From Dawidia soli (GTDB lineage: Bacteria; Bacteroidota; Bacteroidia; Cytophagales; Cyclobacteriaceae), in NCBI RefSeq assembly GCF_018598185.1, contig NZ_JAHESC010000031.1, positions 1 to 64,000 of the forward strand: a stretch of DNA of 64,000 nucleotides, read 5' to 3'. This document shows, piece after piece, positions 1-64,000 of the stretch. Each line of letters begins with the position of its first letter. Positions within the stretch are counted from its first letter, which is position 1. The position numbers and the translations under genes are program-made. Below the pieces are notes generated by a model. That model saw only the letters and a program-made list of their open reading frames with translations. It did no database searches and had not been told where the DNA came from.

Positions 1-2
1 GG

Positions 3-71
3 CTCACGCCCGGAATTTACTATTTTCTTCGTACGCGGCAAGCCGCGGGGTATTTACCCGAACGTGAATAA
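3..71 (+). CDS. 3' end of a gene cut by the window edge (uncertain)
   Basis: An open frame runs from the window edge to a TAA at 69-71, immediately before a strong hairpin. The last residues (LTPGIYYFLRTRQAAGYLPERE) begin with a PGIYYF-like turn that recalls the end of T9SS sorting domains, but 22 residues are too few to decide. Frames 1 and 2 are also open for part of this stretch. The choice rests on the stop codon abutting the terminator. Confidence 0.3.
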   Translation, partial: LTPGIYYFLRTRQAAGYLPERE

Positions 72-99
72 AAAAGGCAGGTGATCCACCTGCCTTTTT
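71..99. terminator. Bidirectional intrinsic terminator
   Basis: Perfect 13-bp inverted repeat (71-83 with 87-99) around a 3-nt loop, starting with five A and ending with five T, so it can stop transcription from either side. It sits 3 nt beyond the stop of the minus-strand rtcB gene and directly after the plus-strand stop at 71. Confidence 0.85.
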
Positions 100-102
100 C
101 TT

Positions 103-1506
103 CTAATCTACTTCCTGGAACCGCTCATCGCCGCACATCCGCACGATACGCGGCATGAATGTTCCGAGGGTATCGACCAGGTCTTTCTGATACTCCATTA
201 CCTGGTGTATATTTTTATACGCCATCGGCGCTTCATCCAGACCCGAGCCGATCAGCTCCACTCCTTCACGTTGCAACATGGCTTTTACGGCCGCCGGCGA
301 GATGCTCGCTTTGGCCTTTGTTCGCGACATCAAACGACCTGCTCCATGCGACGCCGAGCTGATGGAAGCCGCCAGGCCCTTGCCCCGCACGATGAAGCCC
401 GGCGATGCCATGGACCCCGGTATAATTCCGAGTACCCCTTTGCCGGCTGGTGTAGCGCCTTTGCGGTGCACAATGATCTCGCGGCCCTGGGCGTCTTTTT
501 CCTTCCACGCGAAGTTATGGTGGTTCTCGATCATCGCGAGAGGCTTCTCACCCAACGCTACCGCCAGGCGGTCGTGGATCTGGTGGTGACACGCCGAAGC
601 ATAGTCACCGGCCAGGTTCATAGCCAGCCAGTATTCCTGGCCCGCTTCGGTATCGAGGCCGAGCCATGCCAGGTGTTTTGCCTCGGCCGGCAGCTTGCAG
701 AGGTTCATCGCCACGTCGGTATAATGCCGCGCAATGTTGGCGCCCAGGCCGCGCGAACCGGAGTGTGACAACACGGCCAGGTATTGACCCACGGGCACGT
801 TCAGCTCATGAATGGCGTTTGTGATCTCTACTACCCCGAACTCGACAAAGTGATTACCGCCGCCGGAAGAGCCTATCTGCTGCCACGCCCGGTCTTTCAG
901 TCCACGCAGTATATTCAGGTCCTGAAACTCCTTTCGTTCGAAGATGGCATCGTCTTGCGGCTTTTTGAACGTTGCCAGGCCGAACCGGGTGTTATCTACG
1001 AGCATCTTTTTAAAAGCGTCTGTCTTTTGCTGTAGCAAGGAGGTGGGCATGGTATACAGCGTCATGCACATACGGCATCCGATATCCACGCCCACGCCAT
1101 ACGGAATGACGGCATTGTGTGTCGCCAGCACGCCACCGATGGGCAGGCCGTACCCCTGATGCGCGTCCGGCATCAACGCTCCGCCTACCGTTACCGGCAG
1201 CTGCATCGCGGTTTGCATCTGACCCATGGCGCCCTGTTCGATACCTTCCGCACCGTAGACCGTATAAGCCTTTGGCGCTTCCAGGGAAATGATGGGATCC
1301 GCCGGCTGCAGCAGCTGGTTCGCCACGGCGCCGAGGTATTCATCTTGCTGGTAGGCCGCAGGATCGGCTACTACTTGTTTCAAAAGTGAAAGCTGATCTG
1401 CTGCGGACAAGGCGCTGAAGTTCTTTTCCATCGCCTGCAGGGCAAGGCCCAGTGCTTTTCCTTCTTCAAATCCCGCGCCTTTCAAATCGTTTCCTGTTAA
1501 GCTCAT
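103..1506 (-). CDS. rtcB: RtcB-family tRNA-splicing/RNA repair ligase
   Basis: RtcB joins RNA 2',3'-cyclic phosphate or 3'-phosphate ends to 5'-OH ends using GTP and Mn2+. The 467-residue protein has the usual length for the family. Visible signatures are GVGVDIGCRM (137-146, metal-binding Asp141 and Cys144), the metal-site segment GGGNHF (215-220), HSGSRG (248-253), ENHHNF (327-332) and SASHGAGR (384-391), whose His387 matches the histidine guanylylated in characterised RtcB enzymes. All key residues appear intact, so an active ligase is expected. No archease, RtcA or RtcR gene lies next to it in this window. It is a single gene, divergent from the WYL-PhyH gene across 167 bp, and ends at a terminator. 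Confidence 0.95.
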   Translation of the reverse strand: MSLTGNDLKGAGFEEGKALGLALQAMEKNFSALSAADQLSLLKQVVADPAAYQQDEYLGAVANQLLQPADPIISLEAPKAYTVYGAEGIEQGAMGQMQTAMQLPVTVGGALMPDAHQGYGLPIGGVLATHNAVIPYGVGVDIGCRMCMTLYTMPTSLLQQKTDAFKKMLVDNTRFGLATFKKPQDDAIFERKEFQDLNILRGLKDRAWQQIGSSGGGNHFVEFGVVEITNAIHELNVPVGQYLAVLSHSGSRGLGANIARHYTDVAMNLCKLPAEAKHLAWLGLDTEAGQEYWLAMNLAGDYASACHHQIHDRLAVALGEKPLAMIENHHNFAWKEKDAQGREIIVHRKGATPAGKGVLGIIPGSMASPGFIVRGKGLAASISSASHGAGRLMSRTKAKASISPAAVKAMLQREGVELIGSGLDEAPMAYKNIHQVMEYQKDLVDTLGTFMPRIVRMCGDERFQEVD

Positions 1507-1673
1507 CGTAGTGCTTGTTTATGTATGACAAATATCGCAATCTCCCGGCAAAGGTGTGTTTGTAAACCTTCTGCCTGAAAACCCGTTTGATGATGCAAAG
1601 CTGAGGGACCCCTGCGCAGCCTTTTTGCGTAGTGAAAATTTCTCTTTCTTTAGTTAAAAATTTAGAGGTCACT

Positions 1674-3413
1674 ATGCCTGTTAATCGCAATGCCTTGATC
1701 CGGTTTCGCACGATCGACACCTGCCTGCGCAACCGGTACCGTCGCTGGACGCTGGAGGACCTGGTCGACGCCTGCTCGGAAGCTCTCTACGAATACGAAG
1801 GAATTGACAAAGGCGTAAGCCGGCGCACGGTGCAAATGGACATCCAGCTGATGCGCAGCGACAAGCTGGGTTACAACGCACCCATTATTGTCTCCGAGAA
1901 GAAATATTATACCTACGAAGACCCGGAATATTCCATCACCAACAGTCCCCTGACGGACGAGGACCTGGGTCGCCTGACCGAGGCGGTGGACATCCTGCGT
2001 CAGTTTAAAGGCTTCAGCCATTTTAACGACCTGGGGGGTATGGTGCAGCGGTTGGAAAACAAGATCCGTTCCGCCAAAACCAATCAGGCCCCGGTCATTG
2101 ACTTTGAAAAGAATGACAACCTGAAAGGTCTGGAGCACATCGACACGCTCTACCAGGCGATCATTAACAAATGTGCCGTCACGCTGACGTACCAATCTTT
2201 TAAGGCGCGCGAAGCTTCGGTCTTTCCTTTCCATGCGTATTATCTGAAAGAGTACCGCAACCGTTGGTTTGTGCTGGGCGTGCGGAAGAAAAGCGAACCT
2301 TTGTTGAACCTGGCACTGGACCGGATCATCGCGATCGAAGATTGCAAAGTAACGTACGTGTCGTCCGGCAGCTTCAACCTGCATGAGCATTTCCGCCATG
2401 TGATCGGCGTCAGCGTAAGCCCCGGTGTGCCGACGGAACGGGTGGTGCTCAAGTTTGACCGGCAGACGTTCCCCTACGTTCAAACCAAGCCGCTCCACCA
2501 CTCGCAGGAGATCATCGAATCGCCCACCGGCGAGCCGCTGGTATCACTCCAGGTCCAACCCAATTTCGAGCTGGAACGGGAGCTCCTGGGATACGGTGAC
2601 CGGGTGCAGGTATTGGAACCCGCACGTCTGAAGCGGCGCATCCGCGACATCCTGACCAATGCACTGGATTCCTATATCTACGAGTTCAATACAAAATCGC
2701 TTCAAAACAATCTGCAACGATTCATTCACCGCGGTTCGACCACCTTGCACCATATATATCGCAGGAAAGAAGTCGACAAAATCCGGAACACGATCTACCT
2801 GTACCTGAAAGCAGCCGGTACCAGCACCGACAGCTATGCCATCCGGCACGTGTTGAAGGAGATCCCGGCGCTCAAACCCATGCTCTTTACGCCTAACCTG
2901 CTGGAGGTAGTAAAAAAGATCAATCCGGACCTGTTCCTGACCAAAGCGATCTTCTTTGACAAGTCGCCCGAGGCCAACTGGTATGTTACCTGGCACCAGG
3001 ACACGACGATCAACGTCACGGATAAGATCACAACGGAAGGCTTTACGGGCTGGACACGCAAGAACGATGTACACGGCGTAAACCCACCGGAAGAGATATT
3101 AAAAGATACCGTCACGCTGCGCATCCACCTCGACGACACCGACGAGACAAACGGTGCGTTACAGATATTACCCGGCTCACATCACAAGAAGCTCTCGGAT
3201 GATGAGATCAAATTCCTGACGCAGAACAGTGTGCCTCAGCATTGTGACATACCGGCAGGCGGCGTGCACGTTATGCGCCCCTTGCTGCTCCACGCGTCGT
3301 CAAAAGCCACGCAAGGCAGACACCGGCGCGTTATACACCTGGAATTCAACAGCATGACATTGCCTAACGGGCTCACGTGGGCTGAGAAATATGACCTATG
3401 GAAAAACGCGTAG
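1674..3413 (+). CDS. WYL-domain transcription regulator fused to a PhyH-like Fe(II)/2-oxoglutarate dioxygenase
   Basis: One uninterrupted frame encodes two proteins that are normally separate. Residues 1-85 form the winged-helix DNA-binding part typical of Bacteroidota WYL regulators (starting MPVNRNALIRF). About 150-225 is the WYL ligand-sensing core (NRWFVLGV near 195-202), followed by a WYL C-terminal extension to about 336. From about 345 to 579 the protein is a phytanoyl-CoA-dioxygenase-like oxygenase with the iron triad His441-x-Asp443 (WHQD) and His540 (LLHASS), and a 2-oxoglutarate-binding Arg near 551-552 (HRRVIHLEF). The ATG at 1674 is preferred to a GTG at 1632 because MPVNRN is the usual family start. 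The following cyclase gene begins 16 nt before this stop, so the two are surely co-transcribed. The oxygenase half may act on a substrate whose product or precursor is sensed by the WYL half; that is inference. A lost stop codon between formerly separate genes is the other explanation. Confidence 0.88.
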   Translation: MPVNRNALIRFRTIDTCLRNRYRRWTLEDLVDACSEALYEYEGIDKGVSRRTVQMDIQLMRSDKLGYNAPIIVSEKKYYTYEDPEYSITNSPLTDEDLGRLTEAVDILRQFKGFSHFNDLGGMVQRLENKIRSAKTNQAPVIDFEKNDNLKGLEHIDTLYQAIINKCAVTLTYQSFKAREASVFPFHAYYLKEYRNRWFVLGVRKKSEPLLNLALDRIIAIEDCKVTYVSSGSFNLHEHFRHVIGVSVSPGVPTERVVLKFDRQTFPYVQTKPLHHSQEIIESPTGEPLVSLQVQPNFELERELLGYGDRVQVLEPARLKRRIRDILTNALDSYIYEFNTKSLQNNLQRFIHRGSTTLHHIYRRKEVDKIRNTIYLYLKAAGTSTDSYAIRHVLKEIPALKPMLFTPNLLEVVKKINPDLFLTKAIFFDKSPEANWYVTWHQDTTINVTDKITTEGFTGWTRKNDVHGVNPPEEILKDTVTLRIHLDDTDETNGALQILPGSHHKKLSDDEIKFLTQNSVPQHCDIPAGGVHVMRPLLLHASSKATQGRHRRVIHLEFNSMTLPNGLTWAEKYDLWKNA

Positions 3414-4285
3414 CATTCGACTTTGAGATCTTCTTTACCAACGGCGGTGGTATAAAAGGAGAAGGGTTTCGCCTGGATATTGCTGGGGACGACATCAGCG
3501 ATCAGGCCCTGGCCGACTATATAGTAGCCGACATGCGGCTGCTGATGGTGGGCGAAACAAAGATCCTCAACAAACAGATCCTGACGGAGCCGCACAAACG
3601 CAAAGCCATTGACGCTGCTACGCGCGGGCCGTTGCTTATCGACCTGAGCCACACCATCGAGCATGGGTTGGTAACGTATAAAGGATTGCCCGCTCCCGTG
3701 ATCTGCGACTACCTCAGCCGCGCGGAGTCGCGGGAGCGTTATGCTCCGGGCACGGAATTCCAGATCGCCAGGATCGACATGGTCGCGAATACCGGTACAT
3801 ACCTGGACTGCCCGTTCCACCGCTTCGAACATGGTAAAGATCTGTCGGAGATCACGCTGGAAAGTTTTACCGACCTGGACGGCATTGTTATTTCCGTTCC
3901 CCATAGCGAAACACTGGCGGTCACGCTCGACCACGTACGCCACCACGAGATCCGTCGCCGCGCAGTATTGATCCACACCGGCTGGGCCGAACATTGGAAT
4001 ACGGAAAAGTATTACGAGCACCATCCCTATGTTACCCCCGAGGCGGCTGCTTACCTGCGCGACTGCAACGTGGCCCTGGTGGGTATCGATTCACACAACA
4101 TCGATAACACCGCCGGCAACGACCGCCCGGTACACACCACGTTGCTGGGCGCCGACATCCTCATTGTCGAGCACCTTTGCAACCTGCACCTTTTACCACA
4201 CGAAGGCTTTACTTTCAGCGCCGTGCCGCCGAGGTTCAAAGGCGTGGGTACCTTTCCCGTACGGGCCATGGCCAAGGTACGCTGA
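3398..4285 (+). CDS. Cyclase-family (KynB-like) metal-dependent hydrolase with N-terminal extension
   Basis: Residues about 75-295 match the PF04199 cyclase family, whose members hydrolyse amides or esters such as N-formylkynurenine. The metal-site signature is present as NTGTYLDCPFHRF (131-143), where the canonical form is HxGTHxDxPxHF; the two usual His positions carry Asn131 and Tyr135 while Asp137 and His141 remain. DSHNID (231-236) and the late EHL (258-260) are also family-like. Residues 1-65 form an extra domain (starting FDFEIFFTNGGGI) that I do not recognise by name. The gene overlaps the WYL-PhyH gene by 16 nt and converges on the MscS gene 6 bp later. The substrate cannot be inferred; a kynurenine role is unsupported because no other kyn gene is nearby. 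Confidence 0.85.
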   Translation: MEKRVAFDFEIFFTNGGGIKGEGFRLDIAGDDISDQALADYIVADMRLLMVGETKILNKQILTEPHKRKAIDAATRGPLLIDLSHTIEHGLVTYKGLPAPVICDYLSRAESRERYAPGTEFQIARIDMVANTGTYLDCPFHRFEHGKDLSEITLESFTDLDGIVISVPHSETLAVTLDHVRHHEIRRRAVLIHTGWAEHWNTEKYYEHHPYVTPEAAAYLRDCNVALVGIDSHNIDNTAGNDRPVHTTLLGADILIVEHLCNLHLLPHEGFTFSAVPPRFKGVGTFPVRAMAKVR

Positions 4286-4291
4286 GGTGTA

Positions 4292-5407
4292 TTATACCAG
4301 CGAGCTTTTCAGGGCAGCCTGGTTTGCCGTGCTCTCGTCTACCCGCCGTTTTGGCAAGGCATCCGGATAATGCTGCGTAATAAACGCGATCATGCGCTCG
4401 CGCACGATGCAACGCAGGTCAAAGGCATTGCCGGAGGTGGCTGCGCTTACCAGGATGCGGAGCTGCATCGTTGTTTCGGTTGCATCGGTCACTTGTACGA
4501 CGGCGGTGCGGCCGTCCCACAACACCCGGGCGTCTTCCTGTGCCAGGATCTTTGCTAGTTCCAGGCGCACGGCGTCTACCGGCAAGGTATAATCTACAGA
4601 CAGAAACACGGTGCCCAGCAGGTCCGACGATGTGCGGGTCCAGTTCTGAAACGGCTTCTCGAGAAAGTAAGAGATCGGCACGATCAGGCGGCGCGCATCC
4701 CAGATGCGCAGTACGACATAGGTAAGGGTGATCTCTTCGACGCGTCCCCACTCGCCTTCCACGATCACGACATCGTCCAGGCGGATGGGCTGTGTAAAGG
4801 CGATCTGCAAACCCGCCAGCAGGTTGGCGATCGACTTCTGCGCTGCAAAGCCGATGATCACGCTGGCGATACCCGCCGAGGCGATCAGGCTCGTGCCGAG
4901 CTCGCGCACGCGTGCGAAGCTCATGAGCATCACGGCCAGTGCAATGAGCACGATGAACACGGTGCCGATCTTCTGCAGGAAATCGATCTGCGTCCGGATC
5001 TTGCGTTCGTTCAGGTTGTTGGCCGTTTGTATATCAAACCGCTCGTAGAGCGCGTCACGAACGAATTCCGTGATCTTGATCAGCAATCCGGCCAATGCAG
5101 CGATCAGCAACAGATAGGTGATCTTGCTGACGTAGTAGTTGCTGATGTTGTGAAAGTACATGAACTGTTGCGCCACGATCAGGCCGATGACGGTGATCAG
5201 CAATCGAAACGGAACGCTGAGGCGTTTGTGGATGAGCGCGTATGACGATCCCGAGATACGCTTTACCAACACCGACACCAGCTTGAACAACAGGTAGCTT
5301 CCCAGAAAGACTCCGACCACTGTGCCGAAGAGTATCAGCAGGTTGTAAACATCGTGTTTAAAATTGGAAAAGAGCGTGGTAATATCCAGCATGACGAGAG
5401 AACTCAT
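4292..5407 (-). CDS. MscS-family mechanosensitive ion channel
   Basis: A 371-residue inner-membrane protein with about four hydrophobic segments in its first 190 residues, followed by the MscS pore-lining helix and beta domain (GFAAQKSIANLLAGLQIAF, then RLDDVV and GRVEEITLTYVVLRIWD), and an alpha/beta C-terminal domain. Such channels release small osmolytes when membrane tension rises. The start could be 5407 (MSSLVM) or 5392 (MLDITT); homologues vary. It converges with the cyclase gene with only 6 bp between stop codons and no clear terminator. It is one of two MscS paralogues in the window (see 23976-25070), and the two have little obvious similarity outside the core. Confidence 0.93.
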   Translation of the reverse strand: MSSLVMLDITTLFSNFKHDVYNLLILFGTVVGVFLGSYLLFKLVSVLVKRISGSSYALIHKRLSVPFRLLITVIGLIVAQQFMYFHNISNYYVSKITYLLLIAALAGLLIKITEFVRDALYERFDIQTANNLNERKIRTQIDFLQKIGTVFIVLIALAVMLMSFARVRELGTSLIASAGIASVIIGFAAQKSIANLLAGLQIAFTQPIRLDDVVIVEGEWGRVEEITLTYVVLRIWDARRLIVPISYFLEKPFQNWTRTSSDLLGTVFLSVDYTLPVDAVRLELAKILAQEDARVLWDGRTAVVQVTDATETTMQLRILVSAATSGNAFDLRCIVRERMIAFITQHYPDALPKRRVDESTANQAALKSSLV

Positions 5408-5510
5408 TTTTATGCAAAAGGTTTAAGCCTAAAAAAGAATGCCGGGACAACACGCCGAAGGTACGGCATTACCGCCTTTTGGAAAAGAAAAAACTATGCT
5501 TCAGGTTGCG

Positions 5511-6665
5511 TTATGCGTCGAGCGACCGCTGATAGCGGAAAAACCGTTGCGAGATCGGTATCAGCATGAAACCGGCAAGGCCGAATGCGACGAAGGATAC
5601 GCGTAGGTTAAATGCGTGGGCGATGTAGCCAATCAGTGGCGGGCCGATAAATACACCGGCGATGCCGTAGGTGGTGATGATCGAGATTGCCATGCCGGGA
5701 GAATATTTGCGCGATCCGGATGCCAGCGTGTAGGTCAGGGGAATAACGGCGGCTGTGCCGAGGCCTACCAGACAGAAGCCGATCAAGGATGGCCAGAACA
5801 TCGGAAATGCGATGGCCAAGGTAATGCCTACCACGACGACGGAAGCGCTCATGATATACGTACGGGTCATGCCGATTGCCTCCACAATTCGGTCAGAAGC
5901 AAAGCGCGACAAGGCCATGCAGATCATAAAGCTGAGATAACCCAGGGTGAAAATTTCTTCGTGTACAACTTCTTTGAAATATATACCACTCCAATCGAAC
6001 ATACCGCCTTCGCACACGGATGCAAAGAAGACCATGAGGCCGAGGTACATGATGTAGGGGTCGGGCTTGCTCAGCACAAGACGATTGCCCGACGTGGAGC
6101 GATCATTCCGGATGAGGAAGCGATACGAAAAGGCCGTCACCAGCAACGCCAGTACAGCCACGTACGACAACTGTTTGCCGATGGATACTTCCCGGGCCAA
6201 ACACGTCGTCGTGATACAAATACCGACAATGCCGCCGGTGCTCCACAAGCCGTGGAAAGAGCCGTTGATCTTGCGTTGAAAGAGTTGTTGCAGTCCGAGG
6301 GCCTGTGTATTGGCCGAAATATTGAGCATGCGCAAGCTGAACGCAAAGAGGCAGATCGATGCTACCAGCGCGACGCTGGTAGTTGCCCAGCCGATACACG
6401 CGAGCGCAACCGATAGCATGACAAATCCTGCGGCCAATGGAATGCGGCTGTCATACCGTGATACCAGCCAGCCGGAAATAGGCAGGCCGATGAGCGAGCT
6501 GATGGGCATAAAGATCAGGATCGTACCCAGCTCGGCTTCATTATAGTGAAAGTTATTCTTGATTGTCGGAATACGCGACGCCCAGGTCGAAAAACAAATG
6601 CCCGATAGAAAAAAGAAAATGCTTAGAAAAACCCGATTCTTATCCTTTGCCTCCATACTCATCAT
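5511..6665 (-). CDS. MFS transporter (YbjJ-like group)
   Basis: A 384-residue polytopic protein with about 12 hydrophobic segments. The N-terminal pattern (CFSTWASRIPTIKNNF, then SGWLVSRYDSR in the loop after helix 2) matches the major facilitator superfamily and looks closest to the YbjJ-like carriers. The substrate cannot be told. Three ATG codons lie at the start (6665, 6662, 6656); the first is given. The gene is 42 bp downstream of the vWA gene on the same strand and could be read through from that operon, but the gap breaks the tight overlap pattern seen there, so membership in that system is doubtful. Confidence 0.88.
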   Translation of the reverse strand: MMSMEAKDKNRVFLSIFFFLSGICFSTWASRIPTIKNNFHYNEAELGTILIFMPISSLIGLPISGWLVSRYDSRIPLAAGFVMLSVALACIGWATTSVALVASICLFAFSLRMLNISANTQALGLQQLFQRKINGSFHGLWSTGGIVGICITTTCLAREVSIGKQLSYVAVLALLVTAFSYRFLIRNDRSTSGNRLVLSKPDPYIMYLGLMVFFASVCEGGMFDWSGIYFKEVVHEEIFTLGYLSFMICMALSRFASDRIVEAIGMTRTYIMSASVVVVGITLAIAFPMFWPSLIGFCLVGLGTAAVIPLTYTLASGSRKYSPGMAISIITTYGIAGVFIGPPLIGYIAHAFNLRVSFVAFGLAGFMLIPISQRFFRYQRSLDA

Positions 6666-6707
6666 TCCGCCGCAAATATCCGGCGTTCGAGTATAATATC
6701 CAATCGC

Positions 6708-7859
6708 TTAGTGTTTTGTAACCAATTCTTCTTTCGCGGCCCAGAGCGCGATGTCCTGCTTGCTCAACGCCGCGGCCATCATGTCGGGAAATTTGTCGGG
6801 GGTGCAAGCAAACACCGGGATGCCGAGTGTTGCCATATAGGCGGCGTTACCATGATCGTAGGAAGGAGCTCCTTCGTCGTTTAGCGCCAGCAGCACAATC
6901 ACTTGTACGCCCGCTTCCACCAATCCGCGAGCACGCTTGCGCATGTCAGCTGCATCTCCGCCTTCGTACAAATCTGTAATCAACACCAATACCGTATCGG
7001 CCGGTCGCTGAATGATCTGCTGGCAATATGTCAGCGCGCGGTTGATGTCTGTGCCCCCGCCCAGCTGTACACCAAATAACAGCTCGACGGGATCCTGCAA
7101 CTCATCGGAAAGATCGACCACGTTGGTATCAAACACCACCATGCGTGTTTGAATCGCCGGTATAGATGCCATGACGGCGCCAAATATACCGGAGTAGATG
7201 ACCGAGGTGCCCATCGACCCGCTTTGATCCAGACACAAGACAACATCCTTCAACGAACGCCGCCGCTTGCCATAGCCAATGCGCTCTTCGGGAATGATGG
7301 TTTTATAGGCCGGCTGATAGTGTTTCAGGTTTTTGAGAATCGTGCTGTGCCAGTTGATTTCGTTGTGGCGAGGCCGCCGGTTGCGCGCGGCCCGGTTCAG
7401 GCTTCCGGTGATCGCCTGCTGCGTCGGCTGTAGCAGTTTCTTCATCAGTGCCTCCACGACCTGACGTACCACTTGTCGCGCGGTATCTTTGGTCTTTGCC
7501 GGAATAACACGGCTTAGCGACATCAGTGTCGCCACCAAGTGCACATCCGGTTCGACATTCTCCAACATCTCCTTTTCCAACAGCATGGAGGTAAGGTTAA
7601 GGCGCTTGAAAGCATCCTGCTGCATCACGCGCACCACGGTGTTGGGAAAATAGGTACGAATGTCACCAAGCCAGCGGCTGATGTTAGGCGACGACGGTCC
7701 GAGACCACCTTGCTTCTCTGCATCGTAGAGTGCCTCCAGGGTACTATCGATCTGCAAGTTTATACCCGTCAGCGTCACGCCGGTGCCGTCGTTCTCATTT
7801 GCCCCGAGCACCATGCGCCACCGTTCCAGGTGTGCTGTTGTTTTTTCGTTCTCTTCCAT
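6708..7859 (-). CDS. vWA-domain protein of a MoxR/vWA cassette (CoxE-like)
   Basis: 383 residues. The first 200 are a helical region; the C-terminal half is a von Willebrand A domain with a full metal-ion-dependent adhesion site: DQSGS (211-215), the GGGTDINR threonine (about 270) and a later Asp in ITDLYEGGD. Such proteins act in the cytoplasm with MoxR AAA+ ATPases, with the vWA domain thought to bind substrate or partner proteins as an adaptor. It is the last gene of the SWIM-DUF5691-MoxR-DUF5682-vWA run. Its ATG (7859) shares one base with the TGA of DUF5682, so translation is coupled; a GTG at 7862 is also possible. The link to MoxR is supported by context; its client is unknown. Confidence 0.9.
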   Translation of the reverse strand: MEENEKTTAHLERWRMVLGANENDGTGVTLTGINLQIDSTLEALYDAEKQGGLGPSSPNISRWLGDIRTYFPNTVVRVMQQDAFKRLNLTSMLLEKEMLENVEPDVHLVATLMSLSRVIPAKTKDTARQVVRQVVEALMKKLLQPTQQAITGSLNRAARNRRPRHNEINWHSTILKNLKHYQPAYKTIIPEERIGYGKRRRSLKDVVLCLDQSGSMGTSVIYSGIFGAVMASIPAIQTRMVVFDTNVVDLSDELQDPVELLFGVQLGGGTDINRALTYCQQIIQRPADTVLVLITDLYEGGDAADMRKRARGLVEAGVQVIVLLALNDEGAPSYDHGNAAYMATLGIPVFACTPDKFPDMMAAALSKQDIALWAAKEELVTKH

Positions 7860-10132
7860 CACGGTAATAAAGCTGGTTCATCTGCTCCTGCGCGCTGCAT
7901 GCCTAATAACTGAAGTACGACGGGCAATCCCAACTGCGCCCGCGCGGGATCCAGCGCGGCAGTATCCAACGCTTCGGCCGGCGCTGCGCCGCTGTCTTCC
8001 TGTCGTGCCTTTTCGCCGATCTTCCGCCGCTCGGCATGTGAGAACTGCGAGAACGTACGTCGCATCAAGGGTAGCAATGCTACGAAGTCCGGCTCCTGCA
8101 GGTCGCGCACCCACTGGTTGACCAGACTCCACAAACGTTGATCGAGGATAAGCAGTGACCCACTGCCTTTGAGAAATCCTTCGATCCACGACGCTGCCAC
8201 CGCCGGATTGCCGGCGCGGGAGAGCGCCCGCGCAAAACGTGCCTCCAGTTCGTTGCTGTCGATCTCGTGCGCATCTGCCAGCAGTCGCGTGCTATAGCCC
8301 GACAGCAGCGGTGCCGTCTGGTTGTGATCGGCTATCTGTTGTAAGGTCTCGTGCCAGGCTTGTCGTTGCTCGGGTATATCCAGCAGGGCGATCGTATCAC
8401 TCAACTGGTGCAAATGTACCGTGATGGTGGCCGCGGCATCGTCATCGATCGATACACACGCCGGCGGCAAGCTTACGCATACGCGGGCAACCATGGATTG
8501 AATGATGCCGAGCAGCATCTCCTGGTCGGTCTGGCGCACGTTGCCATAGCGCGATGCCGTGGCTAGCGGGGGCAGCACCTCCAACAGCTGCAGCACATCC
8601 CCTGTCGCTGCCGCCAGGCCGTCGATGCGTGCGATCAGTGCCTCGGTAGCGCGGGGTAGCGCAGCGGGTATAACTTTTTCCAACAGGCCGCTCACCACGC
8701 CGAGTGTGGCCGCCCCGCCCGCCTCGTTTGCAACGTACTGCGTGACCGCTTCTTCGAGGGTATTACCCCAGTTGCCTTTTTCGATGATGCGAATGGAGTA
8801 CTCCGGTTCCCACTTCAGCTGCCATTGCTCTTTAAAGGTGCCTTTGCTGCGCACCTGTTGCAGGTGGCCCCAGGTGATCTCCAGCAGCAACAGCCGGTGT
8901 AAGAATATACTCCGTTCCAGGTGCAGCGATTCGCGCAGGTCGAGTACTATCTCTTTTATACCGGCCTCTGCCGGCAGGCGCAATCGCTTCTGTGTTTTTT
9001 CCACATCCTGCAAGAGCGGTGGCTGGGGAATGGCCGGGGGTACCGTACCGATCGTATCACTCACGATCAGCGCCTCGCGGATCAGCTCCAGCAAAATCGG
9101 CTCGCCGCCACACAACACCGCCAGGGCCGCTTCGTTCAGCTCGTCCAGTCCCGCCTTGCTTCGGCCGCGCAGCGAAGCCAACGACTCGGCCAGGCGTACC
9201 GCCTCGATGATGTGTGCCACGGAGGTATCGATATCGCGGCTTCGAAACAGGCGCGCCACGTTGGTCATCCATTGCGTGCCGTCGTCGTTCGGGAAGTTCC
9301 ATACGTGGTGATACCATCCCGGCGACAGGATGCCCGCGCCATAGCCACTGGCAAACGACAAGCGGTTGTAGGTCCACGGTATCCAGGTCGTTTCGACCTT
9401 TACCTTCGGCAGTCCTTTCAACAAGGCCTCGTCGTCCTTTTGCTTGGGCATGGTCTCGAGCGCCGGCGCGTGCCAGGCACCACAGATCACCGCGATCTTT
9501 TGATATCCCTCTTTCTCCGACTGCCGGATCACCTTGCGCATATAGGCTTCGCGCAGCTTTTCCGTACGGTCCTCGCGCGCCGGCAGCGTCTGCCGCAGGG
9601 AACGCATGGCTTCGTTTACAGCCTCAAATATATCGTCGTTGTTGACGCGTTGCTCGAACATCTGGTCCCACCAGCGTTCGCCGTCGTCGAACCCGGCGGC
9701 TTCCGCCAGGTGACGCAGCGGGTCGCGGTGATCGTCAAGCGCCGCGACGTCCTCCTCCACGGGAGGCGTTGCGGTCGATTCCAGGCCCTCTGCCGGTGGC
9801 GCTTGTTCCGACCCGAACGCAAACCGGTATACCAGCGGCAAGTCCATAAACCGAACAGGTACGCGCTGCGTGGCGCCGTATTGGATCGCCTGCCATTCGG
9901 GCGAGAATTCAGCAAACGGGTAAAACACCGCCTGCGCCGGCTTGTCGGGTCGGAATGCCAGGATGGCCACGGGCGGCTTGAGCTCGCTGTGTTGTGACCA
10001 CCGCAGCAGGTCGTCGCCCTCGGGTGGGCCTTCTACCAGGACCACGTCCGGCTGCAACTGTTCCAGGAATGTCTTTACATTCCGCGCCGAGCCGGGCCCA
10101 TGGTGCCGTATACCCAGGATGTGTATGCTCAT
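7859..10132 (-). CDS. DUF5682 family protein
   Basis: 757 residues from the ATG at 10132, chosen because it overlaps the TGA of the MoxR gene by 4 nt (ATGA); an upstream in-frame start at 10213 would lie inside that gene. The N-terminus carries LGIRHHGPGSARN (6-18), then DVVLVEGPPEGDD (about 29-41) and, near residue 220, VICGAWHAPAL. This spacing of His motif, Glu and a late GxxH resembles the TIKI/TraB/EreA/ChaN-type hydrolase-like fold; that assignment is my inference. The remaining 500 residues are helical and repeat-like, without motifs I recognise. DUF5682 genes are usually found with MoxR and vWA genes, as here. It is the most likely enzyme or effector component of the cassette. Confidence 0.88.
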   Translation of the reverse strand: MSIHILGIRHHGPGSARNVKTFLEQLQPDVVLVEGPPEGDDLLRWSQHSELKPPVAILAFRPDKPAQAVFYPFAEFSPEWQAIQYGATQRVPVRFMDLPLVYRFAFGSEQAPPAEGLESTATPPVEEDVAALDDHRDPLRHLAEAAGFDDGERWWDQMFEQRVNNDDIFEAVNEAMRSLRQTLPAREDRTEKLREAYMRKVIRQSEKEGYQKIAVICGAWHAPALETMPKQKDDEALLKGLPKVKVETTWIPWTYNRLSFASGYGAGILSPGWYHHVWNFPNDDGTQWMTNVARLFRSRDIDTSVAHIIEAVRLAESLASLRGRSKAGLDELNEAALAVLCGGEPILLELIREALIVSDTIGTVPPAIPQPPLLQDVEKTQKRLRLPAEAGIKEIVLDLRESLHLERSIFLHRLLLLEITWGHLQQVRSKGTFKEQWQLKWEPEYSIRIIEKGNWGNTLEEAVTQYVANEAGGAATLGVVSGLLEKVIPAALPRATEALIARIDGLAAATGDVLQLLEVLPPLATASRYGNVRQTDQEMLLGIIQSMVARVCVSLPPACVSIDDDAAATITVHLHQLSDTIALLDIPEQRQAWHETLQQIADHNQTAPLLSGYSTRLLADAHEIDSNELEARFARALSRAGNPAVAASWIEGFLKGSGSLLILDQRLWSLVNQWVRDLQEPDFVALLPLMRRTFSQFSHAERRKIGEKARQEDSGAAPAEALDTAALDPARAQLGLPVVLQLLGMQRAGADEPALLP

Positions 10133-11211
10133 ATGCCCAGGTCGCGGCACGCGCGGTAAATATCTTTCCACTCGTCCCGTGGCTTGACCACGGTCTCGAG
10201 GTACTCCTGCCATACGATCTTATCCTGTACGGGGTCTTTCACAACGGCCCCGATAATGCCGGCGGCGAGGTCAGGCGCTTTCAGGGCACCGTCGCCAAAG
10301 TACGCGGCCATGGCCATGCCGCTGTTCACGACCGAGATGGCCTCTGCCGTGCTGAGCGTACCCGACGGCACTTTCAGCTTGGTCTTTCCATCCAACGTTA
10401 CCCCCGCACGCAGTTCGCGAAAGATGGTCACAATGCGTTTGATCTCCGCCACAGCCGGTGGCTCGGCGGGCAGCTCCATGACCTTCTCAAAGCTCTGCAC
10501 ACGACGGCGTACAATGTCGATCTCCTCCTCCATGCTATCGGGCAAGGGCAGAATGACAGTATTAAACCGGCGCTTCAGGGCGCCTGATAGTTCGTTTACA
10601 CCTTTGTCGCGATTGTTAGCGGTCGCGATCAGGTTAAAGCCTTTTACGGCTTGCACTTCCGTACTCAGCTCGGGCACCGGCAGTGTCTTTTCCGACAGGA
10701 TGGTAATGAGCGTATCCTGCACGTCAGAGCCGATGCGTGTCAGCTCTTCCAGCCGCACGATCTTGCCCGCTTTCATACCTTTCATCACGGGTGTCTCAAC
10801 CAGAGCATTGGCCGACGGGCCTTCGGCCAGCAGGCGGGCATAGTTCCATCCATACCGGATCGCCTCTTCGCTCGTACCGGCGGTACCCTGGATGATCATG
10901 GTCGAGTCACCCGAGATGGCCGCCGCCAGGTGCTCCGACACCCACGACTTGGCCGTACCCGGCAGACCGTACAACAACAATGCGCGGTCGGTCGTCAGCG
11001 TGGCCACCGCGATCTCGATCAGCCGGCGATTGCCGATATACTTCGGCGATACTTCAAAGCCATTTTTCAGCTTGCCGCCCAGCAGGTACGTAACGACGGC
11101 CTGTGGCGACAGTTGCCAGTTTGGCGGGCGCTTGTCGGTATCGTTCTTTTTAAGTTCTTCCAGCTCGGCGGCAAACAGCTGCTCGGCATGTTGGCGAAGG
11201 ATGGTGCTCAT
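10129..11211 (-). CDS. MoxR-type AAA+ ATPase
   Basis: A 360-residue cytoplasmic AAA+ ATPase. Walker A is GLPGTAKS (82-89). The Walker B position reads KIVRLEEL (150-157), with Glu-Glu where most MoxR proteins have Asp-Glu. Sensor 1 falls at TANN (197-200) and an arginine-finger-like segment is LKRRF (212-216). MoxR proteins form hexameric chaperone-like rings that remodel a client, often presented by a vWA partner; such a partner is encoded two genes downstream. Its TGA overlaps the DUF5682 start by 4 nt; the upstream DUF5691 stop lies 14 bp before its ATG. Classification is secure; whether the altered Walker B changes hydrolysis is open. Confidence 0.93.
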   Translation of the reverse strand: MSTILRQHAEQLFAAELEELKKNDTDKRPPNWQLSPQAVVTYLLGGKLKNGFEVSPKYIGNRRLIEIAVATLTTDRALLLYGLPGTAKSWVSEHLAAAISGDSTMIIQGTAGTSEEAIRYGWNYARLLAEGPSANALVETPVMKGMKAGKIVRLEELTRIGSDVQDTLITILSEKTLPVPELSTEVQAVKGFNLIATANNRDKGVNELSGALKRRFNTVILPLPDSMEEEIDIVRRRVQSFEKVMELPAEPPAVAEIKRIVTIFRELRAGVTLDGKTKLKVPSGTLSTAEAISVVNSGMAMAAYFGDGALKAPDLAAGIIGAVVKDPVQDKIVWQEYLETVVKPRDEWKDIYRACRDLGI

Positions 11212-11225
11212 GGTATCGGTCGTGA

Positions 11226-12722
11226 TTAATTTGTCTGCGAGAATGATCGTTGTAATTGTTCTTTCCAGGATATGAGCCGGTACAGCTCGTCGGCGTGTGT
11301 GCGCCAGTATGGTTTTTTAGCTTCCTCTGCCGGCGTGAACGTATCGATATACGACAGCAGCGCTACCGGAATGTTGTGCACTGCCTGGCGGTAAAATGTG
11401 CGGTTATAGGTGTATACCTCCGAGGCGGTATAGGCTATGATGTTTTTGGCCAGCGCGAGATCCCAGGGCTCATCCTGCTCCAGCAGCAGCGCGATAATGC
11501 CCTGCGGCTGTTGCTTCAGGAAGCGGGCGGCATAGGTCATGCGCTCCGCTACGGGCAAAGCCCTTAGCAATAACACGATGGCGGAGTCGAGCAGGGCCTC
11601 GTCGCCATGATCGAGCAGTGCCCGTACCCAGACGAGGTCGCGGAAGGTGGCCGCCGCATCTGCCAGCGCCGGCAAATAGAGGGCCGTGTGTTGTTCTTTT
11701 TGCAGGAGTGTAATAACGGCCCGGGCGTCGGCTTGCTGCAGGTGCGTTTGCCAGAATGCCGGCGGCACCGCCATGGCCAGTTGAATGAGTATATATTGCT
11801 GATCGGTCACGCGTTTATCACTGCTCAGCTTTTCAATGCCGGTGGTAAAGATCCCGGCCGGCACCGCCACGGCCTCCTCTACCGCTACCGAGGTTTTGTT
11901 CAACATGCCCAACAACGCTTTGCCCGTGCGCAAGGCAAAAGCCTGGCGAAGCACATCCTGGTACGCGGCAACGATCTTCGATCCGGGTATATGCTTTAAA
12001 AGGTTCGTGATCGCGGCCGTTACCTTTTGCCCTTTTTCTTGTAAACTTTCTATCCACGGCAGGTCGGCTTCAGCGGCGTGTGTTTGCAGGATGTTCAGGA
12101 AAGCAACCTTGTCGGCCACACTCTCGGTGGCCCACGTGCTTTGCAGCAGCACGAGGGCGCGAGCCGCATCTGTTTGACGCATCCCGGCCAGCAGCGCACG
12201 CCGGGCTTCCGGTTTACCGGTCTGCCACACCGTGTCGTCGTCTTCTGCCGGTGGGTCTATACGCCAGGCAGGATTGAGGCGCATCAGCCACCGGCCGCGG
12301 TTGCCGGCAACGGCCATGATCATCGGGCGAAGCTCCGGACGACGAACGGCCATGTCCAATAACGCCGGCAGAATCTCCGGTCGCGCCAACTGGCCGGCGG
12401 CCTGGCAGTATTGCAGCCATACGCGTACCAGGGTATATAACTCATCCTCCACCAGCGACTGCAGGTCGCCCGTTGCCTGTAGGGGGCAGTACGGCTTTTC
12501 TTCCGGCACGGCCGCCGAGTTTACCGCCGATACCGCGGGCGGCAGCCCACCCGTTTGTCCATACTGCCAGGCAACACTGGCCAGCCGCAGAAAGTCTTCT
12601 TCGGCATCCAGGGGTGTCCACGCCAGCTCGCCGGCAATGGCCGCCGGCAGGTCTGCGATCGTAAAGGGTGCGCGTGCTGTTCCCAGCATCGCGTGTTGCT
12701 GTATCGTTTCCCAATGCTTCAT
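11226..12722 (-). CDS. DUF5691 family protein
   Basis: 498 residues starting MKHWETIQQHAMLGTARAPF, a typical DUF5691 opening. The protein is alpha-helical with many Leu/Ala-rich repeats suggestive of an ARM/HEAT-like solenoid; no catalytic motif is visible. The ATG at 12722 is preferred over one two codons upstream (12728) because it overlaps the TGA of the SWIM gene by 4 nt (ATGA). The family has no established biochemical function that I can name; its conserved place beside SWIM, MoxR and DUF5682 genes suggests a scaffold or adaptor role, which is inference from context. Confidence 0.85.
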   Translation of the reverse strand: MKHWETIQQHAMLGTARAPFTIADLPAAIAGELAWTPLDAEEDFLRLASVAWQYGQTGGLPPAVSAVNSAAVPEEKPYCPLQATGDLQSLVEDELYTLVRVWLQYCQAAGQLARPEILPALLDMAVRRPELRPMIMAVAGNRGRWLMRLNPAWRIDPPAEDDDTVWQTGKPEARRALLAGMRQTDAARALVLLQSTWATESVADKVAFLNILQTHAAEADLPWIESLQEKGQKVTAAITNLLKHIPGSKIVAAYQDVLRQAFALRTGKALLGMLNKTSVAVEEAVAVPAGIFTTGIEKLSSDKRVTDQQYILIQLAMAVPPAFWQTHLQQADARAVITLLQKEQHTALYLPALADAAATFRDLVWVRALLDHGDEALLDSAIVLLLRALPVAERMTYAARFLKQQPQGIIALLLEQDEPWDLALAKNIIAYTASEVYTYNRTFYRQAVHNIPVALLSYIDTFTPAEEAKKPYWRTHADELYRLISWKEQLQRSFSQTN

Positions 12723-14032
12723 GCCCATGCCACGTAATGTTCGTCAATCCATACACCCAGGGGCTCGAATGCCTGCGCGCGGCCAACGGCAAAGAGCCGG
12801 AGCGGAGCGCCGCCACTGATGGCCATCAGCTTCCAGGCCCGGTCAGTATCACCTTGCAATACCACGCCGTGGCCTTCGGCATCTTTTAACAACCAGCGGT
12901 TGCTCCCGTCGCGCACTGGTATCACGCCGTCGATGATCACCGGACTTGCTCCTACCAACGGATTGACCCTTTGCACGGCGGCCAGTGTATCGGCCACCTG
13001 GTGCCAGCTCTTCAATCCGTTTATAGCGCCCGGCGGGGCTACGCCAAACTGCTGGAGCACCAGCGCCCGCCGCGGCGTGGCCCCGGGAAAATAACATAAC
13101 GCCGCATCGATGTATGTGCCGGGTATGAGCGTAAGCTCGGGCGATGCGTTGCGCACCGCGAACTGTAAGATCAGGGCGTATTGCTGTGTGGTTGTGCCGT
13201 ACAACCACGTGCGCTCGACGGTGAGGTTATCTTCCTGCTCGGCGCGCCGCGACAACACCATCCAGGTATCGCGCACGTTGGGGCCGGCTTTTACTTCCTC
13301 CTGGCTCTGGGCAAAGCCTACCCACGTACGAAGTTCCGTTTGGAGATCCTCCGGCAGTTGGTCGAGACGGCTAAATCCTTCTATGACCAGATAAATACGG
13401 ATCAGCTGCTCGAGAAACACACCCTGCCAGCCCTCTTGAAACCGGTTGATCTCTCCAAGCTGCCGCACCATCGCGGCCAGCCCGGGTGCCTGTGCGTCCA
13501 CCATGCGCCGCGCCGTTGTCTCGAAGTAATTCGCCTCGCGGTCCGACAAGGCGTGCAAGCCATTGCGGACAATGTCTTTGATCCAACGTTTCAGATCGGC
13601 CATGCCCTCTTCCACACGCCGGAGCCGCGTTGCCTGCCGTTTGGCTTGCGCTTCCGGATCGGCCTTGGTGGCCTTCTCTGCCTTCTCGGATTTTTTTTCT
13701 TCGCGCGCCGACCGTTTGTCTAGCCAGTCGGTTACCCAGGCGGGCTCGGGCGTTTCGACAAAGTGCTTTTTATCGCGTGCGTAGAGGAGCATGAGGCCCA
13801 GGCCGTGCTTGCAGGGAAACTTGCGGCTGGGGCAGGTGCATTTAAACGCCACGGCCACCAGGTCGACCTGTGTTTGATACGGCAGTTTGCCGCTGCCCTG
13901 GCACTCGCCCCACAAGGCCCGCGCGCTGTGGGCCATGAGGCCCCACTTCGATGCGTTTGCCAGTTCCTTTCCTGATCTTTTGGACGAGTCGTCCGGGGCC
14001 ATCGCGAGAACCTGTTCCTCCGAAAAATTCAT
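12719..14032 (-). CDS. SWIM zinc-finger protein, first gene of the MoxR/vWA cassette
   Basis: 437 residues from the ATG at 14032 (MNFSEEQVLAMAPDDSSK); a longer frame extends upstream to 14260 but would cross into the divergent DUF488 gene. A SWIM zinc finger is formed by Cys65-x-Cys67-x6-Cys74-x-His76 (KCTCPSRKFPCKHG), a motif linked to DNA or protein binding. It is followed by a charged Lys/Glu-rich linker (about 108-135) and a helical C-terminal region. Being first in a five-gene run, and the only one with a classical nucleic-acid-binding motif, it may give the system its target specificity; that is inference. The 89-bp gap to the divergent DUF488 gene probably holds the promoter. Confidence 0.9.
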   Translation of the reverse strand: MNFSEEQVLAMAPDDSSKRSGKELANASKWGLMAHSARALWGECQGSGKLPYQTQVDLVAVAFKCTCPSRKFPCKHGLGLMLLYARDKKHFVETPEPAWVTDWLDKRSAREEKKSEKAEKATKADPEAQAKRQATRLRRVEEGMADLKRWIKDIVRNGLHALSDREANYFETTARRMVDAQAPGLAAMVRQLGEINRFQEGWQGVFLEQLIRIYLVIEGFSRLDQLPEDLQTELRTWVGFAQSQEEVKAGPNVRDTWMVLSRRAEQEDNLTVERTWLYGTTTQQYALILQFAVRNASPELTLIPGTYIDAALCYFPGATPRRALVLQQFGVAPPGAINGLKSWHQVADTLAAVQRVNPLVGASPVIIDGVIPVRDGSNRWLLKDAEGHGVVLQGDTDRAWKLMAISGGAPLRLFAVGRAQAFEPLGVWIDEHYVAWA

Positions 14033-14121
14033 TGCTGCAAAATGATCCTTAAATGAATGGAACCGGGCAGGCAGATGCAAGCCGTTCCTGGAATTTAATT
14101 TATCTTCGGGCTTTGTGTTGT

Positions 14122-14646
14122 ATGGCAGCGCCAAAGAAACCGCTTTATACCGTCGGTCATGGCAACCGGCCCATCGGGGTTTTGCTCGACCTGCTGGAAG
14201 CATATTCCATCCGGTACCTGGCCGACGTACGCTCACGTCCATACTCCCGCTACAATCCACAGTTTAATCGTGAAGTCCTCGCCGCATCGTTGGCGACGCG
14301 CGGTATTGCCTACGTGTACCTGGGCGATGCGCTCGGCGGCCACCCCGCCGATCCCTCCTGCTATACCGACGGTAAAATAGACTACACGCTTGTCGCGACA
14401 AAAGATTTTTACCGGCAGGGCATCGTGCGCCTGCATACAGCATACGACAAAGACCTGGCCCTGGCTATTATGTGCGCGGAAAGCAAGCCTTCGGAATGTC
14501 ACCGCACACGGCTCATCGGCGAAACGCTGGTGACAGAAGGCATCGACGTGATGCACATCGACGAGCACGGCGGCCTGCAAGCGCATGCCGCCGTCATGCA
14601 CGCGCTGCGCAAGGGGCGACAACCAACCGATCTTTTTGGAAACTGA
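14122..14646 (+). CDS. DUF488 family protein
   Basis: 174 residues from the ATG at 14122 (MAAPKKPLYTVGHGN); an in-frame ATG at 14053 is less likely because family members begin close to YTVGHG. Conserved DUF488 features are TVGHGNRP near the start, ADVRSRPYSRYNPQF (about 34-48) and the late PSECHRTRL (about 127-135) with its conserved Cys-His-Arg. The family is common but biochemically uncharacterised. It is followed 2 bp later by a serine hydrolase gene, so the two form an operon divergent from the SWIM cassette. It may share a regulatory region with that cassette. Confidence 0.87.
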   Translation: MAAPKKPLYTVGHGNRPIGVLLDLLEAYSIRYLADVRSRPYSRYNPQFNREVLAASLATRGIAYVYLGDALGGHPADPSCYTDGKIDYTLVATKDFYRQGIVRLHTAYDKDLALAIMCAESKPSECHRTRLIGETLVTEGIDVMHIDEHGGLQAHAAVMHALRKGRQPTDLFGN

Positions 14647-14648
14647 AT

Positions 14649-15173
14649 ATGACGCATTATTTCATCATCCCCGGCCTGGGCAACTCCGGTCCCGAACATT
14701 GGCAAACGCACTTTGAAAAAACACTCCCGCATGCCCACCGCATCGAGCAGCAGGAGTGGGAAGCGCCCGTCTGCGCCGATTGGATTGCCACGATCGATCA
14801 GGCGCTGCACGGCTATGATCTTTCTACCGTCGTGCTGATCGGCCACAGCCTGGGCTGCTCGACCATCGCGCATTGGGCCGGACATTACGGTAAACGCGTG
14901 CGCGGCGCATTGTTGGTCGCACCCAGCGACATGGAATCTCCGCTGTATACTTTTCCGATAAAAGGGTTCGACAAAATGCCGGTAGCGCGTATCGATTTTA
15001 AAACCATTATGGTCACCAGCACAAACGACCCCTGGGTAACGCTGCCCCGTGCGGAGTTGTTCGCCAGGAATTGGGGGAGCACCCTGATAAACATCGGCGA
15101 TGCGGGCCACATCAATGTCGCAGCCGGATTTGGCCCGTGGGAAGCAGGACTGAAGCTGGTCGAAATGTTGTAG
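14649..15173 (+). CDS. RBBP9/YdeN-type alpha/beta serine hydrolase
   Basis: 174 residues beginning MTHYFIIPGLGNSGPEHWQ, diagnostic of the small RBBP9/YdeN-like alpha/beta hydrolases. The nucleophile elbow is GHSLGC (65-70, Ser67), with acid NDPW (near 123) and His in GDAGHIN (near 155) completing a catalytic triad. The natural substrate of this group is unknown; they act as esterases in vitro. The ATG lies 2 bp after the DUF488 stop; a longer frame starting at 14472 lies inside DUF488 and is rejected. No signal peptide, so cytoplasmic. Confidence 0.9.
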   Translation: MTHYFIIPGLGNSGPEHWQTHFEKTLPHAHRIEQQEWEAPVCADWIATIDQALHGYDLSTVVLIGHSLGCSTIAHWAGHYGKRVRGALLVAPSDMESPLYTFPIKGFDKMPVARIDFKTIMVTSTNDPWVTLPRAELFARNWGSTLINIGDAGHINVAAGFGPWEAGLKLVEML

Positions 15174-15295
15174 TCGCGTTGTAAAACTGTTAAACATACA
15201 GTACACGAATCACATATATACTTACTATAGATATGAAAAATTAATAGAGGTAAAGTTTGCAAAATCTCAGGGACCTCTCTACATTCGATGCCAAG

Positions 15296-15355
15296 AGCCC
15301 ATCGATCCGTCATACCCTATAAACGTGTGGCTGGATAGATGGGCTTTGTCTTTTT
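15296..15355 (+). terminator. Probable plus-strand intrinsic terminator
   Basis: AGCCCATC (15296-15303) pairs with GATGGGCT (15338-15345) around a 34-nt loop, followed by TTTGTCTTTTT. It lies 120 bp after the serine hydrolase stop and could end that operon or a small RNA starting in the gap. The same seven-base stem sequence recurs in the terminator at 39647. Confidence 0.55.
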
Positions 15356-15731
15356 ACGTAGTCTGAGTTGGTATGTCTTTAATCGATTTGTGCCTTACGG
15401 ATTGATTGTGTTCTAACAAGATCCTGCCTCCTCTGCTATGTGCTTCTGTTCCGGTCGATGTCCGCAAATTTTGCGAAAGTTATTGTAGCCCGGAACCTGG
15501 TTAATCGCTGACTTTATTAGATGGGCTCTAATAAGTATCTAAGTTTTGTAAGCACCTCATGCTTTTAAGTTGAGGCATGCATACTCCAGCATGTAAAGGT
15601 TGGACTACCCCCCTGCCAATGAAGTAAAGTAAAAAAAATTAACCCTCACCTACGTGTGCCCGGCAGCCGGGTACACTTCACCTGTAAGTTCCTAACCGAC
15701 CCTATCAGGTATCAGCTCCGGTATACCGGAC

Positions 15732-15765
15732 GAAAGTAAAAGCCTCCCCCGAGGTTTTTACTTTC
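15732..15765. terminator. Long near-perfect hairpin, probable terminator
   Basis: Fifteen-base arms (15732-15746 and 15751-15765) pair with a single G-T wobble around four C. The arms end in an A/T-rich tract, so transcription from either side may stop here. It lies 57 bp past the stop of the minus-strand GNAT gene and would suit that transcript. Confidence 0.6.
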
Positions 15766-15821
15766 TGTAGGATATGGTATGGTATTCTCGTTTTTGCTGA
15801 CACAAGTGTCGAAGTATACAT

Positions 15822-16343
15822 TTATTCTCCTGCCAACAGCTCTTTTCCGAACAACACAAACTCTTGCTGCTGTCCGGGCAATGTGATCATTTTCTCAAAG
15901 TTTAATCCCAACCGGGCCAGTAAGTTCAACGAGCGGCGGTTTTCTTCTGTCGTAATGGCAATGATGCGCTTGAGCCGCAGCGCCGCTGCGGCGTATGCCA
16001 ACACAGCATGCGATGATTCAAACGCCAGGCCTTGTCCTTCATGCTCGGGCAAAAAGGCAAAACCAATGTCGGGGTGGTCGAGTGTGTCGCGTTTCAGCAA
16101 GCCGCAAACGCCCAGCGACAGGTTGTCTTCCGTGCGTGCTACGCGCCACAATCCAAAGCCGAATCGGGCATAGCTCTTATGGGGGCCTTGTTGAATATAG
16201 TCTTCGGCCCCCTGAAGTGTAAATACGCCCCGGTCGCCGATGTATCGCAGCCAGTTGGGTGTATTCAACAGCTCCAGGATAAACGGAGCGTCTTCTGTCG
16301 ATAGCGTGGAAAGTGTCAGGCGATCAGTTTGCAGGATGACCAT
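15822..16343 (-). CDS. GNAT-family N-acetyltransferase (RimJ/RimL-like)
   Basis: 173 residues from ATG 16343 (MVILQTDRLTLSTLS); a TTG start three codons upstream is possible. The N-terminal TDRLTL strand, IGFAFLPEHEGQGLAFES (acetyl-CoA pyrophosphate loop, here EGQGLA) and the ENRRSLNLLARLGL helix match the RimJ/RimL-like acetyltransferases, which modify N-terminal amino groups or small amines. The exact substrate is not predictable. The gene start overlaps the end of the upstream PH-like membrane protein by 20 nt, so the two are co-transcribed. Confidence 0.88.
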   Translation of the reverse strand: MVILQTDRLTLSTLSTEDAPFILELLNTPNWLRYIGDRGVFTLQGAEDYIQQGPHKSYARFGFGLWRVARTEDNLSLGVCGLLKRDTLDHPDIGFAFLPEHEGQGLAFESSHAVLAYAAAALRLKRIIAITTEENRRSLNLLARLGLNFEKMITLPGQQQEFVLFGKELLAGE

Positions 16344-16863
16344 GTGTAACAACGTTTCGAATGTCGGTTACCCAGCGATCGGCCAACGACACGGTAAAGA
16401 TGTGCTCACGCCCCTTGACTTTCACGGTAACACCCGTGCGATATTTACTGTGCAGCACCGATAATTGTACGTGGGTTATTTCGTTCCAGTCTGCCTCCAC
16501 CTGTCGCGGACGTAGCCAGTACTTTTCGCTGGGGTGACGGAAGATCAATCTCCGATCCGTCAGGACCAGGTTGCCCTGTATCGGCCTTTTACCGATGATG
16601 TATCCGGCTTCTGCCGATCGTACGATCTTTTCACCTTCTTCCAGTACAGGTCCGAAAAGCGATAGATCACGTCGCATCTTAGTAGAAAATGACAACTTCA
16701 TCCAGCCGGCCAGCATCATACCCATGAGAATCGACTTACCGATATGCTCTGCCGTCGACGACTCGCTGCGATCCACAAAGAAGAAGAGGATTGTAAACCC
16801 GATAAACAGTGCAGCGAACGTAAGCCACGGCCTCTTTGATATGACCGCATAAAATGGAAACAT
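16324..16863 (-). CDS. Membrane protein with PH/GRAM-like domain
   Basis: 179 residues from ATG 16863 (MFPFYAVISKRPW). Two hydrophobic segments (about 10-27 and 42-55) precede a soluble domain with EGEKIVRSAEAGYIIGKRPI and the strand pair LVLTDRRLIFRHPS, the arrangement seen in bacterial PH-like/GRAM-like domains. No catalytic residues are apparent. It probably sits in the inner membrane with the PH-like domain in the cytoplasm. Its 3' end overlaps the GNAT gene by 20 nt. The family assignment rests on the TDRRLIF pattern alone and the function is unknown. Confidence 0.7.
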   Translation of the reverse strand: MFPFYAVISKRPWLTFAALFIGFTILFFFVDRSESSTAEHIGKSILMGMMLAGWMKLSFSTKMRRDLSLFGPVLEEGEKIVRSAEAGYIIGKRPIQGNLVLTDRRLIFRHPSEKYWLRPRQVEADWNEITHVQLSVLHSKYRTGVTVKVKGREHIFTVSLADRWVTDIRNVVTHGHPAN

Positions 16864-17109
16864 AGTGACAAAACAATATTCCTTCAATATACGCAGAACA
16901 GCCGCACAAGTTGACGAACAGTTGTTTTATTTTGGCTTTTGTGTTTCGTCCGGCTGTCTTACAAATTTTAATGCCATTTTAATTCCACACGACAACCTCC
17001 CCTTTCCCGTGGTGGTCAGGCAATTTGGATACGTCCGCATCACACCACGGAGGGGCCGCTGGTCTGCATGGGTTGCCCGCGTAGGCTTCATTTTTTTAAC
17101 TTGCGCCAC

Positions 17110-18720
17110 ATGATTCATCATAACCTGCTGCTGATCCTGTCGCTGCTGTTTGCAGTCTCCATTCTTTCGCTGTTAAGCCAGAAGCTACGGGTGTCGTATC
17201 CTATATTCCTGGTTGTCGGCGGACTGCTCATCAGCCTCATCCCCGGCACACCCCACATCACACTCAACCCCGAGTTGATCTTCCTCATCTTTCTGCCGCC
17301 ATTGTTGTACGAAGCGGCATGGTATACATCGTGGCATGACTTCTGGAAATGGCGGCGCCCCATCAGCCAGCTGGCCTTCGGTCTGGTGATCCTCACCTCG
17401 TGTCTCGTCGCCTTTGTCTCCAGCAACATGATCCCCGGCTTTACGCTGGCGCTCGGCTTCCTGCTGGGCGGCATCATCTCACCGCCCGATGCGGTCGCCG
17501 CGACCTCGGTACTCAAGGGCCTGCCCGTGCCGCGACGCGTCGTCACCATCCTGGAGGGCGAAAGCCTGGTGAACGATGCATCATCCCTCATCGTGTTCCG
17601 GTTTGCCCTCGCGGCGATCACCTCCGGACAATTTGTGCTCAACGACGCCATCGGCGATTTCTTTATCGTCGCCGGCATGGGTGTGGTCGTTGGCCTGGCC
17701 ATTGCGCACGTGGTATACTTCATCCATCTCTATATGCCCACGACCGCCAGCGTGGACACGGCGCTTACGCTCATGACGCCCTACATCATGTACATCGGCG
17801 CGGAGAAATTTCATTTCTCGGGGGTTATGGCCGTCGTCAGCGGCGGGCTGTTCCTTTCGTTCCGCTCGCACGACTTCCTCAACTACCGCTCGCGCATGCA
17901 GTCTACGAGTGTGTGGTCTACGCTGGTGTTCCTGTTGAACGGCATCGTTTTTATTCTGATCGGCCTGCAATTGCCGGTGATCATGGGCGAGATGGGCGGC
18001 TACTCGGTGTCGGAGGCGATCACCTACGCGGTCATTATCAGCGTCATTACCATTGTGCTTCGCCTGGTGTGGGTCTATCCCATCTTTTATCTACCCCGCT
18101 TGTTCAATAAACGGATCCGCGAGCGCGAGCCGGCCCCGGGCCTTAAAACGGTCTTTGTCGTTGGCTGGGCCGGTATGCGCGGCGTGGTGTCGCTGGCCTC
18201 TGCGCTGGCTATCCCGCTGACGCTGGAAGGCGGCGAGGCCTTTCCGCAACGGAACCTGATCCTCTTTATTACGTTCGTGGTTATTCTCATCACCCTGGTT
18301 ATCCAGGGCCTCACGCTGCCGCTGGTACTGCGCCTGCTGAAGATCAAAGAGATCGACAAGGTTATACCCGAGGAAGAGCAGGAAGCCGCCATCCGGTTGC
18401 GGCTGACGAAAGTGTCGTTACACTGGCTGGACCAGAAACACGCCACGGAGGTGGAAGAAAACGAGCTGATCGAAAACATCAAACAACAGCTGGAAAGCGA
18501 CCTTAACCTCACCCGCCAACGCCTCGACACCCTGACTCACCACGACCCGGAGAAACGCGAGATCCAGGAGTATACACATATTCTGCAGGAATTGGTGGAA
18601 GCGCAACGCAAAGAGCTGGCTGCGATCCGGCGGGAGAAATTATACGACCACGAGGTGGTGCGAAAGCAGGAGGCCCAGCTGGATCTGGAAGAGGCAAAGT
18701 TAAATCATTATACGCATTAA
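17110..18720 (+). CDS. CPA1-family Na+/H+ antiporter
   Basis: 536 residues from ATG 17110 (MIHHNLLLILSL). About 12 membrane segments cover the first 410 residues, with the CPA1 ion-site motifs GGIISPPDAVAA (120-131, Asp127) and EGESLVNDASS (149-159, Asn155-Asp156). A charged cytoplasmic tail of about 120 residues, predicted to be coiled coil, follows. Such proteins exchange Na+ or K+ for H+ across the inner membrane for pH and salt homeostasis. A GTG-type start upstream (17068) would add an unlikely MGCPRRLHF leader and is rejected. It stands alone; the following 200 bp contain a dispersed repeat. Confidence 0.93.
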   Translation: MIHHNLLLILSLLFAVSILSLLSQKLRVSYPIFLVVGGLLISLIPGTPHITLNPELIFLIFLPPLLYEAAWYTSWHDFWKWRRPISQLAFGLVILTSCLVAFVSSNMIPGFTLALGFLLGGIISPPDAVAATSVLKGLPVPRRVVTILEGESLVNDASSLIVFRFALAAITSGQFVLNDAIGDFFIVAGMGVVVGLAIAHVVYFIHLYMPTTASVDTALTLMTPYIMYIGAEKFHFSGVMAVVSGGLFLSFRSHDFLNYRSRMQSTSVWSTLVFLLNGIVFILIGLQLPVIMGEMGGYSVSEAITYAVIISVITIVLRLVWVYPIFYLPRLFNKRIREREPAPGLKTVFVVGWAGMRGVVSLASALAIPLTLEGGEAFPQRNLILFITFVVILITLVIQGLTLPLVLRLLKIKEIDKVIPEEEQEAAIRLRLTKVSLHWLDQKHATEVEENELIENIKQQLESDLNLTRQRLDTLTHHDPEKREIQEYTHILQELVEAQRKELAAIRREKLYDHEVVRKQEAQLDLEEAKLNHYTH

Positions 18721-18794
18721 CGGCCCTTGCCAGGTCTGCGTCAATTGCCCGGTTTAGCCAGGGCTTAGCCGGGTCATCGCCGTAGCACAGCTAT

Positions 18795-18850
18795 GGATTA
18801 CCCGTATCAAAGCCATACCATACTTATACTTCCCTTATACCCTACATAGG
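18795..18850 (+). repeat. Dispersed intergenic repeat, copy A
   Basis: Begins with a 24-nt core (18795-18818, starting GGATTACCCGTATCAAAGCC) that is 23/24 identical to the reverse complement of 46211-46234. The core is followed in both copies by a TAC/ATAC-rich, loosely periodic tract of about 30 nt ending in a CCTA-type motif. Both copies are intergenic. This suggests a family of short dispersed repeats in this genome. Confidence 0.6.
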
Positions 18851-18920
18851 GTCTCTTTTGCATTTCGTACCAAAAGGCCCGGTTTTTTACTATTTTACAG
18901 CAGTATCAACGCTTTTTACC

Positions 18921-19178
18921 ATGATCACTGTAACTGTCATCGAAACGGAGCTTACCCCCATGGGCGACATGGCGGAGCTACTGTTGGATAAGCATGTAGA
19001 GCCCGCCCTGGGAATGATGCTGATCGACAAGGAAGGTGACACCTGGGAAGTGACCGGCACACTGTCAAACAAGCAGCGGAACGCCACCGACACATCCTTG
19101 CGGCGGTGGACCTTCCAGGTCAAGCCCGTCAACACCGACCAGAACATCCACACGGGAGAGTTCAAGCTGATGCATTAA
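18921..19178 (+). CDS. Small conserved-looking protein of unknown function
   Basis: 85 residues from ATG 18921 (MITVTVIETELTPMGDMAEL). No signal peptide or membrane segment. The middle (DKEGDTWEVTGTLSNKQRN, then RRWTFQVKP) reads as a compact beta-rich fold. I do not recognise a family. It converges with the 77-residue gene on the other strand, with 5 bp between stop codons. Coding is supported by normal composition and position; function is not. Confidence 0.6.
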   Translation: MITVTVIETELTPMGDMAELLLDKHVEPALGMMLIDKEGDTWEVTGTLSNKQRNATDTSLRRWTFQVKPVNTDQNIHTGEFKLMH

Positions 19179-19183
19179 GGGCG

Positions 19184-19417
19184 TCAGGGCGTAGGGTTTT
19201 CCACCACCACTTCCCAACGGCCACGGTCGTCTTTGGCGTACGAAAGGCCGTTGCTCATGGTGTGTACCTCTTTTCCGGAGGGGTCGGTAAAGGTCTTTAT
19301 TTCGTTTACACGGATGCCGCCGTTTTCCTGTGTCAGGAAGACGATCAGTGCGTTTACTGTCGGGGCTACGTCGTGCAGCCACAGGTCGTCGTTCTCGCGT
19401 ACAAATGCCTGGCTCAT
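19184..19417 (-). CDS. Small protein of unknown function
   Basis: 77 residues (starting MSQAFVRENDDLWLHDVAPT). No export signal or membrane segment; acidic N-terminal half, beta-like C-terminal half (GLSYAKDDRGRWEVVVENP). No family recognised. It lies 63 bp downstream of the VOC gene on the same strand and may be co-transcribed with it. Confidence 0.6.
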   Translation of the reverse strand: MSQAFVRENDDLWLHDVAPTVNALIVFLTQENGGIRVNEIKTFTDPSGKEVHTMSNGLSYAKDDRGRWEVVVENPTP

Positions 19418-19480
19418 CGTTTCAATGGTTTTTCTTGTATCGGTTTAAAAAATGGTGCCGTTTTGTAAACAACCACCGCG

Positions 19481-19972
19481 CTACGCCAGTTCACGCAACA
19501 AGCTTTGCACGTCCAGCGGGCGTGTATACATCTCAATCGTGCCGTCGGGCTTCAGCGGCCATTGCTCCCGGGGGCGGTCCCAGTATAGTTCCACGCCATT
19601 GTTGTCCGGGTCGTTTAAATACAGGGCTTCCGAGACCCCATGGTCGGAGGCGCCGGTAAAGGGATAGCGGGCTTCTGTGAGGCGATAGCAGATCGCGGCC
19701 AGGTCCTTGCGGGTGGGGTACAAAATAGCCGTGTGAAAAAGCCCTACGCCGCGGGCCGGGGCAGGTGGCGCGCCGGCGCTATACCAGGTGTTCAGGCCGA
19801 TGTGGTGGTGATACCCGCCTGCCGAAATAAAGGCAGCCTGCGTGCCGTAGGTGGTGATCAGCTCAAAACCGAGCAGGTTGCAATAGAAGTCGAGCGCGCG
19901 GTCGAGGTCGGAAACCTTGAGGTGCACGTGGCCGATGCGGGTCTGGGCGGGAATGGTGTAAGCGCTGTCCAT
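19481..19972 (-). CDS. VOC-superfamily protein (extradiol dioxygenase/glyoxalase-like)
   Basis: 163 residues forming one pair of beta-alpha-beta-beta-beta modules. Metal-ligand candidates are His17 in IGHVHLKV, His near 78 in GLFHTAI and Glu near 137 in NGVELYWDRP, with the usual LNDPDNNGVELYWD signature of the catechol-2,3-dioxygenase-like (CatE) subgroup. Members may be dioxygenases, glyoxalases or antibiotic-binding proteins; the strong GVELYWDRP ending favours the CatE-like group. No aromatic degradation genes lie nearby, so the substrate is open. Confidence 0.87.
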   Translation of the reverse strand: MDSAYTIPAQTRIGHVHLKVSDLDRALDFYCNLLGFELITTYGTQAAFISAGGYHHHIGLNTWYSAGAPPAPARGVGLFHTAILYPTRKDLAAICYRLTEARYPFTGASDHGVSEALYLNDPDNNGVELYWDRPREQWPLKPDGTIEMYTRPLDVQSLLRELA

Positions 19973-20009
19973 GGATGCCGGGGGTAATACACCTGTAAAT
20001 ATAACACGA

Positions 20010-20044
20010 GAGCCCTTCTCTTTCGGGAAGGGCTCTTTCGTTTT
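20010..20044. terminator. Intrinsic terminator
   Basis: GAGCCCTTC (20010-20018) pairs with GAAGGGCTC (20027-20035), loop of 8 nt, with T-rich flanks on the plus strand (TTTCGTTTT). It separates the minus-strand 98-residue gene ending at 20101 from the VOC gene starting at 19972 and would end the former transcript. Confidence 0.65.
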
Positions 20045-20100
20045 GTAGCAGGTCGTGGGCTCCTTCTACATTCAGGCCTTTTTTTGACTATCCAACGGTC

Positions 20101-20397
20101 TTACCGAACGGACGCCATCCGCAGCGGCTCGTTCATCGGTTCATGCGCCAGCATGGGCTTTATGTCGTTGATCTTCTGTACCTGCGCTTCCAGCTCCTGC
20201 TGGATCTTCTGGTTCAGCTCAATGAGCTTGTTGAGCCGGTCGATGATCTCGGTCTTTTCAAAGTCGTTAAAGTCGTTGTGCGTACGCAGGTAGGTAGTGA
20301 TGTCGGAAATACGTTCGTCGATCTGGATGATCGATGTCAGGGCATTGTCGCCGTACGATATCTCCACGCTGTCGAGGTTGAATTTCAGATTTTCCAT
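20101..20397 (-). CDS. Small coiled-coil protein of unknown function
   Basis: 98 residues from ATG 20397 (MENLKFNLDSVEISYGDNAL); the frame is open upstream to 20565 but that would overlap the TVP38 gene and has atypical composition. Residues about 30-85 are strongly charged and helical with heptad-like spacing of Leu/Ile (EKTEIIDRLNKLIELNQKIQ), so a coiled coil is likely. No export signal. Family not recognised. Confidence 0.6.
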   Translation of the reverse strand: MENLKFNLDSVEISYGDNALTSIIQIDERISDITTYLRTHNDFNDFEKTEIIDRLNKLIELNQKIQQELEAQVQKINDIKPMLAHEPMNEPLRMASVR

Positions 20398-20561
20398 GAT
20401 CGTGCGCTTTTTGCTAACAAGGACATAAAAAAGTATGCCGTGCTTCTGCACGGGCGTTCGACGTCGAGCGTGCAATGAATATACGCATTCCCGATCGAAC
20501 CCGAAACCGAAAGCAGATATATTTTCGCACAGACCTTGCGTTATAACACAGGTATCACCTG

Positions 20562-21302
20562 TCAACGATCCGCATACTTCGCATAGGCTTCGCGGCGTTT
20601 GTGACGGTCCAGGTAAATATACCCGGCCAGCAGGACCAACGAGATGGCGGCGATCCAGATCAATGCCTTTTCTATTTTTCCATTGTTCCCGTAGATTGCC
20701 ATGAGCGTGATCAGCGGCGTAATACCGCCCAGGGTAGCGAGTATATATTTTCTATAGCTCATTTCCAGGATGCCGGCGACAAAACTAAGGGCATCGTTGG
20801 AAAAAGAAGACAACCGGGTGATGGCGATGGCTTTGACGCCATACCGCTCAATGAATATACAGATCTTGTCCTGAGCCTTCTGCGAAACGAAGCGATCGAT
20901 GGCGCGTGGGCCAAGCCTGCGGCCGATAAAATATCCTAACGAAGAAGACGCGAACACGCCGGCCAGCGAAATCAACCCTCCCCATATGGGTCCGTAACAG
21001 ATGATCGCGATCATAAACAACAGCAGGTTCGGAACCACGAACATAAACATCTGCAACATCATCGCTACGATCAGTACCACCGGGCCCCAAAAACCAAATT
21101 GCTGCACCCACAGCTTGATCCGTTCGTCGTCCTCGCTTGTAACAACCTCAAACGCTTCATTGATCCCCGCCTGGAAACCCGGGGAAATAAAATAACATGC
21201 TACGAGCACGGCCAGAATGCCGAGCGCAACGAATAATAAAACGTTGCTCGACTTCCTTTCTTCTTTTTTGGGATTTTTATCATCCGCACACGGATCTTCC
21301 AT
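20562..21302 (-). CDS. TVP38/TMEM64 (DedA-related) membrane protein
   Basis: 246 residues with a charged cytoplasmic N-terminus, a first membrane helix (about 22-40), then a cluster of helices carrying the family signature: VFASSSLGYFIGRRLGPRA and, later, ITRLSSFSNDALSFVAGI. TVP38/TMEM64 proteins are thought to move or scramble lipids across the inner membrane. The C-terminal helix ends in a basic tail (DRHKRREAYAKYADR). It is a single gene between the MacB/FtsX permease, which lies downstream on the same strand, and a small unknown. Confidence 0.92.
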   Translation of the reverse strand: MEDPCADDKNPKKEERKSSNVLLFVALGILAVLVACYFISPGFQAGINEAFEVVTSEDDERIKLWVQQFGFWGPVVLIVAMMLQMFMFVVPNLLLFMIAIICYGPIWGGLISLAGVFASSSLGYFIGRRLGPRAIDRFVSQKAQDKICIFIERYGVKAIAITRLSSFSNDALSFVAGILEMSYRKYILATLGGITPLITLMAIYGNNGKIEKALIWIAAISLVLLAGYIYLDRHKRREAYAKYADR

Positions 21303-21363
21303 ACGGCCTGTGTTTCATTAACGGTGAATAAGATTTCCCGTTAAAAAAACCATGCCATTTGAG

Positions 21364-23796
21364 TTACTCCTGACGCAAGGTGTGGACGGGGTTCATATGA
21401 GCCGCTTTCAGGATTTGACTCCCGACAGCCGCCAGTGCCAGAAGACCCACCACTACCACCGGTACCAGGAACATCCACCACACCAACGTAGCGCGATAGG
21501 CGAAATCTTCCAGCCACAGCGTAAGCACATAATACGCCAGGGGTATACCGATGACGTTGGCCGCCACCAACAAGCGGGCATAATCCCGCGAGAAGAGCAG
21601 GAAGATGCTCGATACGGTCGCGCCCAGCACTTTGCGTACACCCACTTCTTTCATGCGCACCGTAACGGTATACGACACCAGCCCCAGCAGGCCCAGGCAT
21701 GAAATGGCGATCGAGAAGAAGGCAAACGTGGTGAACACGCGGCCAAACCGCAGGTCCTCTTTATATTGATCGGCTACGTGCGTGTCGAGGAACGAATAGT
21801 TGAAAGGGTTGTCGGCATACGTCTGCTGCCATTGCTGCCGTACATGGGCGATAATATCTTGCATCGAAGCTGTTGTGCCCGGTGCCAGCCGCAGCGAGAT
21901 ATACAGCGGATACGCCGGTGTATTGCGTATCATCATCGGTTCAAAATCATTTCGCAGCGACTTGTGGTGGTAGTTCTCTATGACGCCCAGCACTTCTACT
22001 GTCCGGCCCTGGAAGTCTATCTTCCGGCCCACCGCAGCTTCCGGCGATGCAAATCCAAAGAGCGCAACCGCTTTCTCATTCAGGTACACCAGGCTGTCCC
22101 GGCCCGGTTCCGCGGGCGGAAATTTACGTCCCGTCAACAGCTTCATGCCGAACACATCGGTGAAGTCTTCGTCCACACGATACGTCAACAAGGCAAGGTT
22201 CTGATCGCTTCGCCCCAGGATGCGAATGCTGGCCATGTTGTCCAGATCGTTATACGACTTGCCCGGCACTGCGGAAGACAATGTCACATGCTGTACCGCC
22301 GGGTATTTCAACACCTGTTGCTTAAAGCTCTGATAGCGGCTAAAAAATATCGAGTCGTTGTCGATCGTGCTGGGGCTATTGATGATCAGCGTATTGTTGA
22401 ACGAAAAGCCGAGCTCCGCGGTGCGCATAAACTCCAACTGATTTACAACGATGATGGTACCGGTAATAAGACCGGCCGACATCACAAATTGAAACACGAC
22501 CAGCGCCTGGCGCAACCGCGACTTGCCGCGCGCCACGCTGGTGGCCGAAGCCTTGAGCACACGCAGCGGCTGAAACGACGACAACGCAAACGCAGGATAT
22601 ATCCCCGCCACCAAGCTGCCCAGTACATACAACGTCAGTAACGAACCCAGAAAACCCCTGTCCCCCAACAGCGTAAAGTGCAGATCCTTTTCCAACATCG
22701 AACCGATCAACGGAACGGATGCCTGCACGATCACCATGGCCAGCATAATGGCGACCAGGTTCATGCAAAAAGATTCCAGCAGGAACTGTCCGATGATCTC
22801 ACGCCGGCTGGCGCCGTTCACCTTGCGCACGCCAACTTCCTTGCCGCGGCTCTCGCCCCGGGCGGTGGAAAGATTGATATAGTTCACCCAGGCAATGACC
22901 AGGATCATGATCGAGATGATCCCCAGGAACTGCACGGCACGCGCATCGCCGGCAGGCTCCAACTCAAAACCCACATGCGAGCCCAGGTGAATATCCATCA
23001 GGGGTTGCAGCACAAAACTTTTGTGCGAATCTTTGCCCATATATTTCGCGACATAGGCATCGTCGAGCTTCGCTTGCAGCGTACGGTAGTCGGTACCTGT
23101 CGCCAGACGGATATAGGTATAGAAGTCGTTCCAGCCCCAGTTATGGGTGAGGTCTCTGCCGGCCGTAAACTCGGCGTATGAAATAAGTACGTTGGGTTTG
23201 AAGTGCGAGTTGCCCGGCATATTCTCCATGATACCCGTTATACGCATGGCATCCTTACCGTTAACGCGAATGGTCTTGTTTAGCGGGCTCTCCTTCCAGG
23301 TGTCCATGGGCCCGAAGTATTTCTCCGCCGCCCGGCGTGACAGCACAACCGAGGCAGGCTCTTTGAGCATCGTCGCCGGGTCACCTGCCAGGACTTTAAA
23401 ATCAGAAAAGAACCCGAAAAACGTCGAGTCGGCATAATAAACTTTCTCCTCTTCAAAGATGCGCTCGTCAAATTGAAACACGATGCGCCCGTATTCCGGC
23501 GTGATGAACGTATACGCCTCCACCTCCGGAAAATCGTTCTTCAGCGCCGCTCCTGCGGGCACATAAGTGGCGGCATCGGTAAACTCCTCCTGATTCGGGC
23601 GGGCAAAGTGCATGGCCACACGGTAAACGTCCGGGGCATGGGTGTGAAAGCGGTCATAGCTCTCTTCGTATTGCACATACTGCAAAATGATAATATACAT
23701 CGCCACACCGGCGGAAAGACCCAGGATGTTGATGATCGAATACGCCTTGTTCCGAAACATATTCCGGAAGATCACCTTGAAGTAGTTACGAATCAT
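21364..23796 (-). CDS. MacB/FtsX-type ABC transporter permease (810 aa)
   Basis: An 810-residue permease with the Bacteroidota arrangement: an N-terminal helix after MIRNYFKVIFRNMFRNKAYS, a MacB periplasmic core domain (about 50-250), three helices of a first FtsX domain (about 285-425), a second periplasmic domain (about 450-650) and a second FtsX domain (about 680-800, with VRMKEVGVRKVLGATVSSIF). The FRNMFRNKAYSIINI start is typical of this large family. Such permeases couple with a separate ATPase to drive extracytoplasmic work, for example lipoprotein or peptide release. No ATPase gene is adjacent, so the partner must be elsewhere. Confidence 0.93.
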   Translation of the reverse strand: MIRNYFKVIFRNMFRNKAYSIINILGLSAGVAMYIIILQYVQYEESYDRFHTHAPDVYRVAMHFARPNQEEFTDAATYVPAGAALKNDFPEVEAYTFITPEYGRIVFQFDERIFEEEKVYYADSTFFGFFSDFKVLAGDPATMLKEPASVVLSRRAAEKYFGPMDTWKESPLNKTIRVNGKDAMRITGIMENMPGNSHFKPNVLISYAEFTAGRDLTHNWGWNDFYTYIRLATGTDYRTLQAKLDDAYVAKYMGKDSHKSFVLQPLMDIHLGSHVGFELEPAGDARAVQFLGIISIMILVIAWVNYINLSTARGESRGKEVGVRKVNGASRREIIGQFLLESFCMNLVAIMLAMVIVQASVPLIGSMLEKDLHFTLLGDRGFLGSLLTLYVLGSLVAGIYPAFALSSFQPLRVLKASATSVARGKSRLRQALVVFQFVMSAGLITGTIIVVNQLEFMRTAELGFSFNNTLIINSPSTIDNDSIFFSRYQSFKQQVLKYPAVQHVTLSSAVPGKSYNDLDNMASIRILGRSDQNLALLTYRVDEDFTDVFGMKLLTGRKFPPAEPGRDSLVYLNEKAVALFGFASPEAAVGRKIDFQGRTVEVLGVIENYHHKSLRNDFEPMMIRNTPAYPLYISLRLAPGTTASMQDIIAHVRQQWQQTYADNPFNYSFLDTHVADQYKEDLRFGRVFTTFAFFSIAISCLGLLGLVSYTVTVRMKEVGVRKVLGATVSSIFLLFSRDYARLLVAANVIGIPLAYYVLTLWLEDFAYRATLVWWMFLVPVVVVGLLALAAVGSQILKAAHMNPVHTLRQE

Positions 23797-23975
23797 AGAA
23801 ATGCAATTTGCCGCAGGAAAAGCAATTATGCTACCAAATAATAAATATCGGCCAAAAGTCCGGGCCGGGGTTCGTTTGACAGGCTGAAACCCGGCGCCGA
23901 CGCTTAAATTTACATTCGATATATATTGTCACCGTCCATTTCCGGATGTTTTTGTCCGACAGAGGACGCACATCA

Positions 23976-25070
23976 TCAGGGCTTATCAGCCTCCGCCTCA
24001 TTCGGATTCAACGCCTCTTCACTCCCTGCTTTCATCATCAACCGCTGCGTCGGCAACGCAAAGTCTACGCCCAACGCCTGCAAACGCTCAAAGATCGCCA
24101 GGTTGATCTGCTGCTGAATGTCCATGTACTTATTAAAATCAGAACTGAGCACAAAATATACGATCTCAAAGTTCAGGCTCCAGTCTTTATAGGTTGCAAA
24201 GTGCGCACGATCAAACCGTGTGTCGGCCTGCGCTTCTACAATAGCCTTTAAGATGCCGGGGATCTCCTTTACTTTCTCCAACGTCGTGGCGTACGATATG
24301 TTGATATTAAACACAACCCGTCTCAGGTTTTGTGTTTTGAAATTATGAATGCGCGCGTTCATGAGGTTGGAGTTGCCGATCACCAGCTGCTCACCGCTCA
24401 AACTGCGAATGCGCGTAGTCTTCAAGCCTATATATTCTACCGAACCCATTTTGTCGTCTACGACAATAAAGTCGCCTACCTCAAACGGCCGATCGAAAAA
24501 GATCACAAAATAGTTGAACAGGTCACCCAGGATATTCTGAGCGGCCAGCGCGATGGCTATACCGCCGATGCCGAGCCCGGTGATGATCGTCGTCACGTTG
24601 TAGCCCAGGTTGTCGATCAGAAAGACCGCGCCCAGGATCCAGACGACAATATTAATGATCACCATCAAGCCACCCAGCTGCTTGATCTTCTCGTCACCTT
24701 TCTCCTGCCGGCGAATATGGTTTTGAAGCACCAGCAGAATGATGGAGGATATTAGCCGTAACACAAAGAACGTAATAACTACGGCCGTGGCAATGCGCAG
24801 TACATTATCGGCCTTCGGCGTCAGCTCCAGGTAACTGATGCCCGAGTAGATGATGAAATAATACAACGCCGGCAGCGCAAAGCGTTCCACACTTCGTATG
24901 ATAAAGTCATCGTTGGTCGTTCTGGTAGCGTTCGCCCACTTCTCCAGCCTGCGGAGCAACGTGCCTTTAAAGATGCGTACAGCCAGCGTGCCGACTATAA
25001 TAATCGCCAGGGCAATGAGATAATCCTGTACGGTGTTGTGCCAGTACTCGCGTGCCAGTAACTCGTTCAT
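23976..25070 (-). CDS. MscS-family mechanosensitive ion channel (second copy)
   Basis: 364 residues with membrane segments at about 14-35, 65-85, 95-118 and 132-180, then the MscS core (GIGGIAIALAAQNILGDLFNYFVIFFDRPFEVGDFIVVDDKMGSVEYIGLKTTRI), which forms the pore helix and the beta domain, and an alpha/beta C-terminal domain. It differs in length and N-terminus from the channel at 4292-5407, so the two are distant paralogues. It is probably a single-gene unit upstream of the ABC permease on the same strand, with 179 bp between them. Confidence 0.93.
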   Translation of the reverse strand: MNELLAREYWHNTVQDYLIALAIIIVGTLAVRIFKGTLLRRLEKWANATRTTNDDFIIRSVERFALPALYYFIIYSGISYLELTPKADNVLRIATAVVITFFVLRLISSIILLVLQNHIRRQEKGDEKIKQLGGLMVIINIVVWILGAVFLIDNLGYNVTTIITGLGIGGIAIALAAQNILGDLFNYFVIFFDRPFEVGDFIVVDDKMGSVEYIGLKTTRIRSLSGEQLVIGNSNLMNARIHNFKTQNLRRVVFNINISYATTLEKVKEIPGILKAIVEAQADTRFDRAHFATYKDWSLNFEIVYFVLSSDFNKYMDIQQQINLAIFERLQALGVDFALPTQRLMMKAGSEEALNPNEAEADKP

Positions 25071-25249
25071 AATAGAAGTCTTATCGTTGAAACTACCTGC
25101 TATCGGAAATAATTATTGTGCCCGCCGTCCGCATGCGGTGGGAACAAATTCGGATTTGTGAACCAGACAGCGAACGGGCGGGGAACAATTTCACCAGTCG
25201 ATCGAAAAGCGCTGTGGAATCGTTGACACAGGGTTGTGGAGCATTTTCG

Positions 25250-25645
25250 TCAGCCTGTAATGGCCAATAACTGTTTGATCATCGTGATATACTCGTTATA
25301 ATCGTAAGGCTTTGACATAAATGTAGCCGCGCCCAGTGCCTTCGACTCGCTGGCAAGCTCGTGACCATCGTGCGTAGAGTATATCACGACGGGAATGTGT
25401 TTATAGTCGTCGCTCGCCTTGATCTCCTTTAATACTTCGGTACCCTTCTTACGCGGCATGTTCTGATCCAACAGGATCAACGCCGGGTATGCATCGCGTC
25501 GCTGTTTTGTTGCCAGGAACGGCATTACCTCACTGCCCTCTTCGAGCATCACAAGCTGACATTCTTTCTCTACTTCCTGGAATATTTCTGCAAAGACGGC
25601 GCGATCATACTGATCGTCCTCGCATAGCAATACGTACTTCGGCAT
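25250..25645 (-). CDS. Single-domain response regulator of the phytochrome operon
   Basis: 131 residues, a receiver domain only: acidic pocket at Glu9-Asp10-Asp11 (LLCEDDQYD), phospho-acceptor Asp60 (LILLDQNMP), Ser/Thr near 95 (VIYSTHDG) and Lys near 113 (FMSKPYD). It has no DNA-binding or enzyme domain, as in Rcp1-like regulators that follow phytochrome kinases. It starts 3 bp after the stop of the CheB-CheR-kinase gene, so it is very likely the partner of that kinase. Its downstream target is not in the window. Confidence 0.93.
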   Translation of the reverse strand: MPKYVLLCEDDQYDRAVFAEIFQEVEKECQLVMLEEGSEVMPFLATKQRRDAYPALILLDQNMPRKKGTEVLKEIKASDDYKHIPVVIYSTHDGHELASESKALGAATFMSKPYDYNEYITMIKQLLAITG

Positions 25646-25648
25646 ACA

Positions 25649-28600
25649 TTACTGTTTAATCGGAATAACAAGTTCAAATAATGCGCCTTGTCCCTCGGCA
25701 CCGGAGCCGCGTACCAGCCCCTGATGTATATCGATCACCTTTTTTACGATGGCCAGGCCAATGCCCGAACCCTCGTATTTATCCTTGGGATTGATACGAT
25801 GGAACAATACGAATATTTTTTCCCTGAATTCCTCATTAAATCCTATGCCATTGTCGCGGAAGGTGCATAGACAGAAAGGACCATTGGGGTCGGCAGCGGC
25901 CGTAAACGATTTTTCGGACAGGCGGGTAGCCGTAATAGTAATATGTGGCGGCACGCCGTCGCGTGCAAACTTGAGAGAGTTGCTGATGAGGTTTTGGAAT
26001 ACCTGGCGGATGAGATTCGGTATAACTTCCATGTCCGGGAACCGGCCGATGGTAATAACGGCTTTCTTTTCTTTGATCAACAGCTCGTAGTCGTCCTGTA
26101 TATCTTTCAACATGGCGTTGATATCCGTGAGACGGAAGTCGCCGCGGTCGGGGGAGATCTTGGAGAAGTTCAGGATATTGGTGATCATCGCCCGCATCCG
26201 CTCAGACGATGAAGCAATGGCATCCAGGTAAAAGTGCGCCTTCTCCGGCAGTTGATCGCGGAACTGGCTGCTGACCATGCGCGAGAACATGACCATTTTG
26301 CGGATCGGCTCCTGCAGGTCGTGCGACGCCACCGAGGCAAACTGCTTGAGGTCGTTGTTGCTCAGGCGAAGGGCCTCGTTTACCTCTTCCAGCTCGCGGG
26401 TGCGGCTGGCCACTTTTTCTTCCAGCAGTTTATTCAGGCTCTTCTGCTCGTGAATGTCCACGGAGGTGATAACCCAGTTGACAATTGCACCGGCACGGTT
26501 CTTCCGCGGATTGGCGCGCAACAGGTTCCAGCGGTATTCACCGCCCTGTACCAACAGCCGCAGCTCGAGCGTAAACTCTTCGGCCCGGTTCAATGACTGA
26601 CGCCAGGTCTCTAAAAAGACATCGATGTGCTGCGGGTGTATAACCGTACGCCAGCCCTTCGCCAGGATCTCGTCTGTGGACAAGCCGGTATATTGCTCGA
26701 ACTGACGATTGACAAAGGTAATATTGCCCATCTCGTCTGTCATCCAGACAATAAGCGGCATGGACTCAGCCAGGAACTTGCGTTCGGCTTGCGAGTTGGC
26801 AATCGCTTGCTCGGCTTGTTTGAGCTGTGTGATATCGAGCATCGAGCCGATCATCCGGCAAGGTGAGCCGAGCTCGTCTTTCATGATCGTGGCCTGATCG
26901 AGAATGTCGAGATACTCACCATCGGCCCGTTGAAACCGGTACTCTGTGGACCAACGCTGGCTATTCTGATTGATCGCTCTATACAGCGTCTGCTGTACGC
27001 GGTCTTTGTCGTCGGGGTGGATCTTATCGGCCCAGGTAGTGCGGGTGAATTTTTCGCGTACCATGTCATACCCGAAGACGTTGTAAAACGTGTCGCTCCA
27101 CCAGGCTTCGTTCTGCACAAAGTCCCATTCCCAAATGGCATCGATGGTCGTGGTGGCAATGGTCTTAAAGCGTTGTTCGCTTTTCGAAAGCTCCAGGGTA
27201 CGCTCGCGCACCTTATTCTCGAGGTCGGTGTTGAGCTCCTTCAAGCTGTCTTTGGCGCGGACCAACTCGGCATAACTCTTGCGCAGCTTGTCTTCGGCCA
27301 CCTTCTTCTGCGTAATGTCCGCGAACGTCATCACCAGGCCGTCTTCCATGCGAATGGCGTTTACCTGATACCAGCGCCGTGTATGGTTCAGGTAAAAGTC
27401 CTGCTGCATGGGTACATTGTGTTCTACCACGTACTGCATTTCCTGGAACAGCTCGTCGCTGACCAACTGGGGCAGGTCTTTGCGCACCGAGCTTCCCTTC
27501 AGATCTTCCGTGGTACCGAGCAGCGACCCGGCCATATAGTTCGAGGTTTCGACGACAAAGTCGAGTATATTCTGCTCCACGCTGCGTACACACTTCAGCG
27601 CCAGGATGGCGCCCGGGCTGACATTAAATACCGCGCCGATAAAGGTGCTCAGATGCTTGACCAGCGACACGTCGACAAACGATATAACAACGCCCGCCTG
27701 TTTCTCTTCGTTAGAAAGGTACGGCATCATGCGCATGAGCAGGTTGCGACCGTTTGCCAGCAGCAACTCGCGCTCTAACGTCTGGTTGGATTCCTGCACC
27801 GCTTGCAGATCCTGCGCCAGGTTGTCATATCGGAAATTTGTCGAGAAGTGTGTAATAGGCCGTCCGATGTCGCTTTCGATGAGGTTGATCATCTTTGCCG
27901 AGGCCGGGTTAAACTTGCGTATGCTCAGACCTTCGTCCAGGAAGATCTGTCCGAAGTCGCTGCTGCGGAAATAGTTGTTCAGGTCGTCATTCAGCTCGGA
28001 CAATTCCTGGATACGGAGCTGATACTCCGTATTGAGGGTGTGGAGCTCTTCGTTTACAGATTGGAGCTCTTCGTTGCTGCTTTGCAACTCTTCGTTTGCG
28101 GTCAGCAGTTCTTCGTTCGAGCTTTGCAGCTCCTCGTTGATCGTCTCGGTATTCTCGACGGTCACCTGCAGATTATACCGCACTTTCTGCAGGTCCACCT
28201 CCAGCGACCGGATATAGTCGCTGGTAAATTTATCGGTCGAGTCGAGGTCGGGGATCACGGGCGGCAGGGCGCCGGGTGGCGTCTGATGCTGACGGAGTAC
28301 GACCAGTGTCAATCGGCTGGGTACATCTACCTTGGCGGGCACGATGAGGACATCCAGTAAATACTCCATTTCGCCGCGTTGAAATTTCAGGTCGCGCAGC
28401 AACACCCGCTGATTGGTCTTCCATACCTTGCGCACCTCCAGGCTCAACATCGGGGCGAGGTTGAGCGGCAACATTTCCAGCAGGTTAAACACCAGCTCGC
28501 GTGGCGGCAGGGACAGAACACCGTTGTAATCGCCCACGGTCTTGACGATCTCAAACTCGTCGTTGATATAACAGCCCACGTAGCCGAACTCGCGACTGAT

Positions 28601-30130
28601 CTCCTGCTGAAAGAATTTTGAATAGCTGTCTGCGCTCCGGCCGACGGCGGCATTCTCTGCATCCGGGTAGCTGCTCTTGCGTTGCGATATATCCATCAGG
28701 TGCCGGCTGCTGAGCGGAGCTTCGTATTCCTTGCGGTAGATCTTGGCCTTTGCGTCGACGTCTGCCAGGTATTTGTCGATCGTTATCGGCGACTCGCTCG
28801 AGCCAAGGAACAAATAACTCTGCCGCTTCAGCGCATATAGCAGAATGGGGAACAGCTTTTCCTGCAGCGACCGCGTCATGTAGATCAGCATGTTGCGGCA
28901 ACTCACCAGGTCGTTCTTGACAAACGGCGCTTCGTTGGTAATGTCGTGCTTAACGAAAATGATCTGCTTGCGGATATGCGGCAGGATCTGATAGCTATTA
29001 TTGTTCTTGGTGAAATATTTTTCGAGCAGGTCTTGGCTGACGTCCGCTTCGATGGAAGACGGGTATATCCCTTTGTTGGCAATGTTGATGCTTCGGTCGT
29101 CTATGTCCGTGGCGAAGATCTTTACCAGCAGTTCTTTCTTCTGCTTTTCTTGGGCCTCGTTAATGAGTATGGCCAGGGAGAGCGCTTCTTCGCCCGTGCT
29201 ACACGCCACTACCCACACCTTCAATATATCGCCGTTCTCTTTCGACGCCACCAGTGGATTGATCACTTCGCGGGCCAGTACCTGAAAGGCCTCTTTGTCG
29301 CGGAAGAACTTCGTGACACCGATCAGGAAGTCGTTGCTCAACGCCCGGCATTCTTGTGGCGACTGGCGCAGCACCTCCAGGTAGCCCTCAAGCGTACCGT
29401 GGTTTCCCTTGGAGATGCGATTATAGATACGCCGCAGCAATGTGGGCGTTTTATAGTAATGAAAGTTAAAGCCCACCTCCTCGTGAATAAGCTGGAAGAT
29501 CTCGTCCAGTGCTTTATTCTCCAACAGGTTGTTGGTGTTCAGATACGACAGGCTGGTCTGCATGTGGAACAGGATCTCCTCCGGCATCTGCGACGGTGAC
29601 AATATTACCCGTGCATGGCCCGCCTGGATTGCGCTGATGGGCATGCCATCAAACTGCGCGGTTTTCGGGTCCTGCACCAACACCAGACCACCGGCGTCTT
29701 TAATGGCTTCAATGCCGCGCGTGCCATCGGAGCCCGTGCCCGAGAGGATCACACCGATGCTTTTATCTTTTCGCTCGCGGGCCAGCGATTGCAGGAATAC
29801 GTCAATAGCATTGTTGGGCACCTTCAGGGGTACCTCTTTCTTTTCGACCGTGAGGCTATCACCGTGCATCGTCAATGCCCGGTTGCTGGGAATGATGTAT
29901 ACACAGTTCGGCTCCACCCGCATGCCGTCTACGGCTTCATATACCGCCATCTTCGTATGGCGGGTAATGATCTCGGCCAGCAGGCTTTTGTGATCGGGCG
30001 ACAGGTGCTGGATCACCACGAAAGAACAATCGGGCGACGCCGGCATGTTGTCGAAGAACTCGTTGATCGCTTCGAGTCCTCCGGCCGAGGCACCTATCCC
30101 TACTATAAAGTGATTCGTTTCGCGGGCCAT
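25649..30130 (-). CDS. CheB-CheR-PAS-histidine kinase hybrid sensor (1493 aa)
   Basis: A multidomain cytoplasmic signalling protein. Residues 1-190: CheB methylesterase with catalytic residues in GIGASAGG (Ser15), IQHLSPDH and GTGSDGTRG. About 205-470: CheR methyltransferase (LLRRIYNRISKGNHG; VVACSTGEEALSLAI). About 640-735: a Glu-rich coiled coil with repeated SSNEEL/ANEELQ units. Then at least three PAS-like segments (about 740-850, 1010-1125, 1135-1250). C-terminal kinase: HisKA (FASVASHDLQEPIRKMV) and HATPase (RQVFQNLISNSLKFA, FRDNGIGF, GSGIGLAIVKK). No membrane helix and no receiver domain. It is 15 bp after the phytochrome gene and 3 bp before a response regulator, which makes it the probable output of the light sensor. 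Whether the Che domains are active on any chemoreceptor is unknown. Confidence 0.93.
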   Translation of the reverse strand: MARETNHFIVGIGASAGGLEAINEFFDNMPASPDCSFVVIQHLSPDHKSLLAEIITRHTKMAVYEAVDGMRVEPNCVYIIPSNRALTMHGDSLTVEKKEVPLKVPNNAIDVFLQSLARERKDKSIGVILSGTGSDGTRGIEAIKDAGGLVLVQDPKTAQFDGMPISAIQAGHARVILSPSQMPEEILFHMQTSLSYLNTNNLLENKALDEIFQLIHEEVGFNFHYYKTPTLLRRIYNRISKGNHGTLEGYLEVLRQSPQECRALSNDFLIGVTKFFRDKEAFQVLAREVINPLVASKENGDILKVWVVACSTGEEALSLAILINEAQEKQKKELLVKIFATDIDDRSINIANKGIYPSSIEADVSQDLLEKYFTKNNNSYQILPHIRKQIIFVKHDITNEAPFVKNDLVSCRNMLIYMTRSLQEKLFPILLYALKRQSYLFLGSSESPITIDKYLADVDAKAKIYRKEYEAPLSSRHLMDISQRKSSYPDAENAAVGRSADSYSKFFQQEISREFGYVGCYINDEFEIVKTVGDYNGVLSLPPRELVFNLLEMLPLNLAPMLSLEVRKVWKTNQRVLLRDLKFQRGEMEYLLDVLIVPAKVDVPSRLTLVVLRQHQTPPGALPPVIPDLDSTDKFTSDYIRSLEVDLQKVRYNLQVTVENTETINEELQSSNEELLTANEELQSSNEELQSVNEELHTLNTEYQLRIQELSELNDDLNNYFRSSDFGQIFLDEGLSIRKFNPASAKMINLIESDIGRPITHFSTNFRYDNLAQDLQAVQESNQTLERELLLANGRNLLMRMMPYLSNEEKQAGVVISFVDVSLVKHLSTFIGAVFNVSPGAILALKCVRSVEQNILDFVVETSNYMAGSLLGTTEDLKGSSVRKDLPQLVSDELFQEMQYVVEHNVPMQQDFYLNHTRRWYQVNAIRMEDGLVMTFADITQKKVAEDKLRKSYAELVRAKDSLKELNTDLENKVRERTLELSKSEQRFKTIATTTIDAIWEWDFVQNEAWWSDTFYNVFGYDMVREKFTRTTWADKIHPDDKDRVQQTLYRAINQNSQRWSTEYRFQRADGEYLDILDQATIMKDELGSPCRMIGSMLDITQLKQAEQAIANSQAERKFLAESMPLIVWMTDEMGNITFVNRQFEQYTGLSTDEILAKGWRTVIHPQHIDVFLETWRQSLNRAEEFTLELRLLVQGGEYRWNLLRANPRKNRAGAIVNWVITSVDIHEQKSLNKLLEEKVASRTRELEEVNEALRLSNNDLKQFASVASHDLQEPIRKMVMFSRMVSSQFRDQLPEKAHFYLDAIASSSERMRAMITNILNFSKISPDRGDFRLTDINAMLKDIQDDYELLIKEKKAVITIGRFPDMEVIPNLIRQVFQNLISNSLKFARDGVPPHITITATRLSEKSFTAAADPNGPFCLCTFRDNGIGFNEEFREKIFVLFHRINPKDKYEGSGIGLAIVKKVIDIHQGLVRGSGAEGQGALFELVIPIKQ

Positions 30131-30145
30131 GGAAGCGTCTATACG

Positions 30146-31651
30146 TTATTTGGTCCGGGTCGTGCTGAATTCATACAGGAAGTTGCGCAGTACCTCTGCC
30201 AACAGCAGCTCTTCCCGGCGCCACCCTGCCGAGCGCCCGGTGACGGTCTGTTGCCAGATCTTAAAGGAATTGCGCGGATGATACGACTTACCGTCGCTTT
30301 CAAACTGTATACGTTCGTCGGGGTTGCCACCCCATTGCAGCGTCTCGATCACCTCGGGTCGGAACAACAGCAGGAAGTCGTGCCGGCGCGGGTCGATAAG
30401 CAAGCACAGCAGGCCGCTGCAGGTGCTCCGGTAGTGTTCCGCCACATCGTGTACCGACGAGAGCGAGGTAGTATGGTAGATCCCTTTAATGTCCTGTACG
30501 CTCAGCCACAACGCCAGCTCCTGCAGGTCTTCCTCCGACGGTGTTTTACCCCAGGTACGCGTCAGTCCGTTGCGGATAATGGCCAGTCCGTCGGCCTCAA
30601 AGAGCTCGGCAATGCGGCCGGTCTTTACCATGGTGTCGTCGGGGTTGCCCGACGCATAGATCTCCTTCACCAGCGTGGTATACTTTTCCTTCAGGCTCTG
30701 GTCGAACTGGTAGTTATTCTTGTTCACCAGCAGCGACAGCTTGGCCGAGATCGCCGCCGAAAGCATTTCCAGCACAGAACACATCTGGAACGACAGCTGC
30801 CGCGGGGTGCGGTGATGGCACGCCATAAGACCCCACAGCTCGTTGTCTTTCATGATGCGGATAGACATGGAAGCACTCACGCCCATATTCCGAAGATATT
30901 CCACGTGCACCGTGGCGACGCTGCGCAGGTTGCAATCAAACAAGTCGATGAAAGCACCGGTCAGGGAATTGATGACGGGATATAGCCGCACGGGTTGCGC
31001 ATCGCGGTCGGGTATATAGCGATAGGGATTTCTCTTATAAAGTTCCCGCGCCTGGCGCGGGATGTCAGACGCCGGAAAGGTAATGCCCAGGTATACCTCC
31101 ATGCCCGGCTCGAGCACCTCGGCCACCACCGTGCCGTTCCAGTCTTCGTCGAACTGGTATACCATGATCTTGTCAAAGCCGGAAACTTTCTTGATCTCGG
31201 CCACCACGATCTGCCACAGGCCGGTGATGGAGTCGGCAGACTCGATCCGGCTCATGGCGTATTTCAACTCATGGTATACATTGGCAAAACTGGACTGCTC
31301 GCCGGTCTGAAAGCCGGGTATTTCGATCTCGGCAATGAGATATGTTTCTTTGGCGTGCCAAAGCACGAAATGCTCGCCGCCGCGAATGTTCCATTGATCG
31401 GGCAGCGGGTTGGCAAATGCCGCGGTAAGTTTCTGTTGAATCTTTTCCACAGTCCCCTGCGATATGTACCGGGTCAGCGGGGCATCGATCATCTCCCCGA
31501 CCGGCTCGTCAAAAACGAGATGACTGTTCTCGCTTGCCTGGATGACGTTAAAGCTCTTGCGATCAATGACCAGCAAGACGCCGTAAGGCTGGATATGGTT
31601 GGTTAGGTGAATGGGTAAGCTTCCACAAAGCTCGGAGTCATAATTCTTCAT
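30146..31651 (-). CDS. Bacteriophytochrome photosensory core (PAS-GAF-PHY) without output domain
   Basis: 501 residues from ATG 31651 (a GTG at 31657 is possible). Residues 1-120: PAS with Cys9 in LCGSLPIHLTNHIQPYG, the position that binds biliverdin in bacterial phytochromes. 130-310: GAF with FPASDIP (192-198, Asp196), the conserved His249 region (VHVEYLRNMGV) and CHH (278-280). About 320-501: PHY with the tongue signature PRNSF (near 455). All chromophore-site residues are intact, so a red/far-red photoreceptor is expected. Unlike typical bacteriophytochromes it ends after PHY; the kinase is encoded by the next gene, 15 bp away. No heme oxygenase gene to make biliverdin is in the window. 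Confidence 0.93.
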   Translation of the reverse strand: MKNYDSELCGSLPIHLTNHIQPYGVLLVIDRKSFNVIQASENSHLVFDEPVGEMIDAPLTRYISQGTVEKIQQKLTAAFANPLPDQWNIRGGEHFVLWHAKETYLIAEIEIPGFQTGEQSSFANVYHELKYAMSRIESADSITGLWQIVVAEIKKVSGFDKIMVYQFDEDWNGTVVAEVLEPGMEVYLGITFPASDIPRQARELYKRNPYRYIPDRDAQPVRLYPVINSLTGAFIDLFDCNLRSVATVHVEYLRNMGVSASMSIRIMKDNELWGLMACHHRTPRQLSFQMCSVLEMLSAAISAKLSLLVNKNNYQFDQSLKEKYTTLVKEIYASGNPDDTMVKTGRIAELFEADGLAIIRNGLTRTWGKTPSEEDLQELALWLSVQDIKGIYHTTSLSSVHDVAEHYRSTCSGLLCLLIDPRRHDFLLLFRPEVIETLQWGGNPDERIQFESDGKSYHPRNSFKIWQQTVTGRSAGWRREELLLAEVLRNFLYEFSTTRTK

Positions 31652-31682
31652 GTACACAGTAAACTAATATGTCCAGGAAAGT

Positions 31683-31690
31683 CAAAGGTA
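31683..31690 (-). promoter_or_regulatory. Candidate -7 box for the phytochrome operon
   Basis: The minus strand reads TACCTTTG, a full match to the Bacteroidota -7 consensus TAnnTTTG, placing transcription start near 31677 and leaving a leader of about 26 nt. No good -33 TTG is seen at the usual spacing, so the call is tentative. Confidence 0.4.
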
Positions 31691-31928
31691 TTGATTCATA
31701 CCACTACCTGAGATACCACCCGAAGGAAATTATTTATATTTCACAGATATACCGTGTAGGGAATTTCCGGGCATGGTTTTTTACTATACTTTCTCTTGTA
31801 GCTACACTTCGTGTATTTACTCCCTGAAAACCCGGATCGATCCATATCCTCATCGTTATATCCCGTGTATCTTTCGTAGCTTGTTTATCTTGCCGGCAGG
31901 CGGTACAGAACTTAACGGAGACCGAATT

Positions 31929-33314
31929 ATGCAAAAACACTACAAAGTAATCGTGATCGGCTCGGGCCAGGGTGGCAACCCCCTGGCCAAGCGCCTCGCG
32001 GAGGCAGGGTGGAAAACCTGCCTGATCGAACAACGGTGGGTCGGCGGCACCTGTGTAAACGACGGCTGCACGGCCACCAAAACCATGATCGCCTCCGCCC
32101 AGGCGGCAGACCTCACCGCCCATGCGAAAGCCCTGGGCGTCGACATCGATGGCTATAGCGTCAACCTGCCCGCCATTGTCGAGCGTAAAAACAAGATCGT
32201 ATTCCAGTCGCGCGACGGCCTCGAGCAAAAGCTGCAAGCCACTGATCACCTGGACCTGGTCTATGGCACCGCTACATTTACCGGGCGCAAAACGGTGTCC
32301 GTTACGTTGCGTGATGGCACCACTGCCGCGTATGCCGCCGATTTTATATTTATCAACACCGGCGTGCGCCCCGCCATACCCCGGATCGAAGGCCTGGACA
32401 CCGTAGGGTACCTGACCTCGACCACCATTCTCGACCTGAAAGTACTACCCGAACATTTGCTCGTCGTCGGCAGTGGCTACATCGGCCTGGAGTTAGGACA
32501 GATGTTCCGGCGGTTCGGCAGCCGCGTAACATTGATCGATCCACATTCGCGCCTGCTGCCACGCGAAGATGCCGACATCGCCGACACGCTCAAGACCATC
32601 CTGGAAAACGAGGGCATTACGCTTTACTCCTCCAGCAAACTGCGGCGCGTACAGCCCGATGGCGACGGTGTTATCGCCACGATCGACAAGCATGGCACCG
32701 AGGTCACCGTTAAAGCATCGCACCTGCTGATGGCTACCGGCCGCACACCCAACACCGATGCCCTGAACCTGGCGGCTGCCGGTGTGGAGACCGACGACAA
32801 AGGTTACATCAAAACAGACGAGGCCCTCGAGACTACCGCGCCGGGCGTGTATGCCCTGGGTGATGTAAAGGGCGGTCCGGCGTTCACCCATATATCCTAT
32901 AACGATTACCTGATACTGTTTAATAATGTGCGACACGGCCATCGCGACCGTGTCACCGGCCGGCTGGTGCCGTACTGCATCTTTACCGACCCCCCGCTGG
33001 GCCGGGTAGGATTGACTGAACAGGAAGCACGCGAGAAAGGATTGAACGTCGAAATTGCCACCCTTCCCATGTCGCGCGTAGCCCGCGCAAACGAAGTGGG
33101 CCGCGCGGCCGGTTTGATGAAAGCCGTCGTTGATCGTGAGACAAAACAGATCCTGGGCGCCGCGGTACTCGGCAATGAGGGTGGCGAGATCGTGACGATC
33201 TTACAGGTGGCCATGATGGGTGGTTTGACCTACGAAGCACTCCGCGACGGTATCTTTGCACACCCCACGTACGCCGAGTCGCTCAATAATCTTTTTGCCG
33301 GCATCGGCCGATAG
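31929..33314 (+). CDS. Class I pyridine nucleotide-disulfide oxidoreductase (mercuric reductase/lipoamide dehydrogenase-like)
   Basis: 461 residues from ATG 31929 (MQKHYKVIVIGSGQGG). FAD-binding GxGxxG at 11-16, redox-active disulfide Cys42-x4-Cys47 in GGTCVNDGCTATK, second dinucleotide fold VVGSGYIGLELG (near 177-188), ALGDV (near 310) and the C-terminal HPTYAE with the base His. The segment after the second Cys is TATK rather than the common xPTK. There is no heavy-metal N-terminal domain or vicinal C-terminal Cys pair, so true mercuric reductase activity is unlikely. The frame extends to 31773 but that leader is not protein-like. It is a single gene, convergent with the hydrolase gene at 33378. 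Confidence 0.9.
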   Translation: MQKHYKVIVIGSGQGGNPLAKRLAEAGWKTCLIEQRWVGGTCVNDGCTATKTMIASAQAADLTAHAKALGVDIDGYSVNLPAIVERKNKIVFQSRDGLEQKLQATDHLDLVYGTATFTGRKTVSVTLRDGTTAAYAADFIFINTGVRPAIPRIEGLDTVGYLTSTTILDLKVLPEHLLVVGSGYIGLELGQMFRRFGSRVTLIDPHSRLLPREDADIADTLKTILENEGITLYSSSKLRRVQPDGDGVIATIDKHGTEVTVKASHLLMATGRTPNTDALNLAAAGVETDDKGYIKTDEALETTAPGVYALGDVKGGPAFTHISYNDYLILFNNVRHGHRDRVTGRLVPYCIFTDPPLGRVGLTEQEAREKGLNVEIATLPMSRVARANEVGRAAGLMKAVVDRETKQILGAAVLGNEGGEIVTILQVAMMGGLTYEALRDGIFAHPTYAESLNNLFAGIGR

Positions 33315-33324
33315 GCATAAAAAA

Positions 33325-33346
33325 GGCCACAGCGTGTGCTGTGGCC
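33325..33346 (-). terminator. Terminator of the SusC/D operon
   Basis: GGCCACAGC/GCTGTGGCC, a perfect 9-bp stem with a 4-nt loop. On the minus strand it is followed by a run of T, 32 nt beyond the stop of the 33378-34232 gene. Confidence 0.75.
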
Positions 33347-33377
33347 CGAACTACGAAGGGAAAATTTAAAAACGGTC

Positions 33378-34232
33378 CTATTTTGCTTTGCGTGTGCCCA
33401 CAGGCGTGAGCTCTACCACTACGGGAAAGTGATCAGACGGGAAGCGACCGCCATAGTTGTCGGTCAGGATGCCGTACTTTTTCACATTGAATTGGCTGGT
33501 CACAAAGATGTGATCGATACGCACCTTGTTCGTGGTCGCTACATCAAAGCTGTTGAACGTACCGATGTTGGCCAGCTTGATAGGCGCCAGGTTGAACGAG
33601 TTACGCAACTTGCCGGACGCGACAATGGCGGCGAAGCCTTCGTGCTGCTCGTCGAAGTTGAAGTCGCCCGTCAGAACGACGGGGGCATCGCCGGCGATCT
33701 GGGCGATCTTTTCGGCAATCAGCTTACCACTTTCTTTGCGCGCCTGCACGCCGCGGTGGTCGAAGTGCGTGTTGAAGAAATAAAAACGCAAGCCTGTGGC
33801 CTTCTCTTCCAATTGTACCCACGTGCAGATGCGCGACAGCGCAGCATCCCAGCCCGGGCCCGGCTTGTCAGGTGTTTGTGACAGCCAGAAGTTACCTTTC
33901 TTCAGCAGCTTGAACTTATCCTTCTTATAAAACAACGCCGAAAACTCGCCTTTCTTCTCACCATCGTCCCTGCCGACGCCGGCATATTCATAGCCCGAAA
34001 GTTGCTGCATCAGTCCTTCAACCTGGTGGCTAAGCAATTCCTGACCGCCGAGCAGATCAAAATCGTGAAATTTTACCTGGTCGATAATAATGGGCAGGCG
34101 GTACTTCCACCGGTTAAGGCTGTCACCCGGATTGTCGTAGCGCATGTTGTATGTCGCTACGCGTAAGGTCTGTGCAAAGGTGTTGCCCGCCAGTATCAGC
34201 GCGAGCAACACCACGATCAATTTGTTCTTCAT
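33378..34232 (-). CDS. Secreted endonuclease/exonuclease/phosphatase-family hydrolase
   Basis: 284 residues with a clear signal peptide (MKNKLIVVLLALILAGNTFAQ). The EEP fold active site is complete: ATYNMRYDN near the start, GGQELLSHQ with the Mg2+-binding Glu, NTHFDHRG, TGDFNFD, RIDHIFV and the final PSDHFPVVVEL with the catalytic Asp-His. Family members cleave phosphodiester or phosphomonoester bonds in nucleic acids, inositol phosphates or sphingomyelin. It is the last gene of the SusC/SusD unit, 19 bp after susD, so its substrate is probably what the SusC/D pair imports or binds. Export to the periplasm or cell surface is expected. Confidence 0.92.
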   Translation of the reverse strand: MKNKLIVVLLALILAGNTFAQTLRVATYNMRYDNPGDSLNRWKYRLPIIIDQVKFHDFDLLGGQELLSHQVEGLMQQLSGYEYAGVGRDDGEKKGEFSALFYKKDKFKLLKKGNFWLSQTPDKPGPGWDAALSRICTWVQLEEKATGLRFYFFNTHFDHRGVQARKESGKLIAEKIAQIAGDAPVVLTGDFNFDEQHEGFAAIVASGKLRNSFNLAPIKLANIGTFNSFDVATTNKVRIDHIFVTSQFNVKKYGILTDNYGGRFPSDHFPVVVELTPVGTRKAK

Positions 34233-34251
34233 GGATTTGTTTTATACGTTC

Positions 34252-36054
34252 TCAGTACCATCCGGGATTCTGACCAAGCGCAGGGTTCATCAGAGAATCC
34301 GTTTCCGGGATCGGGTAAAGATAACGCTTGTCATCCCAATCTCCCTTGTCCACATTTGCCAGCCATGTAATTTCTCCGTACGTGTCATGAGACAAACGCT
34401 GGGGATTGTTCAGGTTGTTGATCTTTTCGCTTACGTTGATGTACATAACACCCTTCACGGGGTTGGCCGGCATCGTCTGGTAGAAACACACGTCCATCAC
34501 GCCGTCTTCATTCAGGTCCATCGGCACATCGAGGGCGGGAACATAAAATCCGTTCCACGGCCGGAGCAACAGCTCACCCCGTTTCCACCGCACCAGGTCA
34601 TAGAAGCGAAGTCCCTCCAATGCCAGCTCAATGCCACGCTCGCGGCGGATCTCGAGTAACACGGCGTCGTTGACAAGAGGGAAATATACATCACGCATAT
34701 ATTCGTCCGCCATCGTGGGCAAGGCTGTCAGGCCACCGGTAATGCCCGCGCGACGCCGCAATGCTCCTACGGTCGTTGCCCAATCGTCCGGGGTGAGCGC
34801 ACCGAGCTCGGCGCGTGCTTCTGCATAGTTCAACAGCACCTCGGCGTACCGCAGCAGCGTAACAGAGTTGTCATTGCGGGTGCCGCCGTCGTAATAGGTG
34901 TCATCGAGTGTCCACTTGATGGGTTGATAACCGGTGTAAGTATAAGAGAACACCGGCGGTGCCGCCTCGCGTTTGCCGGCGTTGACACGTGTGTAGTTTC
35001 CCATGCGGATGGTTTGCTGCAGGCGTTTGTCACGGCCTTTTACCTCGTCCGCAAACACCATGGTTTCATGGTCGGGCCGATCGGTAAAGGGCGTGCCGTC
35101 TTCCATCAGGTACGTGTTGATGAACGTGCGGGTGAAGCTCACGCGCGAGCCGTACGTAGCGCTGGTCCAATACCAGTTGGCGTCGTTGAGTACGCTCAGG
35201 TTTGCATCTGCTGTGGCGGCCAGCATCACTTCGGTAGCGATCGGCGTACGCGAAGTAAACACCTGACGGTAGGATGCTGTCGGGCCGCCCGCTTCGTTCA
35301 GCGTATAATCACCTTTATCCATCACCTTTTTGGCGGCGCCGGCCGCTTCTTCCAGCCATTTCGCAACGGTGCCGCTCAGGCCATACTCGGTGTGATACTT
35401 GCGGAACGTTCCTTCAAACAGGCAAACCCGTGACTTGAATCCGTACACTACGTAGCGCGTTACCGTGCTGCGGCTGTTATCGGCTGTCTCGCGCACATGT
35501 GCGGTGGCATAATCCAGGTCGGCCAGTACAGAGTCCATGACGAGGGTACGCGGGTCGCGGCTATTATACAGATCCGAATCGTCGATCGTCATCGTTTTAT
35601 TGATCCACGGCACATCGCCAAAACGTTTTACCTTGTCGAAGTAGAACATGGCGCGGAAGAACCGTGCCAGGCCTACGTAGTGCTGACGCGCTTCCTCGGA
35701 AACGCCGGGCGTCGACAGGGCATTTTCAAGAAAGAAATTGATGTTACGCAGGGCACGCCAGTCCCAACCAGTACTCTGGCGTGGCCCATACGCTCCATCG
35801 CGCAAAAAGTCGGGTATTTGCGTACGGGCAGCAAAGTCTGACATATCGTCGCCCCGCACCTGGTTGTTGGCCGTGGGCAGAATGCTATAGTCGGGGTTTG
35901 TCAGCGGTACGTAAAATGAATTAGTATATACTTCGAGACCCTTCTCGCTGTTAAACACGGCTTCGCGGGTAGTCGTTGCCTCGGGCGTTTGCTCCAGGTC
36001 GCATGCGCCCAGCAGCGCGCTCAGGAGTACGATAGACCAATATTGTTTTTTCAT
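34252..36054 (-). CDS. SusD/RagB-like outer-membrane nutrient-binding lipoprotein
   Basis: 600 residues from ATG 36054; a lipoprotein signal (LLSALLGAC) gives a lipidated Cys about 18 residues in. The body has the SusD helical fold signatures: LRNINFFLENA, YVGLARFFRAMFYFDKVKRFGDVPW, then the C-terminal LLRYAEVLLNYAEARAELG, RRERGIELALEGLRFYDLVRW and the late LYPIPE. It acts at the cell surface as the lid on the SusC channel. It begins 20 bp after susC, and the hydrolase gene follows 19 bp later. Confidence 0.95.
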   Translation of the reverse strand: MKKQYWSIVLLSALLGACDLEQTPEATTTREAVFNSEKGLEVYTNSFYVPLTNPDYSILPTANNQVRGDDMSDFAARTQIPDFLRDGAYGPRQSTGWDWRALRNINFFLENALSTPGVSEEARQHYVGLARFFRAMFYFDKVKRFGDVPWINKTMTIDDSDLYNSRDPRTLVMDSVLADLDYATAHVRETADNSRSTVTRYVVYGFKSRVCLFEGTFRKYHTEYGLSGTVAKWLEEAAGAAKKVMDKGDYTLNEAGGPTASYRQVFTSRTPIATEVMLAATADANLSVLNDANWYWTSATYGSRVSFTRTFINTYLMEDGTPFTDRPDHETMVFADEVKGRDKRLQQTIRMGNYTRVNAGKREAAPPVFSYTYTGYQPIKWTLDDTYYDGGTRNDNSVTLLRYAEVLLNYAEARAELGALTPDDWATTVGALRRRAGITGGLTALPTMADEYMRDVYFPLVNDAVLLEIRRERGIELALEGLRFYDLVRWKRGELLLRPWNGFYVPALDVPMDLNEDGVMDVCFYQTMPANPVKGVMYINVSEKINNLNNPQRLSHDTYGEITWLANVDKGDWDDKRYLYPIPETDSLMNPALGQNPGWY

Positions 36055-36074
36055 GGTGATACGCATTTAAGATC

Positions 36075-39000
36075 TTAGAAAGTGACAACCAAACCTGCTG
36101 TATAGCTTTTCAATATCGGGTAGTTGTTACCATTACCGGCATTGCTCGTCGTCAGCACCTTGTCGGAGGGACCGATGCTTTCCACGTCGATATCGCGGGT
36201 GAGGCGGTACAGCGGCGACCACGTCCACAGGTTCTCGCCGGTAACGTAAATGCGGGCGTTGGACGCGCTGATCTTTTCCACCAGCGACTTCGGCAGCGTA
36301 TAGCTCAACTGCACGTTCTTTAACCGGATATACGCTACGTTCTGCAGGTACTTGGTCTGCTTCACGCCCAGCTCACGCCAGTCGGACTGTGCTGCGTAAC
36401 CCCGCATGCGTGGGAAATAGCCATACGGCTTATCTTCTGTCCAGTAGTTGCCGACGATATACTCCGGCGTACCGTTGTACGGACGGTTGTACGGCCCCCA
36501 GAAAGCGTCGGCCTCCGTGCCCGGCCACCAGTCCTGCTTGCCCACGCCCTGGAAGAAACCCGACAAGGCAAAGTTGTTCCACGTTGCTCCCAACATGATA
36601 CCGTAGGTATAGCGGGCTTTCGAATTACCGATCACGCGCATGTCGCCGGGCTTGTTCGCCGTGGCGGTACCGTTGTCGATCTTGTTGTTGCCGTCCAGGT
36701 CGCGGAACTTGATGTCGCCCGGCAGGGTCTTGCCGCTTGTAGAAGATTTGATCAGCGTCTGGTCCGCATGGGTGCGAATGTCTTCGTCAGACGCAAAGAA
36801 TCCTTCTGTTTCATAGCCCCAGATCTCGCCCAGCTTCTGACCTTCGTAGTAGTCGATCAGCTTTTTATCGGGGTTGTTATACTTTTCGATGACAGACTGG
36901 TTGTCGGCCAGCGTCAGGCGTACAATGTATCCCAATGTTTTGGAGCCGACGTTGACCTCGTCGTTCCAGTTCAGTACCACTTCCCAGCCGGTGGTCTTCA
37001 GGTCGGCATAGTTCCCTTTCGGTATATCGGTTCCAAAAACAGCAGGCAGGGTCCTGCCTACGGTGAACATATCGGTGGTCTTACGAATATATGCGTCGGC
37101 GCTTAGCGTCAACCGGTTTCGTACCATCGACAGATCGAGGCCGATGTTCTGCGTGGTGGACGTCTCCCAGGTAAGGCCGTCGGGCAATACGTTGGGCTGA
37201 GATGTATACGGAGGTTTTACACCACCCAACGCCAGGTTTGCCTGACGAATAGCGAACTTTTCCTGAAACGCATACGAAGCGATGCTACCGTTACCCAATG
37301 AACCGTACGATGCGCGCAGCTTCAGATCTGAAATAAGATTGGGCGACACCTTCCAGAACGATTCGTTCGAGACACGCCAGCCGGCCGACACCGATGGGAA
37401 GAAGGCAAAGCGCTCGTTTGTGGGGAACTTGGAAGATCCGTCGTAACGGCCGTTCACTTCCAACAGGTATTTGTCGTTGTAGTGGTAGTTCAGCCGGAAG
37501 AATCCGCCCAGGACATTCCACTTGTCCCAGCCACCGATGGTCGTGTAGGACTGACCCAGGGCCAGGTTAATGTCCTCCACACCATCATAGATCAGACCGT
37601 TGCGCTGTGCCGACAAACCTTCCAGCGCAGATTGCTCGTAGTTGTAACCGATCAATCCTTTTACATAGTGTTTTTCGTTGTACGTATTCTCGTATTCCGC
37701 GTAGATGTTGGTGGCGATGTATTGCGTCACGCTGTTGGCCACGCGTATATCGTTGGTAGCCGTACCGACATACTCGATCACCCCGGGGCGTCTGCTATAC
37801 GGCACCGGTACGCGAAGGGTCTTGCGTGCCGAATCGGTGTTCTGATACGTAAAGTTACCCTTGACGCGAAATTTCTTATCAAAGAATTCGGCGGTAAACC
37901 CGGTGGTATTGCGCAACACACGGTTCTTCATATCGATGCCGTTCTTGCCAAACCAGAAGTCACCCACGGTATAGGCCGCGGAATATGTCAGCGTACCGTC
38001 GGGGTTGAACATCGGCGACATGACGTGGCCTTCGTCGGCAATGTTACGCCAGATGCTGCCCCCCTCGCCCGTGTTGAGCGGGTTGTGGTATTTCATGTCG
38101 GAATACTGCGTATTGTTTTCCAGCTCCAGCCAGGGCGTTACCTGCACCGTTCCCTTCACACGGAAGTTATACATTTTGAAATCGTCCGAATTATAGCGGA
38201 AGAGCCCGTCTTGCTTGAAGTAGCGGCCGGTTACATACAGGCTTGCCTTTTCGGTACTGCCGGAAATCGACAGGTTATGTTCCATGGCGGTAGTATGATC
38301 TTTATACAGCGCGTCATACCAGTCGGTGTTTCCGTAGTATACATACTCGCCGTTCGGGCCCACTTCTACTTTCGGCAGTGTGGGGTCTTCCGACCGGCGT
38401 TTCAATTCTGCCAGGTATTCGGGCGAGAACTTCAGCGTCTTGTTAACGTTCTGGGGTGTTTGCGAGTAGTCGTTCCACGCCGTCCATGCTTCGTTGAAGA
38501 TCATGGCTTGTTGGTAACCATCGGTTACCAGGTCGGGAACCGCGGTCGGCTTCTTAGACGAAATGTTGGTGGTGTAATCGATCGTCATTTTGTTTACCGC
38601 CGGTCTCCTGGTAGTGATCAGCACCACGCCAAAGGCCGCCCGTGCGCCATAGATCGCCGCGGACGCGGCGTCCTTCAGCACCGATACGTTGGCGATGTCG
38701 CGTGGGTTCAACATGCGCGGATCGCCCTCCACACCGTCGATCAATACCAGTGCACCTCCGCCCTGACCGATCGAGGTCGTACCGCGGATGTTATAGGTGG
38801 GTGATTGAATAGGCTTGCCGTCTTCCGGCACAATGTTCAGGTTGGGGATCAATCCCTGCAGACCCTGCGACACATTGGCTACCGGCCGGTTCTCAAATAC
38901 CTCGCCGTTCACCTGGTCGACTGAGCCGGTCAGGTTCCCCTTGCGCTCCGTACCATAACCGATCACCACAATTTCCTCCAGCGATTTAGAATCCGTCTTG

Positions 39001-39608
39001 AGCTGTACATCGATCGTGGTCTGTGTTCCGGCCACAACTTCAAACGTGGCGTAGCCGATAAACGTAAACTGAATGATGGCGTCGTCGGGTACCTTGAGCG
39101 AATACCGGCCGTCTGCATCCGTCGAGGTGCCGATGCTGGTACCTTTTACCATGACGTTTACGCCGGGCATAGACTCACCGGTGACGGCGTCTGTCACCTG
39201 CCCCGTAATCACGACATCGGTATACGACGTCGGTTCAACATACGCCGTGGGGCTTTTGGGCGAAACGGTGATGTTGTAATTGATCTGTTTGAATTTCAGG
39301 TCTGCCTGCCGGGACACGGCTCGCAGGATCTCGGCAATCGAAATATGAGAAGACTGAAATGTGAAACGTTTTTTAATTTTCCTTACCTGGCTGTTGTAGC
39401 CGAATACATAGTCCGTTTGTGTTTCGATGGCAGAGAAAACCTCTGTCAGGGCTACATCCTTCAGGTTTACGGAAATCTTTACCTCCTCCAGGTCCTGGCC
39501 GTTCGAAGGTGCCGCAAGCAAACATTGCATGGCAAGGGTGTGCCACACAAAAACATGGATCAGTTTTCTTGACACGGACATCAATATTTTGAGTAATTTC
39601 AAGCGCAT
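36075..39608 (-). CDS. SusC/RagA TonB-linked outer-membrane transporter with STN signalling domain
   Basis: 1177 residues. After a signal peptide (about 1-37) comes a secretin/TonB short N-terminal (STN) domain (about 45-112), a carboxypeptidase-regulatory-like beta sandwich (about 133-212: GQVTDAVTGESMPGVNVMVKG), the TonB plug (about 225-340: EEIVVIGYGTERKGNLTGSVDQV, and the ALVLIDGVEGD segment) and a beta barrel to the end (GLVVTF). The STN domain is typical of receptors that signal through FecR to an ECF sigma factor, both encoded just upstream. It imports an oligomer with SusD. A plus-strand terminator lies within 80 bp of its start. Confidence 0.96.
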   Translation of the reverse strand: MRLKLLKILMSVSRKLIHVFVWHTLAMQCLLAAPSNGQDLEEVKISVNLKDVALTEVFSAIETQTDYVFGYNSQVRKIKKRFTFQSSHISIAEILRAVSRQADLKFKQINYNITVSPKSPTAYVEPTSYTDVVITGQVTDAVTGESMPGVNVMVKGTSIGTSTDADGRYSLKVPDDAIIQFTFIGYATFEVVAGTQTTIDVQLKTDSKSLEEIVVIGYGTERKGNLTGSVDQVNGEVFENRPVANVSQGLQGLIPNLNIVPEDGKPIQSPTYNIRGTTSIGQGGGALVLIDGVEGDPRMLNPRDIANVSVLKDAASAAIYGARAAFGVVLITTRRPAVNKMTIDYTTNISSKKPTAVPDLVTDGYQQAMIFNEAWTAWNDYSQTPQNVNKTLKFSPEYLAELKRRSEDPTLPKVEVGPNGEYVYYGNTDWYDALYKDHTTAMEHNLSISGSTEKASLYVTGRYFKQDGLFRYNSDDFKMYNFRVKGTVQVTPWLELENNTQYSDMKYHNPLNTGEGGSIWRNIADEGHVMSPMFNPDGTLTYSAAYTVGDFWFGKNGIDMKNRVLRNTTGFTAEFFDKKFRVKGNFTYQNTDSARKTLRVPVPYSRRPGVIEYVGTATNDIRVANSVTQYIATNIYAEYENTYNEKHYVKGLIGYNYEQSALEGLSAQRNGLIYDGVEDINLALGQSYTTIGGWDKWNVLGGFFRLNYHYNDKYLLEVNGRYDGSSKFPTNERFAFFPSVSAGWRVSNESFWKVSPNLISDLKLRASYGSLGNGSIASYAFQEKFAIRQANLALGGVKPPYTSQPNVLPDGLTWETSTTQNIGLDLSMVRNRLTLSADAYIRKTTDMFTVGRTLPAVFGTDIPKGNYADLKTTGWEVVLNWNDEVNVGSKTLGYIVRLTLADNQSVIEKYNNPDKKLIDYYEGQKLGEIWGYETEGFFASDEDIRTHADQTLIKSSTSGKTLPGDIKFRDLDGNNKIDNGTATANKPGDMRVIGNSKARYTYGIMLGATWNNFALSGFFQGVGKQDWWPGTEADAFWGPYNRPYNGTPEYIVGNYWTEDKPYGYFPRMRGYAAQSDWRELGVKQTKYLQNVAYIRLKNVQLSYTLPKSLVEKISASNARIYVTGENLWTWSPLYRLTRDIDVESIGPSDKVLTTSNAGNGNNYPILKSYTAGLVVTF

Positions 39609-39646
39609 GAATCAGGCTTTAAAGGTTTTACAATCTTTAGGGTCGG

Positions 39647-39684
39647 GCCCATCCCTGTTCCCGCAGCGATGGGCTTTTCTTTTT
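39647..39684 (+). terminator. Plus-strand terminator with no plus-strand gene
   Basis: GCCCATC (39647-39653) pairs with GATGGGC (39668-39674), with an inner CTG/CAG pair, followed by TTTTCTTTTT. It ends a transcript moving rightward, yet both neighbouring genes (susC, fecR) are on the minus strand. It may end an RNA antisense to the 5' part of susC. Confidence 0.6.
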
Positions 39685-39730
39685 GAATGATGGTGGTTGT
39701 TTGGTCAGGCGTTTATCTCATAGGCATTTG

Positions 39731-40720
39731 TTAGTTGTTGTTACAGGGGTTTCCAGATAAAATAATGGTGCGGTTGTTGACAAAGCGATAGGTGATTCCC
39801 TGCATGAACTCCAATCCTTCCAGGATATTGACAAGCTGATCGCTTTTATACTTACCGCTTATCAGGCAATTTCCGAGGGCTTCCTGTTCCAGGGAGATCG
39901 TGACGCCATACCACTTTTCAAGGGTCTCGACCATCTCGCGGATCGGCGTGTTGTCGAGGTAAATAATGTCGTCCGTCCAGGCCAGGTAGCGTTCCAGGGC
40001 TACCGTCTGGCGGGTCAGGCTTGCGTCGGCCCGTGTATAGGTCGCCTGTTGCGCAGGCGCCAGCACCAGCCGCCGGCTGTCGTTCGCTTCCGGCTCAACC
40101 TGTACGCTACCAGTCTTTACCGTAACCTGCACGGTGGCTGCCGAAGCTTCGGCCCGTATATTAAAGGAGGTGCCAAGCACCGATGTTTTTAATCCTTGCG
40201 CGTGCACGATGAACGGGTGTTCCGGGTCGCGGTGCACATCAAAGAAAGCTTCACCCGTCAACTGCACCTCACGGGTGTCGGTCGTGAATTTTTCCGGATA
40301 GGTGATCTGACTCTGAGCATTCAGGCGCACGACCGAGCCGTCTGCCAGCGTAACGGTGGCCCGCTGGCCGCGAACAGTCTTTTGGGTGATATAGCGGGGT
40401 GACGGCTCTGCATCGAAGCGCGTATAGGCCAACCAGCCGAGTCCGAGCGCTACCACCACCGTAGCGGCTACGCGCAATACCATCGGCACGGCACGTCGCC
40501 ATACGGAGAAGCCCGTCGCTTGCTCCTCCTCTATCTGGCGATTGAGCGATGTATAGATATCGAGCTTGATCCGTTCGCGTTCCGTCAGCCGCCACGACTC
40601 CTGCCAGGAGCCATCCTCCTGAAAGGTGGCAAAAAAACGATCCAACGACTGTCGTTCGGCCGCGGTGCATTTGCCCGCGAGGTAACGATCCAACAGTTTT
40701 AAAAATTCTTCCTTCGTCAT
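39731..40720 (-). CDS. FecR-family anti-sigma regulator
   Basis: 329 residues from ATG 40720 (MTKEEFLKLLDRYLAGKCT); the frame extends to 40798 but that part does not look like FecR. Residues 1-70 form the cytoplasmic anti-sigma part, 79-99 a single membrane helix (VPMVLRVAATVVVALGLGWLA), and 115-215 the periplasmic FecR domain (GQRATVTLADGSVVRLNAQSQ; VQLTGEAFFDVHRD; FIVHAQGLKTSVLGTSFNI), followed by a C-terminal STN-like segment (FLDNTP-type motif, here IYLDNTPIREMVETLEKWYGV). It relays occupancy of the STN-bearing SusC to the sigma factor encoded upstream. Confidence 0.94.
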   Translation of the reverse strand: MTKEEFLKLLDRYLAGKCTAAERQSLDRFFATFQEDGSWQESWRLTERERIKLDIYTSLNRQIEEEQATGFSVWRRAVPMVLRVAATVVVALGLGWLAYTRFDAEPSPRYITQKTVRGQRATVTLADGSVVRLNAQSQITYPEKFTTDTREVQLTGEAFFDVHRDPEHPFIVHAQGLKTSVLGTSFNIRAEASAATVQVTVKTGSVQVEPEANDSRRLVLAPAQQATYTRADASLTRQTVALERYLAWTDDIIYLDNTPIREMVETLEKWYGVTISLEQEALGNCLISGKYKSDQLVNILEGLEFMQGITYRFVNNRTIILSGNPCNNN

Positions 40721-40843
40721 GTATCCGTGTTTACACGCCCTATAGTATCGGGAACGCGTACATACACGGGCCATGAAAACACCAAATAATAGAATCATAA
40801 TACCCGTAACCTGGGCATAACAAACCTGCGCGCATACCGGATG

Positions 40844-41422
40844 TTAGTGCAGCAAAAAGAAGATCAACAACAGGAAGGTATTTTCAATGGAATGCCGCAG
40901 ATGTTTCAGTGCGTTGGAAATGTGCCACTCTACGGTGCGTGTGGAAAGATTGAGGCGTTGTGCGATCTCTTTATTAGAGAGTTGTTCAAAGCGGCTCAGG
41001 TAAAAGACATCGCGGCAGCGCTCCGGCAATTTACCGAGCGTTGTTTCCAGCAGCGCATCGAGCTCGGAAGCATGGAGCGATTCCTCTGTCGTGTTCAGGG
41101 CGTGGAGGTGTCCAAATTGTTCTACATGGATATCCAACAACTTGTCTTGTCGCAGTTGGCGCGCCACCTGAAACTTTACCGCCTGAAAGAGATATGCTGA
41201 CAACAGGCGGATCTGCTGTGTATGGCGTTTTTTCCAGATGCTAAAAAATACCTCCTGCACAATGTCCTTGGCCGAATCCTCGTCGCGCAAAACGGTATAC
41301 GCGGCCCGGTAGAGACTCTCCCAGTGCCTGAAATACAATTCATTAAACGCCTGGCGGCTATCCTGTTGCAGCAATAGCAACAGCTGCTCATCCGACTGAA
41401 TATGTTGTTCCGGGGTCTCCAT
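40844..41422 (-). CDS. ECF sigma factor (Bacteroidota FecI-like)
   Basis: 192 residues with sigma region 2 (RQAFNELYFRHWESLYRAAY; DEDSAKDIVQEVFFSIWKKR) and region 4 (LPERCRDVFYLSRFEQLSNKEIAQRLNLSTRTVEWHISNALKHLR). It ends with a hydrophobic C-terminal stretch (ENTFLLLIFFLLH) seen in many Bacteroidota ECF factors. It heads the fecR-susC-susD-hydrolase row, with 123 bp before fecR, and presumably drives susC on substrate signal. The region upstream holds no clear -7 box. Confidence 0.94.
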   Translation of the reverse strand: METPEQHIQSDEQLLLLLQQDSRQAFNELYFRHWESLYRAAYTVLRDEDSAKDIVQEVFFSIWKKRHTQQIRLLSAYLFQAVKFQVARQLRQDKLLDIHVEQFGHLHALNTTEESLHASELDALLETTLGKLPERCRDVFYLSRFEQLSNKEIAQRLNLSTRTVEWHISNALKHLRHSIENTFLLLIFFLLH

Positions 41423-41841
41423 GACAATTCAGACGTCCAAATAACCCAAATAAAAACTATGGAGGGGCGAACGCCCTGTTAAGGATTTTTTAAACTTTCG
41501 GTGAGGCGTATCAATCGTTTGCTGCTGTCTTGCATTTGTATCCCAGGGCGGAGTTCCGATAGCTTTCATCGGGATGTGCCTGCATCGATCATTCCTGTTA
41601 CGGAAGAGTCTCCGACTCCCGGAACATCCCACAAATTATTTCAACCACACACGTCAACATCCACAATCACATGTTCACACACCATACCTTATTTCTCACA
41701 CCCCTTACTTCTAAGGTATTATATACTTCCAAAAATATATATCTGCTACTAATCGATTAAAAGGTAACCTATATCGCGCTCACCCTGTTTCTTCCCGTCT
41801 TATTCGGTATATTGTTTAGTAACCATAAACCGATACATGTT
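41423..41841. other. 419-bp divergent regulatory gap
   Basis: Lies between the sigma factor and the T9SS metalloprotease, transcribed away from each other. The right half becomes A/T-rich with CA-rich and TATATA-like tracts (41640-41760), as expected of a promoter region. I see no gene, tRNA or strong hairpin in it. Confidence 0.5.
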
Positions 41842-44796
41842 ATGAAGAAGAAACTACTATTCATCGCTGTCTTTTCGTTGACAGCAACGTTGGGCATGGC
41901 CCAAATGAAAACGTACTGGACCAGGTCCTCAGAGCCTCCGTTGGAAAAGCCATTAGCTGCGCGACGCGCGACGCCATCGGCACACCAGGTGTTTGCCCTC
42001 GACTTCTTCGGCTTTCAACAAGAGGTGAACAAGGCGCCCATGCGGGGTCTGTCCGCCGGGCGGGCTGACCTCATCGTCAGCTTCCCTGATCCGCAAGGCA
42101 CATTGAAACGTTATCGCGTGCTGGAAGCCTCGGTGCTGCACCCCGACTTAGCGGCAAAGTATCCCGGCATCAAATCGTATGCGGGCCAGGGCATCGACGA
42201 GCCCTCGGCGACCATCCGGTTCAGTGTGTCCAACCAAACGGGCTTTCACGGCATGGTGCTGTCGAGCGAGCAGGACCACATGTATTACATCGATCCTTAT
42301 ACCGAGGACCGATCGCTGTACACCGTATACCGCCGTGCCGATGTGGCCGACCGGGAGACGAGCTTTACGTGTTATACCGACGAAACCGATGCCGCGGGCC
42401 GCACGGCAACGCCGTACAGCACCAACGATCGCAAGCTGCGCAAGTACCGCCTCGCCTTGTCGTGTACAGCCGAGTATGGCAACCTGTTTGCCGGCACGGG
42501 TACCGACGCACAAAAGAAAGCCAACATTCTCGCGCAGATGAATGTGAGCATGACACGTGTGAATGGCATCTATGAGCGTGACCTGTCCATCACGATGGAG
42601 ATCGTTCCGAACAACGACCTCATCATTTACCACGGCAGTACGACCGCCGACCCCTGGTCAAACGAGTGGAATACCAAAACACAACAAGTGATCGACGCTG
42701 CCATCGGCAACGCCAACTACGACATCGGCCACAATTTCAACACTACCGGCGGCGGCAACGCGGGGTGTATTGGTTGCGTGTGTACCACGGGCAGCAAGGG
42801 CCGCGGTTACACGGGCAGCTCCAACCCCACAGGCGACGCATTTGACATCGACTACGTCGCACACGAGATGGGTCACCAGTTTGGCGGGTATCATACGCAA
42901 AGCAACGCTTCCTGCCGAAGCGGCAGCGGCACGACCGAAGTAGAGCCTGGCAGCGGCAGTACCATTATGGGCTACGCGGGTATATGTCCTGCCAACGTAC
43001 AGAATAATAGCGACGCCTATTTCCACTACGTAAACATCCGCGACATATCGGCCAACGTACAGTCGGGTAACAGCTCGGGTTGCGCGCAGGTCGTCAACCT
43101 GACCAACAACCCGCCGACGGCCAACGCCGGTTCCGACTACACCATTCCACGCTCGACGGCGTTCGTACTCCGCGGGCAGGGCACCGATCCGGACGGCGAT
43201 GCGCTTACCTATACCTGGGAGCAAAACGACGCCGGCAACCCGAACTCCAACGCCGCGCCGACCTCCACACGCACGGTGGGCCCGATGTTCCGCTCGTGGG
43301 AGGGAACGACATCTCCCGACCGTTATTTCCCGCGTATCGCCGATGTCGTGGCAAACAACCTTACACCTACCTGGGAAGTTGTGCCGTCCGTGGCCCGCAC
43401 CCTCAACTTTGCGTTGACCGTACGCGACAACAAAGCGGGCGGCGGCCAGACAGCAGAAGATCTCATGCGCGTGACGGTCAACGGCACGGCCGGGCCTTTT
43501 GTCGTATCGTTCCCCTCTGCCGCTACCACGTGGGCTGCCGGCAGCACACAAACGGTAACCTGGAACGTGGCGAGCACGAACGTAGCGCCTGTGAATTGCG
43601 CAAACGTAAACATTCTGCTTTCCACCGATGGCGGCTTTACCTATCCCACAACGCTTGTCGCCGGCACACCCAACGACGGCTCGCAGGCTATTACCGTTCC
43701 TGCCCTGGCGACCACCACGGCGCGCATTAAAGTCGAGGCAGCGGACAATATCTTTTATGATATCTCCAACACCAATTTTACCATCACAACAGGACCGGTG
43801 GTCTGTAATGCAACGACCCCCACGGGCCTGGCGGCATCCGGCGTTACTGCCTCGGGTGCAACCCTCAGCTGGAACGCCGTAACCAATGCTACTTACGATG
43901 TACAATATCGCGCCACCGGCGCCTCCGCCTGGACAACGGTATCGACCGGTGCCACGACGATCACGCTAAGTGCCCTGGCAGCGCAGACGACCTACGAGGC
44001 ACAGGTGCGCAGCGTCTGCAGCTCGGCCACCTCGGCCTACAGCGCCTCGGTAAACTTTACCACGCTCGGCAGCGGTCCTACCTATTGCGCGTCGCGTGGC
44101 AACAGCGTGGCGGACGAATATATCGGCCGTGTACAGTTGGGCGCGATCAATAACCTGAGCGGTGCGAACGGCGGCTATGGCAATTTTACCAACCTGTCGG
44201 CAACCCTCAGCGCCGGTTCGGCTTATACCATTACGGTCACACCTGCCTGGACGGGCTCTACCTACAGCGAAGCGTATGCCGCGTGGATCGACTACAACCG
44301 CGACGGTGACTTTGCCGACAGCGGCGAGCGTATATGGTTCCGTAACGCCACGACGACAACCCCCGTGAGCGGATCGTTTACCGTGCCATCAACGGTTACG
44401 GCGGGCGCGACCCGTTTGCGTGTATCCATGAAATATAACGGTGTGCCGAGTTACTGCGAAACGTTTGCTTATGGCGAGGTGGAGGACTATACGGTCAATA
44501 TCACCGGCGGCAGCGGCCTGGCGAAAACGGATCGTGGCGAGATCGTACTTCCGGAAGAGGCGACCGTATTGGCACACCGCATTTATCCGAACCCGGTAAA
44601 AGATCAGCTGACGCTGGAATTGGGAGAAGGCGTTGTCATTCGTACGTTGCAGATCAACAACCTGGCCGGCGCGGCGATGCCCTACACCCGGCAGGAGGAA
44701 CGATCGGTGGATGTATCGTCGCTGCCCTCGGGTATGTATATACTTTCAGTGTCGACGGATAAGGGACTTATCCGGGAGAAATTTTTGAAGGAGTAG
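41842..44796 (+). CDS. Secreted reprolysin-like zinc metalloprotease with T9SS sorting domain
   Basis: 984 residues from ATG 41842 (MKKKLLFIAVFSLTATLGMAQ signal peptide). A pro-domain (about 25-190) precedes a metzincin protease with HEMGHQFGGYH (341-351; His341, Glu342, His345, His351) and Met-turn STIMGYAGIC. Further domains: a PKD/Ig-like region (about 425-560), a fibronectin type III domain (about 655-745, SGATLSWNAVTNATYDVQY), a GEVED domain (about 810-890, WIDYNRDGDFADSGE to YGEVEDYTVNITG) and a C-terminal Por/T9SS sorting domain (about 910-984, HRIYPNPVKDQL to GLIREKFLKE). It is exported across both membranes by type IX secretion and anchored or released. Single gene, ends at a terminator. 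Confidence 0.95.
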   Translation: MKKKLLFIAVFSLTATLGMAQMKTYWTRSSEPPLEKPLAARRATPSAHQVFALDFFGFQQEVNKAPMRGLSAGRADLIVSFPDPQGTLKRYRVLEASVLHPDLAAKYPGIKSYAGQGIDEPSATIRFSVSNQTGFHGMVLSSEQDHMYYIDPYTEDRSLYTVYRRADVADRETSFTCYTDETDAAGRTATPYSTNDRKLRKYRLALSCTAEYGNLFAGTGTDAQKKANILAQMNVSMTRVNGIYERDLSITMEIVPNNDLIIYHGSTTADPWSNEWNTKTQQVIDAAIGNANYDIGHNFNTTGGGNAGCIGCVCTTGSKGRGYTGSSNPTGDAFDIDYVAHEMGHQFGGYHTQSNASCRSGSGTTEVEPGSGSTIMGYAGICPANVQNNSDAYFHYVNIRDISANVQSGNSSGCAQVVNLTNNPPTANAGSDYTIPRSTAFVLRGQGTDPDGDALTYTWEQNDAGNPNSNAAPTSTRTVGPMFRSWEGTTSPDRYFPRIADVVANNLTPTWEVVPSVARTLNFALTVRDNKAGGGQTAEDLMRVTVNGTAGPFVVSFPSAATTWAAGSTQTVTWNVASTNVAPVNCANVNILLSTDGGFTYPTTLVAGTPNDGSQAITVPALATTTARIKVEAADNIFYDISNTNFTITTGPVVCNATTPTGLAASGVTASGATLSWNAVTNATYDVQYRATGASAWTTVSTGATTITLSALAAQTTYEAQVRSVCSSATSAYSASVNFTTLGSGPTYCASRGNSVADEYIGRVQLGAINNLSGANGGYGNFTNLSATLSAGSAYTITVTPAWTGSTYSEAYAAWIDYNRDGDFADSGERIWFRNATTTTPVSGSFTVPSTVTAGATRLRVSMKYNGVPSYCETFAYGEVEDYTVNITGGSGLAKTDRGEIVLPEEATVLAHRIYPNPVKDQLTLELGEGVVIRTLQINNLAGAAMPYTRQEERSVDVSSLPSGMYILSVSTDKGLIREKFLKE

Positions 44797-44837
44797 GCAG
44801 CAGGGACGGCGGACGGCGGCAAAGCTGTCGAAAAAGA

Positions 44838-44868
44838 AGAAGCCTCCCCTGAGCATGGGGAGGCTTCT
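44838..44868. terminator. Intrinsic terminator between convergent genes
   Basis: A perfect 12-bp stem (44838-44849 with 44857-44868) around 7 nt. A-rich on the left and T-rich on the right (GATTTT), so it can serve both the metalloprotease and the convergent secreted-protein gene ending at 44896. Confidence 0.8.
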
Positions 44869-44895
44869 GATTTTAAGAATTATATGCGAATCGAA

Positions 44896-45465
44896 TTAGA
44901 ACTTCACAACTTCTACTTTGTTGCTGGTTACGATCTCGAACGTCAGCGACTCGTTTGCGTCGAGCTTTGCCTGGCCCAGGTTGTATACCATGCCGAAGCT
45001 ACCGGCTACTTCTACCATTTGTTCGTGCAGGATGGTCTGCTCACCTCTGTAGATCCTTACCAGAACATTTTCGCTACCGTTGTTCGCCAGGCTCACCAGG
45101 TATTTGTTCGGGTCAGCTTGCAGACGGGTAACTTTTACTACGCTGTTAACGTGGTTCTGTACGTAGTTTACTTTTTCTACCTGGCGACCGTTCTTGTCTT
45201 CCAGGATGATCGTGTATTGACCTTCTTCCAGCTGGCTGAAGTTATAGGGGCGGGAGAAAGAAGCTACATTGTTCAGTACTTCGTAGTAAACAAGCTTGTT
45301 GGCTTCGTTCACGATCGAGATCTTCACTTTACCAGTGCCGCTGGTTTTGTAGAACACAGTGTATGTGTTGGCATTCGACACTACAGACAGTACCGCAGGT
45401 GAATCGGCCAGTGCTACAACCGACATCAGGAGGGCAAATACAGAAACGGCGATCTTGGACTTCAT
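44896..45465 (-). CDS. Secreted protein of unknown function
   Basis: 189 residues with a signal peptide (MKSKIAVSVFALLMSVVALA). The rest is beta-strand rich, with alternating hydrophobic residues and two related halves: one around YTVFYKTSGTGKVKISIVNE and one around KYLVSLANNGSENVLVRIYRG. Each reads as an Ig-like module (extensions of the type LEEGQYTIILEDKNG). No catalytic motif or lipobox is seen, so a soluble periplasmic or surface beta-sandwich protein is likely. I do not know a named family with certainty; it loosely recalls DUF3244-like secreted proteins. It is a single gene. Confidence 0.75.
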   Translation of the reverse strand: MKSKIAVSVFALLMSVVALADSPAVLSVVSNANTYTVFYKTSGTGKVKISIVNEANKLVYYEVLNNVASFSRPYNFSQLEEGQYTIILEDKNGRQVEKVNYVQNHVNSVVKVTRLQADPNKYLVSLANNGSENVLVRIYRGEQTILHEQMVEVAGSFGMVYNLGQAKLDANESLTFEIVTSNKVEVVKF

Positions 45466-45987
45466 ATGTTGTTTTTGTGTTGTTTTGATGATACAAAGTT
45501 GCGAGGCTGCGCGCTGCCCTGCTTGTCAAAGCCGTTCTTACATGAATTCGTGTAAGAAAAAGTTAATTTCTCATGGATCAGGATTTTGTTTTATAAGCAT
45601 TGCGGTATGGAAAACCGACAACGATTGTGTGTGCGGCCACACAAAAGGTCGTTGTTCATAGCCGCTTGTTTCGAAAGAAAATTCGGTCGGAAGAGACTTT
45701 TCAGGACGTTTTTAGAGGCGTTTTTTGTGCAAAAAGAGCCTTTTGCCTCCAAATCACCGCAACTATTTGGGCATGATTCGACCGCAAAGTGTCTGAATCA
45801 TGCCCAAATTCTGCAAAAAACGCATGTTAGGATAAAAAACCTGAAAAAATAGGTGACCCATAAAACGATCTGCCCCTGCCAAAACGTTAATGATCATGAC
45901 AGCGATCGCTGCCGGCTACTGGCTGGATTCATAAAGTATTTGAACAACGCCTGTAGTTCATGTCCCACTAAAAGAAAGGAGGTACCC
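45466..45987. other. Gap with strong inverted repeats
   Basis: No convincing gene. A nested hairpin at 45618-45655 (ACAACGA/TCGTTGT outside TGTGTG/CACACA) and a perfect 15-bp inverted repeat at 45765-45809 with a 15-nt loop stand out. Neither is followed by a T run, so they are not ordinary terminators. Composition is A/T-rich relative to neighbours. Confidence 0.5.
45765..45809. repeat. Perfect 15-bp inverted repeat
   Basis: ATTTGGGCATGATTC (45765-45779) and its exact reverse complement (45795-45809) flank a 15-nt loop. It lies about 300 bp upstream of the secreted-protein gene (minus strand) and 180 bp before the small ORF (plus strand). It could be an operator or an RNA hairpin. Confidence 0.7.
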
Positions 45988-46056
45988 ATGTCTAGTCCCA
46001 AACACTTTTTATCGATCAAACGTACACTAACAATTTCCAGGTGTATCACGCATTGA
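45988..46056 (+). CDS. Tiny ORF (22 aa) with a perfect Shine-Dalgarno sequence
   Basis: ATG at 45988, TGA at 46054-46056. Upstream, AAAGGAGGT (45975-45983) is a full match to the anti-Shine-Dalgarno sequence with 5 nt to the ATG, which is striking in a phylum that rarely uses such sites. The peptide starts MSSPKHFLSIKRTLTISR and is basic. A strong intrinsic terminator follows at 46115. It could be a real small protein, a leader peptide, or a feature of a small RNA. No family is recognisable at this length. Confidence 0.4.
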   Translation: MSSPKHFLSIKRTLTISRCITH

Positions 46057-46114
46057 GGGTTGGTTAACCTCTTGGAATTTTAGTTACGGATAAAATTTGA
46101 ATGAGGATTTCTTG

Positions 46115-46154
46115 GAATCCCCGGTCTTGTTCCTGACCGGGGATTCTTTTTTTT
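46115..46154 (+). terminator. Strong plus-strand intrinsic terminator
   Basis: GAATCCCCGGTC (46115-46126) pairs perfectly with GACCGGGGATTC (46135-46146), loop of 8 nt, then eight T. The only plus-strand candidate it could end is the small ORF region at 45.9-46.1 kb, which argues that a short transcript is made there. Confidence 0.85.
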
Positions 46155-46181
46155 CGTTTGCCCCGAGGAGTAGGTTGCCAT

Positions 46182-46234
46182 AGGTTATATAGGGAGTAAG
46201 TATGGAGTAAGTACGGCTTTGATACGGGTAATCC
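46182..46234 (-). repeat. Dispersed intergenic repeat, copy B
   Basis: Read on the minus strand, 46234-46211 repeats the 24-nt core found at 18795 with one difference, followed by a TAC-rich tract that contains TACTTACTCC twice, 11 nt apart. It lies between the terminator at 46154 and the serine hydrolase start at 46316, in the opposite orientation to copy A. Confidence 0.6.
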
Positions 46235-46315
46235 TCGCTTCCGGCCCGAAGGAGCTGTGTTTGATGGGTGGACGAAGAACTATTTTCCGGTGCAGGGCAT
46301 CTTAGCGAAAAGGCC

Positions 46316-48535
46316 ATGGCCATACCCAAAGCCCTGATATTCCTGCTGCTATTGCCCGTTATGCACAGCCTGCAGGCACAACCCCTCTCCGGCACTATTA
46401 CTGACCACGCCACGAAACAACCGGTTCCGCATGCGCACATTTCGATCCTGGAAACCGGCGAAGGGACAATGAGCGATGAGCGCGGCCGTTATTCCCTGAA
46501 GCTTCTTTCCGCTGCGGCTACGCGGCATGCTACGATATCCTCTATTGGCTACCGGCCGGCGACGATACCCGTTCCCCCGCTGGGCGGAGTGATCGACGTA
46601 GCCCTGCACCCTGACACGGTTTTGCTCCAGCCTGTAGAGATCACCCCCATCGACCCCCGACAGCTTATCCAGCAAGCGCTGGTGCAGCTCCCGCAAAACC
46701 ACGGCGGTTCGCGAACGCTGACATGCTTTTATCGACTGATCGCCCACAAAGCCGATCAATCCATACACATATCCGAGGCGGCTTTCGACCTGCATCAACC
46801 CGCTGATAAAGAAGCTCAGCTCACGGTCCTGAAGGCCCGTGAAGCAGAAGATGAACGAGCGTTTAACGGTGTCGGTATGGCTATTGGCACCAAAGTGAAC
46901 ACGGTAAAAACGCTCGACCTGGCAGCAAATCCTTCTACATTATTTCTCGGTAAGAGCGGCCTGCGCAAACACGACTTTGTCTACGAAGGCGTTACCCACA
47001 TCGGCACGGAAGAAGTGCATGCGATATCGTTTGATCAAAAACCTCTGGTCAAAGACGGATTATACCGCGGCAGGATCTTCTTCAGCACATCGTCTCTTGC
47101 CGTCGTGCAGGTGGAGTACGAGCTCAGTCCGCGCGGACTGCCCTACGTACAGGCCGGCTCTGCTGCCGAGCGTGCCGCGCTGAAGCTCCTGAACATTCAG
47201 ATCGACGTATCCCGTCAGCGAACCGTGATCCGCTACCGGCCTTTTGGCCGCCGCTGGTACCTCGATCACATCGCGCGTGACGAGACCGCGCGTGTCAGCA
47301 GCAAGCGCTATAGCTTTGATGTAACGGTTGATGAACGAAGCGACTTTCTGGTGACACGCATCGATACCACGGCGCAATCCGCATCCCGGCAGGCTTCCGC
47401 AACAGGACGATTCCTGGAGTCGGCGGCCGACACGAGCGCTGCTTTCTGGGAAGGATATAACATTCTGCAGACCACGCTAAACTACGACACGCTGGCCGCA
47501 GCGATCGAGGCACGAAATGGTTATACAGCGCTGAAGGAGCACGTACAAACCATTTTAAGGAAGTCACCCAAACACCCTGCTGCCCGGGTCGACTCTGTGC
47601 TGCGTATATACCACCAAAAGGGCATGTTCCACGGCGTAGCGCTCGTTCAACACCGGGGAGAGATCCTGCTACACCGCGGCTACGGCTACGCCGACAAGGT
47701 CACACGGCGCCTGCATGACACTACTACGGTCTTTCGTATCGGGTCACTGGCGAAGACGTTTACCAGCCGCGTTATTTATGCCCTGCAACAAGACGGCCTT
47801 CTTCAATACCAGGACACGGTGCAGAAGTTCCTGCCCTGGTATCCGCACCGCGGCATCACAATAGAACATCTGCTAACACACGCGTCGGGCCTGCCGAGCT
47901 ATACTTCGCACCCGGCTTTCATCGATTCTATACAGCATGTATATAGCCTCGAGGAAGTCATTCGCCGTTTCGGTTGTGAGGCGCCTCGGTTCGCTCCCGG
48001 CACAAGTTTCTTGTACAGCAACACGGGCTATAGCTTGCTGGCGCTTGTAGCGGAGAAAGCTTCCGGCAGATCCTTTGGGCAATTATTGGCAGAGAACATC
48101 ACGACACCGCTCAGGTTGACCCACACGTCGCTGGACAGTCACGCGCCTTCTCTCGCCAGGGGCTACCTCTATGGCGTCGAAGAACCGGCGTATGCCGTGA
48201 CCAACGTAACGGGTGCCGGCGCCATTACCTCAACGGCGGCTGATCTGCTCCAGTGGGCCAACAGCCAGTCCACGCCCGGGCTGGACGTCCAGTTCGTTCC
48301 GCGAACCTATTACCAGGACTGGGGTGTTTATTATGGTTACGGCTGGATGATCGACCGGTACCAATTTCGCGTGTCAAAGCGCGACAAGGTTTTACTTCAC
48401 CCGGGAACCGACTTCGGTTTTAAGACCATGCTGGCACATCAGCCCGACGGGGGCAATACGGTTATTCTGTTAAACAACACGGGCGAGTTTCCGTTATTCG
48501 ATATCACCGACCTGATCCTGAACGAATTGAATTGA
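46316..48535 (+). CDS. Exported protein: regulatory beta-sandwich domain fused to a beta-lactamase-like serine hydrolase
   Basis: 739 residues from ATG 46316 (signal peptide MAIPKALIFLLLLPVMHSLQ). Residues about 23-110 form a carboxypeptidase-regulatory-like domain (SGTITDHATKQPVPHAHISI; RGRYSL). About 115-350 matches the region that normally follows that domain in stand-alone Bacteroidota surface proteins. About 425-739 is a class C beta-lactamase/penicillin-binding-like hydrolase with Ser477-Leu-Ala-Lys480 (RIGSLAKTF) and Tyr567-Ser-Asn569 (LYSNTGYSLLA), plus IEHLLTHASGLPSY. The third motif, usually HxG or KTG, seems to be LLHPGTDFGF near 700. Such hydrolases are often esterases or D-peptidases rather than antibiotic resistance enzymes. 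The fusion is unusual. Confidence 0.87.
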   Translation: MAIPKALIFLLLLPVMHSLQAQPLSGTITDHATKQPVPHAHISILETGEGTMSDERGRYSLKLLSAAATRHATISSIGYRPATIPVPPLGGVIDVALHPDTVLLQPVEITPIDPRQLIQQALVQLPQNHGGSRTLTCFYRLIAHKADQSIHISEAAFDLHQPADKEAQLTVLKAREAEDERAFNGVGMAIGTKVNTVKTLDLAANPSTLFLGKSGLRKHDFVYEGVTHIGTEEVHAISFDQKPLVKDGLYRGRIFFSTSSLAVVQVEYELSPRGLPYVQAGSAAERAALKLLNIQIDVSRQRTVIRYRPFGRRWYLDHIARDETARVSSKRYSFDVTVDERSDFLVTRIDTTAQSASRQASATGRFLESAADTSAAFWEGYNILQTTLNYDTLAAAIEARNGYTALKEHVQTILRKSPKHPAARVDSVLRIYHQKGMFHGVALVQHRGEILLHRGYGYADKVTRRLHDTTTVFRIGSLAKTFTSRVIYALQQDGLLQYQDTVQKFLPWYPHRGITIEHLLTHASGLPSYTSHPAFIDSIQHVYSLEEVIRRFGCEAPRFAPGTSFLYSNTGYSLLALVAEKASGRSFGQLLAENITTPLRLTHTSLDSHAPSLARGYLYGVEEPAYAVTNVTGAGAITSTAADLLQWANSQSTPGLDVQFVPRTYYQDWGVYYGYGWMIDRYQFRVSKRDKVLLHPGTDFGFKTMLAHQPDGGNTVILLNNTGEFPLFDITDLILNELN

Positions 48536-48548
48536 CTTATAAAATAAG

Positions 48549-48580
48549 AAAGGCCTCCACATTGCTGCAGAAGCCTTTTC
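48549..48580. terminator. Probable terminator between convergent genes
   Basis: AAAGGC (48549-48554) pairs with GCCTTT (48573-48578), followed by TTCTTTCCC. Short stem, but well placed 14 bp after the serine hydrolase stop and 22 bp beyond the stop of the minus-strand superoxide dismutase gene. Confidence 0.5.
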
Positions 48581-48601
48581 TTTCCCTGTAAACTAAAGTC
48601 G

Positions 48602-49333
48602 TTAGGCGAAGCGCTTCGCCACTTCGTCCCAGTTCACCACTTTCCACCAGTTGGTGATGTATTCAGGGCGTTTATTTTGATACTTCAAATAATAAGCATG
48701 CTCCCATACGTCCAGCCCGAGCAGTGGCGTGCCTTTAAAGTCGCTGGAGTCCATCAACGGGTTGTCCTGATTGGGCGTCGAGCCGATCTTCAGCTTGTTG
48801 CCGTCTTTTACCAACCATGCCCAGCCAGAGCCAAAGCGTTTGGCGGCAGCATCGTTAAATTGTTCTTTAAATTTATCGATCGATCCGAACGAGCTGTTGA
48901 GCGCATCTGCCAGCTTGCCTGTGGGCGCGCCGGCACCGGGCTTCATACATTGCCAAAAGAAGTTATGATTCCAGGCGCCGCCACCGTTGTTTCGCGCTTT
49001 GTCAGACAGCTTGGACGCATTGGCAAAGAAATCTTTCTCGGAGGCATAGGTGATCTTTTCTGCGGCGATCGCCTCGTTGACATTCTTTATATAAGCGGCG
49101 TGATGTTTGGTGTAGTGAATTTCCATGGTCTGCGCGTCAATGGAGGGCTCGAGCGCATTGTAGGCATACGGCAACGCGATCTGCGAGAACTGAATGGCAG
49201 CGGCGCCCGCGGTGGGTGCCGTGGTGGCAGGAGAAGATCCGGCAAGGGCGTCGAGGGCCAGCGGTGTACCAATGGCCGTGAGTGTCGTCGCTTTTAAAGC
49301 ACGTTGTACAAATTCTCTACGGGTTGTTTTCAT
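48602..49333 (-). CDS. Exported Fe/Mn superoxide dismutase (probably Mn type)
   Basis: 243 residues. The first 32 form a twin-arginine-like export signal (TRREFVQRALKATTLTAIGTPLALDALAG), so the enzyme should be periplasmic, unlike the usual cytoplasmic form. The SOD body starts near 48 (FSQIALPYAYNALEPSID) and contains metal ligands in MEIHYTKHHAAYI, AWNHNFFW and DVWEHAYYLKYQNKRPEY. The GGGAWNHNFFW glycine and the Gln in NQDNPLM favour manganese over iron. It converts superoxide to peroxide and oxygen. It stands alone, divergent from the 2-oxoglutarate oxygenase gene. Confidence 0.93.
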   Translation of the reverse strand: MKTTRREFVQRALKATTLTAIGTPLALDALAGSSPATTAPTAGAAAIQFSQIALPYAYNALEPSIDAQTMEIHYTKHHAAYIKNVNEAIAAEKITYASEKDFFANASKLSDKARNNGGGAWNHNFFWQCMKPGAGAPTGKLADALNSSFGSIDKFKEQFNDAAAKRFGSGWAWLVKDGNKLKIGSTPNQDNPLMDSSDFKGTPLLGLDVWEHAYYLKYQNKRPEYITNWWKVVNWDEVAKRFA

Positions 49334-49486
49334 ATGATGAGTACTTTTAAATGAAGGGACGGTTAGTTGTGTAATAAATCATGCCAGAGAAATCACATTT
49401 CTTACAAATGCTGGAATTTTCTGCGCGCGAAATTTAGACAAAAATATTTAGCTTGCGGCGTACCACTCATGTAACCCGCTACAGTT

Positions 49487-50458
49487 ATGGCAGAAGTTCT
49501 GTACGACCAAATACCTTCACTCGACCTGGCCGATTTTCTGTCGGGCGATGTCGACAAAAAAGCCAAATTCGTCGAAGCCCTCGGTGAGGCCTATCACAAC
49601 ATCGGGTTTGTGGCCATTCGAAACCACTACCTGACAGACGCCGCCCAGAAAGAACTGTACACCGCCATTCAGCGCTTCTTTGCGCTCCCCGACGAGGTTA
49701 AGAAAAAATACGAACGCCCGGAGCTGGCCGGCCAACGAGGCTATATCGGCAAAGGTAAAGAACACGCCAAGGGCCGTAACACGGGCGACCTGAAAGAGTT
49801 TTACCACGTAGGCCAGGAACTGCCCGAAGACCAGCGCCAGCGCGAAAATTATCCGGCCAATATCTGGCCCGCCGAGGCGCCCGAGTTAAAGACCGTCGGC
49901 ATAGAAGTGTATCGTGCCCTGGAAAAAACGGGCCTTGCCATGCTACGGGCCATTGCACTATATCTCAAGCTGCCCGAAAACTACTTCGATGAAAAAGTAA
50001 AGCACGGCAACAGCATTCTTCGCCCGATCCACTACTATCCCATCGAAAATCCCGATGCGGTACCTGCCGACGCCGTACGCGCCGCCGAGCACGGCGATAT
50101 CAATCTCATTACACTGCTTATGGGCGCCAGCGCCGACGGTCTTCAGGTATTGCGTCGCGACGGCAAGTGGATCCCCATTACCGCATTGCCCGACCAGCTC
50201 GTCGTCAACGTAGGCGATATGCTGGAGCGACTCACCAATAAATATCTCAAGTCGACGATACACCGCGTGGTCAATCCGCCGCGTGAGCGCATGAACACGC
50301 CCCGTTATTCTATACCTTTCTTTATGCACCCGCGCGCCGAAATGAGCCTGGCCGCACTGAACAATTGTGTAGACGCCGCCAATCCCAAACAGTGGGAAGA
50401 CATTAGCGCCGGGGAGTTCCTCGACCAACGTCTGCGCGAAATCGGCCTGAAGAAATAA
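49487..50458 (+). CDS. Isopenicillin-N-synthase-like Fe(II)/2-oxoglutarate oxygenase
   Basis: 323 residues. N-terminal DIOX_N-like part (IPSLDLADFLSG, GFVAIRNHYL) and C-terminal double-stranded beta-helix with the iron triad His-x-Asp in AAEHGDINLIT, distal His in STIHRVVNP and the 2-oxoglutarate Arg-x-Ser in PRYSIPFF. Members oxidise small metabolites and are wide-ranging, so the substrate cannot be named. The chromate transporter gene follows 10 bp downstream, suggesting one transcript. No antibiotic-synthesis genes nearby support a penicillin role. Confidence 0.92.
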   Translation: MAEVLYDQIPSLDLADFLSGDVDKKAKFVEALGEAYHNIGFVAIRNHYLTDAAQKELYTAIQRFFALPDEVKKKYERPELAGQRGYIGKGKEHAKGRNTGDLKEFYHVGQELPEDQRQRENYPANIWPAEAPELKTVGIEVYRALEKTGLAMLRAIALYLKLPENYFDEKVKHGNSILRPIHYYPIENPDAVPADAVRAAEHGDINLITLLMGASADGLQVLRRDGKWIPITALPDQLVVNVGDMLERLTNKYLKSTIHRVVNPPRERMNTPRYSIPFFMHPRAEMSLAALNNCVDAANPKQWEDISAGEFLDQRLREIGLKK

Positions 50459-50468
50459 TCAACAGCGC

Positions 50469-51653
50469 ATGATCCGGAATGTGCGCTACTATATCTTTTT
50501 GAAAGATGTGCTGATGCTGGCGGTCACCACGTTTGGCGGCCCGCAAGCGCACCTGGCGCATTTTCAAAAGATCCTCGTCGACAAGCGCAAGTATCTGTCG
50601 GAAGAAGACCTGCTCGAGATCAACTCCCTCTGCCAGATCCTGCCCGGCCCAACCTCTACGCAGACGCTGACGGCGATCGGTTTTAAGATCGGCGGTCCCA
50701 ATCTTGCCTACCTCACACTCATTCTTTGGATATTGCCCGGGGTCACGTTCATGACGCTGGCCGCGATGATGATGTCGAGCATCGAGCAGAAGAACTGGTC
50801 GACCGAGTTTACACGCTTTATACAGCCCATGGCCGTGGGTTTTGTAAGCTACGGTGCCTATATGATCAGCGTCAAGACCATTCATACAAAAACAGGCATG
50901 GCATTGATGATCCTGGCGGCCGTGCTTTCATACTTTATACAGACGCCTTTTATCTTTCCCGTCGTGCTGCTTTGCTCCGGTCTGTTAACGGCCTTAAAGT
51001 ATAAAGCACAACCCAAAGAAGAAAAGACCAGGATCGTTATACCGTGGGCTAACTTTTTACTCTGGGCCGGCGTATTGATCGTAGCGGCCGTCCTGGGGGG
51101 GATCACAAAGGCGCTGCCCGTGCGGTTATTCGAGAATTTCTATCGCAACGGCAGCCTGATCTTCGGCGGGGGCCAGGTGCTGACGCCACTGCTGTATACC
51201 GAGTTTGTGCAATATGCGCCCAAACAATACCTCTCCTCGGAAGAGTTCCTTTCTGGCTATGCCGTAGCGCAATCTTTACCCGGACCGGTATTTTCGTTCA
51301 GCTCCTATATCGGTGCACTTTCCATGCGCGAGTATGGCAAGGCGGGCGAGCTGCTCGGCGGTTTTGTCTCCGCGCTGGGCATCTTCCTGCCGGGCACGTT
51401 CCTGATCTTTTTTGTAATACGTTTCTGGGAAAGTTTAAAGAAATACCGCGCCGTGCGCGCGTCGCTGGAAGGCATTACCGCCGCCAGTGCCGGCCTGGTT
51501 ATCGCTTCCGCGGTCATTTTGTTTCAACCGCTTGAAAACACGGTCATGAATTTCGCCGTCACCATCATCACGTTCGCCTTGCTGGCGTTTACGCGGCTGC
51601 CGTCACCACTGATCATCTTAGGGGGATTGCTCCTCGGTTTCGTATTGCGATAA
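50469..51653 (+). CDS. chrA: Chromate transporter (CHR family, two-domain)
   Basis: 394 residues with two homologous CHR halves: the first has TFGGPQAHLAHFQKILVDKRKYLSEEDLLEI and LCQILPGPTSTQTLTAIG; the second has FGGGQVLTPLLYTEFV, LSSEEFLSGYAVAQSLPGPVFSF. These are the GGP/GGG and PGP motifs that mark chromate/sulfate-type exporters. Full-length ChrA proteins export chromate; other members handle unknown anions. It is in the same transcript as the 2-oxoglutarate oxygenase, 10 bp away, with no ChrB-like regulator. Confidence 0.92.
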   Translation: MIRNVRYYIFLKDVLMLAVTTFGGPQAHLAHFQKILVDKRKYLSEEDLLEINSLCQILPGPTSTQTLTAIGFKIGGPNLAYLTLILWILPGVTFMTLAAMMMSSIEQKNWSTEFTRFIQPMAVGFVSYGAYMISVKTIHTKTGMALMILAAVLSYFIQTPFIFPVVLLCSGLLTALKYKAQPKEEKTRIVIPWANFLLWAGVLIVAAVLGGITKALPVRLFENFYRNGSLIFGGGQVLTPLLYTEFVQYAPKQYLSSEEFLSGYAVAQSLPGPVFSFSSYIGALSMREYGKAGELLGGFVSALGIFLPGTFLIFFVIRFWESLKKYRAVRASLEGITAASAGLVIASAVILFQPLENTVMNFAVTIITFALLAFTRLPSPLIILGGLLLGFVLR

Positions 51654-51666
51654 CGTTCCGTAACAT

Positions 51667-51921
51667 TCAGAACATATCACACGGCAGCATGATCTGGTCC
51701 GAATAGAACTTCATGCGTGTGTGGTTCATGTCGAGGGGAATAATTTTCTCAATAATGGTGTTCTTGTGCCTAACGAAAACCTCCACATAGAAATTGCCCA
51801 GGAGGTACAGATTAATCTTATATGAATAATAGCGGATGGCCATAATGAATGTACCATGCTCATACAAAAGATCGATCTTATCCTCCAGCGTCAGTTTCTT
51901 ATATTCAGGCCACACAATCAT
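51667..51921 (-). CDS. Small protein of unknown function
   Basis: 84 residues from ATG 51921 (MIVWPEYKKLTLEDKIDLLYEHGTF); six more residues are possible from 51939. No export signal or membrane helix; a helix-then-sheet pattern (IRYYSYKINLYLLGNFYVEVFVRHKNTIIEKI) with many aromatic residues. No family recognised with certainty. It lies 44 bp downstream of the dienelactone hydrolase on the same strand and converges on the chromate transporter with 13 bp between. Confidence 0.65.
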   Translation of the reverse strand: MIVWPEYKKLTLEDKIDLLYEHGTFIMAIRYYSYKINLYLLGNFYVEVFVRHKNTIIEKIIPLDMNHTRMKFYSDQIMLPCDMF

Positions 51922-51965
51922 GGCTTGAACATAAACCAAAAAAAGCCGGAAGGCAACATTGTTTG

Positions 51966-52823
51966 TTAGCGAAGTTTTTCGTTAAAGAAGTCGACCGTGC
52001 GTTTCCACGCGAGCTTCGCTGCGTCGGCATTATAGCGCGTCGGCGCGGTATCATTGTGAAAGGCGTGCTGCGCGCCCGGATACATATATACCTGATATGT
52101 TTTACCGGCTTTCTTCAGCGCCTCTTCATACGCTGCTATACCGGCATTGACGCGCTCATCCATTTCCGCATAATGCAATTGCAGTGCCGCGTGGATCTTC
52201 GGTACATCGGCCGCGTCGGGTTGCCGGCCGTAGAACGCGACAGCCGCCAATACGTTCGGCACCTGTATCGCCAGGTTGTTTGCCATGGCGCCACCCCAAC
52301 AAAAACCTACGCAACCAAATTTACCATTGCTGTCGGCTTGTGTGCCCAGGTAATCAAACGCGCTGGCGAACGATGCAATCGTCTTCGGCATATCGAGCTG
52401 CTGAAACATATCGCGTGCCTTGTCGGCATCTGTCGGTGTCCCTCCTACGGGCGAAAGTGCATCGGGTGCCAACGCGACAAATCCTTCCAGCGCGGCCCGG
52501 CGTGTTACATCTTCAATGTGCGGATTCAACCCGCGGTTCTCGTGAATGACCACGACGCTGCCATAGCGCCCTTGCTTTTTCGGTCGCGCGATATAGGCAC
52601 GCATCGGTCCTGCTTCTGAAGGATACGAGATATAGCTGGTCGTCAGACGGTCATCCTGTGCGGGGGTGGTAGCCGCCTGTGCATAGTTTATTTCCAACAG
52701 GGGTAGTACGGAGAGCGCGGCGGCGGTGCTGCCGGTGAGTGTCGCCAGCCGGCGCATAAATTCTTCGCGTGACAGCGGCTTGTGGGTATACTCGTCGAAG
52801 AGGTTGATGATGCGTTGGTCCAT
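51966..52823 (-). CDS. Dienelactone hydrolase family protein (YghX-like) with export signal
   Basis: 285 residues from ATG 52823. Residues 19-50 look like a twin-arginine-type signal or anchor (SREEFMRRLATLTGSTAAALSVLPLL). The alpha/beta hydrolase body has HENRGLN (94-100, Glu95), the nucleophile Cys175 in GFCWGGAM, an acid in AEMDERVN (near 221) and His in GAQHAFHND (near 255): the Cys-Asp-His triad of dienelactone hydrolases. The real substrate of such exported homologues is unknown. It ends 26 bp before the N-terminus side of a small unknown gene and starts 118 bp from tRNA-His. Confidence 0.9.
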   Translation of the reverse strand: MDQRIINLFDEYTHKPLSREEFMRRLATLTGSTAAALSVLPLLEINYAQAATTPAQDDRLTTSYISYPSEAGPMRAYIARPKKQGRYGSVVVIHENRGLNPHIEDVTRRAALEGFVALAPDALSPVGGTPTDADKARDMFQQLDMPKTIASFASAFDYLGTQADSNGKFGCVGFCWGGAMANNLAIQVPNVLAAVAFYGRQPDAADVPKIHAALQLHYAEMDERVNAGIAAYEEALKKAGKTYQVYMYPGAQHAFHNDTAPTRYNADAAKLAWKRTVDFFNEKLR

Positions 52824-52903
52824 AAGCAAGGGGGATTGTTATAGACACGAGATACAGCTTTCACCGGCTAAAAGCTATCGGAATTCCGCGAGTGGAGCGG
52901 TAG

Positions 52904-52932
52904 AAAAAAATAAACCCCTCGGGTGTGAGGGG
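52904..52932 (-). terminator. Terminator of tRNA-His
   Basis: CCCCTC (52915-52920) pairs with GAGGGG (52927-52932) around 6 nt. On the minus strand the stem is followed by a T-rich tract (complement of 52904-52914), 10 nt after the tRNA 3' end. Confidence 0.7.
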
Positions 52933-52941
52933 CTTTCTTAG

Positions 52942-53019
52942 TGGGGTGAAAGACGGGACTCGAACCCGCGACCCCCAGAATCACAATCTGGTGCTCTAAC
53001 CAACTGAGCTACATCCACC
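52942..53019 (-). tRNA. tRNA-His (GTG anticodon)
   Basis: The minus strand folds as a cloverleaf: acceptor strand starting GTGGATG with one T-T mismatch against CTTTCAC, D arm AGCTCAGTTGGTTAGAGC, anticodon stem CCAGA/TCTGG with loop TTGTGAT (anticodon GTG), and T arm containing GGGTTCGAGTCCC. An extra 5' G (53019, position -1) faces C73, the identity element of tRNA-His, and CCA is encoded (52944-52942). A terminator follows. Confidence 0.95.
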
Positions 53020-53069
53020 GTTTAAGGACTGCAAATGTAGCGAGGTTCGTGGAATTTGCAAAACCGATT

Positions 53070-54416
53070 TTAGCTCAATTTTCGATCAAAGAGCATCCTT
53101 TCGCCCATTTTTGCTTCGTTAAACTGGCCATCGGCATAGGCCAGGTGCCCGGAAACGAAGGTGTGGGTAACGGCTGCCTGGAAGGTGACGCCCTCCAGCG
53201 GCGACCAGCCACACTTCGAGCGGATGTTCTCCCGGCTAACGGTCCACGGTTTGTCGAGGTCCACCAGCGCCAGGTCGGCAAAATATCCTTCGCGAATAAA
53301 GCCTCGCTTTTCTATCTGAAAGAGTATGGCCGGGTTATGGCTCATTTTCTGCACTACCTTTTCCATCGTGATGCGCCCCTGGCGGCAAAACTCCAACATG
53401 GCCACCAGGCTGTGCTGTACCAGCGGTCCGCCCGAAGGCGCCTTGAAATAGGTGTTCTGTTTTTCCTCCCAGGTGTGCGGAGCGTGGTCCGTGGCGATCA
53501 CGTCGAGGCGGTCATCCAGCACGCCCTGGAATATTGCCTGCTGATCGTGTCTGGTCTTAACCGCCGGGTTCCACTTGATGCGTGTACCGAGAGTTTTATA
53601 ATCTGCCTCGTTAAACCACAGGTGATGAATGCATGCCTCGGCGGTGATCTTTTTTTGCTCCAGGGGTATGGTGTTGTCAAACAGCTCCAGCTCACGCGCC
53701 GTGGAGATGTGCAGGATGTGCAGGCGGGTGCCATGTTTTTTGGCCAGTGCTATGGCGGCCGACGACGATTTATAACAGGCTTCGGCGCTGCGGATCAGCG
53801 GGTGGCACTCGACCGGTACCTCCTCGCCGTACTGCGCCTTGTAGTCGGCCGTATTCTTCCGGATAGTCGCTTCGTCTTCGCAATGCGTAGCGATAATAGA
53901 GGGGTAGCGCGAGAAGAATCCCTCCAGGGTCGTCAGGTCATCGACCAGCAGGTTGCCCGTGGAAGAGCCCATAAAGATCTTCAGACCACACACCCGGCGG
54001 ATATCGGTCTTCATGACCTCGTCGAGGTTGTCGTTGGCTGCCCCCAGGAAGAAGGAGTAATTTGCCAGCGATGTACGTGCGGCAATCTGGTATTTATCTT
54101 CCAGCAGCGCCTGCGTGAACACCGGCGGGTTGGTGTTGGGCATTTCCATAAAGCTGGTAACACCGCCCGCTACGGCTGCACGCGACTCGGTAAAGATGGT
54201 CCCCTTGTGCGTCAGGCCCGGTTCGCGAAAGTGTACCTGGTCGTCGATGGCACCGGGTAGCAGGTAGCGGCCGTTGGCGTCGATGACCGTATCTGCCTGG
54301 ACCGATGACAGGTCTTTTCCGATGGTTTCGATGTGTTGCCCTTTAATCAGCACATCGCCCTGAAAGACCTTGCCTTCGTTGACTATATTTGCGTGCAGGA
54401 TCAGTGTAGTTTTCAT
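53070..54416 (-). CDS. pyrC: Dihydroorotase (class I type)
   Basis: 448 residues from ATG 54416 (MKTTLILHANIVNEGKVF); a much longer frame reaches 54752 but overlaps the helicase gene and is not protein-like. Dihydroorotase closes carbamoyl-aspartate to dihydroorotate in pyrimidine synthesis. Signatures: PGAIDDQVHFREPGLTHKG (54-72), the Lys of GLKIFMGSSTGN, His in ATHCEDE and LHILHIST, Asp in ATDHAPHTWEEK. The usual HxH metal pair reads Gln60-Val-His62, so one zinc ligand is replaced; I recall similar sequences in related Bacteroidota. Start codon lies 22 bp from the start of the divergent helicase gene. Confidence 0.92.
   Translation of the reverse strand: MKTTLILHANIVNEGKVFQGDVLIKGQHIETIGKDLSSVQADTVIDANGRYLLPGAIDDQVHFREPGLTHKGTIFTESRAAVAGGVTSFMEMPNTNPPVFTQALLEDKYQIAARTSLANYSFFLGAANDNLDEVMKTDIRRVCGLKIFMGSSTGNLLVDDLTTLEGFFSRYPSIIATHCEDEATIRKNTADYKAQYGEEVPVECHPLIRSAEACYKSSSAAIALAKKHGTRLHILHISTARELELFDNTIPLEQKKITAEACIHHLWFNEADYKTLGTRIKWNPAVKTRHDQQAIFQGVLDDRLDVIATDHAPHTWEEKQNTYFKAPSGGPLVQHSLVAMLEFCRQGRITMEKVVQKMSHNPAILFQIEKRGFIREGYFADLALVDLDKPWTVSRENIRSKCGWSPLEGVTFQAAVTHTFVSGHLAYADGQFNEAKMGERMLFDRKLS
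54384..54391 (+). promoter_or_regulatory. Candidate -7 box for the DEAD-box gene, inside pyrC
   Basis: TATATTTG matches TAnnTTTG fully and would start transcription near 54397, giving a 42-nt leader that is antisense to the first codons of pyrC. The -33 region has no good TTG at normal spacing. Confidence 0.4.
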
Positions 54417-54421
54417 TGCCT

Positions 54422-54429
54422 CAAAATTA
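54422..54429 (-). promoter_or_regulatory. Candidate -7 box for pyrC, directly before its ATG
   Basis: The minus strand reads TAATTTTG, a full TAnnTTTG match, ending 5 nt before the pyrC ATG. Transcription would begin at or next to the start codon, so a leaderless mRNA is implied. No clear -33 TTG. Confidence 0.35.
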
Positions 54430-54438
54430 AAGTAAAAC

Positions 54439-55776
54439 GTGCCAGCCATTACATCTTTCGAAGAATTTAACCTCAATAAACAACTGCTGCAGGCCGTGGC
54501 CGACCTGGGCTTTGAGCAACCCACCGAGATCCAGCAGAAGAGCATTCCGCTGATCCTGGGTGGCCAGGAGGTGATCGGCATCGCCCAGACCGGCACGGGC
54601 AAAACCGCCGCGTACCTGCTGCCGATGTTGATGAAAATAAAATATGCACAAGGCACCGACCCCCGGGCCGTGATCCTGGCCCCTACGAAGGAACTAACGG
54701 TCCAGCTGGCGGAGCACGCCAGGCTGCTGGCAAAATATACGGACTTACGCATATTGCCTATCTATGGCGGTACCGGCCCCAAAACGCAGATCGAGAGTAT
54801 TCAACAGGGTGTGGATATCCTGGTGGCCACACCGGGGCGCTTCATGGAGCTTTACCTGCGCGGCGACCTGCCCGTGAAGCAGATCAAGACGTTGGTGCTC
54901 GACGAAGCCGACCGTATGATGGACATGGGCTTTATGCCGCAGTTGCGTAAGATCTTTGAAGTCATTTCGCACAAACGTCAGAACCTGCTCTTCTCCGCTA
55001 CATTTTCCGAGCGTGTGGAGCGGCTGTCGGCAGAGTTCCTCGAATTTCCGAACAAGATCGAGGTAACGCCGCAGGCAACGCCCGCGGTGCAGGTTGCCCA
55101 GGAGTTGTACCGCGTCGCCAACCAAAAGACCAAGATCAACTTCATCGAACACCTGTTGCTCCAGAAAGACGAATTTACACGTGTCATGATCTTTACGCGT
55201 TCAAAAGACAGCGCCAACGAGCTGTATCGGTTTATCGCCGACACGCACCTGGGACCGGCGCGCGTCATTCACTCCAACAAAGACCAGAACACCCGCATCA
55301 ACGCCATGAACGATTTTCGCGAAGGCAAGCTGCGCGTGTTGGTCTCTACCGACGTGACGGCGCGTGGCATAGACGTTGCAAACGTGTCGCACGTTATCAA
55401 CTTCGATGTGCCGGTATTGTATGAAGACTACGTACACCGCATCGGCCGCACAGGCCGGGCATTTCAGGAAGGCAAAGCCATTACGCTGGTGACCGAAGCC
55501 GAAGAGTACCACATCGAAAAGATCGAGGCGTTGATCCGCGCCAAGATCCCCGTGCTGGAGCTACCCGACGCGGTCAAGGTCGAGAAGACCTCCTTCCAGG
55601 AACGGCAGTCCATCGCCCGTGCCATAGACGACCAACGCAAGAAAGATGACCCGACCTTTAAAGGCGCTTTTCACGAAAAGAAAAATGCGCCCAAGCAAAA
55701 AGGAAAACCTGCTCCCGGCGGCAAGGGCAAAAACATTCCGCCCAAAAAGGGTGGGCATAAAAAAAGGACGCGCTAG
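54439..55776 (+). CDS. DEAD-box ATP-dependent RNA helicase
   Basis: 445 residues from GTG 54439 (MPAITSFEEFNL). Motifs in order: Q motif (FEQPTEIQQ), I (AQTGTGKT), Ia (APTKEL), GG, Ib (ATPGR), II (LDEADR), III (SAT), IV (VMIFTRS), V (TDVTARGIDV) and VI (HRIGRTGR). A basic, Lys/Gly/Pro-rich tail (about 405-445) is probably disordered and RNA binding. Such helicases act in ribosome assembly or RNA decay, often in cold growth. The stop codon lies inside a terminator hairpin shared with rho. The start, 22 bp from pyrC, is a GTG; no better ATG is near. Confidence 0.94.
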   Translation: MPAITSFEEFNLNKQLLQAVADLGFEQPTEIQQKSIPLILGGQEVIGIAQTGTGKTAAYLLPMLMKIKYAQGTDPRAVILAPTKELTVQLAEHARLLAKYTDLRILPIYGGTGPKTQIESIQQGVDILVATPGRFMELYLRGDLPVKQIKTLVLDEADRMMDMGFMPQLRKIFEVISHKRQNLLFSATFSERVERLSAEFLEFPNKIEVTPQATPAVQVAQELYRVANQKTKINFIEHLLLQKDEFTRVMIFTRSKDSANELYRFIADTHLGPARVIHSNKDQNTRINAMNDFREGKLRVLVSTDVTARGIDVANVSHVINFDVPVLYEDYVHRIGRTGRAFQEGKAITLVTEAEEYHIEKIEALIRAKIPVLELPDAVKVEKTSFQERQSIARAIDDQRKKDDPTFKGAFHEKKNAPKQKGKPAPGGKGKNIPPKKGGHKKRTR

Positions 55777-55786
55777 GCGTCCTTTT
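55762..55786. terminator. Bidirectional terminator overlapping a stop codon
   Basis: AAAAGGACGC (55762-55771) pairs exactly with 55777-55786 around a 5-nt loop that includes the TAG stop of the helicase gene. A run of A on the left and T on the right lets it serve both the helicase and the convergent rho gene. Confidence 0.85.
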
Positions 55787-55810
55787 CTATTTTCTCACGT
55801 GGGGAATTTA

Positions 55811-57394
55811 TTACCCGTTCATGGATAACAGGAATTCCTCGTTGTTGCGTGTTCCTTTCATTTTCTGCTGCAGGAATTCCATGGCTTCTACGGAATTCAT
55901 GTCGGCCATGAACTTGCGCAGGATCCATACACGTTGCAGCTCTTCTTCTTTCATCAGCAGGTCCTCGCGGCGTGTGCCCGAAGCCGGTACGTCCATCGCG
56001 GGGTAAACGCGGCGGTTGGACAGCTTGCGGTCGAGCTGGAGCTCCATGTTGCCGGTACCCTTAAATTCTTCGAAGATCACTTCGTCCATCTTCGAGCCTG
56101 TATCGATCAGGGCTGTGGCGATGATGGTGAGCGAGCCGCCGTTTTCAATTTTACGGGCAGCACCGAAGAAGCGCTTCGGCTTGTGCAGGGCGTTGGCATC
56201 CACACCCCCCGAGAGGATCTTGCCTGACGACGGTACCACGGTGTTGTAGGCACGGGCCAGACGCGTCAGCGAGTCGAGCAGGATCACGACGTCGTGTCCG
56301 CACTCTACCATGCGCTTTGCTTTTTCCAACACGATGCTGGAAACTTTCACATGGCGTTCGGCCTGTTCGTCAAAGGTAGACGCTACTACTTCGGCCTTTA
56401 CGCTGCGCGCCATGTCGGTAACTTCTTCGGGGCGCTCGTCGATGAGCAGCACGATGAGGTATACTTCCGGATGGTTCTCTGCAATGGCGTTGGCAATGTT
56501 TTTCAGCAGTACGGTTTTACCCGTCTTCGGCTGGGCCACGATCATGCCCCGCTGTCCTTTCCCGATCGGTGAGAACAAGTCGAGGATACGGGTAGACATG
56601 TTGTCGGGCGTGGTGCTGAGCTTCAGCTTCTGCTCGGGGAAGAGGGGCGTGAGGTATTCAAACGCTACGCGGTCGCGGATCTCTTCGGTGGTCTTTCCGT
56701 TGACGGATTCCACTTTCAGCAGGGCGAAGTATTTTTCGCCTTCTTTGGGCGGGCGGATAAAGCCTTTTACCGTATCGCCGGTTTTCAGACCAAACAATTT
56801 GATCTGCGACGGCGACACATAGATATCATCGGGGCTAGCCAGGTAGTTGTAATCGGACGAGCGCAGGAAACCATAGCCGTCTTGCATGATCTCCAACACG
56901 CCTTCGTTGCTGATGGCGCCGTCGAATTCGCGGATAGAGGCGCGCGGCTGATGTCTCTCTTCGCGGGTGAGGCGGTCGGGACGCGGCTCTTCGTTGATGA
57001 TAACATTTTCTATATCGGCTTCTGAAGCTTCATCAAAGGCGGTAGCAGGGCTATCAAAGTTGATGTTGATGTTCTCCAGTAATTCTTCAGAGTTGAATTC
57101 GCTATCGGCTTTGGGGGTAGGAGCCGTGGGAGGCGCTACGTTTTCGCGTCGACGGGGACGCATTTTGCGTTCGGTAGCGGCAGATGCGTCGGCAGACTCG
57201 GCCGCAGAAGCAGGGGCGGCTACAGGGGCTGATTTTTTGGCGGGAGTCTTGTCACCCGATACAGCCTGTTGATCGAGGATCTTGTAGATAAGGTCTTGCT
57301 TGGACAGTTTTTTGGCGTTTTTAACGCCCATATCCTCCGCAATTTCCTTTAATTCTGAAAGGAGCCTGACATTCAGGTCATCAATAGTGTACAT
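55811..57394 (-). CDS. rho: Transcription termination factor Rho
   Basis: 527 residues. Residues 1-45 form the Rho N-terminal helical domain ([32 protein letters not shown]). About 50-155 is a low-complexity acidic/Ala-rich insert common in Bacteroidota Rho. Then the RNA-binding cold-shock-like domain ([34 protein letters not shown]) and the ATPase with Walker A (AQPKTGKT), Walker B ([17 protein letters not shown]), the Q and R loops ([26 protein letters not shown]). It ends RNA synthesis at Rho sites as a hexamer. It is separated from serS by 276 bp. Confidence 0.97.
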
Positions 57395-57556
57395 GGGAAT
57401 GGGAAATGGATTGAATTTTTGTTAAAAATGATTGAATACGTTTTTCAGCACCATAGCTGAATGGTAACAGGGTAAACAGATGAAATACAGGACAAAAATT
57501 TGATAAAAAATTCCGGATTTATTCAGAGGGCTGGAGATAAAAGCCGAATGACCCTG

Positions 57557-57587
57557 CAAGTATAGCCGAAAATTGAAAATTATCAAA
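57557..57587 (-). promoter_or_regulatory. Candidate rho promoter with long leader
   Basis: On the minus strand, TTTG (57587-57584) is followed after 19 nt by TATACTTG (57564-57557), a 7/8 match to the Bacteroidota -7 box at ideal spacing. Start would fall near 57550, leaving an mRNA leader of about 155 nt before the rho ATG. Confidence 0.5.
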
Positions 57588-57639
57588 CGGTTAAAAATAT
57601 TTTCTTCACGTGAAAACCCTGCTGGAACATCAAAAAAAC

Positions 57640-57647
57640 TATTTTTG
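57640..57647 (+). promoter_or_regulatory. Candidate -7 box for serS
   Basis: TATTTTTG is a full match to TAnnTTTG, 23 nt before the serS ATG. Transcription would start near 57653. No convincing -33 TTG at the usual spacing. Confidence 0.4.
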
Positions 57648-57670
57648 AAGCCTCTAAAAAATCATACACA

Positions 57671-58945
57671 ATGTTACAGGTAGCAGCGATCCGTGAGCAA
57701 ACCCACACCATACTGGAAGGTTTACGGAAACGTAATTTCAAGGATGGGGAAACGTTGGTTCGCGAGGTACTCGAGAACGACCAGCGTCGTCGTGATACTC
57801 AAAAAGTGCTCGACGAGCTGAAAGCAAAGTCAAACGCCGACGCCAAGAAGATCGGCGAGCTGATGAAGTCGGGTCAGTCCGCGGAAGCTACCTCGCTGCG
57901 TGCCGCCGTGGCCGCCGACAAGGAGAACCTCAAAAGCCTGGAAACATCGCTCGAAGGCTTTGAGAAGAGACAGCTCGAACTGTTGTATAAAATCCCCAAT
58001 ATACCGCACGCCAATGTTCCCGCCGGTACTGGCGCCGACGACAACGTGACGGTATACCAGCATGGCACCGTGCCCACGCTGCCGGCTGACGCGCAGCCGC
58101 ATTGGGAGCTTATCAAGAAATACGACATCATCGACTTCGACCTCGGCACCAAGATCGCCGGCGCGGGTTTCCCGGTATATAAAGGCAAAGGCGCACGTCT
58201 GCAACGCGCATTGATCAATTTCTTCCTGGATGAAGCCGTAAGCCTGGGCTACCGCGAAATACAACCGCCCATTGTGGTGAACGAAGATTCTGGCTATGGC
58301 ACCGGCCAGCTGCCGGATAAAGAAGGCCAGATGTACTTTGTAAACGAAGATGGCCTGTATTTAATTCCCACCGCCGAGGTACCGATCACCAACCTATACC
58401 GCGACGTGATCCTCGGCGACAATGACCTGCCGGTGAAGAACGCAGGCTACACACCGTGTTTCCGCCGCGAGGCCGGTAGCTGGGGCGCGCACGTGCGCGG
58501 CCTGAACCGCCTGCACCAATTCGACAAAGTGGAGATCGTGCAGATCCGCAAGCCGGAAGAGTCGTACGAGGCGCTGGAAACCATGTGCGCGCACGTTCAA
58601 GGTCTGCTGGAGAAGCTGGAGCTGCCCTACCGCAAGTTGTTGCTTTGCGGCGGCGATATGGGCTTTGGCTCGGCCATGACCTATGACATGGAAGTATTCT
58701 CTGCGGCGCAACAGCGCTGGCTGGAAGTAAGCTCTGTCAGCAACTTCGAGACCTTCCAGGCAAACCGCCTGAAGCTTCGCTATAAAAGTAAGGAAGGCAA
58801 AACGCAGCTGCTGCACACCCTGAACGGAAGCGCCCTGGCGTTGCCGCGCATTGTCGCCGCGATCCTGGAAAACAACCAAACGCCCGAAGGCATTCGCATT
58901 CCCAAGGTGCTGGTGCCGTATACCGGTTTTGAACTAATTTCGTAA
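57671..58945 (+). CDS. serS: Serine-tRNA ligase
   Basis: 424 residues. N-terminal coiled-coil arm (about 25-110) for tRNA binding, then the class II catalytic core: motif 1 region (KGKGARLQRALINFFLDEAV), motif 2 (AGYTPCFRREAGSWGAHVRGLNRLHQFDKVE) and motif 3 (LNGSALALPRIVAAILENNQ). TAEVPITNLYRD is the serine-binding loop. It charges tRNA-Ser and supplies selenocysteine pathways where present. The nucleoid-protein gene follows 9 bp later, so both are likely in one transcript. Confidence 0.97.
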   Translation: MLQVAAIREQTHTILEGLRKRNFKDGETLVREVLENDQRRRDTQKVLDELKAKSNADAKKIGELMKSGQSAEATSLRAAVAADKENLKSLETSLEGFEKRQLELLYKIPNIPHANVPAGTGADDNVTVYQHGTVPTLPADAQPHWELIKKYDIIDFDLGTKIAGAGFPVYKGKGARLQRALINFFLDEAVSLGYREIQPPIVVNEDSGYGTGQLPDKEGQMYFVNEDGLYLIPTAEVPITNLYRDVILGDNDLPVKNAGYTPCFRREAGSWGAHVRGLNRLHQFDKVEIVQIRKPEESYEALETMCAHVQGLLEKLELPYRKLLLCGGDMGFGSAMTYDMEVFSAAQQRWLEVSSVSNFETFQANRLKLRYKSKEGKTQLLHTLNGSALALPRIVAAILENNQTPEGIRIPKVLVPYTGFELIS

Positions 58946-58954
58946 GCCGAAGGC

Positions 58955-59992
58955 ATGATCAATATTGCGCTCAGCACGCTGCAGCAGGTCGCTGCACATT
59001 TCGTCGGCAACAATGCCAACGGCGACCCCCTGAAATTATCGGAGGGCCCGTTCGAGCTGCACGACGATAATCTCGTCGGCCTGCTGCGTTCGTACTTCCT
59101 CGGGAATTTTACGACGCCGGAGTTCTATTCATTCACATTCTCCAACGAAGACTTTACGCTCAACCCGCTCTACCGGTTTGCCAGCGACATCTTCGACGAT
59201 CCCTATTCGCTGTTCGATAACTCCATCAACATTGCCAAACACCTTTTTGGCGCGACGCAGCATCCCAACATCAAAGCGGGTGAATTGTATGTAGCGTATG
59301 TCAAAGGCATCGAGATCGACGGCATCCTGTACGACGGCGTGGGAATCTTCAAGTCGGAAAACAAGGAGAATTATCTCAAGCTGACACGCGACTTCGAGCT
59401 TTATACCGACGAAGGCACCAACGTGCGCAAGCTGGACAAAGGCTGCGTCATCCTCGACACCGAGCGCGAATCGGGGTTCAAAGTGATGATCGTCGACAAC
59501 GTCAACAAATCGGACGCGCATTTCTGGAAGCACGACTTCCTGAACGTCAGGCCCCAGTCCGACGCGTTCCACCATACCAGCAACTTCATGAACATGACGC
59601 GGCAGTATGTAGCGGAACAACTGTCGGAGGAGTTTAACGTATCGAAAGCGGAGAAGATCGACCTCCTCAACCGGTCGGTCGAGTTCTTCAAATCAAACGA
59701 GGAGTTCAGCAAAGCAGAATTCGAGACCAGTGTGCTGGGCGATGCGGACGTGATCGAGTCGTTCCGAAACTATGGCAAGAATTTCATGTCCGAAAACGAG
59801 TTCGACGCCGTCGATCAATTTGAGATCTCCGCCCAGGCAGTAAAGCGTCAGGCCAAGGTCTTTAAGACGGTCTTGAAGCTCGACAAGAACTTCCACATCT
59901 ATATCCACGGCAGCCGCGAGCTGATCGAAAAGGGATTCGACGAGGTGCAGGGCAAACATTACTACAAGCTATACTTCGACAGCGAAAGCTAA
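58955..59992 (+). CDS. Nucleoid-associated protein (NdpA/YejK family)
   Basis: 345 residues, the usual length for the 37-kDa nucleoid-associated family (starting MINIALSTLQQVAAHFVGN). Conserved stretches include HLFGATQHPNIKAGELYVAYV, KSENKENYLK and the late FHIYIHGSRELIEKGFD. The protein binds the nucleoid in gamma-proteobacteria; its role in Bacteroidota is not known. It lies 9 bp after serS. Its stop TAA overlaps by 2 nt the stop of the convergent TspO-like gene (shared CTAA). Confidence 0.9.
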   Translation: MINIALSTLQQVAAHFVGNNANGDPLKLSEGPFELHDDNLVGLLRSYFLGNFTTPEFYSFTFSNEDFTLNPLYRFASDIFDDPYSLFDNSINIAKHLFGATQHPNIKAGELYVAYVKGIEIDGILYDGVGIFKSENKENYLKLTRDFELYTDEGTNVRKLDKGCVILDTERESGFKVMIVDNVNKSDAHFWKHDFLNVRPQSDAFHHTSNFMNMTRQYVAEQLSEEFNVSKAEKIDLLNRSVEFFKSNEEFSKAEFETSVLGDADVIESFRNYGKNFMSENEFDAVDQFEISAQAVKRQAKVFKTVLKLDKNFHIYIHGSRELIEKGFDEVQGKHYYKLYFDSES

Positions 59993-60756
59993 GCACGGCC
60001 TGCATTGACTTCACCCGGTTTACGGGAGATGGCGATGAACGCCGCGCCCAGCGCCAGGATCAATGCCATGGCCGAATAGATCAACCCCGTAAACTCGGTG
60101 TGGCGCCAGCGCAAATAGATGCCCAGCAGTGCCCACATCACCACGAGTATAAACGCCGGCGCCTGGTATCGCCACGCCATAAAGAGCGCCAGCGACGCCG
60201 CGACGATCATCATCATCACCGTCCATGCTTCCGGCGACAACGGCCCGCCCTGCCATCGATACGACACCAGTAACGCGGCCGCGTTGGCAATGGTCGCCAC
60301 GCAGATCCACGCCAGGTAACAAACAAACGGCAACCGGATAAAGACCTTCTCTTTCCAGTCGGTCAACCGCGCGGCGTAGATCGTAACAAAGATGCGCGCC
60401 AGTACCGTGAGCAACATCAGCATGACCAGGATCGACACTTCGATCAGCAGGTGATGCCATACCATGATCCACGTCATGTTAAGCACGTTGGTGCCGATAA
60501 ACCACGGCAGTACCTGTTGCACCACCGACAGGTGCCGGCGACTCCAGGCCAGGATCACAAAGCCCGCCAGCAGCAGGTAAATAACATTCCAGATCAGGAA
60601 CGTTGCCCCGTCGGGCGTGAAGAGGTTAGGATACCGGCTGGATACTTCGCCTGTGTTTAACCCGTTGATAGGCAGAAGGTTTGCGAGGGCGTTGACGACG
60701 ATCGTTCCGGCAAAGGAAACGATGGCCAGGCCGGCCAGAAGTTTTTGCTTGCTCAT
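59989..60756 (-). CDS. TspO/MBR-related tryptophan-rich membrane protein
   Basis: 255 residues with about seven membrane segments. NLFTPDGATFLIWNVIYLLLAG matches the start of the tryptophan-rich sensory/TspO-like group, and WIMVWHHLLIEVSILVM continues it. It is longer than classical TspO (about 160) and lacks a clear cholesterol-binding motif, so it belongs to the larger TspO-like relatives. Function unknown, possibly tetrapyrrole or stress related by family resemblance. It is convergent with the nucleoid-protein gene and divergent from the prolyl oligopeptidase. Confidence 0.75.
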   Translation of the reverse strand: MSKQKLLAGLAIVSFAGTIVVNALANLLPINGLNTGEVSSRYPNLFTPDGATFLIWNVIYLLLAGFVILAWSRRHLSVVQQVLPWFIGTNVLNMTWIMVWHHLLIEVSILVMLMLLTVLARIFVTIYAARLTDWKEKVFIRLPFVCYLAWICVATIANAAALLVSYRWQGGPLSPEAWTVMMMIVAASLALFMAWRYQAPAFILVVMWALLGIYLRWRHTEFTGLIYSAMALILALGAAFIAISRKPGEVNAGRA

Positions 60757-60837
60757 GCAGGAGGTTATCTATACTATACGTGTAATCTTACCTGAAAGAA
60801 ATAGTGCCTGCCGGTTTGGCCGATTACCAAACTTGTC

Positions 60838-60867
60838 TTGGGGAATTCATTCCGCAGCGTTACTTTG
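60838..60867 (+). promoter_or_regulatory. Candidate promoter of the prolyl oligopeptidase gene
   Basis: TTG (60838-60840) is followed after 19 nt by TTACTTTG (60860-60867), a 7/8 match to the Bacteroidota -7 box. Start near 60873 leaves a 23-nt leader. Confidence 0.45.
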
Positions 60868-60895
60868 AGCACTTGTATCATTAACCCACTGACCC

Positions 60896-63040
60896 ATGAA
60901 AACGTTTGTCATACCCATCGCGGGATGCCTGGCCTTTTGCATCACGGCCTGCACATCGCCCAAAGAAGAACACACAGCAAACATGAAATATCCTCAAACA
61001 AAAAAAGTAGACACCGTTGACACCTATTTCGGCACCGCCGTGGCAGACCCTTACCGCTGGCTGGAAAACGACACCGCACAAGAGACGGGCGCGTGGGTCG
61101 AAGCGCAGAACGAAATCACCGCCGGCTATCTCTCCAACATACCCTATCGCGACGCCATCAAAAGCCGCCTCCGCGAAGTATATAATTACGAGCGTCTGGG
61201 CACGCCCTTCCGCAAAGGCGACTACCTGTACTTTGCCAAGAACGACGGCCTGCAAAACCAAAACGTATATTACCGCCAGAAGGGCGACAACGGCACCGCC
61301 GAAGTATTTCTCGACCCCAACACCTTTTCTGCCGACGGCACCACCAAGCTCGCCGGCCTGAGCTATTCAAACGACGGCTCGCGACTGGCATACCTCGTTT
61401 CCCGCAGCGGCTCGGACTGGAACGATGCCATCGTCATTGACGCGGTGTCTAAAAGCGTGTTGGAAGATACGCTGCACGACTTAAAGTTTGCCTCTATCGC
61501 CTGGAAGGGCAACGACTCGTTCTATTACACGGCCTACGACAAACCCGAGGGCAGCAAGCTGCTGGCCAAAGCGGAGAATCAAAAACTGTATTACCACCGT
61601 GTCGGCAGACCGCGCAGCGAAGATGTATTGATCTTTGGCGACGACAAAAATCCGAAGCGTTACCTCGACGCCCTGGTCACCGAAGACGAGCGGTTCCTGG
61701 TGATCGTCGCCACCAACGGTACCTCGGGTCAGGAGCTGTATATTAAAGACCTGAGCGACCCCAACAGCAAGATCGTCACGATGGTGGGCGACCAGGACAA
61801 CGATCACCGCTTTGTTGAAAACGTCGGTCCAAAACTATATATTCAGACAAATTACAAAGCACCCAACAACCGGCTGGTCGTGGCAGATATTGCGGCCCCG
61901 TCTAAAGAACACTGGAAGGACCTGATACCCGAAACAAAAGATGTTGCAGTCTTCAGCGCTGTCGGCGGCAAGCTGTTTGCCGAATATACCGTGGACGTAA
62001 AGTCGCTCATCAAACAATTTGATCTTACCGGTAAGTTTGATCACGACGTAGCACTGCCAGGCATAGGCGCGGCCGGCTGGGGTGGTGGAAAGAAAGACGC
62101 GAAAGAAGTATTCTACAGCTTCACATCGTTTCTCTACCCCACGACCATCTTCCGCTATGACATCGCCGCCGGCAAGTCGACGCTTTATGCACAACCCAAG
62201 GTGAACTTTAACGCCGACGACTATGAAATGAAGCAAGTGTTTTACACGAGCAAGGACGGCACAAAAGTGCCGATGTTCATCGTACACAAACGCGGCCTGA
62301 CGCTGGACGGAAAAAATGCTACCCTGCTGTACGGCTACGGTGGCTTTAACGTTTCGCTGACACCCGTCTTTTATCCCTCCCTGCTGGTATGGCTCGAGAA
62401 CGGCGGCATCTATGCGCTCCCCAACATTCGCGGTGGCGGCGAATACGGCGAGACCTGGCACAAGGCCGGTACCAAACTGCAAAAGCAAAATGTGTTCGAC
62501 GACTTCATTGCCGCGGCCGAGTACCTCATCAAAGAAAAGTATACCTCTGCCGACCACCTCGCCATCAAGGGCGGTTCCAACGGCGGCCTGTTGGTCGGTG
62601 CCTGTATGACGCAGCGCCCGGACCTGTTTAAAGTGGCGTTGCCCGGCGTAGGCGTAATGGACATGCTGCGCTACCACCAGTTTTCGGCCGGGCCTGGATG
62701 GGCGCCCGACTACGGCATGGCCAGCGACTCGAAAGAAATGTTTGAATACCTCAAGGGCTATTCGCCGCTGCACAACATCAAAGCCGGTACGCACTATCCG
62801 GCCACGATGGTGAACACAGCCGATCACGACGACCGCGTGGTGCCCGCCCATTCCTTTAAGTTCGCGGCGACACTGCAAGAGCATCATGTCGGCGAGGCAC
62901 CGGTGCTGATCCGCATCGACATCAAATCCGCCCACGGCGCATCGAACCTGTCAAAGGCCATTGACCTCGACGCCGACCAATTCGCCTTCAGCTGGTACAA
63001 CATGGGCATTGTACCGCCGCTGGCTAAAAAAGACATGTAA
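60896..63040 (+). CDS. Prolyl oligopeptidase (S9A), probable lipoprotein
   Basis: 714 residues. The N-terminus (PIAGCLAFCITACTSPKEE) has a lipobox-like ITAC, so export and lipid anchoring are likely. Next comes the S9A seven-bladed propeller (about 65-430), which starts with the family hallmark PYRWLENDTAQETGAWVEAQN, and then the alpha/beta hydrolase domain with Ser in KGGSNGGLLVGACMTQRPDLF, Asp in TADHDDRVVPAHSF and His in KSAHGASN. It cuts short peptides after proline. The GNAT gene follows 9 bp downstream in the same orientation. Confidence 0.95.
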   Translation: MKTFVIPIAGCLAFCITACTSPKEEHTANMKYPQTKKVDTVDTYFGTAVADPYRWLENDTAQETGAWVEAQNEITAGYLSNIPYRDAIKSRLREVYNYERLGTPFRKGDYLYFAKNDGLQNQNVYYRQKGDNGTAEVFLDPNTFSADGTTKLAGLSYSNDGSRLAYLVSRSGSDWNDAIVIDAVSKSVLEDTLHDLKFASIAWKGNDSFYYTAYDKPEGSKLLAKAENQKLYYHRVGRPRSEDVLIFGDDKNPKRYLDALVTEDERFLVIVATNGTSGQELYIKDLSDPNSKIVTMVGDQDNDHRFVENVGPKLYIQTNYKAPNNRLVVADIAAPSKEHWKDLIPETKDVAVFSAVGGKLFAEYTVDVKSLIKQFDLTGKFDHDVALPGIGAAGWGGGKKDAKEVFYSFTSFLYPTTIFRYDIAAGKSTLYAQPKVNFNADDYEMKQVFYTSKDGTKVPMFIVHKRGLTLDGKNATLLYGYGGFNVSLTPVFYPSLLVWLENGGIYALPNIRGGGEYGETWHKAGTKLQKQNVFDDFIAAAEYLIKEKYTSADHLAIKGGSNGGLLVGACMTQRPDLFKVALPGVGVMDMLRYHQFSAGPGWAPDYGMASDSKEMFEYLKGYSPLHNIKAGTHYPATMVNTADHDDRVVPAHSFKFAATLQEHHVGEAPVLIRIDIKSAHGASNLSKAIDLDADQFAFSWYNMGIVPPLAKKDM

Positions 63041-63049
63041 CCGATCATC

Positions 63050-63541
63050 ATGACATTTCAGATCCGCAAAGGAAAAAAGGAAGATTTACCGCGTGTATTG
63101 GAGCTTATCAAAGAGCTGGCACTGTTTGAACGCGCGCCCGACGAAGTAACAAACACCGTTGCGCAGATGGAGCGCGACGGTTTTGGGCCTAATCCCATCT
63201 ATGGCTTCTTTGTCGGCGAGAATGAGCAGGGCATTGTGGGGCTGTCGCTATACTACTGGCGGTACTCTACGTGGAAAGGAAAGCGCCTGTACCTGGAAGA
63301 CATCATCGTTACCGAAAGCCAACGCGGCCAGGGCATCGGGCAGCAGCTCTTCGATCGCACCATGCAGCATGCGTTGGATGAAAACTGCAACGGCATGATT
63401 TGGCAGGTGCTGGATTGGAATACACCCGCCATTGAGTTTTACAAGAAGTATGGCGCGGCGATCGATGGCAGCTGGATGAACTGCTCGTTGGAGCGAGCGC
63501 AGCTTGAACTGTTATTACAAGAAAAAGGGCTTACGGCATAA
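63050..63541 (+). CDS. GNAT-family acetyltransferase (diamine/spermidine acetyltransferase-like)
   Basis: 163 residues. FQIRKGKKEDLPRVLELIKELALFERAPDEV at the start, YYWRYSTWKGKRLYLEDIIV and the acetyl-CoA loop QRGQGIGQQLF, then VLDWNTPAIEFYKKYGA are characteristic of the SSAT-like GNAT group that acetylates polyamines or thialysine. It lies 9 bp after the prolyl oligopeptidase. The stop TAA (63539-63541) lies inside the terminator hairpin. Confidence 0.92.
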   Translation: MTFQIRKGKKEDLPRVLELIKELALFERAPDEVTNTVAQMERDGFGPNPIYGFFVGENEQGIVGLSLYYWRYSTWKGKRLYLEDIIVTESQRGQGIGQQLFDRTMQHALDENCNGMIWQVLDWNTPAIEFYKKYGAAIDGSWMNCSLERAQLELLLQEKGLTA

Positions 63542-63550
63542 GCCCTTTTT
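63522..63550 (+). terminator. Terminator overlapping the GNAT stop codon
   Basis: AAAAAGGGCTTA (63522-63533) pairs exactly with 63539-63550 around a 5-nt loop, ending in five T. The stop codon is within the right arm, so the hairpin is partly coding. Confidence 0.88.
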
Positions 63551-63579
63551 CCTGTAGCATCACCCCCGGCAAAAGCGGG

Positions 63580-63703
63580 GTTGTCGCAGAGATAAAGCAC
63601 TGCTGAAGGATAGCCGGAGCAGCGCCAGACCAGCCAATGCATCCATTGGCTGCTTTAACTATGCCGGAACTGTGCCGCAACAGTGCCACATCTCTGCTAC
63701 AAC
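63580..63703. repeat. Long imperfect inverted repeat with inner hairpin
   Basis: Outer arms 63580-63602 and 63681-63703 match in 19 of 23 positions as reverse complements (both read GTTGTnGCAGAGAT outward). Inside, CAGCCAATG (63631-63639) pairs perfectly with CATTGGCTG (63644-63652). It lies between the GNAT terminator and the DUF2798 gene and has no long ORF. It resembles a small folded repeat element or structured RNA. Confidence 0.6.
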
Positions 63704-63724
63704 CGTGCCGTTGATACGTCGTTG

Positions 63725-63955
63725 CTAGGGCTTATGCGGTATCAGGCGCAGCACCAAACCCTGCACCCGGGGTGCGATCACCAGGATGGCCGGAACCACG
63801 ACAACATACGCCGTTCCCCACGAGCGTAACCAGATCTGCCAGAAACGCCCGGCAAACCCGATATTGATACTGATCAACGTAAAAGAAATAATACCGGTGG
63901 TAACAACACCCATGATCAGGGCAAAGGCAGCCTTTTGTTTCAATTCTGTTTTCAT
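63725..63955 (-). CDS. DUF2798 small membrane protein
   Basis: 76 residues with two membrane helices (about 10-32 and 47-67). KQKAAFALIMGVVTTGIISFTLISINIGF followed by RSWGTAYVVVVPAILVIAPRVQ is the DUF2798 pattern. These two-helix proteins sit in the inner membrane; function unknown. No neighbour lies beyond it within the last 45 bases. Confidence 0.85.
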   Translation of the reverse strand: MKTELKQKAAFALIMGVVTTGIISFTLISINIGFAGRFWQIWLRSWGTAYVVVVPAILVIAPRVQGLVLRLIPHKP

Positions 63956-64000
63956 TGGTAGAAGGGTATTGGGGACTTAAGCAGGATTCAAAACAGCAAA

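Follow-up and report, generated by a model that had tools for sequence, protein, structure and literature searches.

The window analysed here, 64,000 nucleotides of Dawidia soli DNA (RefSeq assembly GCF_018598185.1, contig NZ_JAHESC010000031.1, positions 1 to 64,000), contains on its minus strand three consecutive open reading frames, which encode an output-less bacteriophytochrome, a CheB-CheR kinase and a lone receiver, in that order. The phytochrome frame (30146..31651, stop included; 501 aa) is separated by 15 bp from the kinase frame (25649..30130; 1493 aa), and 3 bp lie between the latter and the receiver frame (25250..25645; 131 aa). The ATG at 31651 was taken as the start of the phytochrome, as it yields 501 aa with a Cys at residue 9; a start at the alternative GTG at 31657 would lengthen the protein by two. 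The same layout had been proposed in a sequence-only reading of this DNA, and the two spacings, the kinase length and the absence of an output domain turned out to be exact to the base; the motifs named there (Cys9, PASDIP at 193, CHH at 278 and PRNSF at 459) were likewise found in place.

In the phytochrome chain, PAS_2, GAF and PHY are the only Pfam families recognized, all of them over their cut-offs, and no NCBIfam family exceeds its cut-off. The PHY match extends over residues 324-497 of the 500 aa given, such that the chain stops three residues further on and carries no output kinase. An output kinase in the same chain is usual for bacteriophytochromes, albeit not universal. Phytochromes from the PDB align along residues 5-498, and Cys9 (codon 31625..31627, minus strand), which we take to be the bilin-attaching residue, aligns with its N-terminal counterpart in bacteriophytochromes of solved structure. 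Val248 presumably occupies the GAF position held by a Cys in Cph1. Both residues are invariant in all 21 split phytochromes, as are D196, R243, H249, Y252, C278, H279, W440-G441-G442, P459, R460, S462 and F463. Altogether, 20 of the 23 checked pocket and tongue positions do not vary; the varying positions are H280 (kept in 20 of 21), A194 (19 of 21, with Gly in two) and I197 (Ile in 10, Val in 11). Judged by its sequence, the module is a biliverdin-type PAS-GAF-PHY unit that has the tested pocket and tongue residues and no output. It is the only phytochrome match in the D. soli genome. In a tree with 13 split forms among 66 rows, the output-less phytochromes formed one clade (SH-aLRT 100), and they again formed a single group in a FastTree analysis with 21 split forms among 81 rows; the first tree excluded rows shorter than 400 residues as well as those duplicating another row's middle stretch, and its long rows were trimmed at 520. 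A frameshift or an assembly error as the origin of the split was ruled out because the output-less form constitutes a clade of 21 members with a common boundary.

The kinase has the domain order CheB-CheR-PAS-coil-PAS10-PAS-PAS-HisKA-HATPase, based on Pfam matches to CheB, CheR_N, CheR, PAS_10, PAS_3, PAS_9/PAS_4, HisKA and HATPase_c; among the 25 of 72 NCBIfam matches listed, the PAS S-box domain model alone is over its cut-off. The CheB methylesterase domain (aa 10-186, 29573..30103), which is devoid of a receiver domain, contains S15, H42 and D135, presumably the catalytic triad, and these are invariant in 20 of 21 kinases, namely those with CheB in frame. In the CheR methyltransferase region (CheR_N plus CheR, aa 208-448, 28787..29509), the residues checked within FFRD, CSTGEE, TD and CRN are invariant in all 21 kinases, save T312, which is kept in 19. 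The HisKA and HATPase_c core (aa 1261-1492, 25655..26350), with H1270 as phospho-acceptor, retains H1270, N1380, N1384, D1426, G1428 and G1430 throughout the 21 proteins; its motif differs by clade, reading SHDLxEP in the window, L002, L004 and L063 and SHELKTP in the other nine of 13 aligned kinases. CheB, CheR and HisKA/HATPase with their key residues thus lie in one chain, as in the CheB-CheR fusion kinases, which we take to correspond to KEGG K13924. Pfam revealed no MCP, CheW or CheA domain in the phytochrome, the kinase or the receiver.

A CheB-CheR kinase directly follows the output-less phytochrome in all 21 distinct Bacteroidota genomes in which this form was found, i.e., D. soli and twenty relatives, eight of them fetched after the pattern had been noticed; G702 (the genome of L006), G741 (L002) and G818 (L004) were each counted once. 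The pairing spans more than one order, as G702 belongs to the same class and another order. In the 20 genomes whose CheB frame is intact, the two genes are between -4 and 205 bp apart, the exception being L203, where CheB has been broken off from the kinase and resides in a separate, shortened frame. CheB and CheR gave no match in 14 loci with phytochromes of fused length (L012-L025; at most 10 kb of flank, and less for several of them) or in 28 further fused loci (L028-L057 minus L041 and L042; flanks of ~1.5 kb round the PHY match). Because the pair recurs in every genome in which this phytochrome clade was found, the pairing is more than chance. The proposal of a photoreceptor and a kinase as separate, co-conserved polypeptides is thereby supported. 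No recognized docking domain or element joins the two proteins. Among the titles and abstract beginnings listed by searches of the open PMC literature, none describes the pairing of a CheB-CheR kinase with a phytochrome.

The third gene of the proposed trio fared differently, since a receiver of this type lies directly downstream in only three of the 21 genomes (the window, L002 and L198), and the receiver as a general, standing third part was therefore rejected. In L005, a different receiver is found 44 bp downstream. The single-domain receiver of the window has Response_reg as its only Pfam family over cut-off and no NCBIfam family over cut-off among the 25 of 61 matches listed. It resembles receivers of the Rcp1 type and has D60 as its candidate phospho-acceptor, with PDB matches to Rcp1 (2e-15), RphyB (6.2e-15) and RcpA (1.8e-11), with the reservation that the best match is an unspecified receiver (5te9), followed by Rcp1, and that receivers of the same genome located away from the phytochrome score equally to phytochrome neighbours.

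The sequence-only reading had also been made to depend on a heme oxygenase gene. Such a gene is present in D. soli (G000:C51:200-742; 45.2 bits versus a cut-off of 23), and the family occurs in all 13 distinct pair genomes searched whole. Heme oxygenase is encoded directly upstream of the phytochrome in 8 of the 21 pair genomes; among the eight further genomes, seen only as 17-kb stretches, this holds for five. In a sample of the class, 29 of 31 genomes with a phytochrome contain a heme oxygenase versus 21 of the 364 remaining genomes (Fisher p 3.5e-28).

Between CheR and the following PAS domain, the kinase has a predicted helix of 92 residues, along which Glu-Glu pairs recur at seven-residue intervals and which AlphaFold2 models as one continuous helix with a pLDDT of 90-94 at the repeats. 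The NEEL repeats (aa 665-702, 28025..28138), a proposed in-cis methylation substrate, are followed on their C-terminal side by the PAS_10 domain (aa 717-821, 27668..27982). This EE-heptad helix is the most conserved 40-aa window of the kinase (identity per column averages 0.96, and 32 of the 40 columns do not vary among 13 aligned kinases), and its ten Glu residues are invariant in all 21 kinases. A strict consensus of MCP methylation sites has no match in the coil; a looser consensus matches three times. A fold search with the helix model returned PAS proteins with low TM scores of 0.19-0.25 to the query among the 50 of 1163 matches listed.

Many CheB-CheR hybrids have no phytochrome within their fetched flanks; a background set of 24, defined as proteins of more than 700 aa with both CheB and CheR, was examined. 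The phytochrome-linked kinases grouped together, with one label change, in a tree of 37 rows. In a tree of 45 rows, into which L203 was entered as its CheR part without CheB, the phytochrome label requires two changes, and two phytochrome-less kinases may fall inside the linked group. Strict unity of the linked kinases was therefore given up, and the phytochrome may either have been lost from relatives or have been gained twice.

On balance, we favour a red/far-red photosensory two-component system in which sensor and kinase are placed on separate chains and which may include an adaptation loop in cis. In this system, heme oxygenase, encoded elsewhere in the D. soli genome, would supply biliverdin, and the photosensor would dock on the kinase such that light alters autophosphorylation in trans; these two steps together are, from the sequence evidence, highly probable. 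The phosphate would then probably pass either to an Rcp1-type receiver, at loci that have one, or to different receivers, a step in which we place reasonable confidence. Tentatively, and by analogy, CheR may methylate and CheB demethylate paired Glu residues of the EE-heptad helix in the same protein, which would bring kinase activity back into line with the ambient light in a self-contained loop that would need no MCP. The invariance of key CheB and CheR residues, the EE-heptad helix and the lack of a match to the MCP family (PF00015, E 0.001) in 11 of the 21 pair genomes, some of them drafts, suggest that the idea of adaptation gains weight. In the other 10 genomes, including D. soli, MCPs were matched; an initial impression that most pair genomes are without MCPs (10 of 13) failed when eight more genomes were added, seven of which had them. 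Besides these MCPs, the clade-dependent core motif, the lack of a recognized docking domain and the two phytochrome-less kinases that may belong to the linked group weigh against the favoured system.

A different reading, possible but in our estimate not probable, accepts that phytochrome and kinase cooperate but has CheB and CheR act in trans on an MCP or another receptor, or serve mainly as a scaffold, the EE helix being a rigid signalling helix that passes the PAS signal to the kinase. It is in keeping with the MCPs of 10 genomes, the lack of the strict consensus in the coil and the detached CheB of L203. Moreover, EE chains occur in proteins in which CheB is not seen in the same chain (L155, the second hybrid of L007, L156, which lies close to the end of its contig, and L154, whose CheB is encoded by the adjacent frame), and one protein with an EE chain (L165 4162..5883) has neither enzyme, although some of these proteins may be truncated; structural conservation alone could therefore explain the EE chains. 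Arguing against this reading is that the genomes without an MCP match, for which action on MCPs in every case is unsupported, nevertheless belong to a set with CheR residues invariant in 21 of 21 (T312 in 19) and CheB in 20 open frames. In addition, a plain coiled coil would not, in our judgement, call for five EE pairs that keep to one heptad phase and make up the best-conserved section of the protein.

It is unlikely that the two genes are simply co-inherited neighbours, with the phytochrome signalling elsewhere, for instance to a receiver or another PAS kinase, and the CheB-CheR kinase being driven by way of the PAS domains in its chain. Such independence would suit the several PAS domains of the kinase, the abundance of phytochrome-less hybrids and the lack of a recognizable docking element, but it accords poorly with an adjacency kept at short distance in more than one order and with the scarcity of other kinases, for which matches were obtained in just five of the 21 stretches, at varied positions (L006, L007, L008, L198 and L201). 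Even less credible, to the point of being very improbable, is a photoreceptor that is a relic or a non-photochemical binder of bilin or heme, given the nearly unchanged pocket and tongue and the co-occurrence with heme oxygenase.

Phytochromes usually signal within one chain, and one that is split by nature, and whose partner is conserved, is well suited to the study of how light acts from one protein on another. Should the helix undergo methylation in cis, adaptation of the receptor type exists in sensor kinases outside chemotaxis, and CheB and CheR gain a role in the 11 pair genomes without an MCP match. The presence of a methyl-adding and a methyl-removing enzyme in the kinase may let the cell tune its response to light without the usual chemotaxis receptors. 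A broader proposal, which we regard as rather doubtful, is that the CheB-CheR kinase holds a self-contained covalent memory by which a light signal received in trans would be adapted to background light even without MCPs, and that the same applies to the wider CheB-CheR fusion kinases, in which case non-chemotactic sensor kinases would have an adaptation module of general use.

Canonical systems of the Cph1-Rcp1 type consist of a fused PAS-GAF-PHY-HisKA protein and an Rcp-type receiver, a layout also seen in loci L014-L025. The system described here shares with canonical bacteriophytochrome systems the PAS-GAF-PHY module with an N-terminal Cys, an adjoining receiver that resembles Rcp1 and the association with heme oxygenase, but its photosensor stops after PHY and its kinase is a separate chain of 1493 aa with CheB, CheR and several PAS domains. 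With the 24 CheB-CheR fusion kinases compared, it shares the layout CheB-CheR-PAS-like-EE helix-PAS_10, most of them also having HisKA, whereas none of the 24 has a phytochrome in the fetched flanks. In MCPs, Glu pairs at heptad spacing lie on a long helix; the CheR/CheB families, the Glu pairs, their spacing and the long helix are common to chemotaxis adaptation and the present kinase, which differs in that no MCP, CheW or CheA domain was matched in it, the phytochrome or the receiver and in that its coil departs from the strict MCP site consensus. Rhodospirillum centenum also has a CheB-CheR hybrid, according to PMC2890560. According to PMC4574943, RsbM methylates the S-helix of the sensor kinase RsbK of Bacillus cereus, so that there, too, the signalling helix of a non-chemotactic sensor histidine kinase is modified by a methyltransferase, an action that is only proposed here. 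RsbM, however, forms a protein of its own with no methylesterase paired to it, and RsbK (CHASE3, HAMP, GAF) lacks a phytochrome module, in contrast to the present system, in which both enzymes lie inside the kinase chain. New here, alongside the 11 of 21 pair genomes without an MCP match, is the EE-heptad helix between CheR and the next PAS domain.

A phytochrome, a kinase and a receiver are encoded by three abutting minus-strand genes in the window. The phytochrome (501 aa, 31651..30146) has PAS_2, GAF and PHY as its sole Pfam domains, and its matches among solved structures are phytochromes (best E 2.5e-94). The kinase gene (1493 aa, 30130..25649) starts 15 bp past the phytochrome gene and encodes the Pfam domains CheB, CheR_N, CheR, PAS_10, PAS_3, PAS_9/PAS_4, HisKA and HATPase_c; according to Pfam no receiver domain is attached to its CheB domain. 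A single-domain receiver of 131 aa (Pfam; 25645..25250) follows 3 bp past the kinase gene. Open reading frames and Pfam confirm the sequence-only reading, which had described an output-less phytochrome, a CheB-CheR kinase and a lone receiver, and the chromophore motifs it named are present where it had placed them. A close relative of the source is Parachryseolinea silvisoli (Cytophagales), whose phytochrome is 88% identical. An MscS-type channel gene (23976-25070) lies after the receiver in the same direction, and a similar protein is encoded 185 bp past the receiver in L002, a locus of another genome. The window also encodes a 755-aa protein with CarboxypepD_reg and a beta-lactamase-family serine hydrolase (46268-48535), a reprolysin-like metalloprotease (994 aa, 41812-44796) that carries fn3, GEVED and a Por secretion tail and is probably a type IX secretion substrate, and tRNA-His (gtg) on the minus strand (52942-53018).

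A contig search with the window phytochrome as query yielded 25 loci. Ten of these (L002-L011) contain an output-less phytochrome, and in 10/10 the next gene downstream encodes a CheB-CheR-PAS-kinase. Another 14 (L012-L025) contain phytochromes of 739 to 808 aa, with a same-chain kinase match in all but L012 and L013 (12/14); within the stretches fetched for these loci neither CheB nor CheR gave a match (0/14). L026 is a weak match. In a phylum sample, PHY matched in 40/395 genomes, 38 above the cut-off, and three of the latter matches, in the window's genome (G000), G033 and G261, come from short open frames of 498-517 aa; the pair is present in G033 and G261 too. In the class sample 31/395 genomes matched a split-phytochrome profile, the split phytochromes (G702, G261, G000, G033) scoring 733-859 bits versus at most 401 for the others. 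A further profile search of 98 relatives, including the window's genome, gave 11 split places at 578-806 bits, with fused phytochromes at 429 or less; these are the window, the L002 and L004 genomes again and eight new loci, all eight with the kinase downstream. The phytochrome-kinase pairing, found in 21/21 distinct genomes with the output-less form, is strong and partly supports the earlier proposal that a light signal would pass between polypeptides. Phytochrome and kinase genes are -4 to 205 bp apart in 20 genomes and 600 bp apart, measured to the CheR part, in L203 (genome G771). There the CheB part occupies a separate, shortened frame (7577-8122), possibly through disruption of the gene or an error in the draft sequence, and the kinase retains CheR, the Glu-Glu (EE) helix described below and the kinase core. 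In a Mucilaginibacter contig (L007:17132-19786), a second, possibly truncated hybrid with a partial CheR, EE helix and kinase and without CheB lies 1.5 kb past the paired kinase.

The survey for the whole trio upheld the pair but not the third gene, since the window, L002 and L198 are the only loci with a receiver of the window's type immediately downstream of the kinase; a genome of the same genus (G744, L197) has the pair and lacks such a receiver. Solved matches of the receiver include Rcp1, RphyB and RcpA, the top match being an unspecified receiver. Receivers often follow fused phytochromes in our set, and own-genome receivers away from phytochromes score as high. The window's genome has a further CheB locus, of a different type (L149:6149-11933, contig C37), where a stand-alone 201-aa CheB adjoins a kinase and six small receivers, of which several are Rcp-like.

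In solved bacteriophytochromes the residue aligned with Cys9 is the N-terminal Cys, which we take to be the bilin Cys. Cys9 is invariant in the 21 split phytochromes, as are D196, R243, H249, Y252, S261, S263, C278, H279, the WGG motif, P459, R460, S462 and F463; A194, I197 and H280 vary. The sequence-only reading, which would have fallen with a genome devoid of heme oxygenase, survived that check because the window's genome has one match, on another contig; the genome was also searched for phytochromes, and none was found besides the 501-aa protein. The heme oxygenase family is present in 13/13 distinct pair genomes searched whole (14 handles), and its gene lies directly upstream of the phytochrome in 8/21 (L005, L008, L063, L197, L198, L199, L200, L202). 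In the class sample it occurs in 29/31 phytochrome genomes versus 21/364 others (Fisher p 3.5e-28). Iron uptake is another possible role of heme oxygenase.

The split phytochromes form one side of a branch (SH-aLRT 100; 66 rows, 13 split), and again in a FastTree tree of 81 rows, 21 split. The fused-length row nearest to them is a 764-aa Leptospiraceae phytochrome (L012:4853-7147), in which the kinase query found no match past PHY. Phytochrome-linked kinases form one group among 37 CheB-CheR hybrids (SH-aLRT 99), and the phytochrome profile had 0/26 matches in the fetched flanks of background loci from other genomes (L151-L176). With eight more kinase rows the phytochrome-linkage label takes two changes, so that a loss or second gain of the linkage is possible. 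S15, H42 and D135 of the kinase CheB align with solved CheB and do not vary among the 20 kinases that have CheB in frame; the CheR signature residues, except T312 (19/21), and H1270 with the checked ATP-site residues are invariant in 21/21. A description of this phytochrome-kinase system was not found in the open literature searched, and by its sequence the locus is a new version of the bacteriophytochrome two-component system.

Between CheR and PAS_10 the kinase contains NEEL repeats with Glu-Glu pairs at 666/667, 673/674, 680/681, 687/688 and 694/695, all ten Glu being invariant in 21/21 kinases. Among 13 aligned kinases they form the most conserved 40-residue window (mean 0.96, 32/40 columns invariant; CheB 0.79, CheR 0.73, HATPase 0.58). 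An AlphaFold2 model of residues 456-830 (11 sequences, mean pLDDT 70.2, pTM 0.33) predicts a PAS-like unit of strands and helices, one helix over residues 632-723, where the repeats reach pLDDT 90-94, and after it PAS_10. The best 50 of 1163 Foldseek matches of the helix model are PAS proteins with low TM.

Methylation of this helix in cis by the kinase's own enzymes is conceivable, if somewhat short of an even chance. Eleven of the 21 pair genomes have no match to PF00015, the methyl-accepting chemotaxis protein (MCP) family, so that CheB and CheR need another substrate there, and the EE helix is the candidate nearest to them. Against methylation in cis count the MCPs in the other 10/21, including the window's own genome, the absence of strict MCP-pattern matches in the coil (a looser pattern gave three), and EE chains in proteins without CheB. 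EE chains of 2-7 pairs are found in 24/24 background CheB-CheR hybrids, and also in four chains in which no CheB was seen, namely L154 (where the neighbouring frame has CheB), L155, L156 (close to the end of its contig) and the second hybrid of L007; one protein has the chain without CheB and CheR (L165). This 573-aa protein (L165:4162-5883), with EE helix and PAS_10, adjoins a CheB-CheR hybrid and is a possible substrate for methylation in trans. MCPs carry methylated Glu pairs seven residues apart along a long helix; the EE helix has the same spacing and here adjoins a CheR and a CheB. A precedent for a methylated signalling helix in a sensor kinase is RsbK of Bacillus cereus, whose helix is methylated by RsbM, a modification needed for repression (PMC4574943).
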